A stretch of DNA of 64,000 bases from Paenibacillus graminis (GTDB lineage: Bacteria; Bacillota; Bacilli; Paenibacillales; Paenibacillaceae). The stretch is from positions 2,480,001 to 2,544,000 of the forward strand of contig NZ_CP009287.1 of the NCBI RefSeq assembly GCF_000758705.1, given 5' to 3'. Shown piece after piece: positions 1 through 64,000 of this stretch. The notes beneath the pieces are model-generated. The model searched no databases. It was not told where the DNA came from and saw only the letters and a program-made list of their open reading frames with translations. How positions within the stretch are numbered: position 1 is the first letter of the stretch; each line of letters opens with the position of its first letter. The translations under genes and the position numbers were made by a program.

Positions 1-854
1 TAATGACGGTTATCGGTTTTGTCGTAGCACGGTTGTCCGGGCGCAAAATGAGCCGGATCGTGGGGCTGGTGCGTTCCTTCCAGGAGGGGAATTTTCAGAA
101 GCGCATCCGTTTCTCCGGCAATGATGAATTCGTGCAGATTGCGGATTCGTTCAATGTGATGGCAACCCATATCCAGGAGCTGATCAACAGCGTGTATGTG
201 CAGGGCATCCAGAAAAAGCAGGCGGAGCTGGAAGCGCTGCAGGCGCAGATTAATCCGCACTTTCTGTATAATACACTTTCAACGATAAGCAGCCTGGCCA
301 ATCTAGGGGAGATCGAGAAGGTCACCGGCATGGTGCAGGGACTTTCACGTTTCTACCGGTTGACCCTGAATCAGGGCAACGTCTACATTGAGCTTGAAAA
401 GGAGCTGGAGCAGGTCGCCACATACCTTGAAATCCAGCGGGTGAAATATGCCGATGCGTTCACGGTATATGTGGATGTGGAGCAGGAAATTCTCCACATG
501 CAGGTCATCAAGCTGGTTCTTCAGCCTTTTGTGGAAAATGTGTTCAAGCATGCCTGGTTTGGCGAGACCATTGCCATCCGTCTGACCGGCAGGCAGGTGG
601 GCAACAATATTGAGCTGAAGATCATCGACAACGGAATCGGCATGCGGCCTGAGGACATGAAGCGAATGATGCAAGGACCAAGCCAGGCCGGGGGTTATGG
701 AGTGAAGAATGTGAACGAGCGGATTAAGCTCAGATACGGGGACGACTACGGAGTAACTATTGCGAGCTTTTTTGGGGCAGGCACAACCGTGCAGCTCCTG
801 CTCCCCGCCGGGATGAAGGACAACGAAGAAATGGATGAAGGGTTTGCCCCGTAA
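1..854 (+). CDS. Sensor histidine kinase, YesM-type (5' end outside window)
   Basis: This is the C-terminal part of a membrane histidine kinase that phosphorylates the AraC-type regulator encoded next. The frame is open to the window edge, so the extracellular sensor and first membrane segment are missing. What remains is the end of a membrane helix, a HAMP-like linker (about residues 10-65 from the first visible Met at base 3), the His_kinase motif NPHFLYN with the phospho-accepting His near residue 86, and a HATPase domain with an N box (ENVFKHA) and G boxes (DNGIGM, GYGVKNVNER). This architecture is typical of YesM/LytS-family kinases paired with carbohydrate ABC transporters. The downstream LplB/LplC-like permeases and GH35 gene suggest it senses a galactoside or plant oligosaccharide; that ligand is inferred. 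Confidence 0.9.
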   Translation, partial: MTVIGFVVARLSGRKMSRIVGLVRSFQEGNFQKRIRFSGNDEFVQIADSFNVMATHIQELINSVYVQGIQKKQAELEALQAQINPHFLYNTLSTISSLANLGEIEKVTGMVQGLSRFYRLTLNQGNVYIELEKELEQVATYLEIQRVKYADAFTVYVDVEQEILHMQVIKLVLQPFVENVFKHAWFGETIAIRLTGRQVGNNIELKIIDNGIGMRPEDMKRMMQGPSQAGGYGVKNVNERIKLRYGDDYGVTIASFFGAGTTVQLLLPAGMKDNEEMDEGFAP

Positions 855-891
855 TCTGCAACCCGCAAGGACACAGGAGGAACATTACGAT

Positions 892-2463
892 ATGAGCATC
901 AATGTATTGCTGGTAGACGATGAAGCAGTGGATCTGGAGTGGATGCGCCGAAGAGTGCTGGCCAGCGGACTAAATATTGCTGTAGTGGGCACGGCGAGCA
1001 GCGGGTTTGGTGCGCTGAAAATTATGGAGGAAGCGCAGGTTGATCTTATATTATCCGACATCCGGATGCCGATCATGACCGGAACCGAATTTGCGCGCAG
1101 GGCGAAGGTGCTGAGTCCGAAGACCAAAATTGTGTTTATCAGCGGCCATGAGGATTTCAGCTACGCCAAGGAGGCGATTGAGATCAATGCCTCCGGCTAT
1201 TTGCTGAAGCCCGTTCAGGATAAGGACTTATATGAAATGCTGGGCTCACTCTGCGCCCAAATGGAGCAGGACAGAGAGCAGGACCGCTCCTTCAGCGAAG
1301 CTCTGTCCCTGGTGAACAAGGAGCTCCTGCTCCGCTGGCTCGATGAAGCATCTCCGGATTCAGCGGAGCCGCATCTGCACAGCGTCCTGACCCCCCTGCT
1401 GCAGAACGGCGCGGCGGTAGCGATCGTGGAGATCGATGATCTGGAGTGGAAAATGCGCAATTTGTCCGGGGAAGACACCCGCAATATCACGCGGCAGATT
1501 GCCGGTGTGATTAAAGCCTTTGTCGAGGATGCCAAGCTGGGCACCTGGATTGCAGTTCACCATACCCGGTTTGTGATCCTGTCTCCCCTTCCGCAGGACA
1601 GCTTTCTGAGTCTGCTGGAGGAGCTGATCCGCAAGGTGGCGGATTCTTCTCCCTGCACGGTGACCATAGGTGTCGGAAGGTACGCAGCTGAAGAGTCAGG
1701 ACTGCACGAGTCCTACCGGCAGGCACAGGCTGCGCTCAGCGCCAAATGGCTGCTCGGCAAGAACCGCCTGATCCGGGATACTACACAGTCGTCACCACGG
1801 GGCACACCCGGGGCGCAGATTGAACTAACGGTAGAGCGGCTGCTTGAGGCTATCATCCAGTATGATCTTGTATCGATCGACGACCATCTGCTGGAGCTGT
1901 TCACGAAGGATCTCCCGTCCGGGGGAAGAAAAGAGGTCTATGAGCTAATCATCCGCATTACCTCCAAGCTCCATGCGGATCTTCAGCAGCAGAACGAGAA
2001 TCTGTATGAGCTGCTCCAATGGGAATCCCATCAGCCGGATATCCTGTTCCAGTTCGAGACGATCCATGACATCCTCTCCTGGCTGCGGCGCAGATTCTTT
2101 GAGCTTTCGGAGCTGCTCTATGTGAAGCGGCAGCGGCAGAAGCGCAAGCTGATCGATGAAATCATGCGTTATGTGGAGGAGCATCTGGAGCAGAAGATTA
2201 CATTAAAAGAGGTGGCCGCCCACTTCGACTTCACACCGAATTATCTGGGCTATCTGTTCAAGGAAGAATACGGGCTGCCTTTCAGTGAATATGTGAATGA
2301 GCGCAAGACCAGCCGGGTATCGGAGCTGCTGAGGGACCCCACCCTCAAAATCTATGAGATTGCCGAGCGCATGGGCTACAAGAACATTATCTATTTCAAC
2401 CGGCAGTTCAAGCAGAATACAGGCATGACCCCGGGAGAATACCGTAAAAAACACAAAATATAG
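892..2463 (+). CDS. Response regulator with AraC-type DNA-binding domain, YesN-like
   Basis: Cytoplasmic transcription regulator of 523 residues and partner of the kinase just upstream. An N-terminal receiver domain carries the phospho-acceptor Asp near residue 56 (motif SDIRMP) and the KP motif (LLKPVQD). A long linker of about 250 residues follows, then two helix-turn-helix motifs of the AraC family in the last 100 residues. I place the start at the ATG at 892 because a clean AGGAGG lies 10 bases upstream; the longer frame from 835 overlaps the kinase and has no ribosome site. By family it should activate the permease operon that begins about 190 bases downstream. A hairpin with a T run follows the gene. 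Confidence 0.9.
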   Translation: MSINVLLVDDEAVDLEWMRRRVLASGLNIAVVGTASSGFGALKIMEEAQVDLILSDIRMPIMTGTEFARRAKVLSPKTKIVFISGHEDFSYAKEAIEINASGYLLKPVQDKDLYEMLGSLCAQMEQDREQDRSFSEALSLVNKELLLRWLDEASPDSAEPHLHSVLTPLLQNGAAVAIVEIDDLEWKMRNLSGEDTRNITRQIAGVIKAFVEDAKLGTWIAVHHTRFVILSPLPQDSFLSLLEELIRKVADSSPCTVTIGVGRYAAEESGLHESYRQAQAALSAKWLLGKNRLIRDTTQSSPRGTPGAQIELTVERLLEAIIQYDLVSIDDHLLELFTKDLPSGGRKEVYELIIRITSKLHADLQQQNENLYELLQWESHQPDILFQFETIHDILSWLRRRFFELSELLYVKRQRQKRKLIDEIMRYVEEHLEQKITLKEVAAHFDFTPNYLGYLFKEEYGLPFSEYVNERKTSRVSELLRDPTLKIYEIAERMGYKNIIYFNRQFKQNTGMTPGEYRKKHKI

Positions 2464-2469
2464 CCAATC

Positions 2470-2514
2470 CAAACGTTGTCGGGCCGGTTTCCAGGCTGCA
2501 GGCAACGTTTTTTG
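2470..2514 (+). terminator. Rho-independent terminator after the response regulator
   Basis: An AAACGTTG / CAACGTTT stem with a GC-rich loop is followed by a run of six T. It separates the regulator pair from the transporter operon. Confidence 0.65.
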
Positions 2515-2588
2515 CATTCCGGGGAAGCATATGTTTTAATCGATCGTTGAAAAAGTATTAGTTTTAGTTGATGGGCTGAATCCTCACC

Positions 2589-2609
2589 AAGGAAGCGCTT
2601 CTCTATAAT
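2589..2609 (+). promoter_or_regulatory. Candidate cre-like site overlapping a -10 box
   Basis: GGAAGCGCTTC resembles the core of a catabolite-responsive element and sits immediately upstream of a perfect TATAAT at 2604-2609. No -35 box is visible at the right distance, which fits an activator-dependent promoter. The outer cre positions match poorly, so this is only a candidate. Confidence 0.35.
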
Positions 2610-2649
2610 AAAAACATAGAGAAATAGTGAGATGGAAAGGGGATTCGAG

Positions 2650-3576
2650 ATGAAACAGAAACAACACGGATTCTGGGATGATGTTAAGAAGTATAGAACC
2701 CTGCTTTTTATGCTGACACCGGCAGTATTGTTTTTCCTGGTGTTTGCATACGTGCCGATGGCGGGAATTGTGCTGGCGTTTAAGCAATACAACTACACCG
2801 ACGGTATTATTCACAGCCCATGGAACGGACTGGACAACTTTAGATTTTTCTTTGGTTCCGGTGACGCCTGGCGCGTAACCCGAAACACGGCGCTGTACAA
2901 CATTGCTTTTATTATTGTGAACAACGTGCTTCAGATCTTTGCCGGCATTTTGCTGTTCGAGGTTGCCGGCAAATGGTTCCGGAAAATTACGCAAACGATA
3001 CTGTTCCTGCCTTACTTTATTTCCTGGGTAGTGGTTGGGGCCATTGCCTATAACCTGTTCAACTTCGATGTGGGTACCGTCAATGTATTGCTGAAGGGGC
3101 TGGGCATGCAGCCGGTCGACATTTACAATACTTCAGCCTACTGGCCGGTTATTCTCGTGGTGGTGTCCGCCTGGAAGGCGCTGGGCTACGGAACGATCAT
3201 GTATCTGGCGGCAATCACCAGCATTGATACCGAAATGTATGAAGCAGCCGAAATTGACGGTGCGAATATTTTCCAGCGCATTATGAAGATTACCGTTCCG
3301 AACCTGATCCCTACAGTGATCATTCTGGTTCTGCTGGCCATCGGCAACATCTTCCGCGGCGATTTCGGGATGTTCTACAATATGGTCGGCAACAACGGCC
3401 TGCTGTTCTCGTCCACCGACGTTATTGATACCTTTGTATTCCGGTCCCTCACAACCTCGAATGAGATCGGGATGTCCGCTGCGGCAGGCTTCTATCAATC
3501 ACTGCTGGGCTTTGTAACAATCATGCTGGCCAACTACGCTGTACGCAAATACGATAAAGACCGTGCGCTGTTCTAG
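2650..3576 (+). CDS. Carbohydrate ABC transporter permease, LplB-like
   Basis: Integral membrane subunit of a CUT1-family sugar importer, 308 residues. It has about six hydrophobic segments and the permease EAA motif (EAAEIDGAN, then a P-N-L) in the cytoplasmic loop that contacts the ATPase. Start chosen at the ATG at 2650, preceded by GAAAGGGG; an in-frame ATG at 2632 has no ribosome site. The second permease follows after 17 bases and the lipoprotein binding protein after that, giving a complete import unit lacking only its ATPase. In this family a shared MsmX-type ATPase usually serves many such permeases. The substrate is not evident from this subunit; the neighbouring GH35 suggests galactosides. 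Confidence 0.92.
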   Translation: MKQKQHGFWDDVKKYRTLLFMLTPAVLFFLVFAYVPMAGIVLAFKQYNYTDGIIHSPWNGLDNFRFFFGSGDAWRVTRNTALYNIAFIIVNNVLQIFAGILLFEVAGKWFRKITQTILFLPYFISWVVVGAIAYNLFNFDVGTVNVLLKGLGMQPVDIYNTSAYWPVILVVVSAWKALGYGTIMYLAAITSIDTEMYEAAEIDGANIFQRIMKITVPNLIPTVIILVLLAIGNIFRGDFGMFYNMVGNNGLLFSSTDVIDTFVFRSLTTSNEIGMSAAAGFYQSLLGFVTIMLANYAVRKYDKDRALF

Positions 3577-3593
3577 GAAAAGGAGGTAATGCC

Positions 3594-4520
3594 ATGAGTA
3601 CAACTACTGCAAAAATCCAAACCACAAAGGTGCGCAAGCGGGTTAACAAGGACCGTCTGACCCTGTCAATCATCGGATACGTGACCCTTATAGTGCTCGC
3701 TATATTCTGCATCGTACCCTTCCTGCTGGTGGTGTCCGCCTCACTAAGCGAGGAGAGCTCCATCATCGAGAAAGGCTTCCAGCTGATCCCGTCTACCTTT
3801 TCCACAGAAGCCTACGGCTTGTTGTTCAAGTATCCGGCTGATATGCTCAGAGCTTACGGTGTAACGATCACCGTTACCCTAATCGGCACCGTGCTTGGAT
3901 TGTTCCTGACTTCCATGACGGCTTACGTGCTGTCCCGGAGAGACTTTAAATGGCGCGGACGTTTCTCGTTTTTCTTCTTCTTCACTACGCTGTTCAGCGG
4001 TGGTCTGGTACCTTCTTATCTGTTGATTATAAACTTCCTGCATCTCAAAGATACACTGCTTGTGCTGATTCTGCCCATGCTGATGAACGTGTTCTACATT
4101 ATCGTCATGAAGTCGTTCATGAGCAGCATCCCGGATGCAATCACAGAATCCGCCAAGATTGACGGAGCAGGCGATTTCCGGATCTTTTTGCAGCTGATTG
4201 TGCCTTTGTCCAAGCCTGCACTGGCTACGATCGGCCTGTTCATAGCCTTGGCTTACTGGAACGACTGGTATAACGCGCTGCTCTATATTTCCAAGTCCGA
4301 ATTGATGCCGCTTCAATACTATTTATATAAAATGCTTGGTAATATGGATGGTATGCGCAAGGCGATGATGGCCTCGGGTGCAGTGGTGAATACCGATCTG
4401 CCTACCGAAAGCCTGAAGATGGCCATGACCATCGTGGCTACAGGACCTATCCTGCTGGCTTATCCGTTTATTCAAAAGTATTTTGTGCAAGGTCTCACGA
4501 TAGGCGCTGTCAAAGGATAA
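3594..4520 (+). CDS. Carbohydrate ABC transporter permease, LplC/YtcP-like
   Basis: Second membrane subunit of the same CUT1 importer, 308 residues with an N-terminal cytoplasmic stretch and about six membrane helices. The EAA loop reads ESAKIDGAG followed by IVPLSKP. It starts at an ATG behind AAAAGGAGG and is cotranscribed with the LplB-like subunit 17 bases upstream and, most likely, the binding protein 66 bases downstream. LplB/LplC pairs with long binding proteins of about 520 residues are typical of complex-oligosaccharide transporters in Paenibacillus and Bacillus. No ATPase gene is adjacent. Confidence 0.92.
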   Translation: MSTTTAKIQTTKVRKRVNKDRLTLSIIGYVTLIVLAIFCIVPFLLVVSASLSEESSIIEKGFQLIPSTFSTEAYGLLFKYPADMLRAYGVTITVTLIGTVLGLFLTSMTAYVLSRRDFKWRGRFSFFFFFTTLFSGGLVPSYLLIINFLHLKDTLLVLILPMLMNVFYIIVMKSFMSSIPDAITESAKIDGAGDFRIFLQLIVPLSKPALATIGLFIALAYWNDWYNALLYISKSELMPLQYYLYKMLGNMDGMRKAMMASGAVVNTDLPTESLKMAMTIVATGPILLAYPFIQKYFVQGLTIGAVKG

Positions 4521-4586
4521 ATCCGGGGAAACCCGGTTATCAATATATCACCCAACCAACTTTTCGATTAGGGGGAAACAAAGGTC

Positions 4587-6173
4587 ATGACTAACAAGAA
4601 AAAGAAACTCACAGTTACGCTGGCAACGATGATGACACTGGGGACAATCCTCAGTGCATGCGGTGGCGGAAACAACAACAATACAGCTACAGAAGCAACG
4701 AACGCCGGAGCAACCGCGGCAACAGAAGGAGCAGCCACGAATTCCGGGGCTCCTGACACCTCCAAAGAGGTCAAGCTCAAAATGCTGCTGATCGGCGGCC
4801 AGCCGGGCGATTACGACAAGGTATTCGGAGAGCTCAACACCAAATTAAAAGAAAAAATCAATGCCACCGTGGAAACGGAATTTCTTGACTGGTCGGACTG
4901 GACCCAGAAGTATCCGCTGAAATTTGCCGCCAATGAGGATTTTGACCTCGTGTACACAGCTAACTGGGCTTTTTATAACGATCAGGCACTGAAAGGCGGA
5001 TTTTTGGAGCTGACCGATGATATGCTGCAAAAATACATGCCAAAAACCTGGGAAGCTATGCCTAAGGTGAACTGGGAGCAAGCGAAAGTGGACGGCAAGC
5101 TCTACATGGTCCCTAACAACAATGTTGAGGTTACCGACAAGGTAGTGCTGTACCGCGAGGATCTGCGCAAAAAGTATAATCTTCCAGAAATCAACAGTCC
5201 TGAAACCTATGCCAATTACTTGAAAACGGTTGCTAAAGAAGAAAAAGGCCTTACCGCTTACGGGGCCAAACCTGCCGACGGCTGGAAATGGCATGAGCTT
5301 GATCAAACCTTGCTGGAGCAGAACAACGACTTCAACCTGGTGGATGCCAACCTGCTGCCGCTGGCTTACAAGCTAGATGATGCTTCAGGCAAAATATTCA
5401 ACATCTATGACACTCCTGAGTTCACATCGCTGCTGAAATATTATAAGGATCTGGCCGACAATGGCGCCTGGTCCAAAAACGTAGTCAGCAACAAAAATGA
5501 TGTATGGCAGGATATCAAAGCCGAGAAGGTGTCCTCTTATGCCCATAACCTGGGTACGGTAGCGGCTAACCTTGCCGAAATGCGCCGCGACAAACCGGAT
5601 GTGGAGCTGGGGATTGCCGACCTCACACCGGATCACAAAAAAATCGCCGCGATCGCGACACAAAACGGGATGTCCATTCATGCAACTTCAAAGAACGCTG
5701 AACGTTCCCTGATGTTGATTGATCTGCTGCAGAACGATAAGGAAATTCACGATCTGACCATGTACGGCATTGCCGGAACCAACTATAACCCTGAGGGGGA
5801 CGACAAGTACACTGCCGGTCCTGCGGCGGCTAATTACACGGGTTTCTCGAACTGGGGCTGGAATTCCCCGCTGAACCGCCAGGATGCGGCTTATCCGAAG
5901 GAAGCAGACGATATGTTCAACAGCTGGCAGGCCAGCATCTACCATTTCCCGCTGGAAACCTTTGTTTTCGACTCCGCCAAAGTGAAGAATGAAGTGGCTA
6001 ATATCGGAAACGTAATGCTGCGTTATGCTATCCCGCTGGAATACGGATTGATCGATGATATTGGGAAAGGCCAGGCTGACCTGATCAAGCAGCTGAAAGC
6101 AGCCGGCATTGACAAAGTCCAGACTGAAATGCAAGCCCAAATCGATGCCTTCCTGGCAGCACAAAAAAAATAG
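4587..6173 (+). CDS. Extracellular sugar-binding lipoprotein, LplA-like
   Basis: Solute-binding protein of the CUT1 importer, 528 residues, anchored to the outer face of the membrane. The N-terminus has lysines, a hydrophobic core and a lipobox LSAC with the lipidated Cys at about residue 25, then a low-complexity Asn/Ala/Thr linker before the folded domain. The length is typical of LplA-type binding proteins rather than the ~420-residue MalE type. It closes the operon: a hairpin terminator follows immediately. It should capture an oligosaccharide for the two permeases upstream; the nature of the sugar is inferred only from the GH35 gene downstream. Confidence 0.92.
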   Translation: MTNKKKKLTVTLATMMTLGTILSACGGGNNNNTATEATNAGATAATEGAATNSGAPDTSKEVKLKMLLIGGQPGDYDKVFGELNTKLKEKINATVETEFLDWSDWTQKYPLKFAANEDFDLVYTANWAFYNDQALKGGFLELTDDMLQKYMPKTWEAMPKVNWEQAKVDGKLYMVPNNNVEVTDKVVLYREDLRKKYNLPEINSPETYANYLKTVAKEEKGLTAYGAKPADGWKWHELDQTLLEQNNDFNLVDANLLPLAYKLDDASGKIFNIYDTPEFTSLLKYYKDLADNGAWSKNVVSNKNDVWQDIKAEKVSSYAHNLGTVAANLAEMRRDKPDVELGIADLTPDHKKIAAIATQNGMSIHATSKNAERSLMLIDLLQNDKEIHDLTMYGIAGTNYNPEGDDKYTAGPAAANYTGFSNWGWNSPLNRQDAAYPKEADDMFNSWQASIYHFPLETFVFDSAKVKNEVANIGNVMLRYAIPLEYGLIDDIGKGQADLIKQLKAAGIDKVQTEMQAQIDAFLAAQKK

Positions 6174-6206
6174 CTGAAAAGAGAGAAGCTTCTGTAACGG
6201 CTTCCG

Positions 6207-6245
6207 GGCTGCTCCAAAGCATAAGCTTTGGGGCTGCTTTTTTAC
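6207..6245 (+). terminator. Rho-independent terminator after the binding-protein gene
   Basis: A 13-base-pair stem (GCTGCTCCAAAGC against GCTTTGGGGCTGC, one mismatch and one wobble) with an AT loop is followed by a T tract. Confidence 0.8.
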
Positions 6246-6282
6246 TGTAGAGGAAATTAGCCCTTGCGAAGACGCAGGCGAG

Positions 6283-6423
6283 CAATGCTAAGTGGAAAAA
6301 GGGAGCTTAATTGGATCATATTACTCCGGTAAGAGCGAAATGGGCTGAATTAGTTAACCTTTTTCCACTTAGCCTGCGGAGAACAGAGTGCTGGGGCAAA
6401 TTAGTTAACCTTTTTCCACTTAG
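6283..6423. repeat. Cluster of three short interspersed repeats
   Basis: A 25-base unit ending TTTTTCCACTTAG occurs twice in direct orientation, identical at 6348-6372 and 6399-6423, and once inverted at 6288-6312 with about five mismatches. The inverted copy keeps CTAAGTGGAAAAAGG. The block fills most of the 359-base gap between the binding protein and the GH35 gene and contains no coding sequence. It looks like a dispersed intergenic repeat. Confidence 0.75.
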
Positions 6424-6532
6424 AATCGCCGAAGGATGGATAAAGGGTTCTCCAGGCGTAGCAAAACTATAAATCTATTCAGTCAAGGATGGCATAGCTG
6501 TTTTGTTCCTGTAAATCAAGGAGGAATTAATT

Positions 6533-8901
6533 ATGACATACATTGTTCATGCGGGCATTGCCCCAAAAGATATCTATCCGGCATCCCTGAAGCTGGGCGG
6601 AACCAATCCGCAGGGAGACCGGATCAGCTTCACCAATTACTATATGGAGCTGAACGGCAAGCCGTATTTTGCCGTCTGCGGGGAATTCCACTATTCCCGT
6701 TACCCGGAAGACTGCTGGGAAACCGAAATCCGCAAGATAAGATATCCGGGATCAATATTGTAGCCACTTATATTTTCTGGAATCATCATGAGGAAATCGA
6801 AGGGGAATTTGAATGGCAGGGTAACCGCAATCTGCGGAGATTCGTAGATGTGTGCGCACGGAATGGGATGTATGTCATCCTGCGCGTGGGTCCCTTCTGC
6901 CACGGTGAGGTCCGCAACGGCGGACTGCCGGACTGGCTGTTCGGGCGTACTTTCGATGTGCGTTCCAATGACGAAGGTTACCTGCGGTATGTCCGCCGGC
7001 TGTTCCGCGAGATTGGAGCGCAGACAGCGGGACAGATGTTCAAGGATGGAGGCCCCGTGATCGGCATTCAGCTGGAGAACGAATTCAATGCCGCTGCTGC
7101 TCTGTGGGAACTGACTGCGAAGCAAGGGGACGAGTACCTGGGCGGCGGAACCGGGGGCGAGGCAGGGACCGAGCATATGCGTCTGCTTAAGCAGTATGCT
7201 GTAGAGGCTGGAATGGTTGCCCCCATATACACCAGTACTGGCTGGGGTGCTGCGCCACTTTTGGAAGATGAGGTGCTTCCGCTGTACGGCGGATACGCCT
7301 ATACGCCTTGGAGCATCAGCGAGCAGAATCCTGACCAGAAGCCGACCCCGGAATATGTATTCGTGAATTATCACAATGAAACGGCCCAAAGCGGCGAATT
7401 TAATCCCCCATATGCCAAAACCAAATATCCCTTTGCCTGCTGTGAGATGGGCGGAGGCATGCAGACCTGGTATCTGTCGCGGTTCCAGGTTGAGCCGGAG
7501 AGCGTGATGGCGATGAGCCTGATGAAGATTGCGGGCGGGTGCAATTTTGTCGGCTACTATATGTTCCATGGCGGTACGAATCCAGTGGGGAAAACAGGCT
7601 ATCTGAATGAGAGCACCACGCCCAGAATTACCTACGATTTTCAGGCTCCTCTCGGTGAATTTGGCCAGATCCGTGATTCGGCCCACCTGCTGCGGCCGCT
7701 GCATTATTTCCTCCGCCGGTTCGGGGAGCGGCTGGCGCCGATGGCAACAGTCCTGCCGCAAGGCGCGGAGGCCATCACTCCTGAAGATGCCCATACGCTG
7801 CGGTATGCGGTCCGCACAGACGGCAGCGCGGGGTTCCTGTTCGTCAATAACTACCAGGACCACGTAGAGATGGATAGGCATGAGGATGTCCGGTTTGCCG
7901 TCCGGCTGGCTGAGGAAACGATTGAATTCCCAACAAAAAGCGGACTTACCGTCCACAGAAATGCCTCGTTCATTCTGCCATTCAATTTTGCGCTGGACGG
8001 GCTGAACCTGCGCTATGCTACGGCCCAGCCGGTGACACGGGTGGAGTCTGCGGAGGCGGCCACCTACTTCTTCTCCATGCCGAAGGGTGTGGACGGGGAG
8101 TTTCGGATTGATGCCCATGAGGGCATTGCCAGAGTGTCCGCAGACGCCGGAACGGTGGAGAGGGATACCGGGAACCATTACACGGTTCTGATCCCGCATG
8201 ACCGCTCGGGAATGATCCGGATCACACAGAAAGGAGCGCGGGAAATCCGCATTTATGCTATGAATGCCCAAGAAGCCTCCATGCTGTGGGAGATGGACGA
8301 TGAAGGGCTGCCGCGGATGATGTTCTCGGAAATTCCGCCTGTACAGACCGGGGAAGGCATCGAATTCTTCAGCAGCGGCCAGAGCAGCTTCTCTTTCCGG
8401 GAATATGCCGGAGGTCCGGCAGCTCCGGCCAAGTGGAGAACCGCGCATACGGCATGCTCCATTGCGCAGCACCGGGGCGGATGGTTCCACAGCTATGACC
8501 TGGAGCTTCCCGCGAAGGAGGTCCGGCTGGAGACACGGAAGATCCACGACCACAAACTGGCGCTTAAGTTTGCTTCAAGGATGCTGGAAGGTGTGGAAGA
8601 GGTACTGCTGAGCATCGATTACACAGGAAATGTAGGGTATGCGTTTGCCGGAGGCCGGCTCTTCCATGATCATTTCCATAACGGCGCGCCATGGGAGATC
8701 GGCTTGTCCCGCTTCCGGGATACGCTGCTGAGCGGGGAGATTATCCTCGAGACCACACCGCTGCGCCGGGGTGTAATGACCGTAACCGCAGATGCAGCCA
8801 TGGCGGTCGAGAAGCAGTTTACCGGAGAAGCGGCGGCTGTGTTCCACAGCGTTACAGCGGTTCCGGTGTACCGGGTGGCGTTGATCCGGCAGGCGGACTG
8901 A
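6533..8901 (+). pseudogene. Beta-galactosidase, GH35, interrupted by a frameshift
   Basis: This encodes a cytoplasmic GH35 beta-galactosidase of about 790 residues, but the frame is broken. The first 68 codons (from an ATG behind AAGGAGG) run in one frame up to ...ETEIRK; the rest continues in another from SGINIVATYIFWNHHEE. Reading across 6736-6741 shows a single missing base in CAAGAT-AAGATATCC. Both sides are otherwise intact: the acid/base Glu lies in QLENEF and the likely nucleophile Glu in CCEMGGG. No signal peptide is visible. Either a sequencing error or a very recent inactivation could explain it. The gene follows a sugar transporter and would hydrolyse imported galactosides. Confidence 0.85.
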
Positions 8902-9012
8902 TAGAGGATGCTTAAGTCATCTGAGTCCGCATCACCGCGGCAAAACGGCCTGAGGAGTTGAAGGATGAAGCTGAGGAACGATTGGCGGCTGAAGTGTAGC
9001 CCTATCGAATCC

Positions 9013-9057
9013 CAAAAAGCACGGTCCAAGCAGAAAACTGCTCCGGCCGTGCTTTTT
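9013..9057. terminator. Bidirectional terminator between convergent genes
   Basis: AAAAAGCACGG pairs with CCGTGCTTTTTT, with a secondary stem (AGCAG/CTGCT) in the loop. A on one side and T on the other allow termination from both the GH35 gene and the minus-strand permeases. Confidence 0.85.
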
Positions 9058-9078
9058 TCTGAAATATAAGACCTTAGA

Positions 9079-9915
9079 TCAGCCTTTCACCGCTCCGGCC
9101 ACTACGCCTTTGACGATATACTTCTGCAGGAAGATGAACACGATAATGGAAGGCAGTACGGCCATTACCATTGCGGTCATCGCATACTGCCAGTCGGAGG
9201 TGTATTGCCCGACGAAAGTATAGGCAGCCAAAGTCAGCGTTTTGGTATCCGGTGATCCGTTGACCATTAAGAGCGGGAGCAGGAAGTCGTTCCAGATCCA
9301 CATGACGTCGATGATGACAATGGTCGTCGTGACCGATTTCAGCAGCGGGAAAATAACACTGAAGAACAGCCGGAAGCTTGAAGCCCCGTCGATTGTGGCG
9401 CTCTCGTCGATCTCTGTCGGGATGCCTTTTACAAATCCATGATAGATGAACACAGCCAGCGGTGCGCCGAATCCCCAATACAGCAGCCCCAGTCCCCAGG
9501 TGCTCTCGGAGAGGTTCAAGTTCTTGGCCGTTTGCAGCACGGTCAGCATGATCGATTGGAACGGAATCAGCATCGGCATAATGCACAGGAAGTAGATGAT
9601 TCCGCTTAGTCTGGATTTGGTCCGAGCCAGCTTATAGGCGGCAATGGACGAGATGAACACGATGCCCAGCAGTCCAAGGCCGGTAATGATGAAGTTGTTC
9701 AGGAACAATCTCGGATAGTTGATGAATTTCCACACATACGAGTAGTTGCTGAGCGCCAGATGTTTTGGCAGAGCGATGACATCCGTCATGACCTCGCTGA
9801 AGCTTTTTAACGAGTTGATGATCGTCAGGAACAGCGGATAGAGAAACAGAAGAGAGAGGATAACCAGAACCACTTCGAGAATGATCCGGCCTGCTTTGTT
9901 GTTGTTTGTTTTCAT
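9079..9915 (-). CDS. Carbohydrate ABC transporter permease, MalG/AraQ-like
   Basis: Membrane subunit of a second CUT1 sugar importer, 278 residues with six predicted helices. The EAA loop (DESATIDGASS, followed by FPLLKS) is well conserved. The C-terminus has the usual ending IVKGVVAGAVKG. Its start codon abuts the stop of the MalF-like gene upstream, so the two are translationally coupled. The matching binding protein and kinase/regulator are encoded divergently from 10997 onwards, an arrangement seen in other Paenibacillus sugar loci. The GH36 alpha-galactosidase downstream of the binding protein suggests alpha-galactosides such as raffinose or melibiose as substrate; this is inference. Confidence 0.92.
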   Translation of the reverse strand: MKTNNNKAGRIILEVVLVILSLLFLYPLFLTIINSLKSFSEVMTDVIALPKHLALSNYSYVWKFINYPRLFLNNFIITGLGLLGIVFISSIAAYKLARTKSRLSGIIYFLCIMPMLIPFQSIMLTVLQTAKNLNLSESTWGLGLLYWGFGAPLAVFIYHGFVKGIPTEIDESATIDGASSFRLFFSVIFPLLKSVTTTIVIIDVMWIWNDFLLPLLMVNGSPDTKTLTLAAYTFVGQYTSDWQYAMTAMVMAVLPSIIVFIFLQKYIVKGVVAGAVKG

Positions 9916-10805
9916 TATGCCTCGACCTCTCTTCGTTTGAAGACTGTCAGCTGGATGATCGTTACGACCAGCACAGCCACGAACAGGATAAGCGCTTTCG
10001 CGGTTCCGTATCCGTATAGATTATTCTGGAAGGTATCCCGGTAGATATCATAAGCGATACTGTAGGTAGTTCCTCCGGGACCGCCGCCGGTCAGCGACAG
10101 AATCACGTCGAATACCTTGATCGAGTTGGTCAGTGCCATAAAGACCGAGATCGTAATGGATGGTGCAAGCAGCGGCAGCGTGATGCTGAAGAATCTTCTC
10201 ATGGCTCCGGCACCGTCTACCGTGGCAGCTTCCTTAAGATCGTCAGGTACAGACTGCAGGCCCGCGATATAGATAACCAGGTAGAATCCGATTGACTGCC
10301 AGATGGAAACTCCCAGAATCGAGATGAATGCCAGCCCCGGCGTTCCCAGCCAGCTTAGTCCGAAGAACGACCAGCCTGTGCTTTCCCCGAGAGAGTTGAA
10401 GCCCTGCATGAAGATGAATTTCCAGATGAAGCCGACAATCACAAGGCTGAGAATGTAAGGGATGAAGAAGGCCGCTCTCAGCCAGGAGGTAGACTTCAGC
10501 TTCATATCGAGCAGGACGGCCAGCAGAATGGCCAGCACGTTGACGATTACAATGTAGAGCACCGCGTATTTGATCGTGAACCATGCGGAGCTGGAAAAGT
10601 TACTGTCTCCGGTAAAGATCTGCTGGAAATTATCCAGGCCGACGAATTTGGGATGTTTGGAGATTCCGTTCCACTTGGTCATGGAATACCGGATGGTCAT
10701 GACAAAAGGAATGTAGAACGCAACAGCGATACAGATTAGAACGGGGAGTGTGAACAGCCCGAAATCTAATTTCTCGCGCCATCTTCTGCCGAGTGTTTTT
10801 AACAT
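9915..10805 (-). CDS. Carbohydrate ABC transporter permease, MalF/UgpA-like
   Basis: First permease of the second CUT1 importer, 296 residues when started at the ATG at 10805, which has AGAGGTG upstream; a longer frame up to 10856 lacks a ribosome site. It has a short cytoplasmic N-terminus, six helices and the EAA loop (KEAATVDGAGA, then LPLLAPS). The gene shares its 190-base upstream region with the divergent histidine kinase gene, so the two promoters probably lie in one regulated intergenic region. A TATAAT-like box for the minus strand lies near 10895, without a convincing -35. Confidence 0.92.
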   Translation of the reverse strand: MLKTLGRRWREKLDFGLFTLPVLICIAVAFYIPFVMTIRYSMTKWNGISKHPKFVGLDNFQQIFTGDSNFSSSAWFTIKYAVLYIVIVNVLAILLAVLLDMKLKSTSWLRAAFFIPYILSLVIVGFIWKFIFMQGFNSLGESTGWSFFGLSWLGTPGLAFISILGVSIWQSIGFYLVIYIAGLQSVPDDLKEAATVDGAGAMRRFFSITLPLLAPSITISVFMALTNSIKVFDVILSLTGGGPGGTTYSIAYDIYRDTFQNNLYGYGTAKALILFVAVLVVTIIQLTVFKRREVEA

Positions 10806-10996
10806 GGATGCACCTCTTTTGGATTTATAGGGTGGAATCTGGTACTGGCTTGCCACACATAACCATTCCGGTTAGTCTATATTGTGTATTATAGAGCAGG
10901 CCCCTATACTCAAAAATGGATTTAAGAGTACAGTTAGGGGTAAAAAGGTGAACTGAACATTTACGTGTAATTTTTTGCTATAAGGAGGCCGGCATC

Positions 10997-12859
10997 ATCA
11001 AAAGAACCCTGTACAAGCTGTTTGAGCCTTTGCTGGAGCGGATTTCACGCCGTCTGGCGAACAAGCTGATTCTATTGTTCACGATCATTATTATTCTGGT
11101 CGTTGCCTCACTGACGTTCATTTCCTACGGGATGCTGCGCAAGGAATCGGTGAACAGCAGTATATCCAGCACACGCAGCAACCTGCTTTTGGTCGGCCGC
11201 AATCTGGAGAGTTATCTGGACGGGATCGCCCAGCTGTCGCTGCCGCAAATCTCGTATGACGAGTTCAATTACGCGATCCTGCATGAATCCGGGGACTATG
11301 CGTCCAAGATGTATGTGGAGGATTATTTGAAGAATCTCTATTATTCCCGCAAGGATCTGGAAGCGGTTTATCTGTATGTAATCAAGGAGCACAAATACTA
11401 TTTTGTCACCAAGGAGAACTATAATATTACCGTCCGGGTGGCCGAGCATCCGCCGATTGAGAATTTACCGTGGTATAAGCGGGCATTGGCCAGTCCCTTC
11501 AGCCGCTCGTATCAATCCTTTGTGAAGGAGCGCACTCCTGAGGAGCGCCAAGGCGATTACCCTATCAATACCGGCAAAAGCTTCATGGGCTATCACCGGC
11601 TACTGCGTTCAATTGTGACCCGGGAGCCGCAGGCAGTACTGTCCCTATACTTTAATTCCAGTGTGACCGATGAGATTATGAAGGATATTCCCTTTAGTGA
11701 CGGGGAGCATCTAATGTATATCAGTCCGGACAATGAGCCGTTTGCGGTCGATGACCGCGAATTTTACCGGAAGAGTGAAGAAGCGGGGCTGCTGGAGCAG
11801 CTGACCCCGGCCCAAGGCGGCCGCCTGACCTGGTCGGACAGTGAGCAGAAGTATCTGGTGATGTATGACATCAGCCAAAAAGAGGGCTGGAAACTTGTCA
11901 AGCCAATTCCCTACAAGCAGATTTATGAAGCGGCGACGACAACGCGCAAATGGAGCTATTCGGTCGGCCTGCTGTTCCTGATAGTGTCCGTGATTCTCGT
12001 CAGCTTCACCTCTAACCGAATTACCAGTCCCCTGAAGAATCTGTCGCTGCAGATGAAGCGCTTCAGTACCGGCAGCTTCGATGCCGAAGCCGCCGTAGAG
12101 GGCAATGACGAGATCGCCTACCTGTCCAGGCACTTCAACAAGATGGTAGAGAAGACGAACGAACTGATTAATGAACGGTACAAAATGAAGATTGTCGAGA
12201 AAAACGCTGTACTAAAAGCGCTGGAGGCGGAGATCAATCCGCATTTTCTCTATAATGCGCTGCAGGCGATTTCCACCAAAGCACTCAAAAACAACAATGA
12301 TGATATTGTTGAGATGGTGGACAATCTGGCACTCACCCTGAGGTACTGCATCAGCGGGAGGGATGTGGTGCAGGCCCGGGAGGAGCTGAAGCATATCGAA
12401 CGTTATCTGGCGCTGCAAAAAGCCCGCTTCGGCAGCCGTATGCAAGTGGAATACAACTGGAATGACAGTCTGCTGGAGCTGAGGATTCCCAAGCTGTCGA
12501 TTCAGACCCTGGTGGAAAACTGCATCAAGCACGCGCTGGAGAAGGTGTCCAGTACGGTTACCATCCGGATTGAAGCTCATATTACGCCTGCACACAGCGT
12601 CATTTCCGTGCTGGATGACGGGCCGGGGATTACGGAGGAACGGCTTCAGCAGGTGCTCAGTTCACTTGAGATCCAGTGGGAGGACCGCGGCGGAGGGGAG
12701 GCGGAAGAAGGGGACAGCGAGAGCATTGGACTGAAGAATCTGAATACACGCCTGAAGCTTTTATACGGAGAAGAAGCGGGGCTTATGATAACCAGCAATG
12801 AGCATGGAACACAAATGGATATGCGGTTACCGCGGGGAGGGCTGGGACAACATGTATAA
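10997..12859 (+). CDS. Sensor histidine kinase, YesM-type, with non-canonical start
   Basis: Membrane histidine kinase of about 620 residues. An N-terminal helix and an extracellular sensor of roughly 270 residues are followed by a second helix (near LLFLIVSVILVSF), a HAMP-like linker, NPHFLYN with the phospho-accepting His, and a HATPase domain (ENCIKHA, DDGPGI). The start is odd. AAGGAGG at 10982-10988 is followed, 8 bases on, by ATC (10997) and then Lys-Arg-Thr-Leu; no ATG, GTG or TTG exists in frame before the TTG at 11030, 41 bases from the RBS. A G-to-C change in the initiator is the simple reading. The gene overlaps the response regulator by 8 bases. It probably senses the sugar taken up by the flanking transporter. 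Confidence 0.88.
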   Translation: MKRTLYKLFEPLLERISRRLANKLILLFTIIIILVVASLTFISYGMLRKESVNSSISSTRSNLLLVGRNLESYLDGIAQLSLPQISYDEFNYAILHESGDYASKMYVEDYLKNLYYSRKDLEAVYLYVIKEHKYYFVTKENYNITVRVAEHPPIENLPWYKRALASPFSRSYQSFVKERTPEERQGDYPINTGKSFMGYHRLLRSIVTREPQAVLSLYFNSSVTDEIMKDIPFSDGEHLMYISPDNEPFAVDDREFYRKSEEAGLLEQLTPAQGGRLTWSDSEQKYLVMYDISQKEGWKLVKPIPYKQIYEAATTTRKWSYSVGLLFLIVSVILVSFTSNRITSPLKNLSLQMKRFSTGSFDAEAAVEGNDEIAYLSRHFNKMVEKTNELINERYKMKIVEKNAVLKALEAEINPHFLYNALQAISTKALKNNNDDIVEMVDNLALTLRYCISGRDVVQAREELKHIERYLALQKARFGSRMQVEYNWNDSLLELRIPKLSIQTLVENCIKHALEKVSSTVTIRIEAHITPAHSVISVLDDGPGITEERLQQVLSSLEIQWEDRGGGEAEEGDSESIGLKNLNTRLKLLYGEEAGLMITSNEHGTQMDMRLPRGGLGQHV

Positions 12860-14498
12860 AGTACTGATCATTGACGATGAAGAGCCGCTGCGCGAGGCCA
12901 TTAATATCTTAGGCGATTGGGAGGGCCTGGGCGTTGACCAGGTGCTGGAGGCGACAGACGGCAAGATGGGGCTGGAGATGCTCCGGAAGCATAAGATTGA
13001 TCTGGCGCTGGTAGATATGAAGATGCCCGAGCTGAACGGAAGCCAGCTGCTGCAGATTGCGGAACGTGAATTTCCCGATCTGCTGCTGATTGTGATCAGC
13101 GGCTACAATGATTTTGAATATACCCGGCAGGCCATCCGCTCCAAGGTGGTGGATTATTTGCTGAAGCCGGTGAACCGGAGTGATCTTAACAGTGCGCTGC
13201 GCAAAGCAGTCGATGTGCTGGAGGCCAAACGCAAGCGGGAAAGCGAGTTCATCAACCGGAACATCACCCTGAACATGTCCCTTCCGAAGCTGAAGGAGAA
13301 GATGTACCTGTCGATTATTGAACGCAGCTTCAAGAATCAGTCCAATGAAGCATTCCTTCCGCTGATTGGTGCGGACAAGCCGGGGAACCATTTCGCGGTA
13401 GGCGTTCTGCGGATGCTTAATTTGGAGCAGGTTCGCCGGGACCGGTTTCATGAGGACCGGGACTTGCTGCATTTTGCCGTCACCAATGTGATCAACGAGA
13501 ACAGCGACGGCCATTTTGAGTCGTTCAGCTTTGCCAGTCCGAGAAGCGAGCGGGAATTTATCGCTATTTTTACCTTGAAGGGCAGCTACGGGGAAGATGC
13601 GGCGTTTCTCTCGCTTCATCATATGAAGAAGACGGCCTCAACCCTGAAGGAGCTGTTCGGCATTCTTTGCGCGGGCGGTCTTGGACAACCGTACAGCGAT
13701 GTTACGGAGATTGCGCAGTCCTACGAGCTGGCTACAGCCACATTGGACGGGATTGATCTGCTGAGCCTGAAGGGCAGCACGGTTTCGAACAGCGGATATA
13801 CGAAATCCGCAGCCAAGGACAGCCCTACCCTGACAGGGCGGATGCCGCTGATCCGCAGCAGCCTGGAGAGCGGCAACGCAGGCCATGCCAAGAGCATTCT
13901 CAGTGATTTTACCCGCAAATGGAAATCCTCGGAGCATTTTAGCCTGGGTGAAGCAGACCGTACGATTCAGGAGTTTATTATTTTGCTGGGAGACATCGCT
14001 TTAGAGCTGGATGCGGTCCCGGAACGGCTGCGCCGCGGAAAAAGCAAAGGGCTGCGGGGGCTGGGCATCAGCAGTGATTTTGCCTCCTTTGGTGAGTTTG
14101 AGGCGGTGCTCAGCAGCATTCTGGATGTCTATGCGGGAGAAATCAGCAGATCGCTTGCCGGTGACCGGAGCAGTGTGCTGGAAAATATTAAAGCATACAT
14201 TGATAACCATTATTTCGAGAATATTAAAATATCGATGTTCACGGATAAATATTTCCTGAGCAGAGAATACTTGATGAAGCTGTTCAAGGGCCAGTACGGG
14301 TATGGCATTCATGAGTATGTGCAAAAGGTTAGAATGGACAAGGCCAAGGAGCTGCTGTCGGACCCGGCCCTCAAAATCCAGGATATTTCCGAGAGGCTGG
14401 GATATAAGGACAAGAACTATTTCAGCAAGGCGTTCCGCAACTACTATGACTGTTCGCCTTCTGAATTTCGGCTGCTGCTGACAGAGGGAGGAAAGTGA
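12852..14498 (+). CDS. Response regulator with AraC-type DNA-binding domain, YesN-like
   Basis: Cytoplasmic regulator of 548 residues, partner of the kinase whose stop codon it overlaps. The receiver domain has the acidic pair IDDEE, the phospho-acceptor Asp in LVDMKMP and the Lys in LLKPVN. The final 100 residues form two AraC-type helix-turn-helix motifs ending in a typical YKDKNYFSKAFRNYY...SPSEFR signature. The start at 12852 is preceded by GGGGAGGG; the longer frame from 12798 lies inside the kinase. It is expected to activate the downstream binding-protein gene and perhaps the divergent permeases. Confidence 0.9.
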   Translation: MYKVLIIDDEEPLREAINILGDWEGLGVDQVLEATDGKMGLEMLRKHKIDLALVDMKMPELNGSQLLQIAEREFPDLLLIVISGYNDFEYTRQAIRSKVVDYLLKPVNRSDLNSALRKAVDVLEAKRKRESEFINRNITLNMSLPKLKEKMYLSIIERSFKNQSNEAFLPLIGADKPGNHFAVGVLRMLNLEQVRRDRFHEDRDLLHFAVTNVINENSDGHFESFSFASPRSEREFIAIFTLKGSYGEDAAFLSLHHMKKTASTLKELFGILCAGGLGQPYSDVTEIAQSYELATATLDGIDLLSLKGSTVSNSGYTKSAAKDSPTLTGRMPLIRSSLESGNAGHAKSILSDFTRKWKSSEHFSLGEADRTIQEFIILLGDIALELDAVPERLRRGKSKGLRGLGISSDFASFGEFEAVLSSILDVYAGEISRSLAGDRSSVLENIKAYIDNHYFENIKISMFTDKYFLSREYLMKLFKGQYGYGIHEYVQKVRMDKAKELLSDPALKIQDISERLGYKDKNYFSKAFRNYYDCSPSEFRLLLTEGGK

Positions 14499-14620
14499 AA
14501 CGGTTACATCAGCCCACTTTTTTACCCTCAGAAGATCACTTATGTACATTCTTATCCTTTTTCTTTTTATTTAAAATAACACCAAGACCACAAGAAACAT
14601 AAGGAAAAGGGGGCAACATC

Positions 14621-15961
14621 ATGAAGGGAAAAAGAATTATGGCTCTATCCGCGAGCCTGCTGCTCGCAGGAGGGCTGCTGGCAGGATGTGGCGGGAATAA
14701 CAGCAATAATGCCGCTAACAACGCAGGCGGAACAAATGGAGGGACCAATACAGCTGCTCCGGCTACTGATTCAACCAAACCTGTTACGATTAATATGTTC
14801 ACGGCGTCTCCCGAGTACACCGATGCTTTTAACGCATATATTGCCGAATACAAAAAGGTTAAGCCGAATGTGACCATCAACCTGGAAATTATGCAGGCCG
14901 ACTACAATACAGTGCTGAAATCCAAAATTGCGGCCGGCAGCACCCCTGATGTTTTTCAGACTACGGCCGGCGGAGATATTGACACCTTTGCCGAATACAG
15001 TGCCGACCTGACCAATGAGCCGCTGGCAGCAGCGATGACGGATGCGGTCCGTTCCAATATGAGCTCCTCCGACGGCAAGGTGCTTGGACTTCCGGTCAAA
15101 GGCAACCTGTTCGTATTGATGTACAACAAGAAGCTGCTTGCCGATGCGGGCATTACCAGCATTCCAAAAACCACAGCCGAAATGGACGATGCCATTACCA
15201 AGCTGGAAGCCAAGGGAATTACACCGTTCGCCAATGCCTATAAAGAGTGGTGGGTCTGGAAGCACATCTTCCAGCACTTCGTGGATGCAGCCGCTACGGA
15301 CGCCGGAATTGACGCCAAGACACTTGTAGGCAAATTTATCGCCGGAGATACTACCTTCAAGGATCATCCGGTGCTGTACAACAATTTCTTCAACTTCATT
15401 GACACTACAGTAAAACACGGAACAGACAAGCCGCTGGAACGTGACAGCAATGCTGAAGTCAGCGACTTTGCCCTGGGCAAAGCGGCATTTATGACCGGTA
15501 AAGGCGCATGGGATGAAGAAGCCATCAAAAAAATCACCCCTGACTTCGATCTCGGCATCGCCGGATATCCGGTCAGCGACAAGCCGGAGCAATCGCAGAT
15601 TATTACCGGTGCCGATCAGGCGCTGCGCATTAACAAGGATTCCGCTGTAGCCGCACAGACCATTGAATTCTTCAACTGGCTGTATACTTCCGAATACGGA
15701 AAAAACTGGTTCTCCACGGTGGCCAAAGTCATTCCGCCAATCAAGGATGCTCCAATGCCTGACCTGCAAATGCCTAAGGAAATGGAAGAAATCCTCAAAA
15801 CCGAGAAATCCGGCGACCTGTCGGTCAACTATTCTCTGGATACCTTCCACCAGAAATTCGGCGAGCTGATGCAGGCATACATCGGCGGCAGCAAAACCAA
15901 GGATCAGGCCATCGACGAAATCCAAAAAGCCTGGATTCAATTCGGTTCCGCTGAACAATAA
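14621..15961 (+). CDS. Extracellular sugar-binding lipoprotein, MalE-like (CUT1)
   Basis: Solute-binding lipoprotein of 446 residues with a signal peptide and lipobox LAGC (Cys at about residue 23), followed by an Asn/Gly/Thr-rich linker. The MalE-type length matches MalF/MalG-like permeases, and the only such pair nearby is the divergent one at 9079-10805, so they very likely form one importer split over two strands. The gene follows its kinase/regulator pair by 122 bases and is closed by a strong terminator. The GH36 gene 380 bases further on points to alpha-galactosides as ligands, by context only. Confidence 0.92.
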   Translation: MKGKRIMALSASLLLAGGLLAGCGGNNSNNAANNAGGTNGGTNTAAPATDSTKPVTINMFTASPEYTDAFNAYIAEYKKVKPNVTINLEIMQADYNTVLKSKIAAGSTPDVFQTTAGGDIDTFAEYSADLTNEPLAAAMTDAVRSNMSSSDGKVLGLPVKGNLFVLMYNKKLLADAGITSIPKTTAEMDDAITKLEAKGITPFANAYKEWWVWKHIFQHFVDAAATDAGIDAKTLVGKFIAGDTTFKDHPVLYNNFFNFIDTTVKHGTDKPLERDSNAEVSDFALGKAAFMTGKGAWDEEAIKKITPDFDLGIAGYPVSDKPEQSQIITGADQALRINKDSAVAAQTIEFFNWLYTSEYGKNWFSTVAKVIPPIKDAPMPDLQMPKEMEEILKTEKSGDLSVNYSLDTFHQKFGELMQAYIGGSKTKDQAIDEIQKAWIQFGSAEQ

Positions 15962-15979
15962 ACCTGAATAGTTTCCATC

Positions 15980-16027
15980 CGGGACGGTCTCGAGGGTAAG
16001 ATTCTTTTACCGGAGGGGCCGTCCTTT
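15980..16027 (+). terminator. Rho-independent terminator after the binding-protein gene
   Basis: GGGACGG pairs with CCGTCC across an inner GGTAA/TTACC stem; a short T run follows. Confidence 0.75.
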
Positions 16028-16340
16028 GTATGTAACTATGGTTTTAATGGCCGTTGGCTCGTGAATGGTCGTAACTGCGTGGAATGTTTGGATTTCCGGC
16101 CGCTGTTTCTGCAGATTTACTGATTATACCGCCGTCCGCGGTTGAAATCCGCAGACAGCTTATGCTTTCGATGCGAGCTTTCCTGCGGAAAGCTTTCCGG
16201 CGGACGTGTTCGCTCCTCCAATTCCAAACTTCCCCTCCATTACTTCTTCCATTACGCAAAAGCTTTAAAATGTTCAATTACGAATACAAAAGACGCCTTA
16301 TAATCAGGAGAGACACCAACATTTGTCAGGAGGCCATAAA
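16028..16340. other. Intergenic block without a gene, with short inverted repeats
   Basis: The 313 bases between the terminator and the alpha-galactosidase hold no credible gene. The central part (about 16075-16255) is GC-rich with small inverted repeats (for example TCCGCGG/CCGCAG and CTGCGGAAAGCTTTCCGGCG), unlike the AT-rich stretch that follows. A TATAAT box at 16299-16304 may be the -10 of the alpha-galactosidase promoter, but no -35 is clear. Confidence 0.4.
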
Positions 16341-18440
16341 ATGATGGACAGCAAGCTCATTGAAATTGCCGAAAATGGACTTTATCTTACAATTGAAATT
16401 ACAGGGGAGCACGACGTCCGGCTGCTGCATTTTGGAGCAGCGCCTTTGCAGGACGGGGTGATCGCGGAGAAGAATAAACCGGGATTCCGGCTGCTGGAGC
16501 TGCAGCTCTCGGGAGAGGACCGGGATGAATATCACGGGCGTACGCACCGGGCCTCCTATCCGGGGCTGCGGATGGAATATGCAGGCCATAAGGACAGCAG
16601 AAATGCCCTTGGCCGCAAGCTGGAGATCTGTCTGGTTGATCCGGTCACCGGAATAAGAGCAGAGCAGCATCTGCAGTTCTATACGGGTGTGCAGACGGTC
16701 CGCTGCTGGACGGTGCTGAAGAATACAGGCACTGACGAAGCTGCCGTGGAATATGTATCGACCTTTGCGCTTACCGGAGTAGACAAAGAGGGCAGCGGCG
16801 GCCGCAACGACAAAATCGAGGTCACCATCGCCCACAGCGGCTGGCAAAGCGAGCTGCAATGGCGGACCTACCGACTGCCGGAGCTGGGCATGTCTCATCT
16901 GGCAGACCGCGGCTCCAAGCGTATCGCCGCCAGCAACACCGGCTCCTGGTCGGCGGCAGAGCTGCTGCCGATGGCGGTGCTGCACAACAAGGAGAGCGGG
17001 ACAAGCTTATTCTGGCAGATTGAGCACAACGGCTCCTGGCACTGGGAGCTGACGGATCAGTATGACCAGCTTACCCTGTTGGTTAGCGGGCCGACAGAGC
17101 ATGACAACCACTGGTGGCTGAAGCTGGCGCCTGGAGAGGAGTTCACCACGGTTCCGGTGGCTGTCGGCGCCGTGCAGGGCGGCTTCCAGGGCGCGGCTGA
17201 GCAGCTTACGGCCTACCGGCGGCTGATCCGCCGTCCTAATGAGGATAATGAGCTGCTGCGGATTATTTTCAACGACTATATGAACTGTCTGTGGGGCAGT
17301 CCCACGACCGGGAAGCTGCTGCCCCTGATTGATGCCGCCGCCGATGTGGGCTGCGAATATTTCTGCATCGACGCCGGCTGGTATGCGCCTGGAGAGTGGT
17401 GGGACGGCGTAGGGCAGTGGGAGCCATCTGCCGAGCGTTTCCCCGAGGGAATTAAATATGTGCTGGATTATATCCGCAGCAAAGGGATGATTCCCGGGCT
17501 CTGGCTGGAGCTGGAGGTCATGGGGATCAACAGTCCGAAGCTGGCCGAGACCGATGACAGCTGGTTCTTCATGCGCCACGGCAAGCGGGTCAAGGACCGC
17601 AGCCGCTATCAGCTGGATTACCGCAATCCCCGGGTGATCGCCCATGCGGACGGAGTGATTTCAAGATTGGTGGAGCAGTATGGTGTGGGCTATATTAAAA
17701 TGGACTACAACATCAACGCGGGCATCGGGACGGAAACGGATGCAGATAGTTTCGGAGACGGGCTGCTGCAGCATAACCGGGCATATCTGGCCTGGCTGGA
17801 CAGTATTTTTGCCCGTTACCCGAATCTCGTAATCGAGAACTGCTCCAGCGGCGGCATGCGCATGGACTATGCCATGCTCAGCCGGCACAGCATCCAGTCC
17901 ACCAGCGACCAGGAGGATTACGTGCAGTATGCGGCGATTGCCGCAGCTTCTCCGGCGGCTCTGACGCCGGAGCAATCGGCGGTGTGGTCCTACCCGCTGC
18001 GCGAGGGTGATGATGAAGAGGTTATCTTCAACATGGTCAATGCGCTGCTGCTCCGTGTGCACCAGAGCGGCCATCTCGCCGAGCTTGAGCCCCGGCGCAG
18101 GGAACTGGTGAAGGAAGCGCTGGATTATTACAAATCTATTCGTGCACATATCCCGCAGGCAACCGCCTTCTGGCCCTTGGGCCTGCCGGACAGTGAAGGC
18201 GAGTGGGTGAGCTTTGGCCTACGCCATGGCAATACCCGCTACCTGGCGGTCTGGCGGATTTCCGGAGAAGCAGCAGCAGTCAAGCTGCCGATTCCTGAGC
18301 TGCAAGGCCAGGGAGCAGAAGTGAGCTGCGCATATCCACAGCAGCATCATTCGGAATGGAGCTGGAGCCCGTCCGAGGGTGTGCTGACCGTCTCGATCCC
18401 GCAGGGCAAGACGGCCCGGCTGTTTGAGCTTCACGCTTAA
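16341..18440 (+). CDS. Alpha-galactosidase, GH36
   Basis: Cytoplasmic GH36 glycoside hydrolase of 699 residues that releases terminal alpha-1,6-galactose from melibiose, raffinose-type sugars or galactomannan oligomers. The family layout is complete: N-terminal beta-sandwich, a TIM barrel with YFCIDAGWYA, the nucleophile Asp in YIKMDYN, the signature IENCSSGGMRMD, the acid/base Asp in STSDQEDY, and a C-terminal beta-sheet domain. No signal peptide is present. The start at 16341 has CAGGAGG upstream. It stands alone between two terminators, after the binding protein of the split CUT1 transporter, whose imported sugars it probably hydrolyses. Confidence 0.93.
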   Translation: MMDSKLIEIAENGLYLTIEITGEHDVRLLHFGAAPLQDGVIAEKNKPGFRLLELQLSGEDRDEYHGRTHRASYPGLRMEYAGHKDSRNALGRKLEICLVDPVTGIRAEQHLQFYTGVQTVRCWTVLKNTGTDEAAVEYVSTFALTGVDKEGSGGRNDKIEVTIAHSGWQSELQWRTYRLPELGMSHLADRGSKRIAASNTGSWSAAELLPMAVLHNKESGTSLFWQIEHNGSWHWELTDQYDQLTLLVSGPTEHDNHWWLKLAPGEEFTTVPVAVGAVQGGFQGAAEQLTAYRRLIRRPNEDNELLRIIFNDYMNCLWGSPTTGKLLPLIDAAADVGCEYFCIDAGWYAPGEWWDGVGQWEPSAERFPEGIKYVLDYIRSKGMIPGLWLELEVMGINSPKLAETDDSWFFMRHGKRVKDRSRYQLDYRNPRVIAHADGVISRLVEQYGVGYIKMDYNINAGIGTETDADSFGDGLLQHNRAYLAWLDSIFARYPNLVIENCSSGGMRMDYAMLSRHSIQSTSDQEDYVQYAAIAAASPAALTPEQSAVWSYPLREGDDEEVIFNMVNALLLRVHQSGHLAELEPRRRELVKEALDYYKSIRAHIPQATAFWPLGLPDSEGEWVSFGLRHGNTRYLAVWRISGEAAAVKLPIPELQGQGAEVSCAYPQQHHSEWSWSPSEGVLTVSIPQGKTARLFELHA

Positions 18441-18482
18441 CATGCTGCTGGCAGGGCCAAACCAAATATTGAATTGCCGAAT

Positions 18483-18532
18483 CCCCCCTCCATCAGCAGA
18501 GAGATAGTCTTTGCTGATGGAGGGGTTTCTTA
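18483..18532 (+). terminator. Strong Rho-independent terminator after the alpha-galactosidase
   Basis: A 14-base-pair perfect stem, CCCCTCCATCAGCA against TGCTGATGGAGGGG, is followed by TTTCTT. Confidence 0.9.
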
Positions 18533-18641
18533 TTCTGTAAATATGTCTATTTAGCTTTGTAACCTCAATATTAATTTTATAAAAATAAAAACTGTTAATT
18601 GAAGCGGATTTTGGATAAAATAATGGTTGAATTTAATAATT

Positions 18642-18681
18642 TGTCGAATTTGCTCTAATCATCGTCGAATATTTTGTCGAT
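18642..18681. promoter_or_regulatory. Three putative Spo0A (0A) boxes upstream of abrB
   Basis: TGTCGAA occurs at 18642-18648 inside a perfect TTTGTCGAA context after one flanking base; CGTCGAA at 18663-18669 and TGTCGAT at 18675-18681 each differ by one base. Established knowledge: Spo0A binds TGTCGAA and represses abrB in Bacillus. The cluster lies 27 to 66 bases upstream of the -35 box identified here, further upstream than in B. subtilis, so it may control a second promoter or act at a distance. Confidence 0.5.
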
Positions 18682-18707
18682 AAATATCAAAAGATGTAGA
18701 AATAAAA

Positions 18708-18736
18708 TTGACAGGAAAGAACTAGCACTTTACAAT
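18708..18736 (+). promoter_or_regulatory. SigA-type promoter of abrB
   Basis: A perfect TTGACA, a 17-base spacer and TACAAT lie about 97 bases upstream of the abrB start codon, in an AT-rich region with no other gene. Confidence 0.7.
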
Positions 18737-18832
18737 GCAGATATAGGTTAATCATTTCTACTAATTAGAAGCATTGATAGCTTTTAACACCAAAGATTAT
18801 TTAAGGGTTATTTCAAGGGAGGATGCATAGTG

Positions 18833-19087
18833 ATGAAAGCAACAGGAATAGTAAGAAAAGTGGATGAACTGGGACGTATCGTGATTCCGATTGAACTGCG
18901 CAGAACGATGGGAATTGACATAAAAGACCCTCTCGAAATTTTTGTCGACGGTGAAAAAATTATTCTCAGAAAATATGAGCCTACCTGCATCTTCTCCGGC
19001 AGTGCAGAAAATCTCATTAACTTCAAAGGCAAAATGGTCAGCAAAGACGTGCTGGACGAATTGATTGCCAGCTTCGATCACGTATAA
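18833..19087 (+). CDS. abrB: AbrB-family transition state regulator
   Basis: Small DNA-binding protein of 84 residues. The N-terminal half is a SpoVT/AbrB swapped-hairpin domain with the signature GIVRKVDELGRIVIP and LRRTMGI; the C-terminal half resembles the AbrB/Abh multimerisation region (CIFSGSAENL). In Bacillus AbrB represses stationary-phase and sporulation genes during growth. I use the ATG at 18833, ten bases after AAGGGAGG; a GTG three bases earlier is possible. A consensus promoter and Spo0A-like boxes upstream support the abrB rather than abh assignment, though an Abh-type paralogue cannot be excluded. It is monocistronic. Confidence 0.88.
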   Translation: MKATGIVRKVDELGRIVIPIELRRTMGIDIKDPLEIFVDGEKIILRKYEPTCIFSGSAENLINFKGKMVSKDVLDELIASFDHV

Positions 19088-19292
19088 TCTCACCGGCATC
19101 CAGCGTTTTCTGACAGCGGGGACCCGAGGACGGACACCTTAACGGTGCTGCTCTCTGGTCCCTTTTATGTTTTGCCGTAAAAGACGGTACATAGACAATA
19201 CCTGCCAAAATCCTATATCATAGGGCTTATGATCAACGCATGCTGCCGGCAAGGCAGACATACAGAACACTACAGAAGGGCTGGGTCATTCC

Positions 19293-19976
19293 ATGAGCAT
19301 GAAATTGAAGAAGCCGGAAGCGATTATATTTGATATGGACGGAACGTTGTTTCAGACAGAAAGTCTGCTGTTGCCCGCTTATCATAAAATGTTTGACATT
19401 TTGCGGGCGGAGGGCCTGTACACGGGACCAACTCCGCCAGAGGAGCGGATTCTAAGCAGTCTGGGTATGCTGCTGTCTCAAATCTGGAAGAATGTAATGC
19501 CGGATGCCGATGAGGCTGTCCACCGCCGCGCTGATGAGCTGCTGCTGCAGCTGGAAGTCGAGGGATTGGAGGCAGGCGGCACACTGCTGTACCCTAAGGT
19601 GACCGAGACACTTGCTGCGCTTCATGAGCGTGGAGTCAAGCTGTTCGTAGCAAGCAACGGGCTGGAAGACTACATTCACAGCATTGTAGTGGTGCATGAG
19701 CTGAAAGAGCTGTTCGCTGGCCTGTACAGCGCAGGCGGGCAGGGCACTGCCACCAAAACCGAACTGCTGCGCATCCTGCTGGATGAGCACGGCATCAAGG
19801 AGGCTTGGATGGTCGGTGACCGTTCGTCCGATGTGGAGGCCGGCAAAGGCAACGGGCAGACGGTAATCGGCTGTGCCTATGCAGGCTTTGGACGCCAGGA
19901 TGAGCTGAAAGGGTCGGATGTCATCATTTCCGCTTTTGATGAGCTCATTGGGCTCTACGACAACAGCACGGTGTAA
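19293..19976 (+). CDS. HAD-superfamily hydrolase (phosphatase-like)
   Basis: Cytoplasmic HAD hydrolase of 227 residues. Motif I is FDMDGTLF with the nucleophile Asp near residue 14, motif II is the Ser in VASNGLED, and motif IV is VGDRSSDVEAGK. A helical cap lies between motifs I and II, as in phosphoglycolate phosphatase and beta-phosphoglucomutase-like enzymes. The substrate cannot be read from sequence. It is flanked by long intergenic regions and seems monocistronic; the hairpin region that follows has no T tract. Confidence 0.88.
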   Translation: MSMKLKKPEAIIFDMDGTLFQTESLLLPAYHKMFDILRAEGLYTGPTPPEERILSSLGMLLSQIWKNVMPDADEAVHRRADELLLQLEVEGLEAGGTLLYPKVTETLAALHERGVKLFVASNGLEDYIHSIVVVHELKELFAGLYSAGGQGTATKTELLRILLDEHGIKEAWMVGDRSSDVEAGKGNGQTVIGCAYAGFGRQDELKGSDVIISAFDELIGLYDNSTV

Positions 19977-19999
19977 GAGCGTACAGCAATCGAAACGCT

Positions 20000-20145
20000 C
20001 TCCGTAATTCCTGCTAGGCTCTAGTCCAGGTTGAATTGTCCATATATTCAAAAGCAAGTCCACACGGGTGCCACTACCGCCGCATAATCCGGCGTTAAGG
20101 GCACCCGTGTTGGCGTCTGGGTATAGAGCCAGGGATAATTCAGGA
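20000..20145. repeat. Long imperfect inverted repeat upstream of a PLP-enzyme gene
   Basis: An inner perfect 11-base stem, ACACGGGTGCC (20062-20072) against GGCACCCGTGT (20100-20110), is nested in outer arms GGCTCTA (about 20014-20020) and TAGAGCC (about 20123-20129). The homology of the arms continues outward imperfectly through AATTCC/AATTCA. No T tract follows, so it is not an ordinary terminator. It could be a palindromic mobile element or a structured leader RNA. I saw no SAM-riboswitch or T-box consensus. Confidence 0.5.
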
Positions 20146-20202
20146 GCGGATAGTGAAAACTGAGGTTATGGTATTTAACTATCTGGAAAAGGGGTGACAA
20201 GC

Positions 20203-21363
20203 TTGAGTTCCTCTAATGATCAGCATATCTGTCTCCGAATGAAGGAAGAATCAGGATATATTGTGAGCGCTGCTGCTCCTCCCATCTATGAAACTGCGCC
20301 TTTCTTCTTCAATAGTTACGATCATTATTCCGAGGCAGCCAATGATGAAAAGACCCATTATGTCTATTCGCGGGGGAAAAATCCCACCGTTCAGATCGTA
20401 GAAGAAATGCTCGCCGGACTGGAAGGGGGGGAAGCCTGTAAATGTTTTGCCTCTGGAATGGCCGCTGTCAGTGCCGCTTTAATGTGCAGCTTGGCTGCAG
20501 GGGACCATGTTATTCTGGTCGGGCATATTTATGAAACCACCGTAAGTCTGATCAAATACTTGACTAAGTTCAATATAAGTTACACCATCGTGCATTCCAC
20601 GTCCATATCATCAGTTGCCGGTGCTTTGAAACCTCAGACACGGGTTATCCTTATGGAATCCCCTACCTCATTTACATTCGACATTGTGAATATTCCGGAA
20701 GTAGCAGAGCTTGCAAAGTCCAAAGGGATTCGTACCATAATAGATAATTCATGGGCCACTCCGCTTTTCCTAAAGCCTTTGGAATATGGGGTCGATATCG
20801 TTGTTCATTCTGCCTCCAAGTACTTGGGTGGACATAATGATTTGGTTGCCGGGGCAGTGATTTCTTCCCAACACATTATGGATCGTATATATGAAGAAGA
20901 ATATGAATTAATTGGCGGGTCGTTGGGGCCCTTCGAAGCCTGGCTCCTGATAAGGGGTCTTCGGACACTCCCTCTCCGCATGGACGCCCACCAAAAAAAC
21001 GGTCTGGCAGCAGCCCGGTTTCTATCCGAGCATCCGGCGGTTGCCAAAGTCAATCATCCCGGACTTCCTTCGCATCCACAACATGAATTGGCAAGCACAC
21101 AGTTCAAAGGCTATTCCGGCCTGTTCAGCTTCGAACTGAAGGATTCGGGGTACGAGGAAATCCGTCAAATGGTCAACAAATTGCAATTGATCCGGATCGG
21201 CGTATCCTGGGGAAGCGCAGAAAGTCAAATTATCTCTCCAAACTATGGCTATAATCAGCAGGATCTGAAAAAGCAGCACATGCCTGAGTCACTGATCCGT
21301 TTGGCTGTAGGCCATGAGCCTGCCGAGTTGCTGATTCAAGATTTGAATAACGCATTGAGTTAA
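20203..21363 (+). CDS. PLP-dependent Cys/Met metabolism enzyme (methionine gamma-lyase or cystathionine gamma-synthase-like)
   Basis: Cytoplasmic aminotransferase-fold enzyme of 386 residues. It carries the family pattern: YSRGKNPTV near the substrate pocket, SGMAAVSAAL, DNSWATPLFLKPLEYG, and the PLP-binding Lys in HSASKYLGGHND. It would act on sulphur amino acids by elimination or replacement at the gamma or beta carbon; family members are too alike to choose between lyase and synthase. The start is set at the TTG at 20203, with AAGGGGTGA five bases upstream; the GTG at 20194 lies inside that ribosome site. A long inverted repeat sits in front of the gene and the rRNA operon leader follows. 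Confidence 0.85.
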   Translation: MSSSNDQHICLRMKEESGYIVSAAAPPIYETAPFFFNSYDHYSEAANDEKTHYVYSRGKNPTVQIVEEMLAGLEGGEACKCFASGMAAVSAALMCSLAAGDHVILVGHIYETTVSLIKYLTKFNISYTIVHSTSISSVAGALKPQTRVILMESPTSFTFDIVNIPEVAELAKSKGIRTIIDNSWATPLFLKPLEYGVDIVVHSASKYLGGHNDLVAGAVISSQHIMDRIYEEEYELIGGSLGPFEAWLLIRGLRTLPLRMDAHQKNGLAAARFLSEHPAVAKVNHPGLPSHPQHELASTQFKGYSGLFSFELKDSGYEEIRQMVNKLQLIRIGVSWGSAESQIISPNYGYNQQDLKKQHMPESLIRLAVGHEPAELLIQDLNNALS

Positions 21364-21513
21364 CCCGAGCCGTTACAGGATCTGAAGCATTTATTATAAA
21401 AATGGAATATTTTAATACTTGCTGCTCCTGTGGTTACAGTGTAAAGTAATAAATCTAGCAAGCAGAACTTAAGAGTTCAAATGAGTTCAAAGCTAGCTGG
21501 AAAATATTATGAC

Positions 21514-21542
21514 TTGTTTGATAGAGTCAAACATGATATATT
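21514..21542 (+). promoter_or_regulatory. Candidate rRNA operon promoter
   Basis: TTGTTT, a 17-base spacer and TATATT lie about 210 bases before the 16S gene in an otherwise non-coding 388-base leader. The -35 is weak, so this is tentative. Confidence 0.35.
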
Positions 21543-21574
21543 ATTATTCCGGCCAAGTTGAATGGCTGGTAAGC

Positions 21575-21606
21575 TTGATCTTTGAAAACTGAACAACGAG
21601 TGAGTG
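21575..21606 (+). other. 16S leader: conserved leader motif and 5' arm of the processing stem
   Basis: TTGATCTTTGAAAACTG, the usual Bacillales rRNA leader motif, is followed by an arm (21585-21606) complementary to 23385-23406 over about 22 bases with one wobble, including a perfect 13-base core CAACGAGTGAGTG. The pairing would loop out the 16S rRNA for RNase III-type processing. Confidence 0.7.
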
Positions 21607-21751
21607 GGATTTCACGCAAGTGAGATCCAAAAATAGAGAATATTTTATTCTCGTCAGATGTTTCAAAATGAGCAATCGCTCTTTTCAATATCTTTTTCGG
21701 ATGGTTATTTTCTCGGAGTAATTCGGGTGAAGCAACCGCTCGAAAAAACCT

Positions 21752-23312
<1,561 letters not shown>

Positions 23313-23384
23313 TGGAGAATCGTTTCCTGCAATGGAAACATTCAAATCGGAAGCTTGACTTCCATTAGAACCCTTGGGTTCGAA

Positions 23385-23464
23385 CACTCACTCGTTGCTC
23401 AGTTTTGAGAGTCCAAACTCTCAAGCAAGTCCCTTGATCCTTGAAAACTGGATACCGAAACGAA
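23385..23464 (+). other. 16S-23S spacer processing signals; no tRNA
   Basis: 23385-23406 is the 3' arm of the 16S processing stem. TTGATCCTTGAAAACTG (23434-23450) repeats the leader motif, and 23442-23464 pairs almost perfectly with 26501-26522 beyond the 23S gene. The whole spacer is about 257 bases, and I find no tRNA cloverleaf or CCA end in it. Confidence 0.7.
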
Positions 23465-23568
23465 AATGCGTTTTAGAACATCTTTTAGCTGAAACTTGTG
23501 GAAGCAAGTTGAAATAGTTATTAGTTGATACAGCGGTTTCCCCTACGGGAAAACGCATGGTTAAGCTA

Positions 23569-26483
<2,915 letters not shown>

Positions 26484-26500
26484 AAAAAGTAAAACGCAGA

Positions 26501-26522
26501 TTCGTTTCGGATTCAGTTTTCA
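26501..26522 (+). other. 3' arm of the 23S processing stem
   Basis: TTCGTTTCGGATTCAGTTTT is the reverse complement of 23442-23464 apart from a few mismatches, so it should pair across the 23S gene. Confidence 0.65.
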
Positions 26523-26622
26523 GGCGATCAAGACCTGAACGATTTTAAGCTGCATGTCCTTTATAAGGACGGATATTTTGCGGAAGCGAATACGCGGAAG
26601 TGAAATCAGCGCAAAAATCATG

Positions 26623-26740
26623 TTTGGTGGCGATAGCGGAGGGGTTCCACGCGTACCCATCCCGAACACGACCGTTAAGCCCTCCAGCGCCGATGGTACT
26701 TGGACCGAAGGGTCCTGGGAGAGTAGGACGCCGCCAAGCA
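26623..26740 (+). rRNA. 5S ribosomal RNA
   Basis: About 117 bases with typical 5S features: TTTGGTGGCGATAGCGGAGG at the 5' end, CCCATCCCGAACACG in loop B/C, and GAGAGTAGGACGCCGCCAAGC at the 3' end, complementary to the start. It lies about 140 bases after the 23S gene. Confidence 0.95.
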
Positions 26741-26747
26741 CACTAGA

Positions 26748-26779
26748 AGTATGGTCAAATCGGACCATACTTTTTTTAA
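26748..26779 (+). terminator. rRNA operon terminator 1
   Basis: AGTATGGTC / GACCATACT hairpin followed by seven T, directly after the 5S gene. Confidence 0.9.
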
Positions 26780-26793
26780 TGCCATTTAGAAGC

Positions 26794-26837
26794 ACAAAGA
26801 CATCTTCCGCACAGACGCACGTGGAGGATGTCTTTTT
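26794..26837. terminator. Second hairpin terminator after the rRNA operon
   Basis: AAAGACATCTTCC pairs with GGAGGATGTCTTT (one wobble), followed by TTGATTTC. It may back up the first terminator or serve the minus-strand gene ending at 26888. Confidence 0.7.
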
Positions 26838-26887
26838 GATTTCTTATGCAATAGTTATTGATTAGAATTGAAGAGAATGATCACCCA

Positions 26888-27992
26888 CTACTCCTCAACC
26901 ACCTTCGCCGCACTCGGTGTATTCTTGTTCTTATACACCCACATCGCATACTCCAGCGGGCGCATCAGCGCCTTGCGGTAGGTGCCGCTGTCGCCGGAGC
27001 GGGCGAAGACCTCGCGGGCGGGCTTGGGGTTGACCTCCAGCACGTAGATCTGGCCCTCGCGGTTAATGGCGAGGTCCAGGGCCAGCTCGCAGAGGGTACC
27101 GAAGCTGTCCTCCAGATAGGCTGCGGCATCGAGGCCCAGCTTCTCGGCCGTCTTCATGGCTTTCGCAGCCTTCTCCTGGCTGCCGAGCCATTGCTTCAGA
27201 AGAATCTCTGCGCGGATGGCGTGGCCGCCGCCGTGCAGATTAGAGGTGACGCTGCGGGCGGCGCCTACGCGGCCGGCCATGCCGGTCAGCTCCCACACGC
27301 CCTGACCGTTTTTTTGCACAAGCATACGGTAGTCGTGGTAGCGTCCGCTGGGCAGGCGCAGCGGGATGCCCTGCTGTACCAGGAACCGCCCGCCGAGGCA
27401 CCACTGGCGCACAATGGACTCTAGGCGGGTGAGCGAAACCTTACGGGGGGCGATGATCTGCCGGCTCTGACGGCGTCCCTGGATATCGTAGAGGGACTTG
27501 CCTTCCTTCAGCCGCTCAATCCGCAGGATGCCGCGCCCGCCTGTTCCGCTGGCCGGCTTGACATAGACGACCGGACTGGATTTCAGTATCCGGTGCAGAT
27601 CAGCGGAAGACTGATATAACAAGGTTTCCGGCATATGCTGCCGGAACCGGCTTTTTTGCGAGAAGGTCTGGTACACGGTCCATTTATTGCGCAGCGGCCG
27701 GTTCAGGAAGGTCAGGTGGCCGTACCGCGCGCGGAAGCGCAGCAGCTGCTCGAACCGCTTGCTGCGCTGAATCCGGCAGCGGTCATAGATCATATTTGGA
27801 AAAGGGCGCCATTTGCGCGACCATGTTCCGCTTTTAACGTCATACACAAGTGCATGAATCTGATCTTTGCTGACGTGCACATCGGCGGGGGTAAATACAA
27901 TAACACATTCGTCATAGACGTGCGTGCAGGAACAGCATTTCCACAAGTCTTATTTCAGGATTCCTCAGTTTGTAGGCCTTCGTAGGATATTA
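26888..27992 (-). pseudogene. YheC/YheD-family ATP-grasp protein with degraded 5' end
   Basis: The longest frame, from a TTG at 27946, gives 352 residues with an intact ATP-grasp core: VYVKPASGTGGRG, MLVQKNGQGVWELTG and LDLAINREGQIYVLEVNPKP. The N-terminus looks broken. The first residues (Leu-Trp-Lys-Cys-Cys) are unlike the family, while the neighbouring frame upstream encodes RNPEIRLVEMLFLHARL, which aligns with NPPIAEREFCSQLCRAAPL of the paralogue at 58731. The two frames join near 27915 if two bases were lost from a TATA-like repeat. No start codon exists before the reading stops near 27993, where the DNA turns AT-rich. It may be a decayed copy of the spore-coat ATP-grasp genes at 56-61 kb, or a functional protein restarted at the TTG. 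Confidence 0.7.
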
Positions 27993-28291
27993 GTTTGAAC
28001 TAAATATTATCTTTTCTGTATAATTTCGTTTTATTTTCTTCAATTGTATACGCTCCCATCTTTCTTTGCCAATTCATAGTTATAAACTTTTTAATACGGT
28101 TGTTCAAAACGCTGTCGATTGGTGCCCACTCCAGATTTGTTTTACTGCATAGTTTATTGTATTCCTGGTCTTTTATCCTGTGGAGCAACTAAATCACAAG
28201 TTCGGATGAAGTTACACATTCCTCCTTTAAAAGAAATGAACTCATAAATATTCACGGATTTATCTGAAGTAAAAGCTGGAGGGGATTACTT
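27993..28291. other. AT-rich intergenic islet, no certain gene
   Basis: These 300 bases are distinctly AT-rich compared with both neighbours. A minus-strand frame of 62 codons (28000-28188, TTG start, rich in Lys and Asn, ending KLYRKDNI) has no convincing ribosome site and no recognisable family. The abrupt change at 27993 coincides with the loss of homology of the YheC/D gene, so this may be the edge of an insertion. Confidence 0.4.
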
Positions 28292-29302
28292 TTGTATGAA
28301 AAAGCCGTTCCGAAAAGTAGAAAGTTAACCATCGCACAAGTGATTTCGAATTATCCAAAGGCACAGCCGGTGCCTTCCATCAAAGGAGGGACTGAAAAAA
28401 TTGTTTATGAGCTGACGGAAGAACTGGTTAGGCGAGGGCATAAGGTCTATTTATTTGCAGCTCTAGGGAGCAGGAGCAGGGCAAAGCTTATCCCCTATCC
28501 TAAAGGACTCCGCCACGAAAGCATAGCAAGATTTGTGTTGAAAAAATTACCTGAGCGGGTTGATATTATCCATGACCATACTTTTCGTTCCGCGCTCGGC
28601 GTAACTAATCCTAAGATTCCAACGGTATGCACTGTGCATATCCCGGTTAAACGGCGGGTTAAATACCCTGTATACGTAAGTAAACGTGCCCGCCGGCTGA
28701 TGGGGAACAACAAAGGTTTCTGCGTTTACAATGGGATTAATACGCATGAATATGAATTCAGTGCGGAGAAACATTTATATCTGTTGTATATAGGCAGGAT
28801 TATCCGGAATAAGGGTATTATGCAAGCTATACAAGTTGCCGAAAGGACTGGTAAGAGGCTCATTATCGCGGGTCCCGTGAAAGCCTCCAGATTTTTTGAG
28901 AGAGAGGTTAAGCCGCGCATCCGGAACAATCCCAATATCCGTTATGTTGGACCTGTGGGCGGGAAAATGAAGCAGCAACTAATCAAGCATGCGGAATGTG
29001 TGCTGTTCCCGGCATTATGGGAAGAGCCATTCGGTCTGGTCTTGGTTGAAAGTTTAGTTTGCGGTACTCCGGTGCTGGCGCTCAGAAACGGTGCAGTACC
29101 GGAAGTATTATCCGGATTTCCTAACCTGATTTGTAATAATGTAAGTGAGATGGCAGTTAAGGTCCGGCAGAAGAAATATCCTTCGCCGCACATATTGAGA
29201 GCGTATGTTCAGAAACACTTCACCAATAAGAAGATGACTGACAGTTATTTAAGAATCTACCATGAAGTTATTCAAAGAGAATCCGGTATGACGAAATTCT
29301 AA
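28292..29302 (+). CDS. Glycosyltransferase family 4
   Basis: Cytoplasmic or membrane-associated GT-B fold glycosyltransferase of 336 residues. The N-terminal domain has the donor-loop Gly pair (SIKGGTEKIVYELTEEL) and IIHDHT; the C-terminal Glycos_transf_1 domain has LYIGRIIRNKG and the retaining-GT signature EEPFGLVLVES. It starts at a TTG seven bases after GGAGGGG. No sugar pathway genes adjoin it. Its codon use is more AT-rich than that of the sugar-utilisation genes, and it sits beside a YheC/D remnant, so a role in spore-coat glycosylation (as for CotSA) is possible but only inferred from position. Confidence 0.85.
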   Translation: MYEKAVPKSRKLTIAQVISNYPKAQPVPSIKGGTEKIVYELTEELVRRGHKVYLFAALGSRSRAKLIPYPKGLRHESIARFVLKKLPERVDIIHDHTFRSALGVTNPKIPTVCTVHIPVKRRVKYPVYVSKRARRLMGNNKGFCVYNGINTHEYEFSAEKHLYLLYIGRIIRNKGIMQAIQVAERTGKRLIIAGPVKASRFFEREVKPRIRNNPNIRYVGPVGGKMKQQLIKHAECVLFPALWEEPFGLVLVESLVCGTPVLALRNGAVPEVLSGFPNLICNNVSEMAVKVRQKKYPSPHILRAYVQKHFTNKKMTDSYLRIYHEVIQRESGMTKF

Positions 29303-29373
29303 GCTGCCAAAGGCTGCGTTGAACGGGGAGAAGTTTAGATTTTTTTTGCACGGGAGGCAGACAATCTATGGGA

Positions 29374-29412
29374 CAAAAAAAGCGTGCCTCCCTTGAGGAG
29401 CCACGCTTCTTT
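29374..29412. terminator. Terminator between convergent genes
   Basis: AAGCGTGCCTCC and GGAGCCACGCTT form a 12-base stem with one mismatch; seven A precede it, which is a T run for the minus-strand transporter operon. Confidence 0.8.
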
Positions 29413-29443
29413 AGTGCCCTTACGGTAATTTCTGTGATATTAC

Positions 29444-30976
29444 TTACTGCTGCTTGGCGTACCATGCTGAAAATTGTTTCTGATATTCAGCGATGTATTT
29501 ATCAATCCCCGCTGCTTTAAGCCTGTCCAGCGCTTTGGGGAAGGCGGTGTCATAGTCGCTGAAGCCGCTGCCGATGGGTGCGAGGTATTCCGTGAACACG
29601 CCGTTCAGTTTCGTTTCTTCATTCTTGACGGGTGTATTGTCAAAGTTGAAGCCGGCACCCTTGGAAATGATGGCCCCATCGTCCCAAGCCTTGTATTCAG
29701 CGATGAATTCGTCCGGAACGGTGTTGTCAAAACGGATGAAGTTTTTGTTCATCAGCAGCCAGTCCGGGATCAGTGAATCGGTGTTTATTCGGGTCAGACG
29801 CCCGTTTTCGTCCAGCGTATAATCGGTTCCTTTTATCCCGTAGGCAAATAAGTCGTACAGCTCCTGGTTTTTTTGCAGCAGATTGAAGAACATGACATAG
29901 CGTTCAGGGTCTTTGGCTGCGGTAGAGACGAAGAAGGCGGTGCTGTACGTGCCGCGGCTGATTTTTGGCCGGCCGCTGCCGAGGAAATAATTGACCAGCT
30001 TGGCCTCAGGCACTGCTTGTGAGATCGTTGCCGCCCCTTCAAAAGGGCGTGCCGCTGTGCCGGCCCAGAACATCGCTTTGCCGGAGTTCCAGTCAGACTG
30101 CAGCTGCGGCACATTGGTGGCGGCATATTTCGGGATGATTCCTTTTTCATACCAGCCGCGCATCAGGTTCGCATACTTCTTGAACTCTTCGGTTTCAAAC
30201 CAGCTGATGATTTTATCATCTTTAGCAGACTCGTCCAGGGCAATAAAATCATTTTGCCAATACAGGTTTTTGTCTGTGTAATCATACTGCAGGATCCGGC
30301 GGGCATCGGTGTTGGCGTACCCGATCAGTTCGGGATGAATGGCATGCACCTTATCATAGAACTGCTCCAGTTCCTTCAGCGAGGTGACCTGCGTCATACC
30401 GGCTTCCTCCAGCAAATCCTGTCTGACCAGCGCGCTGTAGAATTCCGCAGAATTCGGCTTGTTGCCGACTGGAATGGCATACTGCTTGCCATCTAGTTGA
30501 AAGGCCTTGAAGGAGGCCTCGTCTACATTTTTACTCAAATCAGCTGCAACACTGACATATGGGGTAAGGTCGGCATAAAGCCCTTTAGCCACAGATTTCA
30601 CCATGTAATTGGCATCGGTATAGGTGGCGAAGTCCTCTCCCGTAGACAGCATCAGGTCGGTTTTACCGCCGCCATATTCTGTCCAGGGAAGAAACTGAAA
30701 TTCAACCTCAGCGTTGATTTCTTTCTTGATTACGTTGTAGAACTCCGTCTTCGCCAGTTCCTTCATCCGGTTTGACTCATCCCCGTACAGCACAATTTTC
30801 AGTTTGGCGGGAGCCAAGGTGCTGCCGTCTTTACTGCCGTTATCCGTAACAGAAGCTGTACCTTCATTTCCGTTTCCGGAACTAGGGGCAGCGCTTTCAT
30901 TGTTGCCCTGAGCACAGCCGCTTACCAAGAACACTGCTGCAAGGAGCAAGCTTAACCAACCTTTTTTCTTTTTCAT
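29444..30976 (-). CDS. Extracellular oligosaccharide-binding lipoprotein, LplA-like
   Basis: Solute-binding lipoprotein of 510 residues, with KKKKG, a hydrophobic core and lipobox VSGC (Cys near residue 21), followed by a Ser/Asn/Gly-rich linker. It belongs with the two permeases upstream on the same strand (31121-32998), giving the order lplB-lplC-lplA as in the first cluster of this window. A 144-base gap separates it from the LplC-like gene. Because the next genes encode pectin and xylan enzymes, the ligand is probably a uronic-acid-containing or xylo-oligosaccharide; that is inference from position. Confidence 0.92.
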   Translation of the reverse strand: MKKKKGWLSLLLAAVFLVSGCAQGNNESAAPSSGNGNEGTASVTDNGSKDGSTLAPAKLKIVLYGDESNRMKELAKTEFYNVIKKEINAEVEFQFLPWTEYGGGKTDLMLSTGEDFATYTDANYMVKSVAKGLYADLTPYVSVAADLSKNVDEASFKAFQLDGKQYAIPVGNKPNSAEFYSALVRQDLLEEAGMTQVTSLKELEQFYDKVHAIHPELIGYANTDARRILQYDYTDKNLYWQNDFIALDESAKDDKIISWFETEEFKKYANLMRGWYEKGIIPKYAATNVPQLQSDWNSGKAMFWAGTAARPFEGAATISQAVPEAKLVNYFLGSGRPKISRGTYSTAFFVSTAAKDPERYVMFFNLLQKNQELYDLFAYGIKGTDYTLDENGRLTRINTDSLIPDWLLMNKNFIRFDNTVPDEFIAEYKAWDDGAIISKGAGFNFDNTPVKNEETKLNGVFTEYLAPIGSGFSDYDTAFPKALDRLKAAGIDKYIAEYQKQFSAWYAKQQ

Positions 30977-31120
30977 GATGAACCCTCCTGTAATGTAATA
31001 GAATCATAATGTTGAGGCATCTATTGCAAAGGTCGTGCTCCCTTAAGTCTTATTGTACATCAAGAAGCAGGGGAGCATAAACCCGGTGCAACCGGACATA
31101 ACAGGGCATTTTGCTGGGAA

Positions 31121-32005
31121 CTAGCCTTTGACCGAACCCACGATAATGCCTTTGACAAAAAAGCGCTGGAGAAAAGGATATAAGATGGCGATTGGCAAAA
31201 CAGTCAGGCAGGTCATCGCCATTTTGGCTGTCTCCAGTGGTGGTGCGATGATCGCTCCGCCGACCTGAGCCGCATTGCCGGAGGCCAGGAACTGAATGTT
31301 CGCCATCATGTTGTACATTAAATATTGGATCGTATAGAGATTCTGATCCGATACCAGCATTAGCGGCAAGTAGAAATCATTCCAGAACTGCAGGGCGTAA
31401 AAAAGCGAGATTGTGACCAGTCCGACCCGGCCCAGCGGAATCATAATGCTGAAGAAGATCCGCAGATGCCCGGCGCCGTCGATTTGCGCAGATTCTACAA
31501 TTTCATGCGGGATGCTGCGGAAATAGTTGGCCATAAGAAACATCAGAAAAACACTTAGCACATAAGGGATGAACAGGCCGATAAGCGTATCGCCCAAATG
31601 ATAGTATTTGGTGCTGAGCAGATACCATGGCAGTGTCCCCCCGCTGAACAACATCGTGAAATAGGCAAAGAAAGCGAAGAAATTTTTGAGGCGGAAGCTT
31701 TTAACGGATATGACATAGGCGTAAGCGGTGGTCACCAGTACGGCTGACACGGTACCCAGCATCGTAACGATCACGGACATGGAATACGCCCGCAGAATCT
31801 GCTGCGCCTTGGAGCCAAACAGGAATTCATACGTTTCAAAGGTGAAGCCTCTGGGCCAGAACGAATATCCTTCCGCAGCGATCCGGGATTCGGTGGATAA
31901 TGAGCCGGATACGGCCAGTATAAAAGGCACTAGACAGATGATTGAAAATACGGCTATACAGCAATAAAAGAAAATGAGCAGGCCTTTGTTTTCGGTGGTT
32001 TGCAT
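31121..32005 (-). CDS. Carbohydrate ABC transporter permease, LplC/YtcP-like
   Basis: Membrane subunit of the third CUT1 importer, 294 residues with six helices. The EAA loop reads VESAQIDGAGH, followed by IPLGRVG, and the C-terminus is the typical FVKGIIVGSVKG. It begins 12 bases after the LplB-like gene ends, so they are cotranscribed. No ATPase gene is adjacent. It resembles the 3594 permease in layout, suggesting that the two lplBCA cassettes are diverged relatives serving different sugars. Confidence 0.92.
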   Translation of the reverse strand: MQTTENKGLLIFFYCCIAVFSIICLVPFILAVSGSLSTESRIAAEGYSFWPRGFTFETYEFLFGSKAQQILRAYSMSVIVTMLGTVSAVLVTTAYAYVISVKSFRLKNFFAFFAYFTMLFSGGTLPWYLLSTKYYHLGDTLIGLFIPYVLSVFLMFLMANYFRSIPHEIVESAQIDGAGHLRIFFSIMIPLGRVGLVTISLFYALQFWNDFYLPLMLVSDQNLYTIQYLMYNMMANIQFLASGNAAQVGGAIIAPPLETAKMAMTCLTVLPIAILYPFLQRFFVKGIIVGSVKG

Positions 32006-32017
32006 CTTATCAGTCTC

Positions 32018-32998
32018 CTAGAATAGTTTGCTGTCTTTGTCATACCAGCCGGCCAGTTTGTTGGCTACCAGTACCAGAATGAAGCCAAAGACGGATTGAT
32101 AGAGCGTGATGGCTGAAGCAAAGCCGAATTCTCCGGAACGGATGGCTGTGCGGTATACATACACATCGATAATATCGGTAGTAGGCAGAAGCAGCGGATT
32201 CAGAAAGGTTACTCCCATAATCATGCTGAGATCGCCTTTCAGCATGCCCCCAATGCCCAGCAGCGTCATTAGAATGATCGACGGAATAAGCATGGGCACG
32301 GTAATCTTAGTAATAATCTGCCACCTGGAGGCACCATCGATTTTTGCGGCTTCATAATAGGAAGTGTCGATGCCCTGCAGGACCGCATAATAGATGATGG
32401 CGCCGTAGCCGGCGCTTTTCCAGATATTCGCCAGCACCAGAATGATTACGAACAGCCAGGGGCTGGAATACCAGTCGACCTGGGAGAAGCCAAGCGTCTG
32501 GAGCAGCTGGTTCATAATGCCTTTGTCGTAATCCAGCAGGGAGAACAGAATGGCTCCGATAATAATCCAAGAAATAAAATACGGGAAAAACATGACGCTC
32601 TGCGTGATTTTGATAAACCATTTGCTGCGCAGCTCATTCAGGATAATGGCGATGGCTACTGAAAAAAAAGTGCCGGTCAGCATATAAAGCGCATTTAGCA
32701 TCACTGTGTTGCGTGTAGCCCTAAGAGAGTCTTCCATACTGGAGAAGAAAAACTCGAAATTGGAGAAACCGGCCCACGGGCTGCCGAAGATTCCGTCGTT
32801 GAAGTTGTAATTCTTAAAAACAAGAATCAGACCGCTCATCGGCAGATAAGCAAAAAGAATTAGAATGATGATTCCCGGAAGAGCGAGCAGGTATAGGGTG
32901 CTGTCCTTCCTTAGGGATTTACGGAAGCTTTTGGCTCTGGCCGTCCTGATCCCCGGACTTAGCCGTCCCTGTGTCTCCGGTGTAGCCTCTTGCATCAT
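32018..32998 (-). CDS. Carbohydrate ABC transporter permease, LplB-like
   Basis: First gene of the third CUT1 importer, 326 residues with a cytoplasmic N-terminal tail of about 35 residues and six helices. The EAA loop is YYEAAKIDGASR with TVPMLIPS. It starts at the ATG at 32998 (or 32995) after AAAGGAGTG. Just upstream lie two catabolite-responsive-element-like sites (33049-33062 and a consensus copy at 33089-33102), so the operon is probably repressed by CcpA on preferred sugars, besides activation by the YesS-like regulator encoded next to it. Confidence 0.92.
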   Translation of the reverse strand: MMQEATPETQGRLSPGIRTARAKSFRKSLRKDSTLYLLALPGIIILILFAYLPMSGLILVFKNYNFNDGIFGSPWAGFSNFEFFFSSMEDSLRATRNTVMLNALYMLTGTFFSVAIAIILNELRSKWFIKITQSVMFFPYFISWIIIGAILFSLLDYDKGIMNQLLQTLGFSQVDWYSSPWLFVIILVLANIWKSAGYGAIIYYAVLQGIDTSYYEAAKIDGASRWQIITKITVPMLIPSIILMTLLGIGGMLKGDLSMIMGVTFLNPLLLPTTDIIDVYVYRTAIRSGEFGFASAITLYQSVFGFILVLVANKLAGWYDKDSKLF

Positions 32999-33048
32999 TA
33001 ACAGTCCACTCCTTTATACTAGCGTTGTCATTGCTGTCCCTTGTTTCA

Positions 33049-33102
33049 GGAAAACGCTTTACATGGAAAATCATAAATCGGCCAAGGATGTAAACGCTAT
33101 CA
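33049..33102 (-). promoter_or_regulatory. Two catabolite-responsive elements (cre) upstream of the LplB-like gene
   Basis: TGTAAACGCTATCA at 33089-33102 matches the cre consensus TGWAARCGYTWNCW at all 14 positions. GGAAAACGCTTTAC at 33049-33062 matches the core on the other strand with a few outer mismatches. Both lie 50 to 105 bases before the transporter start codon, within or near its promoter. Confidence 0.65.
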
Positions 33103-33254
33103 TAATAAACGGAAAAAAGTTAAAAAAGCGGGAAAGAGCAGGTTAAAAAAACGAAAAAGATATCACTTTTTTGTTCTTTAGGCATGTAAAAGCCCTCTTT
33201 ATGGGGGAATTCCACAGAATATGCGAGGTGAAGGTGTAACATTAAAAGTGACAA

Positions 33255-33300
33255 AAGGGGATGTCCCCGGCTGTAAAAATGCTGCCGGGACATCCCCTTC
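33255..33300. terminator. Terminator after the YesS-like regulator
   Basis: A stem of about 16 base pairs (AAGGGGATGTCCCCGGC against GCCGGGACATCCCCTT, one bulge) lies just beyond the stop of the minus-strand regulator gene; AAAA flanks it. Confidence 0.75.
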
Positions 33301-33320
33301 GTTCCTTGCTTATGGGTCAA

Positions 33321-35555
33321 TCAGGACGATTCCTGTTGCTGCAGAATATGATTCATTCTCCATTTGGAGGGTGTAACCCCAAAACGCTTCTTAAACTGGG
33401 TTGTAAAATAGGTACTGCTATTGTAGCCTACTTTCTCGGCAATTTCCCGGATATCTAAGCCAAGCTCAGTGACTAATAACATCTGTGCCTGCTCCAGGCG
33501 CAGCAGGTTGACGAAATCGGGAAAGCTGCAGTTTACTTCGTCGGCAATCAGCCTGCTGAGATAAGCGGGGCTTAGCGACAGCTTGTCGGCAAGCGCATTA
33601 AGGGATAGCCTGGAGTCGTCATAATGATCTCTGATATAACAAATGGCTTCTACAGCAATGCTCTTGGTCTGTACAGCCCTCATCCCCGCAATTCGCTCAA
33701 GGGCGGTGTAACAGCTATCGACAATCCAATGCAGCAGCTTGTCATAGCTTTGGATCTGCCAGATGCGCTGGTAATTATCGAGAAAGCCGGATTGCTGAAC
33801 GTCCGCATTAAGCTCGGCCGTGCGGCTGAGCTCAAAGGCCAGTCTCGACAAGGCGATAGTGGCAGACTCGGCGCGGTAACTGCAGGCTACTGCCAGCAAT
33901 CGTTCCACCGCCTGCGGAATATGGCCCGAAAGCTCCGTCTGCCTAACGGCTTGCAGCACCGGTTCAAGGGCGCTGTCAGGCATGGGGCTGCTGTTGAGAT
34001 GAATGGTATCATCCGCAAAGATGATGTTCTGCTGCACATGGAATTTAATATACTGCAGGCTGTCCGCAGCTTCATTATATTTAGCCCTCAGCAGGTTCAA
34101 ATCATCCGTCAGCCCGCTGATGCCTAAGGCGCAGCAGACACCCGAATCCTGAAGCTGGGCTGCAATGCCTTCCCATTTGCCGCGGAACAAGGCGTAATCG
34201 TCGAAGCTGCCGCTTCTCAGCTCGCTTAGAATAAGCACGGCAGTTCCCTGATGCGGACGGAAGGATTGAACCGCCGCAAGTTCGAAGAAGGCAAGTTCAA
34301 CCTGCTTAATGCCCTCCCCGAAGGTCTGCCCGGAGCCTTCAGATTGTTCGGACTCCAGCAAAGTCAGTACGCATACACAAAACGCTCCTCCGGAGGCGGC
34401 TATGCTCATCAGCGGCGTACTGCTGTTCTCCGGTGCTCCCCGGGGGGACAGCAGCCACCGCATCAAGGCGCTGTCATCGCTTTCTTTCTTGAGCTGTTCC
34501 AGCTTCACGCCAATCTGCTCCAGTTCCTGGCTCACGGTATCGAAATCACCGCCTGTCTTCAGCACCTCTTCATTGCCGGATAGGTGAATGATATTGCCGA
34601 ACAGCCGGCCAATCGGCTTATACATCTGCCGCGAGATTAGGTTAGCGGTTATGGAAGCGGCGATAATCAATGCTAAGCACAGACCGGTCATCAGATTGCG
34701 GGCATTGGAGATATCGCGGATGCTGTCCTTGTAGGAAGTCTCTGACACAAACCACAGCTTGTCCGCAGCAGAATATACATAGGTAATCAGCTGCGGCTCT
34801 CCGCTTCCCCTATAGACAAAGGAGCCTCTTTCCGAGGAGGAAGCTGCCACCTGCTTCAGCATGCCCTCTTCCAGCGGGGTGCCGGACAGTGCACTGTGCA
34901 TGAGCACGGATGCGCTCCCGTCCAGCACCGCGTAACGGGTGGCTTCTCCTTCTTTTTGCGTGAACAGATTGTTCTGCAGCTTGCCCAGATTGACGGTCAG
35001 TGCTACCGCCCCGTTATATTCACTGTCTGCAAACGCCCGGTCATTATAGAACACGGTGAGCAGGGTGATTGGGGTACCGTTATTTAAGGTTGCTTCCCAC
35101 AGAAACGGAGATTCAACAATCACATTATTCCGCATCCGCGAGAACAGCTCCAGCTTAGATTCCGGGCTTAGCGGCAGGTTCTCAAACATCGCAACGGGTT
35201 CTTTTACCCCCATGATGTAGGCGTTCTCCATATACTGGTTAACAACCAGCGCTCCGCGGATTTGGCTTAAGGCACTGTACAGCTGGTCGCTCCAGCTCGT
35301 GTCTCCGTTCATCATGAGGGCGTTGATGTTCGGGTTCCTATAGAAATCCATAGCGTAATTCTGGACAATCTCTTTATAGTTAATAAAAACGGTTTCAGTA
35401 TTCACCAGCACATTCTGATTCGCCTTGTTGACATTATCTATCGTAATATTCCGGTACCAATAAAAGATCACAACGGCCAGTACAAGAATGCAGCAGACGG
35501 ATATTGCGGTCAGGCTCATAAAAAAGCGGGTGTATAATCTCTTTCTTTTTCCCAA
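33321..35555 (-). CDS. Membrane-anchored AraC-family regulator, YesS-like
   Basis: One-component regulator of about 744 residues. An N-terminal helix (near residues 15-38) and a second helix near residue 300 enclose an extracellular sensor of about 260 residues. A cytoplasmic linker follows, and the last 100 residues form an AraC-type double helix-turn-helix (LSLNALADKLSLS... EKVGYNSSTYFTTQFKKRFGVTPSKWR). YesS-type proteins sense oligosaccharides outside the cell and activate pectin/rhamnogalacturonan loci. The TTG at 35555 has AAGGGGTGA five bases ahead; the GTG at 35564 lies inside that site. It sits between the transporter operon and the divergent GH43 gene and probably controls both. Confidence 0.88.
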   Translation of the reverse strand: MGKRKRLYTRFFMSLTAISVCCILVLAVVIFYWYRNITIDNVNKANQNVLVNTETVFINYKEIVQNYAMDFYRNPNINALMMNGDTSWSDQLYSALSQIRGALVVNQYMENAYIMGVKEPVAMFENLPLSPESKLELFSRMRNNVIVESPFLWEATLNNGTPITLLTVFYNDRAFADSEYNGAVALTVNLGKLQNNLFTQKEGEATRYAVLDGSASVLMHSALSGTPLEEGMLKQVAASSSERGSFVYRGSGEPQLITYVYSAADKLWFVSETSYKDSIRDISNARNLMTGLCLALIIAASITANLISRQMYKPIGRLFGNIIHLSGNEEVLKTGGDFDTVSQELEQIGVKLEQLKKESDDSALMRWLLSPRGAPENSSTPLMSIAASGGAFCVCVLTLLESEQSEGSGQTFGEGIKQVELAFFELAAVQSFRPHQGTAVLILSELRSGSFDDYALFRGKWEGIAAQLQDSGVCCALGISGLTDDLNLLRAKYNEAADSLQYIKFHVQQNIIFADDTIHLNSSPMPDSALEPVLQAVRQTELSGHIPQAVERLLAVACSYRAESATIALSRLAFELSRTAELNADVQQSGFLDNYQRIWQIQSYDKLLHWIVDSCYTALERIAGMRAVQTKSIAVEAICYIRDHYDDSRLSLNALADKLSLSPAYLSRLIADEVNCSFPDFVNLLRLEQAQMLLVTELGLDIREIAEKVGYNSSTYFTTQFKKRFGVTPSKWRMNHILQQQESS

Positions 35556-35757
35556 GCTGCTCACCCCTTAAAGGAAAATCCTATTACCCCCATTCTAGAG
35601 GGAAAAGCCATTCGCTGACAAGGAGTGAAATATCGGCAATATAGCATGAAAGTATAAAAACGAAGAAATAGAACATAGAAAATACAAGAAAGTTAAACTT
35701 ATACAAACTATAATTGGTGGTGCTTACATTTGAATTGTTTTGAGGAGGATTACTGTA

Positions 35758-37323
35758 ATGAGAACATTCCGCAATCCGGTGCTGCCGGGATTTTATCCTG
35801 ACCCTTCCGCGATCCGCGTAGGCGAAGATTATTACCTTGTGACTTCAAGCTTTGAGTTTTTTCCGGGCGTTCCTATCTTCCACAGCAAGGATCTGGTCAA
35901 CTGGCGCCAGCTCGGCCATGTCCTGGACCGTCCGTCCCAGCTCAATCTGGATCACGCTATCCCCTCCATGGGTATTTGGGCACCGACGCTCCGCTACCAT
36001 GAAGGAGTCTTTTATATGATTACTACTTATGTTGATAATGACAAAAACCAGCACAATTTCTATGTGACAGCAACCGATCCGGCCGGAGACTGGTCTGACC
36101 CCGTATGGCTGGAAGATGCACCAGGCATTGATTCCTCGTTGTTCTTCGATGATGACGGTAAGGTGTATTATACTGGCAACCGGGTTCCGCCGGAAGGACA
36201 GGATTATCCGAAGCATATGGATATTTGGCTGCAGGAGATCGATCTTAGCCAAGGCAGGCTGATTGGTCCGAAGCATAGCATATGGCAAGGCGCCCTTAAG
36301 GTGGCTCATGCCCAGGAGGGCCCCCATATTTATAAAATCGGCGCCTGGTATTACGTCCTGATTGCCGAAGGCGGCACTGGGCATACTCATGCGATAACGA
36401 TTGCCAGAAGCAAGAGTGTGACGGGTCCTTATGAGGGCCATAAAGCCAATCCGATTTTGACCCACCGACATCTCGGCAGAGCTTATCCCATCGTCAATGT
36501 TGGACATGGGGAGCTTGTGGAGACCCAGCACGGTGACTGGTGGATGTTCTGTCTGGCTTCGCGGACCTGCGGCGGCTATTACCGCAATTTGGGACGCGAA
36601 ACCTTCCTGACACCGGTCATATGGGAGAATGAATGGCCGGTGGTCAACCCCGGCAAAGGCGTGCTCGAATGGGAGACGGCGGCTCCCGATTTGCCGGAGA
36701 CCAAGTGGCCGGAGCTGCCTGCACGCGATGAGTTTACGGGCAGTGAGCTTGCGCTGATCTGGAATTTCCTGCGGACACCGCGGGGGGAATTCTGGAGTCT
36801 CACCGAGAAGCCTGGATTCCTCCGGCTTCATTTGAAGGCAGAGCGGCTCTCGGAGATTGCCAATCCATCCTATCTCGGCAGACGCCAGCAGCATTTGAGC
36901 TTCAGGGCGGCGGCTGACCTGACGTTTCGTCCCGCTGCTGAAGGGGAAGTTGCCGGACTGGTCCTCCTCCAGAATGCAGATTACCACTTCCGGTATGAAT
37001 TGGGGCTGGAGGCAGGTCAACGTGTGCTGCAGTTGATCCAACGAATGGGCGGCAGCGAACAACTGCTGGTATCTGTTCCATATCCGCAGGATCAGGTGCA
37101 GCTTAAGGTGGAAGCCAGAGGACAAGAATACAGCTTCTATTACAGATCCTCTGAAGCCGCCAAGTGGACAGCCTACCTCGAACAGGCTGATGGCAGAGTG
37201 CTCAGCACCGATCTGGCCGGAGGTTTTACAGGAGCTTATATCGGGATGTACACAAGCTCCCAAGGCGCGAAGAGCGAAAACTATGCCGATTTTGACTGGT
37301 TCAGCTATGAAGGACTTGAATAA
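35758..37323 (+). CDS. Glycoside hydrolase family 43 (beta-xylosidase or alpha-arabinofuranosidase)
   Basis: Cytoplasmic hydrolase of 521 residues without a signal peptide. The five-bladed propeller has the catalytic base Asp in FYPDPSAIR, the pKa-modulating Asp in PGIDSSLF and the acid Glu in AQEGPH; a C-terminal beta-sandwich (about residues 330-521) resembles the GH43 C2 domain. Start at 35758 with GAGGAGG upstream. Members of this subfamily release xylose or arabinose from short side chains; the pectin setting slightly favours arabinose, but the sequence does not decide. It begins a probable operon with the GH28 gene 18 bases downstream. Confidence 0.9.
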   Translation: MRTFRNPVLPGFYPDPSAIRVGEDYYLVTSSFEFFPGVPIFHSKDLVNWRQLGHVLDRPSQLNLDHAIPSMGIWAPTLRYHEGVFYMITTYVDNDKNQHNFYVTATDPAGDWSDPVWLEDAPGIDSSLFFDDDGKVYYTGNRVPPEGQDYPKHMDIWLQEIDLSQGRLIGPKHSIWQGALKVAHAQEGPHIYKIGAWYYVLIAEGGTGHTHAITIARSKSVTGPYEGHKANPILTHRHLGRAYPIVNVGHGELVETQHGDWWMFCLASRTCGGYYRNLGRETFLTPVIWENEWPVVNPGKGVLEWETAAPDLPETKWPELPARDEFTGSELALIWNFLRTPRGEFWSLTEKPGFLRLHLKAERLSEIANPSYLGRRQQHLSFRAAADLTFRPAAEGEVAGLVLLQNADYHFRYELGLEAGQRVLQLIQRMGGSEQLLVSVPYPQDQVQLKVEARGQEYSFYYRSSEAAKWTAYLEQADGRVLSTDLAGGFTGAYIGMYTSSQGAKSENYADFDWFSYEGLE

Positions 37324-37341
37324 CAGGGGAGGTAAAGTTCA

Positions 37342-38796
37342 ATGAGCAGCAATCCGGTAACAATAACTTATCCGGTTCCAGAGCTTCCCCGGATTCCGGA
37401 ACGGACTTTTGTAATCACGGACTATGGGGCAGAAGAAGGAGGACTTGCCCTGTGCACCCCCGCTATTCAGGCTGCACTGGACGCTTGCGCTGCCATGGGG
37501 GGCGGAAAGGTTGTCATTCCAACCGGTATCTGGCGCACGGGACCGCTTACTCTGCACAGCAGGATTCATCTGAGTGTAGACAAGGGGGCATTGGTGCAGT
37601 TTGACCCGGACTACACCTTATATCCGCTGCTCTCTTCCCATTACGAGGGGAATGCGGGCTGGCGCTGTCAGGCTCCGCTCGATGGTGAAGGCCTAAGCGA
37701 TGTGGCAATCACCGGAGAGGGCATATTCGACGGCAGCGGCGAAGGCTGGCGTCCGGTCAAGCGGTTCAAGATGACGGAGAAGCAGTGGAACCACCTGACC
37801 GGATCCGGAGGTGTGCTTGATCCGCAGGGTGAAGCATGGTGGCCTTCCCGGGAAGCCATGGAGGGAGAAGACTTCTGCCGGAAGCTGCGGGACGAGGGAG
37901 AAACCGGCATGGAGGCGTTTCTTCCCGCCCGTGCATATCTGCGGCCAACGCTGCTTAGCCTCCGCAACTGCCGGCGGGTGCTGCTGGACGGGCCAACCTT
38001 TCAAAATTCACCTGCCTGGTGTCTTCATCCTATGGGCTGCGAGCAGATTACCGTGCGGAATGTTCAGGTACGTAATCCCTGGTATTCGCAGAACGGGGAT
38101 GGCCTCGATTTGGAATCCTGCACTCATGCTCTAGTTGAGCACAGCAGCTTCGATGTAGGGGATGACGCCATCTGTCTCAAGTCGGGCAAGGATGAGGAAG
38201 GCCGTAAGCGGGGGATGCCCTGCCGGTATATTACCATCCGGAATTGCACGGTATATCACGGACATGGAGGAGTGGTGATCGGCAGCGAGATGTCCGGAGG
38301 GGTGCATGCAGTTCGGGTAAGCGACTGTCTGTTCATCGGCACGGACATTGGCCTGCGGTTCAAAAGCACCCGGGGAAGAGGCGGGGTGGTGGAGGATATT
38401 CTAATGGAGAACATCAACATGACCGGAATCATCCACGAGGCCGTATCCTTTCATATGTTCTATGCAGGGGTTGAAGGATCGGAAGGGTATGACGAGCAGG
38501 TATTTTCGGTTACAGAGGAAACTCCCCAGTTCCGGAAGATTACACTGAGGAACATTGTGTGCCATGGAGCGGCAACCGCGCTGCTCGTGAATGGGCTGCC
38601 GGAGATGCCGCTCGCTGATCTCACCATTGAGAAATTCCACGCAGTGAGTGAACGGGGAATTGTCCTGCGGTATGCCACGGGACTATCGCTGGACCGCATC
38701 TGGTTACAGAACGCGGAAATGCCGAAGATAACAGCGCATAGATGCAGCCGAGTCACACTCACCCATTCCGAAGATTTGAGCATTACTGAGAAATAA
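37342..38796 (+). CDS. Glycoside hydrolase family 28 (polygalacturonase-like)
   Basis: Right-handed parallel beta-helix pectinase of 484 residues. The GH28 catalytic features are present: NGDGLDLES (Asp), GDDAICLKSG (Asp pair) and GHGGVVIGSEMSGG (His), and the characteristic RFKSTRGRGG. It lacks a signal peptide, so it should act in the cytoplasm as an exo-acting galacturonidase on imported oligogalacturonides, like other intracellular GH28 enzymes of Firmicutes. The gene lies 18 bases after GH43. The convergent AraC regulator gene ends 9 bases beyond it. Confidence 0.92.
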   Translation: MSSNPVTITYPVPELPRIPERTFVITDYGAEEGGLALCTPAIQAALDACAAMGGGKVVIPTGIWRTGPLTLHSRIHLSVDKGALVQFDPDYTLYPLLSSHYEGNAGWRCQAPLDGEGLSDVAITGEGIFDGSGEGWRPVKRFKMTEKQWNHLTGSGGVLDPQGEAWWPSREAMEGEDFCRKLRDEGETGMEAFLPARAYLRPTLLSLRNCRRVLLDGPTFQNSPAWCLHPMGCEQITVRNVQVRNPWYSQNGDGLDLESCTHALVEHSSFDVGDDAICLKSGKDEEGRKRGMPCRYITIRNCTVYHGHGGVVIGSEMSGGVHAVRVSDCLFIGTDIGLRFKSTRGRGGVVEDILMENINMTGIIHEAVSFHMFYAGVEGSEGYDEQVFSVTEETPQFRKITLRNIVCHGAATALLVNGLPEMPLADLTIEKFHAVSERGIVLRYATGLSLDRIWLQNAEMPKITAHRCSRVTLTHSEDLSITEK

Positions 38797-38804
38797 ATTA
38801 ATGG

Positions 38805-39689
38805 CTATTGATGATAAAAGTCCGTCTTGACCTTCCGCGAAGGATGTGACCTTGCTTCTTTCCGATATTGGAGCGGGGTCAGACCGGTTGACTTTTTGAA
38901 TGTTTTATTGAAATGGGAGAGATGTTCAAATCCGACAGCGGAGGCGATCTCTTGAATTTTGCCTGCAGACCCGGCAAGCAGGCGTTCGGCTTCCCTTACG
39001 CGGACATGAACGATGTATTCCCGGAAGTGAAAACCTGTCAGCCTGTGAAATACCCGGCTCAAGTATGAAGGGCTAATGTAAAAATTATTCGCAGTCTCCT
39101 CCAGGGTAAGGGCTTCACGGTAGTGTTCGCGGATATAGGTGGCGACATCGGTTACCAGATGATGAAGCGGATGTCTGGTCCCGCCGGCCTGTGAGATGTT
39201 CTCTGAACGCTGGAGGAGAATCATCAGCTCGGTGAATAAAGTGATTACGCTGGTTTCGTAATAGGACCGCTGCAGCCGGCATTCTTCCAGTATCCGGTTC
39301 ATCAGGCTTTCCGCTTCGTCCTGCTCGCGCAGGGTCAGCTTGAACAAACGGTACCCGCGGTCTTGAAACCAGATGGCTTCATTCCGCAGGGAAGGCGGCA
39401 GAAGGGCGGGATCATAATTAATCAGAATCCGTTCAAATTCGGCGACTTCAGAGCTTGCTGTGGAATGAATTTCCCGGCCGGGAATAAGAATAAGCTCTCC
39501 CTTATGAACCGTAATGACCCGGTCGTCCACAAAGTATACGCGCTCCCCCTGCATCAGATAGTACAGCTCGGTTAAATCGTGGCTGTGGGGACGCGGCATT
39601 GCGGTGATGCCTTTACGTTTCATATGCTGGATGCTGTAGCGGCCTTCTTCAATATGATATTTGTGATTGGGGCTGGTCAGGCTGGTCAT
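38805..39689 (-). CDS. AraC-family regulator with cupin-type sensor
   Basis: Cytoplasmic transcription factor of 294 residues. The N-terminal 150 residues form a cupin-like AraC sensor (PRPHSHDLTELYYL, GELILIPG) and the C-terminal 100 residues hold the double helix-turn-helix (LTLEETANNFYISPSYLSRVFHRLTG... GFEHLSHFNKTFKKSTG). It is divergent from the pectinesterase gene with 73 bases between them and convergent with GH28. It probably activates the pectinesterase-esterase-GH105 operon in response to a cytoplasmic sugar, complementing the membrane YesS-like sensor. Start has GAAGAGGAGA upstream. Confidence 0.9.
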   Translation of the reverse strand: MTSLTSPNHKYHIEEGRYSIQHMKRKGITAMPRPHSHDLTELYYLMQGERVYFVDDRVITVHKGELILIPGREIHSTASSEVAEFERILINYDPALLPPSLRNEAIWFQDRGYRLFKLTLREQDEAESLMNRILEECRLQRSYYETSVITLFTELMILLQRSENISQAGGTRHPLHHLVTDVATYIREHYREALTLEETANNFYISPSYLSRVFHRLTGFHFREYIVHVRVREAERLLAGSAGKIQEIASAVGFEHLSHFNKTFKKSTGLTPLQYRKEARSHPSRKVKTDFYHQ

Positions 39690-39762
39690 AATTCTCCTCT
39701 TCTCTTACGAAGCGTTACGGTTATTATAGAATAAATACAGGTTCATAGGAAAGGAGCCGCAG

Positions 39763-40653
39763 ATGTTAATTACAGTCTCTAAGAGTGTCGATGAAGGATT
39801 CAGCAGTCTACAGGCAGCGCTGGATTCCATTCCGCAGGAATATAAGGAAGCAGTAACGATTCGCATCAAACCCGGCATTTACGAGGAAAAGATTACAGTG
39901 AAACAGGGAACGCCTCCGGTTCTCCTGCTGGGGGAGGACACGAATTCCACCATCATCACCTGGTCAGACAACGCCCACACTTTAGGTCCGGACGGAGAGC
40001 CGCTTGGCACGTTCAAATCCGGCACCCTGAATGTATTTGCTGAGCATTTCACGGCTGAGAATCTGACCATCCGGAATGCATCCGGTCCCGGCACCGGTCA
40101 GGCGGTGGCTGCTTTTGTAGATGCAGGCTATGCCGTATTCCGGCGTGTACGCCTGCTGGGTGACCAGGATACTTTGTATACGGGGCAAGGGAAACAATAT
40201 TATAACGAGTGCTGCATTGAAGGCGATGTGGATTATATTTTTGGCGCTGCTACGGCTTTGTTTGAACGCTGCCGGCTGCATAATAAGCGTTCCAGAGGAT
40301 ATATTACAGCCGCATCAACACCTGAAGGTGCACCGTTTGGGTATGTGTTCCTCGATTGTGAAATTACCAGCGGTGAAGGTGTAAGCGAAGTGTATCTTGG
40401 ACGCCCTTGGCGGCCTTATGCCCATGTGGCCTTTATCCGCACTGTCATGGACAGTTCGATTATCGGGGAAGGCTGGCATAACTGGGGGCAGCCGGACAGG
40501 GAGGAGACCAGCCGCTATGAAGAGTATGGCAGCAGTGGCCCGGGGGCCAATCCTGAAGCCAGAGCTGCCTGGTCGCGGCAGCTGATTCCACAGGAAGCGG
40601 CGAAGTATAGGGTGCTGGCCGTGCTTGACGGCTGGCATCCCGAAGGCTATTAA
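39763..40653 (+). CDS. Pectinesterase (pectin methylesterase, CE8), intracellular form
   Basis: Carbohydrate esterase of 296 residues that removes methyl groups from galacturonic acid residues. The CE8 motifs are all present: GIYEEKI, the Gln pair region GQAVA, the acid/base Asp in GDQDTLY, the nucleophile Asp in GDVDYIFGAA, and LGRPWRPYAHV. There is no signal peptide, while most pectin methylesterases are secreted. Together with the cytoplasmic GH28 and GH105 this suggests that methylated oligomers are imported and demethylated inside. Ribosome site GGAAAGGAG precedes the ATG; the esterase gene follows by 17 bases. Confidence 0.93.
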   Translation: MLITVSKSVDEGFSSLQAALDSIPQEYKEAVTIRIKPGIYEEKITVKQGTPPVLLLGEDTNSTIITWSDNAHTLGPDGEPLGTFKSGTLNVFAEHFTAENLTIRNASGPGTGQAVAAFVDAGYAVFRRVRLLGDQDTLYTGQGKQYYNECCIEGDVDYIFGAATALFERCRLHNKRSRGYITAASTPEGAPFGYVFLDCEITSGEGVSEVYLGRPWRPYAHVAFIRTVMDSSIIGEGWHNWGQPDREETSRYEEYGSSGPGANPEARAAWSRQLIPQEAAKYRVLAVLDGWHPEGY

Positions 40654-40670
40654 GGGAAGGAGCACTTCGG

Positions 40671-41693
40671 ATGGAGCCTCTGGAACAATACATGCAAAAA
40701 CTGGCCGGCTCAACACAGCGCAATTCGGCTTTCAGCAAGGACCTCCCATTTCAGGAGTGGCGCGATGGACTTGCCGCAGCCTTTACGGAGCGGCTGGGCG
40801 GCTTTCCGGAAATAGCTGAGGAGCTGCAGCCGGTTCTTCTGGAACGTATAGTCTGCTCCGGGTATACCCGCGAACGTATAGAGATCACTACCTATGAAGG
40901 ACTTCGCATGCCGCTGTATCTTCTGATCCCGGATCAGCCGCTAACTACCCCTGCCCCTGCCGTACTTGCCATTCATGGACATGGCTATGGAAGCCGGGAG
41001 ATCGTCGGCTTGGATCCGGGCGGTGCGGAGCGGCTGGGAGATCCCGGGCTGCATAAGGACTTCGCCGTTTCACTGGCAGAACAGGGCTTTGTAGTAGCTG
41101 CACCGGAACTGCTCGGCTTTGGCGACAGACGTCTGGAAGAAGACCTGACCAGCGGCGAGCCTGGACGTAATTCCTGCTTCCGCCTGTCTTCGGCTCTGCT
41201 GATGGCCGGGAAGACGATGGCCGGTTACCGGATCTACGAAACCATGAGAGCTCTGGATTATTTGCAGACAAGGCATGAGGTGAAGGGCGAACGCATTGGA
41301 ATTATGGGGATTTCCGGCGGCGGACTGGTGGCTGGCTTCACAGCTGCGCTTGACGAGCGGATCGCTTGTGCGGTCGTAAGCGGGTATGCCAATACCTTCG
41401 CGGACAGTATTCTGACGCGCAATCATTGCCTCGACAATTATATTCCGGGGATATTGCGGGAAGCGGAGATGCCTGATCTTCTAGGCCTCATTGCCCCGCG
41501 CGGCCTGTTCCTCGAATCGGGCGATGCCGATCATCTGTTTGGCCCGCGGGGAGCAAAAATTGCTTTAGCCCGGCTGGAGACTATTTACGGGGCAGCACAT
41601 CATTCCGGGCAGGTTGAGGCGGACTTCTTCACCGGAGGTCATGAGATTCATGGTGAACCGGCCTTTGCCTGGCTGCGTAAGCAGCTTGCCTGA
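40671..41693 (+). CDS. Alpha/beta-hydrolase esterase (probable sugar acetylesterase)
   Basis: Cytoplasmic alpha/beta hydrolase of 340 residues of the dienelactone-hydrolase/acetyl-xylan-esterase-like kind. Visible features are the oxyanion segment HGHGYG, the nucleophile elbow GISGGG (Ser near residue 212), an Asp in SGDADHLFG and the catalytic His in GGHEIHGE. In a pectin operon between pectinesterase and GH105, removal of acetyl groups from galacturonic acid or xylose residues is the likely role; the substrate is inferred. It starts 17 bases after pectinesterase, behind GGGAAGGAG. Confidence 0.8.
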   Translation: MEPLEQYMQKLAGSTQRNSAFSKDLPFQEWRDGLAAAFTERLGGFPEIAEELQPVLLERIVCSGYTRERIEITTYEGLRMPLYLLIPDQPLTTPAPAVLAIHGHGYGSREIVGLDPGGAERLGDPGLHKDFAVSLAEQGFVVAAPELLGFGDRRLEEDLTSGEPGRNSCFRLSSALLMAGKTMAGYRIYETMRALDYLQTRHEVKGERIGIMGISGGGLVAGFTAALDERIACAVVSGYANTFADSILTRNHCLDNYIPGILREAEMPDLLGLIAPRGLFLESGDADHLFGPRGAKIALARLETIYGAAHHSGQVEADFFTGGHEIHGEPAFAWLRKQLA

Positions 41694-41738
41694 GCTTGAG
41701 ATTGACTTAGATGGATGATTAACGAAGGAGGAATAAAA

Positions 41739-42866
41739 GTGTCTATAACTGAAGCAACAACCGTTCGCTGGTCCGGTAAAATCGCGGATACGATTCTTGG
41801 CAGATGCAATAAGCAGGGAGAGGATGAATATGTGCTGGAACGGTGGGCTTATGTTCCGGGCATGCTGCTGATGGCAATGGCCCGCGCGGGTGTCCAGCTC
41901 GGCCAGCCTGAGTATGTCTCCTATATGGAGCGGCATATGGACACATTCATTGGCGAAGACGGGTCCATTCGTACCTACAGGCTTGAAGAATACAACCTGG
42001 ACCAGATTAATGAGGGGAAAAACCTGTTCTTGCTGTACCAGAAAACGGGAGAAGAACGGTATGCTAAAGCAGCCGATCTGCTGGCCGCACAGCTTATTGG
42101 GCATCCCCGCACCTCCGAAGGGGGATTGTGGCATAAGAAGGTGTATCCTTTCCAGATGTGGCTGGACGGGCTGTACATGGCATCGCCATTCCTGGCGGAA
42201 TACGGCAAGGTCTTTCAGCGTCCTGAACTGATCGATGAAGCAGCGCATCAGCTGCTGCTGGTCGAGCGGCGGACCCGCGATCCGCGTACCGGTCTGCTCT
42301 ACCATGGCTGGGATGAATCCAAAGAGCAGGAATGGGCTGACTCGTCTACCGGATTGTCCTCCCATTTCTGGAGCCGGGCGATGGGCTGGTATGCAATGGC
42401 TATGGTTGACTGTTTGGAGCATTTTCCGCTCACCCATCCGAAGCGGGGGACGGTCATCGGTATTTTTCAGCGGATGTGCGGTGCGCTTCTGGAGGTTCAA
42501 GACAAGGAGACCGGCCTTTGGTACCAGGTGCTGGATCAAGCGGGGCGAAAAGGCAATTATCTGGAAGCCTCCGGCTCCTGCATGTTTGTATATGCGATGG
42601 CCAAAGGGCTAAGACTGGGTTATCTGGAACCGTCTTTTAGCGAGGCGATGCTGAAAGGTTATGCAGGCATTATAGAGCATTTGACTAAAGAGGACGAACA
42701 TGGTGTTCACTTGCATCACATCTGTCATGGGGCGGGTTTGAGCAAAGACCGTAATGGTTCATATGATTACTATATCTCTGAGGAGGTGCAGTCGGATGTG
42801 CCTATGGGAGTAGCTCCATTATTATTAGCTTCCCTTGAAGTGGAACGGTACCAGGCTGCCGGATAA
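41739..42866 (+). CDS. Unsaturated glycuronyl hydrolase, GH105 (YteR/YesR-like)
   Basis: Cytoplasmic alpha6/alpha6-barrel enzyme of 375 residues that hydrates the 4,5-unsaturated uronic acid at the end of oligosaccharides made by pectate or rhamnogalacturonan lyases. Family features are MWLDGLYMASPFLAEYG (catalytic Asp), YHGWDESK and the Trp/His-rich SSHFWSRAMGWYAMA. The GTG at 41739 is used because GAAGGAGGA lies six bases upstream; the longer frame from 41715 contains that site. It is the last gene of the pectin operon, closed by a terminator, and implies that lyases elsewhere supply unsaturated oligomers. Confidence 0.93.
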   Translation: MSITEATTVRWSGKIADTILGRCNKQGEDEYVLERWAYVPGMLLMAMARAGVQLGQPEYVSYMERHMDTFIGEDGSIRTYRLEEYNLDQINEGKNLFLLYQKTGEERYAKAADLLAAQLIGHPRTSEGGLWHKKVYPFQMWLDGLYMASPFLAEYGKVFQRPELIDEAAHQLLLVERRTRDPRTGLLYHGWDESKEQEWADSSTGLSSHFWSRAMGWYAMAMVDCLEHFPLTHPKRGTVIGIFQRMCGALLEVQDKETGLWYQVLDQAGRKGNYLEASGSCMFVYAMAKGLRLGYLEPSFSEAMLKGYAGIIEHLTKEDEHGVHLHHICHGAGLSKDRNGSYDYYISEEVQSDVPMGVAPLLLASLEVERYQAAG

Positions 42867-42897
42867 CGGTGGGCTGAAGCAAAAAAACAAGATCTGC

Positions 42898-42943
42898 TCA
42901 GAAGACAGACCGCCGGTTCTCAGCCAGCGGTCTGTCTTTATAA
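42898..42943 (+). terminator. Terminator of the pectin operon
   Basis: AAGACAGACCGC pairs perfectly with GCGGTCTGTCTT, followed by TTATAA. It separates the locus from the convergent recombinase gene. Confidence 0.88.
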
Positions 42944-42957
42944 GAGAAAGTATGCCA

Positions 42958-44514
42958 TTACAGACGCGGATACAAGAATACCTCAAATTGCTCTTTATAC
43001 TGGCCAGTTCCCTTTTTATAAACGACTTTGTTCAGTACGGATTTCAATAACGCATTTCTGCTCATGGGATTGTCTGTCTGATAGTACGATTTAACCACTG
43101 ATTCTGCAATAGGGATGATTTTGCTTCTTGCTTCTTTCCGGGTCAATTCCAGATCCAGCTCTCTTTGTACTTTGTTAATTCCCCAGGTTGTGGCTGTTAT
43201 CCGCGTTGAGATATCCTGAGACCGTTCCATAAACACCTCTTCGGTATAAATTCCTCTTTCCAGAAAATCGAATAATTTTCCTCTCTGGTTCTCCAGCTCT
43301 TTTAATTCGTTTTGCAGTGAGGCCAGTGCCCGTTCTTTTAACCTGAGCCCGTTAAGTGGAGCCGGATGGTTTCTCTTTCCCCATTTAATCTTATAGTCGC
43401 TTAACCAAACCTCCAGCCCTTCGATAATCCGGGCCTCAACGGTATCATATCTGCTGCTGCGCGTAGAACAGCCGACTGTGCTGCAGCGAAAATGAGCCGG
43501 CTGTTTGGTGTACGACCGGTAAACCATGGTCATTCCGCACTCGGAGCACTTTACAAGTCCGGCCAGTGCCGAGGTCATGCGTGGTTTGCCATTCATATTG
43601 AATTGGTATGGGGAATGATGATGCTCTGAGAGCCTCCGGTTTGCCTTCAGAAAGGTTTCGCTGTCAATAATGGGTTCATGCTTTCCTTTGACATCAATCC
43701 ATTCATCGCGGTTCCTATGGCGTGCAGAGCGGTGTGTGCTTCCGTCCTTGCTCTTCTTAACCTCTTTCTTCCCCCATTGAATTCTTCCAATATACACTTC
43801 ATTTTTTAAAATAGTTAAGACAGAAGAAGCTGACCAGCTGCCGCCTTTATAAGAGGGGACCTTGAGCCGTTCCAATTCAGCTGCGATTTTATTTCCGCCT
43901 TTTTGTTGTCCGGGATCTTCATGGGTATACCAGGCGAAAATTTGTTTTACGATTTCAGCTTGTTCCGGATGGGGCTTCAAAGTACGGCCGCGGCCCTCCG
44001 GGAGATTCTCAATCAAGTATCCGAATGGTGGACGGGTACCTATAAAGTTACCTTCTTCCGCAGCACGCTTCCGGCCCCCCTGCATCCGGCGGGTAATGAT
44101 TTTGAGTTCCTTACGGGCCATAAAGGCTTCAAATTCACTGTATTCCTCATCAAATTCATCCATCAGGTCATAGGTCTTACGCGGAGTTATAATCTTGGTC
44201 TTGGCTGAGCGGAACGTCTCCAGGATCAATCCTTGCTCCTGCATGTTGCCGCGTCCAAAACGGTCAATATCCATTACCAGGACAGCATCGTATTCACCGG
44301 ATTCGACCTCTTGTAACAGCTGCAGCATTTCCGGGCGGTGGACTAAGGTTTCACCACTGACGATCTCTTCGCGGATACGAATGATATTTAATTGTAATTG
44401 CTTGGCAAGCTTGAGCAGGGCAGTCTTGTGCTTGGCCAGGGTTTCACCTTCACCGCGGCGTTCCGCATCTTCATCTGCTCTGGATTTTCGCAAGTATAGA
44501 GCTACATCCAACAT
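42958..44514 (-). CDS. Large serine recombinase (site-specific integrase)
   Basis: Serine integrase of 518 residues. The N-terminal resolvase domain holds the nucleophile Ser in LYLRKS (residue 11 from the ATG at 44514) and VLVMDIDRFGRG; then come a recombinase domain (PPFGYLIE...), a zinc ribbon (KCSECGMTMVYRS...CSTVGC) and a coiled-coil C-terminus. The ATG at 44514 has AAGGGG six bases ahead; an earlier ATG at 44520 abuts it. No phage structural genes or excisionase are adjacent. A diverged C-terminal remnant of a second such enzyme lies at 54847-55065 in the same orientation, so this may be the surviving integrase of an island. Attachment sites could not be identified by eye. Confidence 0.92.
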   Translation of the reverse strand: MLDVALYLRKSRADEDAERRGEGETLAKHKTALLKLAKQLQLNIIRIREEIVSGETLVHRPEMLQLLQEVESGEYDAVLVMDIDRFGRGNMQEQGLILETFRSAKTKIITPRKTYDLMDEFDEEYSEFEAFMARKELKIITRRMQGGRKRAAEEGNFIGTRPPFGYLIENLPEGRGRTLKPHPEQAEIVKQIFAWYTHEDPGQQKGGNKIAAELERLKVPSYKGGSWSASSVLTILKNEVYIGRIQWGKKEVKKSKDGSTHRSARHRNRDEWIDVKGKHEPIIDSETFLKANRRLSEHHHSPYQFNMNGKPRMTSALAGLVKCSECGMTMVYRSYTKQPAHFRCSTVGCSTRSSRYDTVEARIIEGLEVWLSDYKIKWGKRNHPAPLNGLRLKERALASLQNELKELENQRGKLFDFLERGIYTEEVFMERSQDISTRITATTWGINKVQRELDLELTRKEARSKIIPIAESVVKSYYQTDNPMSRNALLKSVLNKVVYKKGTGQYKEQFEVFLYPRL

Positions 44515-44738
44515 GTACATCCCCTTTGGGTTAAAGGAAAATATTTATGGATGTATTATATGGGGCTGGGTATTAAAAAAACACTACATACTAACTTTCG
44601 AATAGGTTAAATTATGGTTGTTTTAGGAGTTGTTGTGACTAAATTCAAGGAGGTGCTTCTGAAAAAGGTTGAGTCGGGTGACGTTACTGCTCGCCGCTGT
44701 TTCATGTTAAAGCCAGTCAACTATATCGTGAGTGCCAT

Positions 44739-46532
44739 CTACACGATATTCTCCGTTCTCGCCAGTTCTATCGCTTCTTCGCGGTTGTTGACGTTGAGCT
44801 TTGAGTAGAGAATCGAGCAGTAATTGCGGATCGTGCCCTCCGATAAAAATAACTTGGCGGCGATCGACTTGTAGCGCAGTCCGCCCGACAGATGTTCCAG
44901 AATCTCCATCTCGCGTTTCGTTAGGCCATACGGGTAGTTTTCCTGACTTGAACCTATCTTTTCCAACTGCTCACGTTGACGTTTCATCTCTTCGAAAACC
45001 CGTGTAGCAACCGATTGGTCGATCCAGGTTCCACCGTTATAAATAAGTTTCAAGGCTTCCTTCATCTCCCGCGGATGAATCGACTTTAGCATGTATCCTT
45101 CTGCTCCGCGCTCTAATGCAGATGCTGCCTGTAAGGAATCCTCAAACGTCGTCATGAACACAACCTTCATATCAGGCCAGCGTTGTTTTATCTCGAGTAA
45201 TGTCTCAAGCCCGTCAATTCCCTGCATACGAAAATCCATTAGCACAATATCCGGCCGGGAACGCTCACAATGCTCTAATGCTTCCCGTCCGTTCCCTGCC
45301 GTACCAATGACGTTAAAATCAACATGCTGATCCAAAATTTGCTTCAAACTGTCGGTAATGATGACCTGATCATCAGCGATCAGCAAGCGGATCGCGTCAT
45401 GTACAGGCTCGGTCAGCAACGGAATATTACATATGACGAAAGTACCTTGTCCTGGTCCGGAATGCATGGACAGCGTGCCGTGAAGTAGTTCAATCCTTTC
45501 CTTCATCCCATTCAGCTCAAATCCAAATTGGGTTTCTTCCATTCCGATGCCGTTATCTTCGATCTGTAACCGGATCTGCTGACTATCGAAAAGCAGCTGA
45601 ACGGATATCATGCTCGCCTGTCCGTACCGAACCGCGTTGGTTAGAGACTCTTGAAGGCAGCGATGTAAGCAAAAGTTTATTTTTTGCATCACAAGTGTCT
45701 CACTGCCGATCATACGGAATTTAACCGTTGTTCCCGTCGATTTCATGAATTCTTCAGTTAATTGCCGCAGCGACTCACTTAACGAATGGCTGAGCGGAAC
45801 TTGAGAGAGCTGGTGCAGATGCTTACGGATATCATCCATACTGTGCTGGGCGATACCGACAAGCGAATCGATCTTCTCGATCTGCGAATGCGGTACGGAC
45901 GATCGCAGCGATTCGACACCGACGATGAGCGAGGTAAGCGAATGGCCAATCGTGTCATGCAGCTCATGTGACATCCGGCTGCGCTCCTCCAGAAGCGTAA
46001 GCTCCTCTATCCGCTTAATATGCTGCTCCAGTAATTGCTTCTGCTCTTGAATAATTCGGGCTTGCTGATGGGACTGAATTAAGATATTGAACGCAAAGCC
46101 GATAGCAAAACCTAGGCTGCAGCTAAAGATAAACTCAAACGGGAGACGATCTGCGATCCAACCGTTCATTACCGGGAATACGATTCCGCAGAGGATCCCT
46201 GTCCACACATAAGTTGTTCGGCTGCTCGACAAGCCGATCGTTATCACAAGCAAAACAAAAGACCATAGCAGTTCCGGAGCTGTGTAGGCTATATAAAGAT
46301 AAAAAGACCCCGTTGCCGTGACTTCGACAGCGAGATACCTAGCTTCTTTTCGATAGCGGACGATGAATGGAACGAGGTAAACGACGAGAGCAAAAGAAAT
46401 TACAATCCAAAGCGACCCAGCGATCAAGGACGAATCGACAAAACCAGCGCTTGCGATAATGAACAGCCAAATTGTTCGAGTGGCCACAAGTATCCAATCA
46501 TACCAGAACCATTTTTTCATGATAGAGAACAC
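44739..46532 (-). CDS. Fused membrane histidine kinase-response regulator (HisKA_3-HATPase-REC-LuxR)
   Basis: A 597-residue protein that holds a whole NarL-type two-component system in one chain. Five or six membrane helices occupy residues 10-155. A HisKA_3 domain has the phospho-accepting His near 192 (SHELHDTIGHS), and the HATPase domain spans about 280-370 (LQESLTNAVRYG, EDNGIG). A receiver domain follows from about 381, with IADDQ and the acceptor Asp near 433 (LMDFRMQGIDG), and a LuxR helix-turn-helix ends the protein (LTKREMEILEHLSGG). DesK/LiaS-like kinases and LiaR-like regulators are normally separate proteins. A GTG start with AGGTGA upstream is used. A transcription factor tied to the membrane is unusual. 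It is divergent from the duplicated serine hydrolase gene, a likely target. Confidence 0.9.
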   Translation of the reverse strand: MFSIMKKWFWYDWILVATRTIWLFIIASAGFVDSSLIAGSLWIVISFALVVYLVPFIVRYRKEARYLAVEVTATGSFYLYIAYTAPELLWSFVLLVITIGLSSSRTTYVWTGILCGIVFPVMNGWIADRLPFEFIFSCSLGFAIGFAFNILIQSHQQARIIQEQKQLLEQHIKRIEELTLLEERSRMSHELHDTIGHSLTSLIVGVESLRSSVPHSQIEKIDSLVGIAQHSMDDIRKHLHQLSQVPLSHSLSESLRQLTEEFMKSTGTTVKFRMIGSETLVMQKINFCLHRCLQESLTNAVRYGQASMISVQLLFDSQQIRLQIEDNGIGMEETQFGFELNGMKERIELLHGTLSMHSGPGQGTFVICNIPLLTEPVHDAIRLLIADDQVIITDSLKQILDQHVDFNVIGTAGNGREALEHCERSRPDIVLMDFRMQGIDGLETLLEIKQRWPDMKVVFMTTFEDSLQAASALERGAEGYMLKSIHPREMKEALKLIYNGGTWIDQSVATRVFEEMKRQREQLEKIGSSQENYPYGLTKREMEILEHLSGGLRYKSIAAKLFLSEGTIRNYCSILYSKLNVNNREEAIELARTENIV

Positions 46533-46663
46533 GGATTATGTTCACCTGCTTGTATGTTTATGATAATCAATTTCCGATTGATTCAGACCCTTATCATGCA
46601 CCATTACCTCCTTATTCGTCAAGCGAGAGAGGGGGGACGGTTAGAACTTGGCTGTAGCAAGAA

Positions 46664-46691
46664 TGTCATATGAGACATTGACAATTTGTCA
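46664..46691. promoter_or_regulatory. Adjacent palindromes, candidate operator
   Basis: TGTCATATGAGACA (46664-46677, 4-base arms) is followed by TGACAATTTGTCA (46679-46691, perfect 6-base arms). They lie in the 295-base region between the divergent kinase-regulator fusion and the serine hydrolase gene, which holds no other gene. A LuxR-type regulator would bind such dyads. Confidence 0.4.
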
Positions 46692-46827
46692 TACGGTATA
46701 TGTGGCAGGTCCAGGCACGATGTCATCAAAAGTTTGGCGGTTTCATCAATATCCGATTTAACAACTTCGGGGGTAGTGTGAAGGAGTGAACCAACACACC
46801 ATTCCAAAATAATAGGAGCGATGCATT

Positions 46828-48987
46828 ATGAAATTATTTACCATGCAAAGAGGAGTTGCACTTACGTTAACAGCTATATTGGCGGTTACACCGGTATTCC
46901 CTGCTTATGGAACACTACACGCAGCGGGTCACACCGCAATCTATCAAGCGATTGATAAAGCTGCTAATAGCGACAATATTCCAGGCGTGATCGTAACCGT
47001 TAAGAAAGGAGATGCAAGTTGGTCCTATGCTTCCGGAGAAGGGAATATTGAAAGAAATCATATGGTGGATGCCGACTCTGCTTTCCGGATCGGAAGTACA
47101 ACGAAGACGTTTGTCGCTACGGTTGCCTTGCAGCTTGCAGGCGAGAAGAAACTGTCCCTTGATGATACGGTGGAGAAGTGGCTGCCAGGACTCGTACAAG
47201 GCAATGGGTACGACGGCAATAAAGTTAAGATTCGTCAATTGTTGAATCAAACAAGCGGACTTCCAGACTACTTGACGCCAGAACTTAGAACGAAGTTACT
47301 GGCGAATCCAGCTGGGAATTATACAGCCGAGCAGTTAATCGCCATGAGTTTGGAGCAAAAGCCGGTAACGGGGTGGGCATACTCGAACACAAATTACACG
47401 ATTATGGGTCTCATTATCCAGAAAGCTACCGGGGAAACCTATGCGGAGCAGATTAAGAAACGAATTATTGAACCGCTTCAGCTGAAAGAAACCTTCCTCC
47501 CCGGCAATTCGATGGATATTCCGAAAAAAAATGCCCGCGGCTACTTGGACACAGGAAATAAATTAGTAGATGTTACAGTGCTTAACCCATCGTTTGCTAA
47601 TTCCGGCGGAGAGATGATCTCGACAGGGGAAGACCTGACGACGTTTTTCCGCGCCTTATTGGGCGGAAAGCTGTTGACGCCAGAGATGAAGAAGGAGATG
47701 TTGACTAGCACAAGTGATTCCCCATTTGGAAAGTATGGACTTGGCATACATCAAACAAAGCTACCTGACGGCACCATTGTATGGGGACATGGCGGCGGTA
47801 TTCCCGGATTTACCAACTTTGCGGGCGGAACGGAAGACGGTCAACATGTCATCTCGATCAATATTAATGTACTGGGAGATGCGGCTGGACATATCAACAA
47901 TATTATAGAGACGGAATTCACAAAAGAACCCAAAAAAGAACTCAACGAGAAGGAAAAGAAAATCAAGCATCGGGAAGACGTCAAACACGTTATGGATGAG
48001 GTGATAACGAACAAAAGAGTCCCTAGTGTTATAGCCGGCGGACTACAGGATGGCGAACGCTGGTCCTATGCTACAGGCACAGCTAGCTACGAAGTTCCAC
48101 GCTCAGTGGAGCCGGATTTTTCATTCCGTATTGGAAGCATCACGAAGACGTTCACTGCTTCCGTTATATTACAATTGGCTGAGGAGAAACAATTGAGTCT
48201 GGATGATTCGGTCGAAAAATGGCTGCCAGGGATCATAAAGGGGAACGGGTATGACGGCAACAATATTAAGATTCGTCAATTATTGAACCATACAAGCGGG
48301 CTTGCGAGCTATACGGATCCAGATATGCGAGACATTATCTTGCCTCACAATCCATTCCGTTACTATTCCGTCGACGATCTTATCGGCTTGGCCCTTGCAA
48401 AGCCGCCTGTATATGCGCCAGGGCAGGGTTGGAACTATTCCAACGTCAATACGATACTCGCCGGCAAAATTATTCAGAAGGTAACCGGGGATACGTATGC
48501 GGAACAGATCAGGAAGCGGTTCATCAAACCGCTCGGGCTGACGGAGACATTCGTCATGGAGAATAGTTCTCATATTCCGGGGAAGCATGCCACAGGATAC
48601 AATATGGACAGATCGGGCCATTTGTATGATTTGACTGAAATGAATCAATCCTGGGCAAATGCAGCCGGAGATATGGTGTCAAACGTCAAAGATTTGACCA
48701 CCTTCTTCAGTGCGCTTTTAGGTGGAAAGCTACTAAATCAAGAGATGATGGACCAGATGCTCACAACAGTAGATTCACCTTTGGGTAAAGTCGGACTAGG
48801 GATTTTTGAAGGGAGAACGCCGGACGGGCAATCCTACTGGGGGCATGCCGGCGGTACTTTCGGATTTGAGACAAGAGCCTTCGGAACTCTAGGTGGGAAG
48901 CATATTCTGGTAACGGCCATCAACTCGGTAGGACCGGAAGCCACAGAGGCTCACGATAAATTACTCAACAAGGAGTTTAACCGTTAA
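46828..48987 (+). CDS. Secreted serine hydrolase with two tandem beta-lactamase-like domains
   Basis: Exported protein of 719 residues of the class C beta-lactamase/PBP4*/esterase family (PF00144), with a cleavable-type signal peptide ending near AYGTLHAA. Unlike the usual 350-450-residue single-domain members it has two complete copies. Domain 1 (about 35-365) has SxxK at Ser90 (GSTTKTF), YSNTNY and HGGG; domain 2 (about 385-719) has Ser437 (GSITKTF), YSNVN and GHAGG. The copies are similar throughout (for example SLDDTVEKWLPG and SLDDSVEKWLPG), so an internal duplication is clear. A charged KKELNEKEKK-type linker joins them. It may act on peptidoglycan peptides, D-amino-acid peptides or beta-lactams. 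Divergent from the fused kinase-regulator. Confidence 0.92.
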   Translation: MKLFTMQRGVALTLTAILAVTPVFPAYGTLHAAGHTAIYQAIDKAANSDNIPGVIVTVKKGDASWSYASGEGNIERNHMVDADSAFRIGSTTKTFVATVALQLAGEKKLSLDDTVEKWLPGLVQGNGYDGNKVKIRQLLNQTSGLPDYLTPELRTKLLANPAGNYTAEQLIAMSLEQKPVTGWAYSNTNYTIMGLIIQKATGETYAEQIKKRIIEPLQLKETFLPGNSMDIPKKNARGYLDTGNKLVDVTVLNPSFANSGGEMISTGEDLTTFFRALLGGKLLTPEMKKEMLTSTSDSPFGKYGLGIHQTKLPDGTIVWGHGGGIPGFTNFAGGTEDGQHVISININVLGDAAGHINNIIETEFTKEPKKELNEKEKKIKHREDVKHVMDEVITNKRVPSVIAGGLQDGERWSYATGTASYEVPRSVEPDFSFRIGSITKTFTASVILQLAEEKQLSLDDSVEKWLPGIIKGNGYDGNNIKIRQLLNHTSGLASYTDPDMRDIILPHNPFRYYSVDDLIGLALAKPPVYAPGQGWNYSNVNTILAGKIIQKVTGDTYAEQIRKRFIKPLGLTETFVMENSSHIPGKHATGYNMDRSGHLYDLTEMNQSWANAAGDMVSNVKDLTTFFSALLGGKLLNQEMMDQMLTTVDSPLGKVGLGIFEGRTPDGQSYWGHAGGTFGFETRAFGTLGGKHILVTAINSVGPEATEAHDKLLNKEFNR

Positions 48988-48991
48988 GTTT

Positions 48992-49034
48992 AAAGCCGAC
49001 ATCGCTCTCTTTATTTGAGAGGGGTGTCGGCTTC
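48992..49034 (+). terminator. Terminator after the serine hydrolase gene
   Basis: AAGCCGACA and TGTCGGCTT form the stem, with an inner CTCTC/GAGAG pairing. Confidence 0.75.
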
Positions 49035-49114
49035 TGTAACACCAAGCGGTTTTTAATTGGGTAAGCCAATATCCAATAACATCTAAAACTAAAAATAGGA
49101 GGTGGAAATCATGG

Positions 49115-49312
49115 TTGTCCCCCGATCATTCCGGCATACACATAATGCCAGGGGGTGCTGGCATGATTGTTGCAACCTACACATTTGGTGAGACAAAGGT
49201 TCATATCTGTGATGAACATCTTGTTACAGACCCGGATGAACGGGAGAGAGTGGAGATTGCTATTGCTGATGCCGCCTGGGCATGCCTGCAAGACAAAGCA
49301 GAGCAGGAATGA
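49115..49312 (+). CDS. Small hypothetical protein
   Basis: A 65-residue frame starting at TTG, eight bases after a strong AGGAGGTGG at 49098-49106. An ATG at 49111 in another frame is closer and would give only 26 residues. The protein is acidic in its second half, with a short beta-rich N-terminal part (MIVATYTFGETKVHICDEHLV) and a helical C-terminus. A restart at the ATG at 49163 is possible. I do not recognise the family. Small proteins of this kind occur in accessory regions, but no function can be proposed. Confidence 0.5.
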   Translation: MSPDHSGIHIMPGGAGMIVATYTFGETKVHICDEHLVTDPDERERVEIAIADAAWACLQDKAEQE

Positions 49313-49592
49313 AGCAAACATTATCATTATCAGAACATTCAACATCAAATAATCCGATTGCTCACTGGGCCGAGGGGAGAAGAACATGAACAAAACATAG
49401 CCCCATAAGAGCCCGCGAGGTATTTGATTCAAAGCTTGGCTATGACGTTAGGTCCTAGCCCTTGTGTGTTACATAATAATGAAATTGTGCAATTACTTAA
49501 GCGAACGGGCAGGATAACGCGATGATTTCAGGAATATTGAAAGTAGAAACATCAAAGTTGTATGAATAAATATTACAAAGGAGCTAATCCGA
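49313..49592. other. Intergenic region, nothing recognised
   Basis: 280 bases with scattered stop codons in all frames and no hairpin, repeat or RNA feature that I can support. Confidence 0.4.
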
Positions 49593-50039
49593 ATGGAAAT
49601 TACAATTATAGAATACGACCCTTCCTATGCGTTTCAAACGGTTAAGATGTGGAGAGAGAGCAAGGAACAAGCGATTGAGCAAAAAGCGATGCATTCTTTT
49701 GAAGATCATGTATTCTTTCTGAATAACATTTTGCTCAAAAATAATAAGGTGACCCTTGCAATCGAGGCTTCTGGGGAGCAAGTAGTGGGCATACTTGCTT
49801 GTAACGAGAATTGGGTTAATCAGTTATACGTTCATACGCAGTATCAAGGGAGAGGAATAGGGAATAGGCTCCTGAACCTCGCCAAACAGCAATCTGAAGG
49901 CAGACTATTTTTATACACTTTTGAAGTCAATAAGAAGGCACAGAAATTTTATGAGAGAAACGGATTTAGGATTGTTGGCAGAGGGAATGACAATGAAGAG
50001 CAGCTTGAAGATATAAAGTATGAATGGACCAAGCCTTGA
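49593..50039 (+). CDS. GNAT-family N-acetyltransferase
   Basis: Cytoplasmic acetyltransferase of 148 residues. The GNAT fold is seen in GILACNENWVNQLYVHTQYQGRGIGNRLLNLAKQ, which includes the acetyl-CoA pyrophosphate loop QGRGIG near residue 88, and the C-terminal FYERNGFRIVG. The substrate is unknown; members act on amines of proteins, antibiotics or small molecules. It starts at an ATG behind AAAGGAG and appears monocistronic, between the small ORF and the convergent germination operon. Confidence 0.88.
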   Translation: MEITIIEYDPSYAFQTVKMWRESKEQAIEQKAMHSFEDHVFFLNNILLKNNKVTLAIEASGEQVVGILACNENWVNQLYVHTQYQGRGIGNRLLNLAKQQSEGRLFLYTFEVNKKAQKFYERNGFRIVGRGNDNEEQLEDIKYEWTKP

Positions 50040-50224
50040 AGAAATTGGTGGACACTTACAGTTATCGAGAGGTAGCATGTCTCAACGGGTCAAAGCTTTT
50101 TTTGTTCAAACTCTAAATTCATTCAAGCGCGGTTTTGTGGATACCGGAAAAGTTCAATTCTACTTTGAGTAAGTTTCCTATGCGAGGTTTGGTCTTTTAT
50201 AAGTCTTTTCGTAAGGGAATATCT

Positions 50225-51364
50225 CTACTCAATAATGCCGGTATCTACAATTTTAACCTCCACTTTAGGATGGAATTGTACTTTACGATAATCTTTTGAC
50301 CAATTTTTGTCCCTCCAGACATTGTGATGATAAGCAATGAGTTTTCTCCCCACACCAAAGATATCACAGTTCGCCTTTTGAACTTCTTTTATAACCGATT
50401 CAGCCTCTTTTGTGAGGATTTCCGAAAATGCTTGATTTACCTTTTGAAGATCTTCCTCTTTTAGCAAATGCTTCCCAGGAAACTCTTCTACGACGGCTCG
50501 TAGCTTTAACTCCAAATGGACTTCAACACTTCCGTCAGCAGAAACCGATACCTTGAATTTCCGCTTCACTTTTTTTAAACCTGCATTAATGGTAATGTAC
50601 TCCTGTATATGATCCGGATAGCCCAGATCAATTTTCTTTGTGAATCTCGCATTTTTGCCCTTTTGCCCCTTTAGCAGGACCAGTAATATGGACTGATCCG
50701 GGTTCAGCATCCCGCTATAATACTGATCATGAAAGAGGGCCAATCCTCTTGTGATAATCTCATCTTTATCTAAAGCTATATAGGGAAGAGCAAAGTCCTG
50801 CCCGGGATCTTTCAGGAACCGGAACACGGTATCTAACGTTTCTTTTGGAAATAGACTCATTTCCTCAAGGCTTTCAATCTTTTGTGTGATGAATTCGCCA
50901 ATCTTTAACTCCCCAACCGTTTTTTGTTGAAGAATGTCGGAGGCACTTCCTTCCGCAATAATTACCCTAACGTTGGATGTCGGGTTGCTTGGATCCCTGA
51001 AGTTCACATCCAAATTAGAATAAAGGCCTTGCTCTGCCACTGACTTTCCAAGTAACTGAAAACCATTTTTAAGAAATCTGATGTTTCCCCTCACGCGGTT
51101 ACGCATCTGATTGCTGGAACTGCGCAGGTTATGTCCATAACTTGTATGAATTTCGCTCGTAGTCGATTTTTGCTCAACTTCAGGTGGAATGATTAATTCC
51201 ACGGTTTCTTTTATCATTCCATTTTCACTTATATCAAACCCCACGCCGTAGGCTAGATGCAAGTCCTTCAAGTATTCCCGGTCCCAGCATCCGGTGAGAC
51301 TGAGGGAGGAAAGCGTAATCAGCACCGACAATCCAATCGTTCCTAACTTCATGCGGCATCTCAT
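50225..51364 (-). CDS. Spore germination protein, Ger(x)C family lipoprotein
   Basis: C subunit of a germinant receptor, 379 residues. The signal peptide ends in a lipobox LTGC followed by WDREYLKDL, the usual start of mature GerAC proteins, and the rest matches the three-domain Ger(x)C layout with the C-terminal AESVIKEVQK...DIFGVGRKL...HHNVWR. It would sit on the outer face of the spore inner membrane. Its start overlaps the stop of the gerB gene by four bases (ATGA), so the two are coupled. It is the last gene of the gerA-gerB-gerC operon. Confidence 0.93.
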   Translation of the reverse strand: MRCRMKLGTIGLSVLITLSSLSLTGCWDREYLKDLHLAYGVGFDISENGMIKETVELIIPPEVEQKSTTSEIHTSYGHNLRSSSNQMRNRVRGNIRFLKNGFQLLGKSVAEQGLYSNLDVNFRDPSNPTSNVRVIIAEGSASDILQQKTVGELKIGEFITQKIESLEEMSLFPKETLDTVFRFLKDPGQDFALPYIALDKDEIITRGLALFHDQYYSGMLNPDQSILLVLLKGQKGKNARFTKKIDLGYPDHIQEYITINAGLKKVKRKFKVSVSADGSVEVHLELKLRAVVEEFPGKHLLKEEDLQKVNQAFSEILTKEAESVIKEVQKANCDIFGVGRKLIAYHHNVWRDKNWSKDYRKVQFHPKVEVKIVDTGIIE

Positions 51365-52455
51365 GCAGGGCCACTTCCTTTTCTCTTAATAAATAGAGAA
51401 ATGATTAACAGTACCAGCGGAAGCCCGCCAATAAAGAGATAGGCAGCATATGTAGAGGCTGTATCCAGTAGATGAATGCCGACAGAGGTTACTGGCGCAA
51501 GCGCGATCATGAATGTAGTGATTTTCACAAACGGAGTAAAATTCCGATGGCTTTTTCGTTTCAGTAAAACACTGAGCCCAATGGACGCTGCATAGCAATA
51601 GCTTACGATAGAACATACAAGGGTTATGGCCCAGATCGGCAAAAACAAGATATCTGCACGGTCTACAATGAAAAAACTTAGAGATTTCATTAAGTAAATA
51701 ACCGGTTCGGGTATCATTTTGATTTGCTCGGAGTTAAAGAACATCAGGCAGGTAGAGACCACGAAGACATAGAACAGGGTCACAAACAGGTTAGAGAGAC
51801 TGACGGTTATCAACTTTTGTTTATCTGTACCTTCAGATAGCGGGTAGATGATCAGCATTAATTCGAAACCGTACATAGATATCGTTGTGTCTTTTGCTCC
51901 CTTTACGATATTCCAGACCCCTTTTTCCAATAGGGGTAACATATTTTCCAGATGGGCTTGAGTTAATCCATAGCAGATAAATAAAAATAATGGAATAAAA
52001 AGCACGGAGGCCAGTGTATAAAATCTTGCCAATACCGTTAGCTTTTCTCTTGCAAGGTAGAGAGTCATGATAGAAAAAAGAGCCAATACAGCCCATCTTG
52101 GCGTAGTTTGCAGCATCCACCTCTGAAGAACTTCTACGGCACTAAGCATAATATTGGAGCCAAGCAGAATAAAGTAACCAATGTACACAATAATCAATAG
52201 ACTGCCAATAATCGGGCCTCCGAGCTTTATGCAAATATTGTACAGGTTAAGCCCGGGAAATTTCTTCAGCAGGAGCCACAGAAGAATGATGACAAGTTGG
52301 GTAATAACCCCTGCAACTAAAACGGAAAGGGCACCTCCGCCTTTGGCGGTTTCGTTAAGTTTGAAGGGGAGAGACAGAATTCCAACACCGATTTGGGCTT
52401 GAATAATAAACAGGAAGAGTTGTCCCCTCGTTAGCATTTTTTCCTTTTGAGCCAC
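51361..52455 (-). CDS. Spore germination protein, GerAB family
   Basis: B subunit of the germinant receptor, 364 residues with about ten membrane helices, belonging to the amino acid/polyamine transporter-like GerAB family. The N-terminus (TRGQLFLFIIQAQIGVGILSLPF) is typical. In Bacillus this subunit contributes to the germinant-binding pocket. It starts with GTG eight bases after CAGGAGT and lies 36 bases after the gerA gene. The germinant cannot be predicted from sequence. Confidence 0.93.
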   Translation of the reverse strand: MAQKEKMLTRGQLFLFIIQAQIGVGILSLPFKLNETAKGGGALSVLVAGVITQLVIILLWLLLKKFPGLNLYNICIKLGGPIIGSLLIIVYIGYFILLGSNIMLSAVEVLQRWMLQTTPRWAVLALFSIMTLYLAREKLTVLARFYTLASVLFIPLFLFICYGLTQAHLENMLPLLEKGVWNIVKGAKDTTISMYGFELMLIIYPLSEGTDKQKLITVSLSNLFVTLFYVFVVSTCLMFFNSEQIKMIPEPVIYLMKSLSFFIVDRADILFLPIWAITLVCSIVSYCYAASIGLSVLLKRKSHRNFTPFVKITTFMIALAPVTSVGIHLLDTASTYAAYLFIGGLPLVLLIISLFIKRKGSGPA

Positions 52456-52491
52456 CGTATCAACTCCTGTAAGTACAGTATAGATTAATGT

Positions 52492-53916
52492 TCATTTATT
52501 CGTTTTTGGGTTGCTTGTCCTCTTTCGGATAGACCAAATTGGAAAGCGTACGAAGGTATCTTTCAGGCCTTGAGAGTTTAACGGACTTAATGGTCTGAAG
52601 TAGGGCTGCCCAAAAGACTCTAGCTTGCACAAATGAATAAAAATGAGTGTTAACCCAAAGGATATCCCAATATAGCCGAATAAAGAGGCAGCAATCATCA
52701 GGGGAAACCGCATAAACCGGATAGCAGAGCTCATTTCGTTGGAAGGGATAAGAAAAGATGAAATAGCAGTCAACGCTACAACAATAATCATCGTATAAGA
52801 AACCAATCCTGCCTTAACAATTGCATCCCCGATGACTAGCCCCCCAACAATCCCGATAGTTTGACCTACACGGCTGGGCAGACGAAGTCCTGCTTCCCGC
52901 AGCAGTTCGAAAATAAGCTCCAGCAGCATCGCTTCAATCAGCGGAGGAAAAGGGACCCGGGTCAATGAACCTTGAATCGTAAAGAACAATTGCAAGGGAA
53001 GGACATTGGAGTGAAAAGACACGGTGGCAATATAAAGCGCCGGCAACTGAAATGCTGTTACAAAGCCGATTAGACGGATAAAACGGACAAAAGAAGCGAT
53101 CATCCACCGATTATTGTAGTCGTCCGGTGTCCGATAAAAGCTGAAGAAGCTCGCGGGCACAATCAGAGCTGTGGGGTCCCCGTCCAGCAGGATTACGACA
53201 TATCCGTCCAGCAAGTAGTTAGAGGTATGGTCCGGACGCTCTGTATTGATTAGTTGTGGAAATATGGAGAAGGGGTTATCCTCCGTTAATTCCTGAATAA
53301 AACCTGTGGAGAGTATCCAATCGAGTGAAATCTTCTGGATTCTTGCTTCTACGATTTTCACCAATTCAGGATTGGCGATATTCTCCATATATACTAAGCT
53401 AACCTGTTTGGGGACGGTTTTTCCAAGTGTGAAGTAGCGGACCTTAAGGTTTGGGGAAGCTATTTGTTTCCGAATCAAATATAAGTTAACCTTCATCTGT
53501 TCAATAAAACCGTTATGAGGTCCCCGAATGACCCCTTCATTCTCAGGTTCGCTAATGCTTCGTTCGTACTTGGCAGGAGTGAGAAGGACATAGAATTCAG
53601 ACATTCCTTCTAAAAAATAAAGGCAGCTCCCTTCAAGAAGCCCCTGAATGCCTTGGTTTAATTCTGTTTCCAAACTGAAAGTAAGGGTGGTGAAAAGCTC
53701 GGAAAGGTCTTTATCCTGATTACGGCTAAAAGGAATAATCACATTTCGTTCAATCAATTCTGTGTCAGTGATGGACTCCAGATAAAGGACCACTCCTTTC
53801 CTTCCCTGAAAGGAAATGCTTCTTTTTTTGAGGTCATTTGTATTGAACAATGCCGCTTCGATGTAATCGGAATTTTGATCTACAGAAGGGAATGAGGTCT
53901 GAGTTTGGTTTGACAT
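52492..53916 (-). CDS. Spore germination protein, GerA family
   Basis: A subunit of the germinant receptor, 474 residues. It has a soluble N-terminal domain of about 250 residues, with the conserved LLxG/VxxLDGxPxA-type stretch (LDGYVVILLDGDPTALIVPASF), and four to five membrane helices (RVPFPPLIEAMLLELIFELLREAGLRLP is the hallmark region). The acidic C-terminal tail is short. First gene of the three-gene receptor operon, in the usual A-B-C order. I could not see a convincing sigG promoter. A lipoprotein gene is divergent from it about 210 bases away. Confidence 0.94.
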   Translation of the reverse strand: MSNQTQTSFPSVDQNSDYIEAALFNTNDLKKRSISFQGRKGVVLYLESITDTELIERNVIIPFSRNQDKDLSELFTTLTFSLETELNQGIQGLLEGSCLYFLEGMSEFYVLLTPAKYERSISEPENEGVIRGPHNGFIEQMKVNLYLIRKQIASPNLKVRYFTLGKTVPKQVSLVYMENIANPELVKIVEARIQKISLDWILSTGFIQELTEDNPFSIFPQLINTERPDHTSNYLLDGYVVILLDGDPTALIVPASFFSFYRTPDDYNNRWMIASFVRFIRLIGFVTAFQLPALYIATVSFHSNVLPLQLFFTIQGSLTRVPFPPLIEAMLLELIFELLREAGLRLPSRVGQTIGIVGGLVIGDAIVKAGLVSYTMIIVVALTAISSFLIPSNEMSSAIRFMRFPLMIAASLFGYIGISFGLTLIFIHLCKLESFGQPYFRPLSPLNSQGLKDTFVRFPIWSIRKRTSNPKTNK

Positions 53917-54129
53917 AATAAGGCGCTCGACTTTCGGTTAGTTTTGCTGTTAACCTTCCCGAATGATATGCAGAATATTCCTGACGGGACTAATATAAAA
54001 GAGTGAAACTTAAAGCAAAGCTACTAAATATGTGAGAATAACCTGACATGGGTAAAATTCCTTCAACCTTAAGGGGCGGAAATGTTTGACATTTGGGTAA
54101 TAACTATTATTAAGATGAGGAGGTATATA

Positions 54130-54819
54130 ATGAAAAAAACGCTTTTTACTACAGCTGCTTGCATTCTTCTGTCCGCCTCAATTCTCGGTGCATGCAGTAA
54201 CAATGAAACAGCAAACGAGGCAAAGCCTGCAGTGTCAAGTACAGCGACTATGCCTGTTATTGAAGCTACAGCCACTCCTGAACCTTCTGCTGCTGCTCCC
54301 GCAGCCACGGAGGCACAGGAGCCAGCCAGTCCGGACGATTCTGGTCCTCTGGCATCCGAACGTCCGAAGACCCAGGCATTCGGTGAACAGGAGGGTGGAG
54401 TCTCAGGGCAAGAAGGTACACTTGAGCAAGGTGATGGATATTCCCTGTATGTCTTTAAGGATTTCACATTAGATGCACAGTCTGGCCGTTTATCACTCAC
54501 TGATGACCCTGCCTATTATGCCCAAATTGAACACTTGCCATCCGGTTACGATCTCACTGCCCTGAAGCAGCAGGGACAAACTGAACTTTCTGCAATTGGT
54601 AAAGTTAGCGACCATAGCGGGGAACTGTTTGAACATCCTCTGGGTTTTGCAGAATTATATCTGCAGGCTACCGGTGATAAGGGAATAGAAGATTATATGG
54701 TGTGGAAGAATCAGGCGGGGGAAGCATTCCTTTTCCGGATACACAATTCTAAGGGTGAACTGTCAAATCAATTTTCTCCGTGGGTAATGGTTTCACTGGC
54801 AACGCTTGAAAAGAATTAA
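54130..54819 (+). CDS. Putative lipoprotein of unknown function
   Basis: Exported lipoprotein of 229 residues. The signal peptide ends in lipobox LGAC; then comes a Thr/Ala/Glu/Pro-rich linker of about 80 residues and a small C-terminal domain of about 130 residues (GYSLYVFKDFTLDA...). Start at the ATG at 54130, with GATGAGGAGG upstream; longer frames lack a ribosome site. I do not recognise the C-terminal domain. It is divergent from the gerA operon and may be linked to spores or the envelope only by position. A small palindrome ACGTCTATAGTAGACGT follows at 54843-54859. Confidence 0.8.
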   Translation: MKKTLFTTAACILLSASILGACSNNETANEAKPAVSSTATMPVIEATATPEPSAAAPAATEAQEPASPDDSGPLASERPKTQAFGEQEGGVSGQEGTLEQGDGYSLYVFKDFTLDAQSGRLSLTDDPAYYAQIEHLPSGYDLTALKQQGQTELSAIGKVSDHSGELFEHPLGFAELYLQATGDKGIEDYMVWKNQAGEAFLFRIHNSKGELSNQFSPWVMVSLATLEKN

Positions 54820-54846
54820 GCGTTGAAAGTGATCTGAAAAATACGT

Positions 54847-55065
54847 CTATAGTAGACGTGGATGCAGGAACAGCTCAAACTGCTCTTTATACTGACCGGG
54901 ACCTTTTTTATAAACCACTTTGTTCAGCACGGATTTCATTAACGTATTTCTGCTCATCGGATTGTCTGTCTGGCAGTACAACATCCCTACTGATTCTGCA
55001 GTAGGGATGATTTTGCTTCTTGCTTCTTTCCTGATCAATTCCAGATATAATCTTAAAGATTTCAT
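54847..55065 (-). pseudogene. Remnant of a serine recombinase (C-terminus only)
   Basis: About 65 residues match the very C-terminus of the intact recombinase at 42958-44514: ELIRKEARSKIIPTAES, QTDNPMSRNTLMKSVLNKVVYKKG and GQYKEQFELFLHPRL, against near-identical segments there. By eye the DNA is also clearly related but not identical, so it is a second, older element rather than a recent copy. Everything upstream of the C-terminal region (catalytic, recombinase and zinc domains) is gone. It has the same orientation as the intact gene, 11.9 kb away. Confidence 0.8.
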
Positions 55066-55547
55066 TGACCCGTTCGGTTAATAAGGTATGAAATCTAAAA
55101 CAGGACAAAAGATCATGCTTATGCATAATTTATTGTCCTGTTTTGGTTGAGTTGTATGTGAAAAATATTTCGCTGTATACGTGAGGTGGTTTGGAACAAC
55201 TGTAAGGGCATGCAGGAATAAACTACCAACCCGTATTGTAACGAGAGGAGTGGCTTATGTGGTGGAAGATCCGGGACGCGGCGAGATCGCTTTTGCCTGG
55301 GTGACTCGCTAAGACTGAACCATTCGAGAATGAAGGAGGAGCACTCCACGAAACCAGACAGATGTGTGGCAAATCCCTCGAATTCCATTCAGACTATATG
55401 ATGATGCGTATCATTGAGAATAGTAGGAAGGGAGGGGAATAAACAGAACGAGCAAAGTGATTGAGGTTTTAGCGAACAGGTTGGTGCTTCTCATAGAGAC
55501 CTTAGCTTGAACCTTCAATGCAATATAAAATTTATAGACGTCCATAA
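55066..55547. other. Gene-free junction between recombinase remnant and truncated yheD
   Basis: 482 bases without a credible gene. It holds a 12-base perfect hairpin AAAACAGGACAA/TTGTCCTGTTTT at about 55097-55144, which could terminate transcription in both directions. Beyond that are only short frames, including a plus-strand one ending in MMRIIENSRKGGE near 55440, without family resemblance. It is probably decayed mobile-element sequence. Confidence 0.5.
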
Positions 55548-55682
55548 TCAACGTGTAAACACAAAGACATCCAGGCCAATCCGGCTGCCTTCAATAATCA
55601 TTCTCCGGTATACGCTTTTCTCTTCAAGCTGTTTCGCATCGTTCATATAGAGCGTAAGGATGCCTAAGACGGGTTCTGGCAC
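55548..55682 (-). pseudogene. Truncated YheD-like ATP-grasp gene (N-terminal fragment)
   Basis: A GTG start six bases after a perfect AAGGAGGTGA opens a frame of 44 codons. It encodes VLGILTLYMND...LEEKSVYRRM...GLDVFVFT, the standard N-terminus of YheC/YheD proteins (LGILT...GLDVFVFTP), then stops where the conserved FTP motif should continue into about 300 further residues. The frame is too short for usual ORF cut-offs. It overlaps the GNAT gene by 19 bases and is the last gene of the ATP-grasp operon, evidently cut off by a rearrangement: the next recognisable feature is the recombinase remnant 480 bases away. Confidence 0.8.
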
Positions 55683-56185
55683 AGGAGTTCACCTCCTTGT
55701 AGAAGATTTGCGGGCAGGCTGGCTGGGTGCTGCGGTGAACGGAGCAGCAGTGTCGGCTTGCCGGTAGGCCCCTCGCTCAATGCCACCGCCACAAGCCCTG
55801 TGTTGAAGCACATTTTCAGGCTGGCGGCATTGTCGCTCGCCACGGTGCATTCTAGAGTGCCGAGGCGTTCCAGCTGTGCGGTCAATAGCGCTGTCCCGGT
55901 ATGCCGATTCCGGTATAAGGGATGGACGGCGACAAGGCAGGCTTCCTTGCCGAAGCCGGACACGAAGCTGACGCCTGCAAGCTGGCGCCCGTTCTGGCCG
56001 CGTACAGTGGCGACCAGAAGAGATACGCCGGGCTGTGACAGCTGCTCCGGCGTCAGCCGGGCCAGCACTCTGCATCCGCGAAGTGTAATCCGCTTTTCTC
56101 CATATTCCCTCAAGAACTCCAGCAGACCAGCCAGCCTGATTTTCCACCGTTCCGGGTTGCTGTCAAAGAGGGAGGATATCTGCAT
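55664..56185 (-). CDS. GNAT-family N-acetyltransferase in the YheC/D operon
   Basis: Acetyltransferase-like protein of 173 residues. The GNAT core is AGVSFVSGFGKEACLVAVHPLYRNRHTGTALLTAQLERLG, with the acetyl-CoA loop region RNRHTGTALL near residue 95, then VASDNAASLKMCFNTGLVAVAL. The start is the ATG at 56185 with AAAGGAAGTG upstream. It lies 31 bases after one ATP-grasp gene and overlaps the truncated one, so it belongs to the operon. Pairing of an acyltransferase with several ATP-grasp ligases suggests modification of the same spore-coat substrate, but this is inference. Confidence 0.8.
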   Translation of the reverse strand: MQISSLFDSNPERWKIRLAGLLEFLREYGEKRITLRGCRVLARLTPEQLSQPGVSLLVATVRGQNGRQLAGVSFVSGFGKEACLVAVHPLYRNRHTGTALLTAQLERLGTLECTVASDNAASLKMCFNTGLVAVALSEGPTGKPTLLLRSPQHPASLPANLLQGGELLCQNPS

Positions 56186-56216
56186 GGGTGTCACTTCCTT
56201 TACTGGGTTTCATGGG

Positions 56217-57329
56217 CTATTTGCGGTGACGGGACAGATGCTGGCCGAACTGGAAAATCCGTTCCAGCGACAGCTTGCGGATTGCCGGCTCATCAAATTT
56301 CATCGGACGGGAGTTGGCCTCAAAAAACCACAGTCCGCCTTCCTCATCCACACCCAGATCCATCGACATCTCTCCAAGCATGGTTTCGGATGCCCGTTCG
56401 ATCTGCCGGGCGATCAGCAGGGCGGTCATGGGCACATTCTTCAGAATGGCCGCCGCCCGCTCTGCCCCGAAGGTGCCTTCCAGCATGCTGGAAGGCTCTT
56501 CGATGCTGCCGCCGCGCGGCACATGGGTCGTTATGCTCCGTGCCCCGGCCAGCCGTGCCCCGATGCCGGTTACCGCCCAGGCCCCCTTGCCGTTCTTCTG
56601 CAGCAGCACGCGCAGATCGAAAGGGCGGCCGTGGTGTGCAGCAAGCTCAATCGCTTGCTGCACAATATAACGTGAAGATCCTCTTTCCTTACCGATCCGT
56701 GCCCACACACGGTCAAGGGATGCCGCTTTATACGTCACATTTTTTTTGCCGCTCTGAATTTGCAGCCGGTAAGGGAGGCTGGCATCGATGCGGTATCTCA
56801 GCCGCATAATCCCTTTGCCCGCCTTGCCGTCCTCCGGCTTGAGGTAGAGGCTGTTATGATTTTTGAGCATCGCAACCAGTGTGTTGACACTGCGCAGACG
56901 CCTAGTTTTGGGCACGTGCTTCGAAGTGGCCCGTGACTCCTTTAACCATTCAAACAGATTCCATTTGTTAAAAAAGCTAGGGTTGTAAAGATGGATTTCC
57001 GGATGCTCCAGACATTCTGCTATTTTGCGGGCGACCGAGGCTCTTTCCTCTTCTTCGCGGTTGGGAATCCGGTTATAAACGACCTGAGGCAGCGGCATGG
57101 GTGTGCTGTACCAAATCCTGCCGCTTGCGGAGGGAACGTAGCCATTTACCACCCGCTCATCCAGCTTCAGATCGCGGACGGTGACGACATACACCAGGTA
57201 TCCCATTTCCTTGCCGGTACGGATGATATCACGGAAGTTTTCGCGGTTTCCGCGGAACTGCCGCAGTCTGTCACTGGTTGTCAGAATGGCAATCACAGGT
57301 TTGCCAGGGTCCGGGATTCGGCTGTTCAC
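56217..57329 (-). CDS. YheC/YheD-family spore coat-associated ATP-grasp protein (short form)
   Basis: ATP-grasp enzyme of 370 residues. It has the short N-terminal region of the YheC form (VIAILTTSDRL...GYLVYVVTVRDL), LPQVVYNRIPNR, the ATP-binding Lys in LYLKPEDGKAGKGI, RPFDLRVLLQKNGKGAWAVTGIG, and the metal-binding Glu/Asn in GLWFFEANSRPMKF. Established: YheC and YheD of B. subtilis are spore coat-associated proteins; their reaction is unknown, but ATP-grasp enzymes usually join a carboxylate to an amine. It overlaps the upstream gene by four bases. The final motif (RPMKFDE) differs a little from the KPG.T pattern of the others. Confidence 0.88.
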   Translation of the reverse strand: MNSRIPDPGKPVIAILTTSDRLRQFRGNRENFRDIIRTGKEMGYLVYVVTVRDLKLDERVVNGYVPSASGRIWYSTPMPLPQVVYNRIPNREEEERASVARKIAECLEHPEIHLYNPSFFNKWNLFEWLKESRATSKHVPKTRRLRSVNTLVAMLKNHNSLYLKPEDGKAGKGIMRLRYRIDASLPYRLQIQSGKKNVTYKAASLDRVWARIGKERGSSRYIVQQAIELAAHHGRPFDLRVLLQKNGKGAWAVTGIGARLAGARSITTHVPRGGSIEEPSSMLEGTFGAERAAAILKNVPMTALLIARQIERASETMLGEMSMDLGVDEEGGLWFFEANSRPMKFDEPAIRKLSLERIFQFGQHLSRHRK

Positions 57330-58699
57330 AGTTCATCCCTCCTGCGGAATTTGCTGAGGTATAGACAATGCTCCAGGATATGCTCGATGGAAGCTTTGCC
57401 CTCAGCGCGCAGGGATGGATGGCGGAAGATCGAGCGTCCCGGTTTGGCATTCGCCTCGAACATCCAGATGTCCTCATCCTGGTCAATTCCAAGGTCAAAG
57501 CCAATTTCGCCGAGCAGATGCCGGTGCTGAAGCTCCAGGGATTCGGCCAGTTTCACGGCAGTCGTTTTGGCCCGCTGCAGCACATCGTCGGCTCTGGTCC
57601 CGAAGACGCGGCCAAGGGCCTGCTGAGGAGTGAGCAGCGCACCGCCGTTCTTGAGATGGGTGGTGACACTGCCCCGGCCGGCTTTTTTAGCTCCGATACC
57701 GACGACAACCCATTGATTGCTGCCGTTCTTGTGCATGTGAAAACGGAAGTCGATCGGGCAGCTGTCGATTTCAATGAGCCGTATGCCCTGCTGCACCACA
57801 TAGCTCTGCAGGCTTTGGCCATGCCGGCCCCGCAGCATCCGCATCAGGCTGTCGAAGCTGGCAAAGCGCAGCAGCACATTTTTGCCGTTCTTCCGGTATC
57901 GGGCAAAGTAGCCCTTCTTCGGGAGATAGGTCAGCCGGTAGATCCCGTGTCCCAGGCTGCCGGCGGAAGGCTTGTAATATACGAAATGATGGCGGTCGAG
58001 CATATCGCGCATCTGTTCCGGGCTCGGATTGCTATGTGTTTCGGGGACAAAACGATTAGCCACGCCGTCATTCTCCAGCAGCCGGTATACATCTGATTTA
58101 TTAAAAAAGCTCCAGTTGAAATAAGGGATCTTCTTCCGTGCGAACCGTTCGCGAAGCTGGTTGATGTAGGGGGAAGTCTCCGCTCTGCGGCTGGGAAGCC
58201 GGTTGTAAACGACATCCGGCAGCGGAACAAGCTTACGCTCGAATTTGCCGCTTGCATTCAGGAAATAACCGTTGACCTGCTCCTGCTGCCAGTCAATATC
58301 GCGCGGCATGAACGCAAAGATATAACATTTGTTGCTGCCCTCACGCAGCAGCTGCTTGATGAAGCCGGTACGGGAGCCAAAAGGGTTCCCCGACGAAGAC
58401 GGCCCGTCGGATAACACGCCGACAAGCGGACCCAGCTGAACTTCATCATTCTGCAGGTTGCGGAGGTAGACGCCTCCGGACTTCGGAATTTTGATTGCGC
58501 TCTTCACCCCGGAAGCAAGGAACAGATGTTTCCCGGCACGTTTGATCGGCTTGATCATTGCCGGAATCGCATCTTTGCCAAGCCGCAGGCGGATGTTTTT
58601 CTTGCCGGACAGTTTGAGGCTTTTCATCAGTTCACCCGAAACGTAGACAACTCTTTGGGGCTGCTTGGTGAAATGCACATTGCAAAAAGTGAGACCCAT
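57326..58699 (-). CDS. YheC/YheD-family spore coat-associated ATP-grasp protein (long form)
   Basis: ATP-grasp enzyme of 457 residues. An extra N-terminal beta-rich domain of about 95 residues (GLTFCNVHFTKQPQRVVYVS...LQLGPLVGVLSDG-like) precedes the common region: DVVYNRLPSRRAE, FFNKSDVYRLL, the ATP-binding Lys in YYKPSAGSLGHGIYRL, CPIDFRFHMHKNG and EIGFDLGIDQDEDIWMFEANAKPGRS. This long layout matches YheD. It is coupled by a four-base overlap to the short-form gene downstream, a long/short pair that is repeated in the two genes upstream. Confidence 0.9.
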   Translation of the reverse strand: MGLTFCNVHFTKQPQRVVYVSGELMKSLKLSGKKNIRLRLGKDAIPAMIKPIKRAGKHLFLASGVKSAIKIPKSGGVYLRNLQNDEVQLGPLVGVLSDGPSSSGNPFGSRTGFIKQLLREGSNKCYIFAFMPRDIDWQQEQVNGYFLNASGKFERKLVPLPDVVYNRLPSRRAETSPYINQLRERFARKKIPYFNWSFFNKSDVYRLLENDGVANRFVPETHSNPSPEQMRDMLDRHHFVYYKPSAGSLGHGIYRLTYLPKKGYFARYRKNGKNVLLRFASFDSLMRMLRGRHGQSLQSYVVQQGIRLIEIDSCPIDFRFHMHKNGSNQWVVVGIGAKKAGRGSVTTHLKNGGALLTPQQALGRVFGTRADDVLQRAKTTAVKLAESLELQHRHLLGEIGFDLGIDQDEDIWMFEANAKPGRSIFRHPSLRAEGKASIEHILEHCLYLSKFRRRDEL

Positions 58700-58730
58700 T
58701 TATGAATCCTCCTTAGGAACCATTGATATA

Positions 58731-59882
58731 TCATTCTCCCGTGTATAATGGAGCGGTCCAGCGGCGAACACTCGGGCCCGCCGCAGACGTGAGCAGCAGA
58801 TGCCGGGCATAGCGCAGCGGATTCTCGGCAGCGAGTCTAGCAGCCCGGCGGTCGCCCGTCAGCCGGAACACTGTGCGCCCTGGCTTGGAATTGGCTTCAA
58901 GCAGAAAGATTCTACCGGCGGCATCAAGGCCGAAATCGAGACCCAGCTCTCCAAGTCTGCCGCAGGCTTCCTCCAGCAATGGAGGCAGATAAGCCGCTGC
59001 CCCGGCCAGTTCCTGCAGCAGTTCCCCTCCAGACTCCCCATATTCTGCAAGCAGGAAGGGCAGGGGGGCGACTGCGGTTCCTCCACCGTGCAGATTGGAA
59101 GTAAGGGAGCTGCGGCTGCCCAGTCGTACGGCCATGCCGGTCAGCGTCCAGACGCCGCGGCCGTTCTTCTGCATAAGCACGCGCACATCGAACGGCTGGC
59201 CGCAGCTGTCTGTGAGCTGCAAATAAGGCTGTATAATATAGCGGCGCAAGCCGATGAAGTCGCGGATCCAGTCCAGCCCTTCATCCACCGTGCCGAATAC
59301 ATGGTGAAAAGGGTGATTCGCCCCGTCCCGCCCGCGCAGGTTCATCCCTCCGCCTTGGCTTCGGGGCAATCTAACCGCATGAAGGGTGCGTTTGCCGTGC
59401 GAGCCGGCCCTGGGCTTCAGAAACACCCCATGTTCTCTTTCCGCAAGCATGGTTCCCAGCCCCCTGGTATTCTTGTAGAGCCGGGTTTCGGGCAGAATCC
59501 CCGCAGCATGGCGGCTTCGCCGGAGAATTTCATAGACCCTCCATTTATCGGGCAGTCCGCGCGACCAGGGAAGAGAGCGGGATAGAGCAGCCAAGGCGGA
59601 GGAAGCTGCTCTTTTTTCCTGCGGGCTGGTGAATAGACAGCGATTGTACAGGACGTCGGGGGCTGAGGCCCGGGTAGACTTCCACTCCCCATTCTCCCAG
59701 GCGTATCCGCTCACGGTTTGACCGTCGCTGGCTACGCCATCCGGGTGAAACACGATGACCTGGAGATTGTACAGCGGGGCTGCCCGGCATAGCTGGCTGC
59801 AGAACTCCCGTTCTGCGATAGGGGGATTCCCATGGCCCCGGCCTGTCATAATGCCCAGGAACCCCATTGCTGTCTCCGTCAT
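58731..59882 (-). CDS. YheC/YheD-family spore coat-associated ATP-grasp protein (short form)
   Basis: ATP-grasp enzyme of 383 residues of the short form. It starts MGFLGIMTGRGHGNPPIAER with no extra N-terminal domain, then VIVFHPDGV, APDVLYNRCLF, FLKPRAGSHGKRTL (ATP-binding Lys), QPFDVRVLMQKNGRGVWTLTGMAVRLG, SNLHGGGTAV and LDFGLDAAGRIFLLEANSKPGRTVF. It is the closest in-window relative of the degraded gene at 26888, sharing SNLHGGG and LTGMA..G. It sits 10 bases after the upstream long-form gene and 31 bases before the next, within one operon. Confidence 0.88.
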   Translation of the reverse strand: MTETAMGFLGIMTGRGHGNPPIAEREFCSQLCRAAPLYNLQVIVFHPDGVASDGQTVSGYAWENGEWKSTRASAPDVLYNRCLFTSPQEKRAASSALAALSRSLPWSRGLPDKWRVYEILRRSRHAAGILPETRLYKNTRGLGTMLAEREHGVFLKPRAGSHGKRTLHAVRLPRSQGGGMNLRGRDGANHPFHHVFGTVDEGLDWIRDFIGLRRYIIQPYLQLTDSCGQPFDVRVLMQKNGRGVWTLTGMAVRLGSRSSLTSNLHGGGTAVAPLPFLLAEYGESGGELLQELAGAAAYLPPLLEEACGRLGELGLDFGLDAAGRIFLLEANSKPGRTVFRLTGDRRAARLAAENPLRYARHLLLTSAAGPSVRRWTAPLYTGE

Positions 59883-59892
59883 GATGTCCTCC

Positions 59893-61260
59893 TTATAAAC
59901 CGGCCAGATAACGGCAGTATAAAATCATTTGTTTCACAGATGGCCGGATTTTTTGGTCGTTCAGCGGGGTATTGTCATTCTTAGACGGCTTGGAGTTAAC
60001 CTCCAGCAGCCAGATTCTGCCCGATTGATCCAGAGCGAGATCGATACCCAGCTCTCCGAAATGTGCGGGGATATACGTTTCCACACCCCTGGCAATGGCC
60101 AGCGCGGCCCGCGGAAGCAGAACCTGTGAGTTCTCCTTCACGCCAGAGGGCAAGCTGCTTTTCGCTATAGCCTCCCGTACGGTGCTAAGCGTCCCCCCGC
60201 GTGCCAGGTTCGAGACAAAATGGTTGCTGCCTGCAGTCCGGGCGACAATTGAAGTAACACCCCATTTTCCGGTGCCGTTCTTTTGCACAAGGGCCCGGAA
60301 ATCAACTGGCCGCCGGCCCAGCTCCATCAGGGACAGACCCTGCTGAATCTGGTAGCGGGTAGTTTTCATTTTGGGAGCAACGGATTGGAACAGCTTTGCC
60401 AGACTGGGATAGGTTTGTTTGCGCGTGCCCATTGGCGTGGTGGACAACAGCCGGTAACCGCCGCTCTCATCCTTGGAAATGCGCAGAATGCCTTTGCCGA
60501 GACTGCCGCGAACCGGCTTGAGAAACACACTGTTATAGGTTCCGCACATTTTCTTAAGTATCGCGAAACCCTTCAGGGCATGGGATTCAGGCAAATACCG
60601 CTGCAGGGTGGCGTCTTGGGCGAGCGCTTCAAATACCTCCGTCTTATCAAGAAATTTTTCATTGAAAAAATGTGTCCCATAGCGGGATTTTACATCCGCC
60701 AGAAAATGCTGTACGCTAGGTTTGTTCTCCACCTTTCGTGTGGTAAGCCGATTGTTGATGACATCGGCAATAGGCAGACTCAGCTTACGCCAGCCTTCAT
60801 CGTATACCCAGCCCTGTATGGAAGTGCTGTGCGATTCGAGCGCTTCCGGGGTAAAGAAATATACATAGGCTCCTTGTGCATGGCAGGCATTGGTCAGCTC
60901 CCGGCAGAACAGGGTAATCGGGCCGAACAGCCTGTCGGGTTGATCCGGATGGTCACGGCTCACCAGCACTCCGATGATCGGCCCAAGTCGCAAGGTGCGG
61001 CTTCCTGAGCTGTAGGAAACATTGAGCGCCAGCCGTTGCCGGAGCCCAAGCCGCCGCGCCAGTCCTTCGCTGACGCGGAGAATGTCGGATTTGGGCACCG
61101 GAATGACCGTGACCTCCTGCCGGAAAGATCCGAAGGTGAGCTGGATGGTTCCATGCACCGGTATTTTGAGCTTCTTCATGGATTTGTCGCCAAGCATTAC
61201 AGCGTTTTCCTGCAGGATGCCCGAGTGGACCGTTTGGACCGGGATCTTGAACTTAGACAT
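59893..61260 (-). CDS. YheC/YheD-family spore coat-associated ATP-grasp protein (long form)
   Basis: First gene of the operon, 455 residues. It has the long-form N-terminal beta-rich domain of about 105 residues (KIPVHGTIQLTFG...LGPIIGVLVSRD), then DVINNRLTTRKVE, FFNEKFLDKTEVFEAL, the ATP-binding Lys in VFLKPVRGSLGKGILRI, RPVDFRALVQKNGTGKWGVTSIVART and GIDLALDQSGRIWLLEVNSKPSKND. The ATG at 61260 follows GGAAGGAG; a longer frame reaching 61287 contains the ribosome site. A sigK-like promoter candidate lies about 70 bases upstream, matching expression in the mother cell during coat assembly. Confidence 0.9.
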   Translation of the reverse strand: MSKFKIPVQTVHSGILQENAVMLGDKSMKKLKIPVHGTIQLTFGSFRQEVTVIPVPKSDILRVSEGLARRLGLRQRLALNVSYSSGSRTLRLGPIIGVLVSRDHPDQPDRLFGPITLFCRELTNACHAQGAYVYFFTPEALESHSTSIQGWVYDEGWRKLSLPIADVINNRLTTRKVENKPSVQHFLADVKSRYGTHFFNEKFLDKTEVFEALAQDATLQRYLPESHALKGFAILKKMCGTYNSVFLKPVRGSLGKGILRISKDESGGYRLLSTTPMGTRKQTYPSLAKLFQSVAPKMKTTRYQIQQGLSLMELGRRPVDFRALVQKNGTGKWGVTSIVARTAGSNHFVSNLARGGTLSTVREAIAKSSLPSGVKENSQVLLPRAALAIARGVETYIPAHFGELGIDLALDQSGRIWLLEVNSKPSKNDNTPLNDQKIRPSVKQMILYCRYLAGL

Positions 61261-61325
61261 CGTGGATCTCCTTCCGGTAGGCAGCATGATGCCGGCTATT
61301 TGAATCTTAAGGGTTACATATCATT

Positions 61326-61353
61326 CATCATATGGAGACATCTGACCCTTGGT
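61326..61353 (-). promoter_or_regulatory. Candidate sigK promoter of the YheC/D operon
   Basis: On the minus strand an AC dinucleotide is followed after 17 bases by CATATGATG, close to the mother-cell sigK pattern (AC, 16-17 bases, CATANNNTA); the last base of the -10 differs. It lies about 66-93 bases before the first gene. Confidence 0.35.
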
Positions 61354-61449
61354 GATTGACCTATTTGCTAAAAAGCCGGACTGGGCGGAATTCATCCGCC
61401 GGCGGAGGGAACAGCATCAGCAGCAGAATAACTTTTAGGAGGAACTATT

Positions 61450-61794
61450 ATGAACGTTATCGACAAGGCGCATGAATTGGCACGGGCCATTAAGGACAGC
61501 AGTGAGGTAGCCGATATCACAAGTGCGATGAGGGTGATTGAAGCAGACCAGGAGAGCAAACGGATGCTGGACAACTTCCGGCAGAGCCAGATCGAGCTGC
61601 AGCAGCGGATGATGAACGGAGAAATGCCTCCGCAAGAAGAAATGGAAAAGATGGAGAAGCTGTTCGAGGTGCTTAACCTGAATCTGGGCATCCGCCGTTT
61701 ATTCGATGCGGAACGCCGCCTAAGCGTGGTTATTGAGGATGTGAACAAAATTATTACGGACAGCCTGTCACAAATGTATGGCGGTGCACAATAA
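61450..61794 (+). CDS. yheA: YlbF/YmcA-family protein YheA (UPF0342)
   Basis: Small cytoplasmic helical protein of 114 residues resembling YheA of Bacillus, of the same superfamily as YlbF and YmcA. It is predicted all-helical, with the typical MNVIDKAHELARAIKDS and FEVLNLNLGIRRLFDAERRLSVVIEDVNKII. YlbF and YmcA act with YaaT on RNase Y and development; the role of YheA itself is not settled. It starts at an ATG behind TTTTAGGAGG. In B. subtilis yheA also neighbours yheC and yheD, so the synteny is conserved, here divergent. A strong terminator follows. Confidence 0.9.
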   Translation: MNVIDKAHELARAIKDSSEVADITSAMRVIEADQESKRMLDNFRQSQIELQQRMMNGEMPPQEEMEKMEKLFEVLNLNLGIRRLFDAERRLSVVIEDVNKIITDSLSQMYGGAQ

Positions 61795-61829
61795 GTTTTA
61801 CAATCTTTACGGATCACTGGAAATACCCC

Positions 61830-61887
61830 CAAAAAAGAGGGGCCGTTCCACCAGCCACACGGCTGAAGGAACGGCCCCTCTTTCCTA
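61830..61887. terminator. Bidirectional terminator between yheA and the LURP-one gene
   Basis: A 15-base perfect stem AAGAGGGGCCGTTCC/GGAACGGCCCCTCTT, flanked by six A and by TTCC, with a GCC..GGC inner stem in the loop. Confidence 0.9.
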
Positions 61888-61989
61888 GCTGCAACCATAA
61901 CCGCAAGATCCAGCTTAGGCAGCGGATCACGGGTTTGCTTAGCACAATAAGGGTTGCCCGGCAACGCAGTAAAGCTTGCTGCAAGCGCC

Positions 61990-62565
61990 TTAGTCCTGCT
62001 TCCCCTCCACTGCGCAGAGCAGAATCCCGGCAGCCAGCGAAAGGCGGCGGTCTAGCAAACCTTTGCGGTCCTCAGAGAAGTCGGCGATAATCTTCGTGAC
62101 GAAGGGATTGAAGTTCTGCCGGAAGGCTGGAATGGTGATGTCTCTCAGCTCTATATTATACTTTTGCGGAATAAGTGTAATGAAACGCCGCAGCAATGCC
62201 ATAAAGGTGCTGTCTTCCTTGATCAGCCCGATCTCGTGATCCCGGCTGTCCAGCAGAACCCATTCATCCTTCACAATGGATTTAAGCCCTTTGCGGCGCA
62301 GTGCGCCGAGATGTTCACCGGTCTGGGAATCATGCACATCATAGGTGGCGCTGAAATCAATCACATTGCGCGCCTTAATGCGCAGCAGTTCTGTTTCCAT
62401 ACCCTCATCGGTGAACAAAGCAATGTCCTCCTTCAGCTTGAAGGCCTTCATTTGGGAATACATAACCAGCTCTTCCGAGCTGTTGTAGATATGCAGCTTG
62501 GCTCCCATGATGGAAAATACTTTTTTGCGGATTATGTACTCGGAATAGTTAAATGCGTTGTTCAA
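61990..62565 (-). CDS. LURP-one/Tubby-like family protein
   Basis: Protein of 191 residues resembling the bacterial LURP-one-related proteins such as YxjI of Bacillus: a predicted 12-stranded barrel around a hydrophobic helix. Visible cues are YIIRKKVFSIMGAKLHIYNSSEELVMYSQMKAFKLKEDI, ARNVIDFSATYDVHDSQTGEHLGALRRKG and the C-terminal DRRLSLAAGILL helix. The biochemical role of the bacterial members is not established. Start is a TTG after AGGGGGGA. It stands alone, convergent with yheA across a strong terminator. Confidence 0.8.
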   Translation of the reverse strand: MNNAFNYSEYIIRKKVFSIMGAKLHIYNSSEELVMYSQMKAFKLKEDIALFTDEGMETELLRIKARNVIDFSATYDVHDSQTGEHLGALRRKGLKSIVKDEWVLLDSRDHEIGLIKEDSTFMALLRRFITLIPQKYNIELRDITIPAFRQNFNPFVTKIIADFSEDRKGLLDRRLSLAAGILLCAVEGKQD

Positions 62566-62740
62566 TGGAAATCCCCCCCTGAAATGTTTCCATCATCTCA
62601 TATCACGGCAGCCCTTTGCTATAAGAAAAAGCTCAGCCCGGCATATTTTTTCCGACTTGTCTCATATTTCAGGCAGCCTGTTCATAGAGTAGAGATATAG
62701 AGTCAACTGAACAACCTTGTGGAAGAAGGAGCTGTCTTCA

Positions 62741-63028
62741 ATGAAAAAAAGAAACAAATTTAAGCATGTCATCTACATGCTGGTGGCACTGGCCATGCTG
62801 CTCTACGCGCTGCCGCAGCTGTCTTTTCAGAACGGCCCCGGCTGGGTGTTTGGCTTTGGTGTGGTCTGGTGCATTTTTGCTTTTCTGGTCATTGCTGCGC
62901 ATCTGCATTTCATTATCGGCGTGGATGAAGAGAAGCACAAACAGCTGGAAGCCGTCCGCAGACACAAGCTGGAGCAGTGGCAGGGCAAGTGGAATGAAGA
63001 ATCAGCCAGAGCGTCACAGAGATCTTAA
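62741..63028 (+). CDS. Small membrane protein, hypothetical
   Basis: 95 residues with a basic N-terminus, two hydrophobic helices (about residues 10-25 and 35-58) and a charged, helical C-terminal tail (EEKHKQLEAVRRHKLEQWQ) that would lie in the cytoplasm. The ATG at 62741 is preceded by GAAGAAGGAG; a longer frame from 62717 includes that site. I do not recognise a family. It is divergent from the LURP-one gene with about 175 bases between them. Confidence 0.65.
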   Translation: MKKRNKFKHVIYMLVALAMLLYALPQLSFQNGPGWVFGFGVVWCIFAFLVIAAHLHFIIGVDEEKHKQLEAVRRHKLEQWQGKWNEESARASQRS

Positions 63029-63344
63029 AACCGGTGTCTTACATTTTGCATCCTCTAAGTCCGCTAGAAGCAGGCGGGAACGGGGGATTTTTTTCATGTA
63101 ACATACTGAATCTGCTGATTTTTCTATGCCGCAGGGACCGGGAAATCAGAAAACGGAAGAGTAGGATGACAGGGAACCCCCAGGGTGATGTGGAATTAGC
63201 AGACTTAAGATTACCGGTTACTATGATCCAGAATGAAGACTACCGATTTCATGTTTTTTTCATGCTTAAAAAATGAGAGTCTACGAAACAAAGACAATCT
63301 GCCTGCAGGCCCGTTCATCCTGATCAAATTGCCCCGCAAAGCGG
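63029..63344. other. Intergenic region, no supported gene
   Basis: An 80-codon plus-strand frame at 63034-63276 has no ribosome site and no family resemblance. GGAGGG-like and hairpin signals are absent. The promoter of the next gene lies at its end. Confidence 0.4.
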
Positions 63345-63374
63345 TTGTGCTCCTGCATTCGGACCGTGTATAAT
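63345..63374 (+). promoter_or_regulatory. SigA-type promoter of the DRTGG regulator gene
   Basis: TTGTGC, an 18-base spacer and a perfect TATAAT lie 42 bases upstream of the TTG start. Confidence 0.6.
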
Positions 63375-63415
63375 GGGTACAGAGTAGTACAGATCGGAGC
63401 ATGGGGGTGTAACAG

Positions 63416-64000
63416 TTGGAAGGTCAAGGCGATAACATTACCAAGCATGAGCAACTGCTGCAGCACATCGAGAGCCTGAAGGTAGGGAGCAAAATTTCCG
63501 TCCGCAAACTGGCCAGGGAAATGGGGGTCAGCGAGGGCACGGCCTACCGTGCGGTGAAGGAGGCCGAGAATCTCGGCATCGTCATTACGAAGGAGCGCAT
63601 CGGCACGGTCCGGGTGGAGAAGAAACCACGCAACATCTCCGAACAGCTGACCTTTGGTGATGTGGTGGATATCGTAGAGGGGCATGTGCTGGGCGGAGCG
63701 AACGGACTGAACAAGCATCTTCATAAGTATGTCATCGGGGCGATGAAGGTGGACGCCATGATCCGGTATATCGATGCGGACAGCCTGCTGATCGTGGGCA
63801 ACCGCGAGGATGTACACTCGCTTGCGCTGGAGCAGGGGGCAGGTGTGCTGGTGACCGGGGGCTTTGGGACAAGCCGTGAAGTCAAAATGCTGGCGGATGA
63901 ACTGGATCTGCCCGTAATCTCCTCCAGGCATGATACGTTTACTGTGGCTTCGATGATTAACCGGGCGATATTTGACCGGCTGATCAAGAAGAAAATTATG
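63416..64000 (+). CDS. DRTGG-domain transcriptional regulator, YtoI-like (3' end outside window)
   Basis: The frame starts at a TTG seven bases after GGGGGTG and runs off the window after 195 codons. Residues about 5-70 form a winged helix-turn-helix (KVGSKISVRKLAREMGVSEGTAYRAVKEAENLGIV); a DRTGG domain follows (FGDVVDIVEGHVLGG...LIVGNREDVHSLALEQGAGVLVTGGFG). Full-length YtoI-type proteins of about 430 residues continue with CBS and hotdog domains, beginning where the window stops. The ligand is unknown; these domains bind adenine nucleotides or acyl groups in relatives. The gene is not in a visible operon. Confidence 0.88.
   Translation, partial: MEGQGDNITKHEQLLQHIESLKVGSKISVRKLAREMGVSEGTAYRAVKEAENLGIVITKERIGTVRVEKKPRNISEQLTFGDVVDIVEGHVLGGANGLNKHLHKYVIGAMKVDAMIRYIDADSLLIVGNREDVHSLALEQGAGVLVTGGFGTSREVKMLADELDLPVISSRHDTFTVASMINRAIFDRLIKKKIM

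Follow-up and report, generated by a model that had tools for sequence, protein, structure and literature searches.

A yheC-type ATP-grasp gene of Paenibacillus graminis split by a candidate sporulation-associated intervening element

A stretch of 64,000 nucleotides from Paenibacillus graminis (contig NZ_CP009287.1; hereafter the window) carries a run of YheC/YheD-type ATP-grasp genes that closes with an apparently broken fifth copy. This raises the question of whether the fifth copy is a relic or one piece of a gene that can still be used. Coordinates and Pfam matches agree with the description in an earlier note of four whole ATP-grasp genes of alternating long and short form, tightly packed on one strand: D1 (59893..61260, 455 aa), C1 (58731..59882, 383 aa), D2 (57326..58699, 457 aa, model pLDDT 88.1) and C2 (56217..57329, 370 aa) lie on the minus strand, followed there by a gene for a GNAT-like protein (55664..56194, 176 aa) and by the 5' part of the fifth gene, C3 (55548..55682). 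We take the long genes to be YheD-like and the short ones to be YheC-like, based on the lengths of the B. subtilis proteins. From D1 to the C3 stub, the genes are separated by gaps of 10 and 31 bases, an overlap of 4, a gap of 22 and an overlap of 19 bases, matching the gaps of at most 31 bases and overlaps of 4-19 bases claimed before. The ORF list starts D1 at an earlier ATG (464 aa), but the ATG at 61260 has in front of it an RBS-like sequence that is conserved in relatives. A block of about 50 bases further upstream (61314..61363, minus strand) is nearly identical in all 10 aligned loci and is probably a promoter region; its inspection for sporulation promoters in these 10 loci gave no sigma factor assignment. 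The order D1-C1-D2-C2 is kept in 77 of the 80 named loci, counting one (L047) in which D1 is spread over two ORFs, and in the remaining three the array is cut by contig ends. Because so many loci keep it, this order is not a product of chance, and the tandem array is the usual Paenibacillus layout.

All five genes belong to the YheC/YheD family (PF14398) of coat-associated ATP-grasp proteins, from which the window differs in having five tandem copies, one of them split. D1, C1, D2 and C2 score 217.7-265.5 bits against a cut-off of 26.8, and the 3' part of C3 reaches 246.6 bits. Nineteen columns are invariant across 31 aligned ATP-grasp sequences; K201, K243, Q303, D317, R319, E398, D402, E415 and N417 (D2 numbering), to which we assign ATP- and Mg-binding roles on the assumption that they act as in ATP-grasp enzymes generally, are found in all 31 rows, and the same columns are conserved at 99.8-100% in 401 sequences of the five paralogues (pieces shorter than 300 aa omitted). 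Loss of the Mg/ATP residues, which had been named as evidence that would count against the earlier note, is therefore seen in neither set. The predicted structures most closely resemble peptide ligases (RimK, glutathione synthetase, D-Ala ligase and LysX/ArgX among them), with modest TM-scores of 0.4-0.7, and a comparison of D2 with solved structures by sequence returned a single chance-level match. In B. subtilis, yheC and yheD belong to the sigma-E genes, and SpoIIID raises their expression, as stated in the available text of PMC517825, and by analogy with them we class C3 as a probable sporulation gene. As regards the heteromeric long/short ligases that the earlier note suggests, the accessible part of PMC7911427 records only self-interaction of YheD.

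The GNAT-like protein matches Acetyltransf_7 weakly (20.9 bits, under the cut-off of 27), and the acetyl-CoA loop motif R/Q-x-x-G-x-G/A is present in 35 of 47 homologues. The gene was not found in 33 of the 80 named loci; one of these ends at a contig end, and in the other 32 the distance between C2 and C3 is only 6-187 bases, so that there is no space for it. With a more sensitive search, 53 of 61 genomes of the genus yielded a homologue. On its patchy occurrence in the named loci, we rejected the GNAT as a defining partner of the array. What had been presented as a set of tandem ATP-grasp genes with an embedded acetyltransferase thus keeps its array and its catalytic residues, but not the acetyltransferase as a defining partner.

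C3, in turn, breaks off after codon 43, where a mobile element has integrated site-specifically. The earlier note had called the fifth gene truncated, and a short stub does exist, which has a GTG start with an RBS-like sequence in front and comprises 44 codons, 43 from C3 and one from the element, before a stop; the rest of the gene, however, is found on that strand at a distance of 27.7 kb, as an open frame of 333 codons without a stop (26888..27892, minus strand; Pfam YheCD). Both cuts carry the 9-bp core TGTGTTYAC in all seven genomes with a split C3, with one-base variants at 2 of the 14 sites. In the window, the attL core is TGTGTTTAC (55555..55563, minus strand) and the attR core is TGTATTTAC (27891..27899, minus strand), which differs by one base from the usual core. 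Joining at the core in silico restores a 376-aa frame in 7/7 genomes. These seven, among 100 same-genus genomes, are cut at one identical place, have a separate stub and a second part in every case and include four single-contig assemblies (G000, G028, G038 and G098); a simple truncation or an assembly error was rejected on the shared cut and the constant presence of the second part. Past the end of C3, where the window has an rRNA operon, nothing is common to the window and six intact relatives over about 5 kb, and synteny therefore neither favours nor disfavours an insertion.

The intervening element (27900..55554) measures 27,664 bp from core to core. It encodes a large serine recombinase of 520 aa (42958..44520, minus strand) with Resolvase, Recombinase and Zn ribbon domains, all three over the Pfam cut-off, and, near attL, the C-terminal remnant of a second recombinase (54847..55126, minus strand) that is followed by a decayed att-like joint. 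The cargo consists of a pectin island (28292..42866) with genes for a glycosyltransferase, ABC sugar uptake, AraC regulators, GH43, GH28, a pectinesterase, a hydrolase and GH88; of a block (44739..49432) with a fused sensor kinase and LuxR-type regulator (minus strand), a PF00144 hydrolase (plus strand) and an unassigned ORF at 49109-49432 (minus strand); and of a GerA/spore permease/GerAC germinant-receptor operon (50225..53916, minus strand). Germinant receptors are also among the cargo in G031. None of the 20 ORFs of the window element tested in Pfam is a phage structural gene. One colinear element is common to the four split genomes of the window's clade, and relatives of 65-76 kb carry FtsK/SpoIIIE, TraG-type P-loop and M23 genes; no relaxase was found among their tested ORFs.

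We consider it likely that this is a skin- or gin-like intervening element whose excision in the mother cell puts C3 together again. On this reading, the recombinase would act on attL and attR in the mother cell during sporulation, the element would be released as a circle, and a 376-codon C3 would result, a coat-associated ATP-grasp ligase working alongside D1, C1, D2 and C2, while the forespore would retain the element and its cargo. Excision, its timing, a directionality factor and the ligase reaction are the steps that we infer.

One argument comes from selection. The 333-codon half of C3 has dN/dS values of 0.127-0.248 in the six pairs formed by the four genomes with the colinear element, and neutrality, tested in three of these pairs, gave p values of 2.8e-12, 4.3e-11 and 0.011; the split C3 is still under purifying selection in the window's clade. 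Alternatively, the element might have disrupted a dispensable gene, leaving C3 dead and nothing to be excised at sporulation. C3 is one of five paralogues, and its dN/dS is slightly raised, as most intact C3 pairs have values of 0.039-0.181 and the window's clade lies somewhat higher. The excised form was not seen in any of 100 assemblies: an attP pattern with at most two mismatches matched eight of these genomes, always at left ends (six in C3, two orphans), and no attP was found. An excisionase-like gene, moreover, is a mere trace in the window (36% over 59 aa, E 0.005). A dead gene is nevertheless hard to reconcile with two parts that are both open in all seven genomes, the longer of them far from neutral, with a recombinase whose own dN/dS is 0.06-0.13, or with the spare C3-like copies in G000 (6.03 Mb) and G054, which have fallen to pieces. 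An open frame alone is little proof, since G083, in which C3 is intact, has a second C3 3' half that is also still open. Apart from C3, the recombinase lineage occurs at sigK, a gene indispensable for sporulation, and taking this evidence together we regard plain disruption as improbable.

Another argument is the recombinase itself. A recombinase at least 85% identical is present in exactly the seven genomes with a split C3 and in none of the 93 others (Fisher 6e-11, kinship ignored). The yheC3 recombinases group as a single clade whose sisters are three sigK recombinases (support 100/100), and the nearest recombinases outside this group (65%) adjoin a split sigK; 20 of the 22 family members lie in elements splitting yheC3, sigK or cotJC. 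Both sigK pieces are present in 6/6 and both cotJC pieces in 7/7 genomes with other recombinases placed there, and in the three split-C3 genomes inspected for sigK (G000, G015 and G031) that gene is unbroken. A viral origin of the recombinase was rejected, as no relative was confirmed in IMG/VR contigs, and all relatives found in phage and plasmid records are below 60% identity. Since the recombinase is related to those of elements splitting other sporulation genes, C3 is probably rejoined during sporulation.

An element of conjugation or phage type could instead leave C3 at low frequency regardless of cell type, and the gene would then work in a sub-population. The FtsK, TraG-type and M23 genes of the 65-76 kb relatives would suit this, as would the block before the recombinase, which is identical in all seven split genomes and is closer in appearance to a vegetative -10; inspection of this block in the seven genomes revealed no clear sigma-E or sigma-K site. 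The available text of PMC10747680 also reports excision of yin in C. botulinum at all time points. Yet sigK, cotJC and yheC-type targets are all mother-cell genes in B. subtilis, and the selection on C3 fits regular rebuilding, which makes excision unlinked to sporulation quite unlikely. A candidate for the directionality factor is an excisionase-family gene that adjoins the recombinase in G038 (TIGR01764, 31.5 bits against a cut-off of 28.8) and has homologues in G031 and, near an intact C3, in G076; none was found in G015, G033, G028 and G098.

Independent translation of the 3' part from a start within the element, with selection keeping an N-terminally altered product, is very unlikely: the frame does continue through attR in 7/7 genomes (open frames of 353-389 codons), but the missing residues 1-43 are predicted to supply the opening strand-helix-strand of the domain, early starts are seen only as TTG codons lacking a clear RBS, those in G038 and G031 overlap the recombinase gene out of frame, and the upstream DNA differs between element types.

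Beyond excision of the element from C3, we propose tentatively, as a reading that has somewhat less than even chances, that the Paenibacillaceae harbour one recombinase lineage devoted to mother-cell sporulation genes, whose target moved from sigK to yheC3 on one branch, while a related branch targets cotJC. The yheC3 site might then be a shared dock, used both by a metabolic island of 18-28 kb and by an unrelated conjugation-like element of 65-76 kb. Either would be housed there at almost no cost, since rebuilding of the gene would be confined to the terminal mother cell and the cargo would stay in the spore.

Few split sporulation genes are named in the available texts (sigK, spoVFB, spoVR, spsM, gerE and yabG). 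To these we add a coat ATP-grasp gene in seven Paenibacillus genomes and cotJC in seven genomes with the same recombinase family; our literature search turned up neither yheC nor cotJC as the target of such an element, and no paper linking Paenibacillus, sporulation and an "intervening element". Scattered cases might thereby become a testable rule, a recombinase lineage repeatedly choosing mother-cell genes, and sigK and yheC3 elements, which have an identical att arm, could be compared as a natural experiment on target change by a serine integrase. The split C3 could serve as a natural on/off state for probing the role of YheC/YheD as coat ligases, and a gene described as truncated may be a whole gene stored as two pieces.

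Among known systems, SP-beta in spsM, vfbin in spoVFB, vrin in spoVR and yin in yabG likewise enter a sporulation gene with their own recombinase but, as far as the available texts of PMC4191935 and PMC10747680 go, are prophages or prophage-like, unlike the window element. SCC-type cassettes are alike in their large serine recombinase and in remnants that point to accretion in steps at a single att site; they differ in that the CcrB match reaches only 84.9 bits against a cut-off of 900. The skin elements in sigK share the nearest recombinases and a 28-base att arm, which does not differ between G031 (yheC3) and two of the sigK loci, whereas core and target differ. Gin, a 28.6 kb element without phage genes in gerE of Bacillus cereus ATCC10987, resembles the window element, according to the accessible part of PMC5595907, in size class, absence of phage genes, serine recombinases, a 9-bp shared core in a mother-cell gene and composite build; it differs in its target, its three recombinases and its known directionality factor GirX, the window element having a yheC-type target and a cargo for pectin use and a germinant receptor. 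As in skin- and gin-type elements, the window element lies inside a gene, encodes a serine recombinase, is bordered by a short direct repeat with conserved arms and, when removed in silico, leaves a restored frame.

C3 (yheC3), the fifth ATP-grasp gene of the minus-strand YheC/YheD array, had been described in the earlier note as truncated. Its stub (55548-55682) indeed holds 43 C3 codons before the sequence departs from C3, but the rest is not missing: C3 continues at a further YheCD match on the same strand (26939-27715, whole-genome profile search), which takes up the C3 sequence at the point where the stub leaves it and is the remainder of the gene (3' part, 26888-27892). The cut codon is identical (...GLDVFVFT) in the window, P. 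jilunlii and Paenibacillus sp. PastM-3, and the DNA beyond the cut differs. Both borders of the intervening stretch (27900..55554) carry a 9-bp core, TGTGTTYAC, as they do in seven split genomes; attL reads ...GATGTCTTTGTGTTTAC / ACGTTNATTATAGACGT and attR ...CACGTCTATGATGNANGTGTTATTGTGTTTAC / CCC, with variants among these genomes, and the core differs by one base at attR of the host genome, G000 (TGTATTTAC), and at attL of G038 (CGTGTTTAC). A 16S-23S-5S rRNA operon (21751-26739, plus strand) is directed towards the 3' part, about 150 bases away.

An intact C3 used as query matched 99 of 100 same-genus genomes, the exception, G025, being 71% complete. The match begins at residue 1-3 in 91 genomes, is interrupted by a contig end in G029 and begins only at residue 37-39 in seven, all of which contain a separate stub of the first 43-45 C3 residues. 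When the pieces were joined in silico at the core with a script, all seven yielded a 376-aa frame, the length of the intact query. The elements span 27,664 (G000, core to core), 26,021 (G015), 18,113 (G033), 24,183 (G028), 64,819 (G038), 71,185 (G031) and 76,017 bp (G098). The window element encodes a large serine recombinase (42958-44520, minus strand, 520 aa), and among the 100 genomes exactly the seven split ones carry a recombinase with 85% identity or more to it (next best 55%). The Fisher value for this co-occurrence (6e-11) is inflated by kinship, but the shared recombinase occurs in two quite different elements. In G031, G038 and G098 its gene ends 5-11 bases before the C3 match starts again. 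Orphan copies of the element left end in two genomes with C3 intact elsewhere (G079:C1:5185823, locus L171; G041:C1:4880383) are perhaps traces left by off-target insertion; within 1.5 kb of the former there is neither C3 nor recombinase sequence.

The cargo of the window element consists of a GerA/permease/GerAC operon, a fused sensor-regulator, a PF00144 hydrolase, a GNAT, a pectin-use island and a glycosyltransferase. Its germination part is common to G000 and G015, not G033, and G+C is 0.447 in this part, 0.509 in the pectin part and 0.617 in the C3 3' part. The remains of a second recombinase, together with a decayed att joint at 54.85-55.13 kb, suggest that the element was assembled in steps. 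The 65-76 kb elements share a backbone, with ORFs for FtsK/SpoIIIE, a TraG-type P-loop protein and an M23 peptidase in G038, and additionally GerA, GerAC, a Rha regulator and a DnaD-like protein in G031. The G031 ORFs tested include neither a relaxase nor an evident head or tail gene, and two terminase-like matches coincide with the two ATPases; these elements appear conjugation-like and are at most candidate ICEs. Germinant-receptor genes are present in both element types (window 50225-53916; G031 locus L143, 14710-17375), and such cargo would remain in the spore if excision is limited to the mother cell.

The elements of G000 and G015 share colinear blocks of 9.3 and 16.4 kb (about 95% identity), and those of G000 and G033 blocks of 11.3 and 5.0 kb (93%). 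Since a largely colinear element is common to G000, G015, G033 and G028 and their recombinases form one clade (100/99), a single insertion likely preceded their divergence, the alternative being independent gains. For the 333-codon C3 half, dN/dS was 0.127-0.248 in the six pairs of these genomes and 0.168-0.200 in three pairs with larger elements; intact C3 gave 0.039-0.181 (eight pairs). Neutral evolution was rejected for the three window-clade pairs tested (p 2.8e-12, 4.3e-11 and 0.011) and for G031-G098 (p 3.6e-20), a pair that may have diverged before insertion. Two spare C3-like copies in pieces occur, in G054 and at 6.03 Mb of G000, where a decayed gene (G000:C1:6025415-6030485, L152) adjoins a second recombinase, 41% identical and with a long open frame. 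In G083, however, a second C3 3' half retains an open reading frame, as does most of such a half in G050. In L149 (G083), L150 (G050) and L151 (G054), a second 3' half or fragment lies 3.5-13 kb beyond an intact C3; in G083 and G054 it is preceded by a similar att arm, and the DNA in between holds very large ORFs (1363 and 3859 aa).

The remaining gene set, with its positions and spacing, was confirmed in the window, and PF14398 matched the four whole genes at 217.7-265.5 bits. Among the best 80 of 270 named loci retrieved with D2, the order D1-C1-D2-C2 (D, long YheD-like; C, short YheC-like) was kept in 77, the other three being interrupted by contig ends. C3 comes next in 77 of the 80, the exceptions being L039 (P. 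jilunlii), L051 (PastM-3) and L090 (contig end). A GNAT-like gene is present in 47 of the 80; in 32 of the 33 loci without it, C2 and C3 are 6-187 bases apart, with no space for a GNAT, and the contig of L090 stops earlier. With the order kept in 77 and the GNAT in 47 loci, D1-C1-D2-C2-C3 is the usual arrangement in Paenibacillus, and the GNAT, previously counted as part of the array, is optional. A YlbF-family gene (61450-61794, plus strand) is divergent from the operon; B. subtilis yheA, a neighbour of yheC/yheD, belongs to this family. A solitary YheCD gene near the contig start (G000:C1:6542-7357) is possibly orf14, reported between gyrA and gyrB of paenibacilli in PMC5627462.

In an alignment of 31 sequences, nine residues with an expected role in binding ATP, Mg or substrate do not vary, and they are retained in 99.8-100% of 401 sequences from the five paralogues (seven joined C3 proteins included, pieces below 300 aa excluded), so that the Mg/ATP residues, whose loss had been named as counter-evidence, are kept. 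Structure models of C3 from an intact relative and of window D2 reached pLDDT 90.8 and 88.1. Because the best 50 solved folds listed include RimK, glutathione synthetase, D-Ala ligases, LysX/ArgX and tubulin tyrosine ligase, at modest TM-scores, these enzymes likely join a carboxylate to an amine; the chemistry proposed earlier agrees with this prediction and with the retained residues. In B. subtilis, yheC and yheD are reported to belong to the sigma-E genes, with SpoIIID raising their expression (PMC517825), and YheD interacts with itself and forms rings first and a shell around the forespore later (PMC7911427).

Relatives of the recombinase (E 1e-120 or better) numbered 22 in 394 genomes of the family, seven of them in split C3. 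Six are at sigK (G231, G183, G221, G294, G264 and G280; loci L155-L158, L160 and L161), where the recombinase adjoins one piece and all six genomes contain both. In G183, G264 and G280 the two pieces are on separate contigs, and the G280 5' match has five stop codons. Judged by sequence, these loci are skin-type elements in Paenibacillaceae. In L161 (G264), a short recurring unit (FQSTHPRRMR / NPRIRVGCD) in translations downstream of the recombinase probably represents a CRISPR array next to the piece of sigK. A further seven, 41-48% identical, are at cotJC, with both pieces in 7/7 genomes (G054, G075, G003, G191, G212, G279 and G363; L127 and L162-L168); the pieces, verified as Mn catalase for three sequences, are separated by about 34 kb in G054 and G075 and lie on separate contigs in G003 and G363, and in G212 about 1.5 kb separate the recombinase from its piece. 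cotJC is thus a probable second target of intervening elements. The remaining two (G055, G149) adjoin genes resembling, by eye, phage lysis genes. In a midpoint-rooted tree, with long-branch warnings for two rows each of cotJC and sigK, the yheC3 recombinases group as a single clade (100/100) whose sister group is three sigK recombinases (100/100), and the cotJC recombinases make up another (100/100); the six sigK rows do not form a single clade. G031 (yheC3) and two sigK loci have the same 28-base att arm but different cores. A target change from sigK to yheC3 would be the simplest story. G000, G015 and G031 each have an intact sigK, and G000 also an intact cotJC.

The best reading is that the element is excised in the mother cell, which would rebuild C3. 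The excised form is absent from the 100 assemblies, as it would be in vegetative DNA regardless. A directionality factor would be expected for excision; an excisionase-family gene adjoins the recombinase in G038 and has a homologue in G031, with only a trace in the window and none found in the other four split genomes, and this near-absence is the weakest point of the reading for the window.

The sporulation-gene targets named in PMC5595907, PMC4191935 and PMC10747680 are sigK, spoVFB, spoVR, spsM, gerE and yabG; a search of these three papers for yheC, and of PMC10747680 and PMC4191935 for cotJC, gave no occurrence. No paper combining Paenibacillus, 'intervening element' and sporulation was found, most subscription literature lying outside the search. 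The kind of element is already known; its novelty appears to lie in the target, the cargo and the switch of target. We infer from sequence an excision like that of skin, SP-beta and gin, known elements splitting sporulation genes. A 21-base block upstream of the recombinase, identical in all seven genomes, resembles a vegetative -10, comparable to SP-beta and C. difficile skin, in which, according to PMC5595907, the recombinase is expressed constitutively and the directionality factor is controlled instead.
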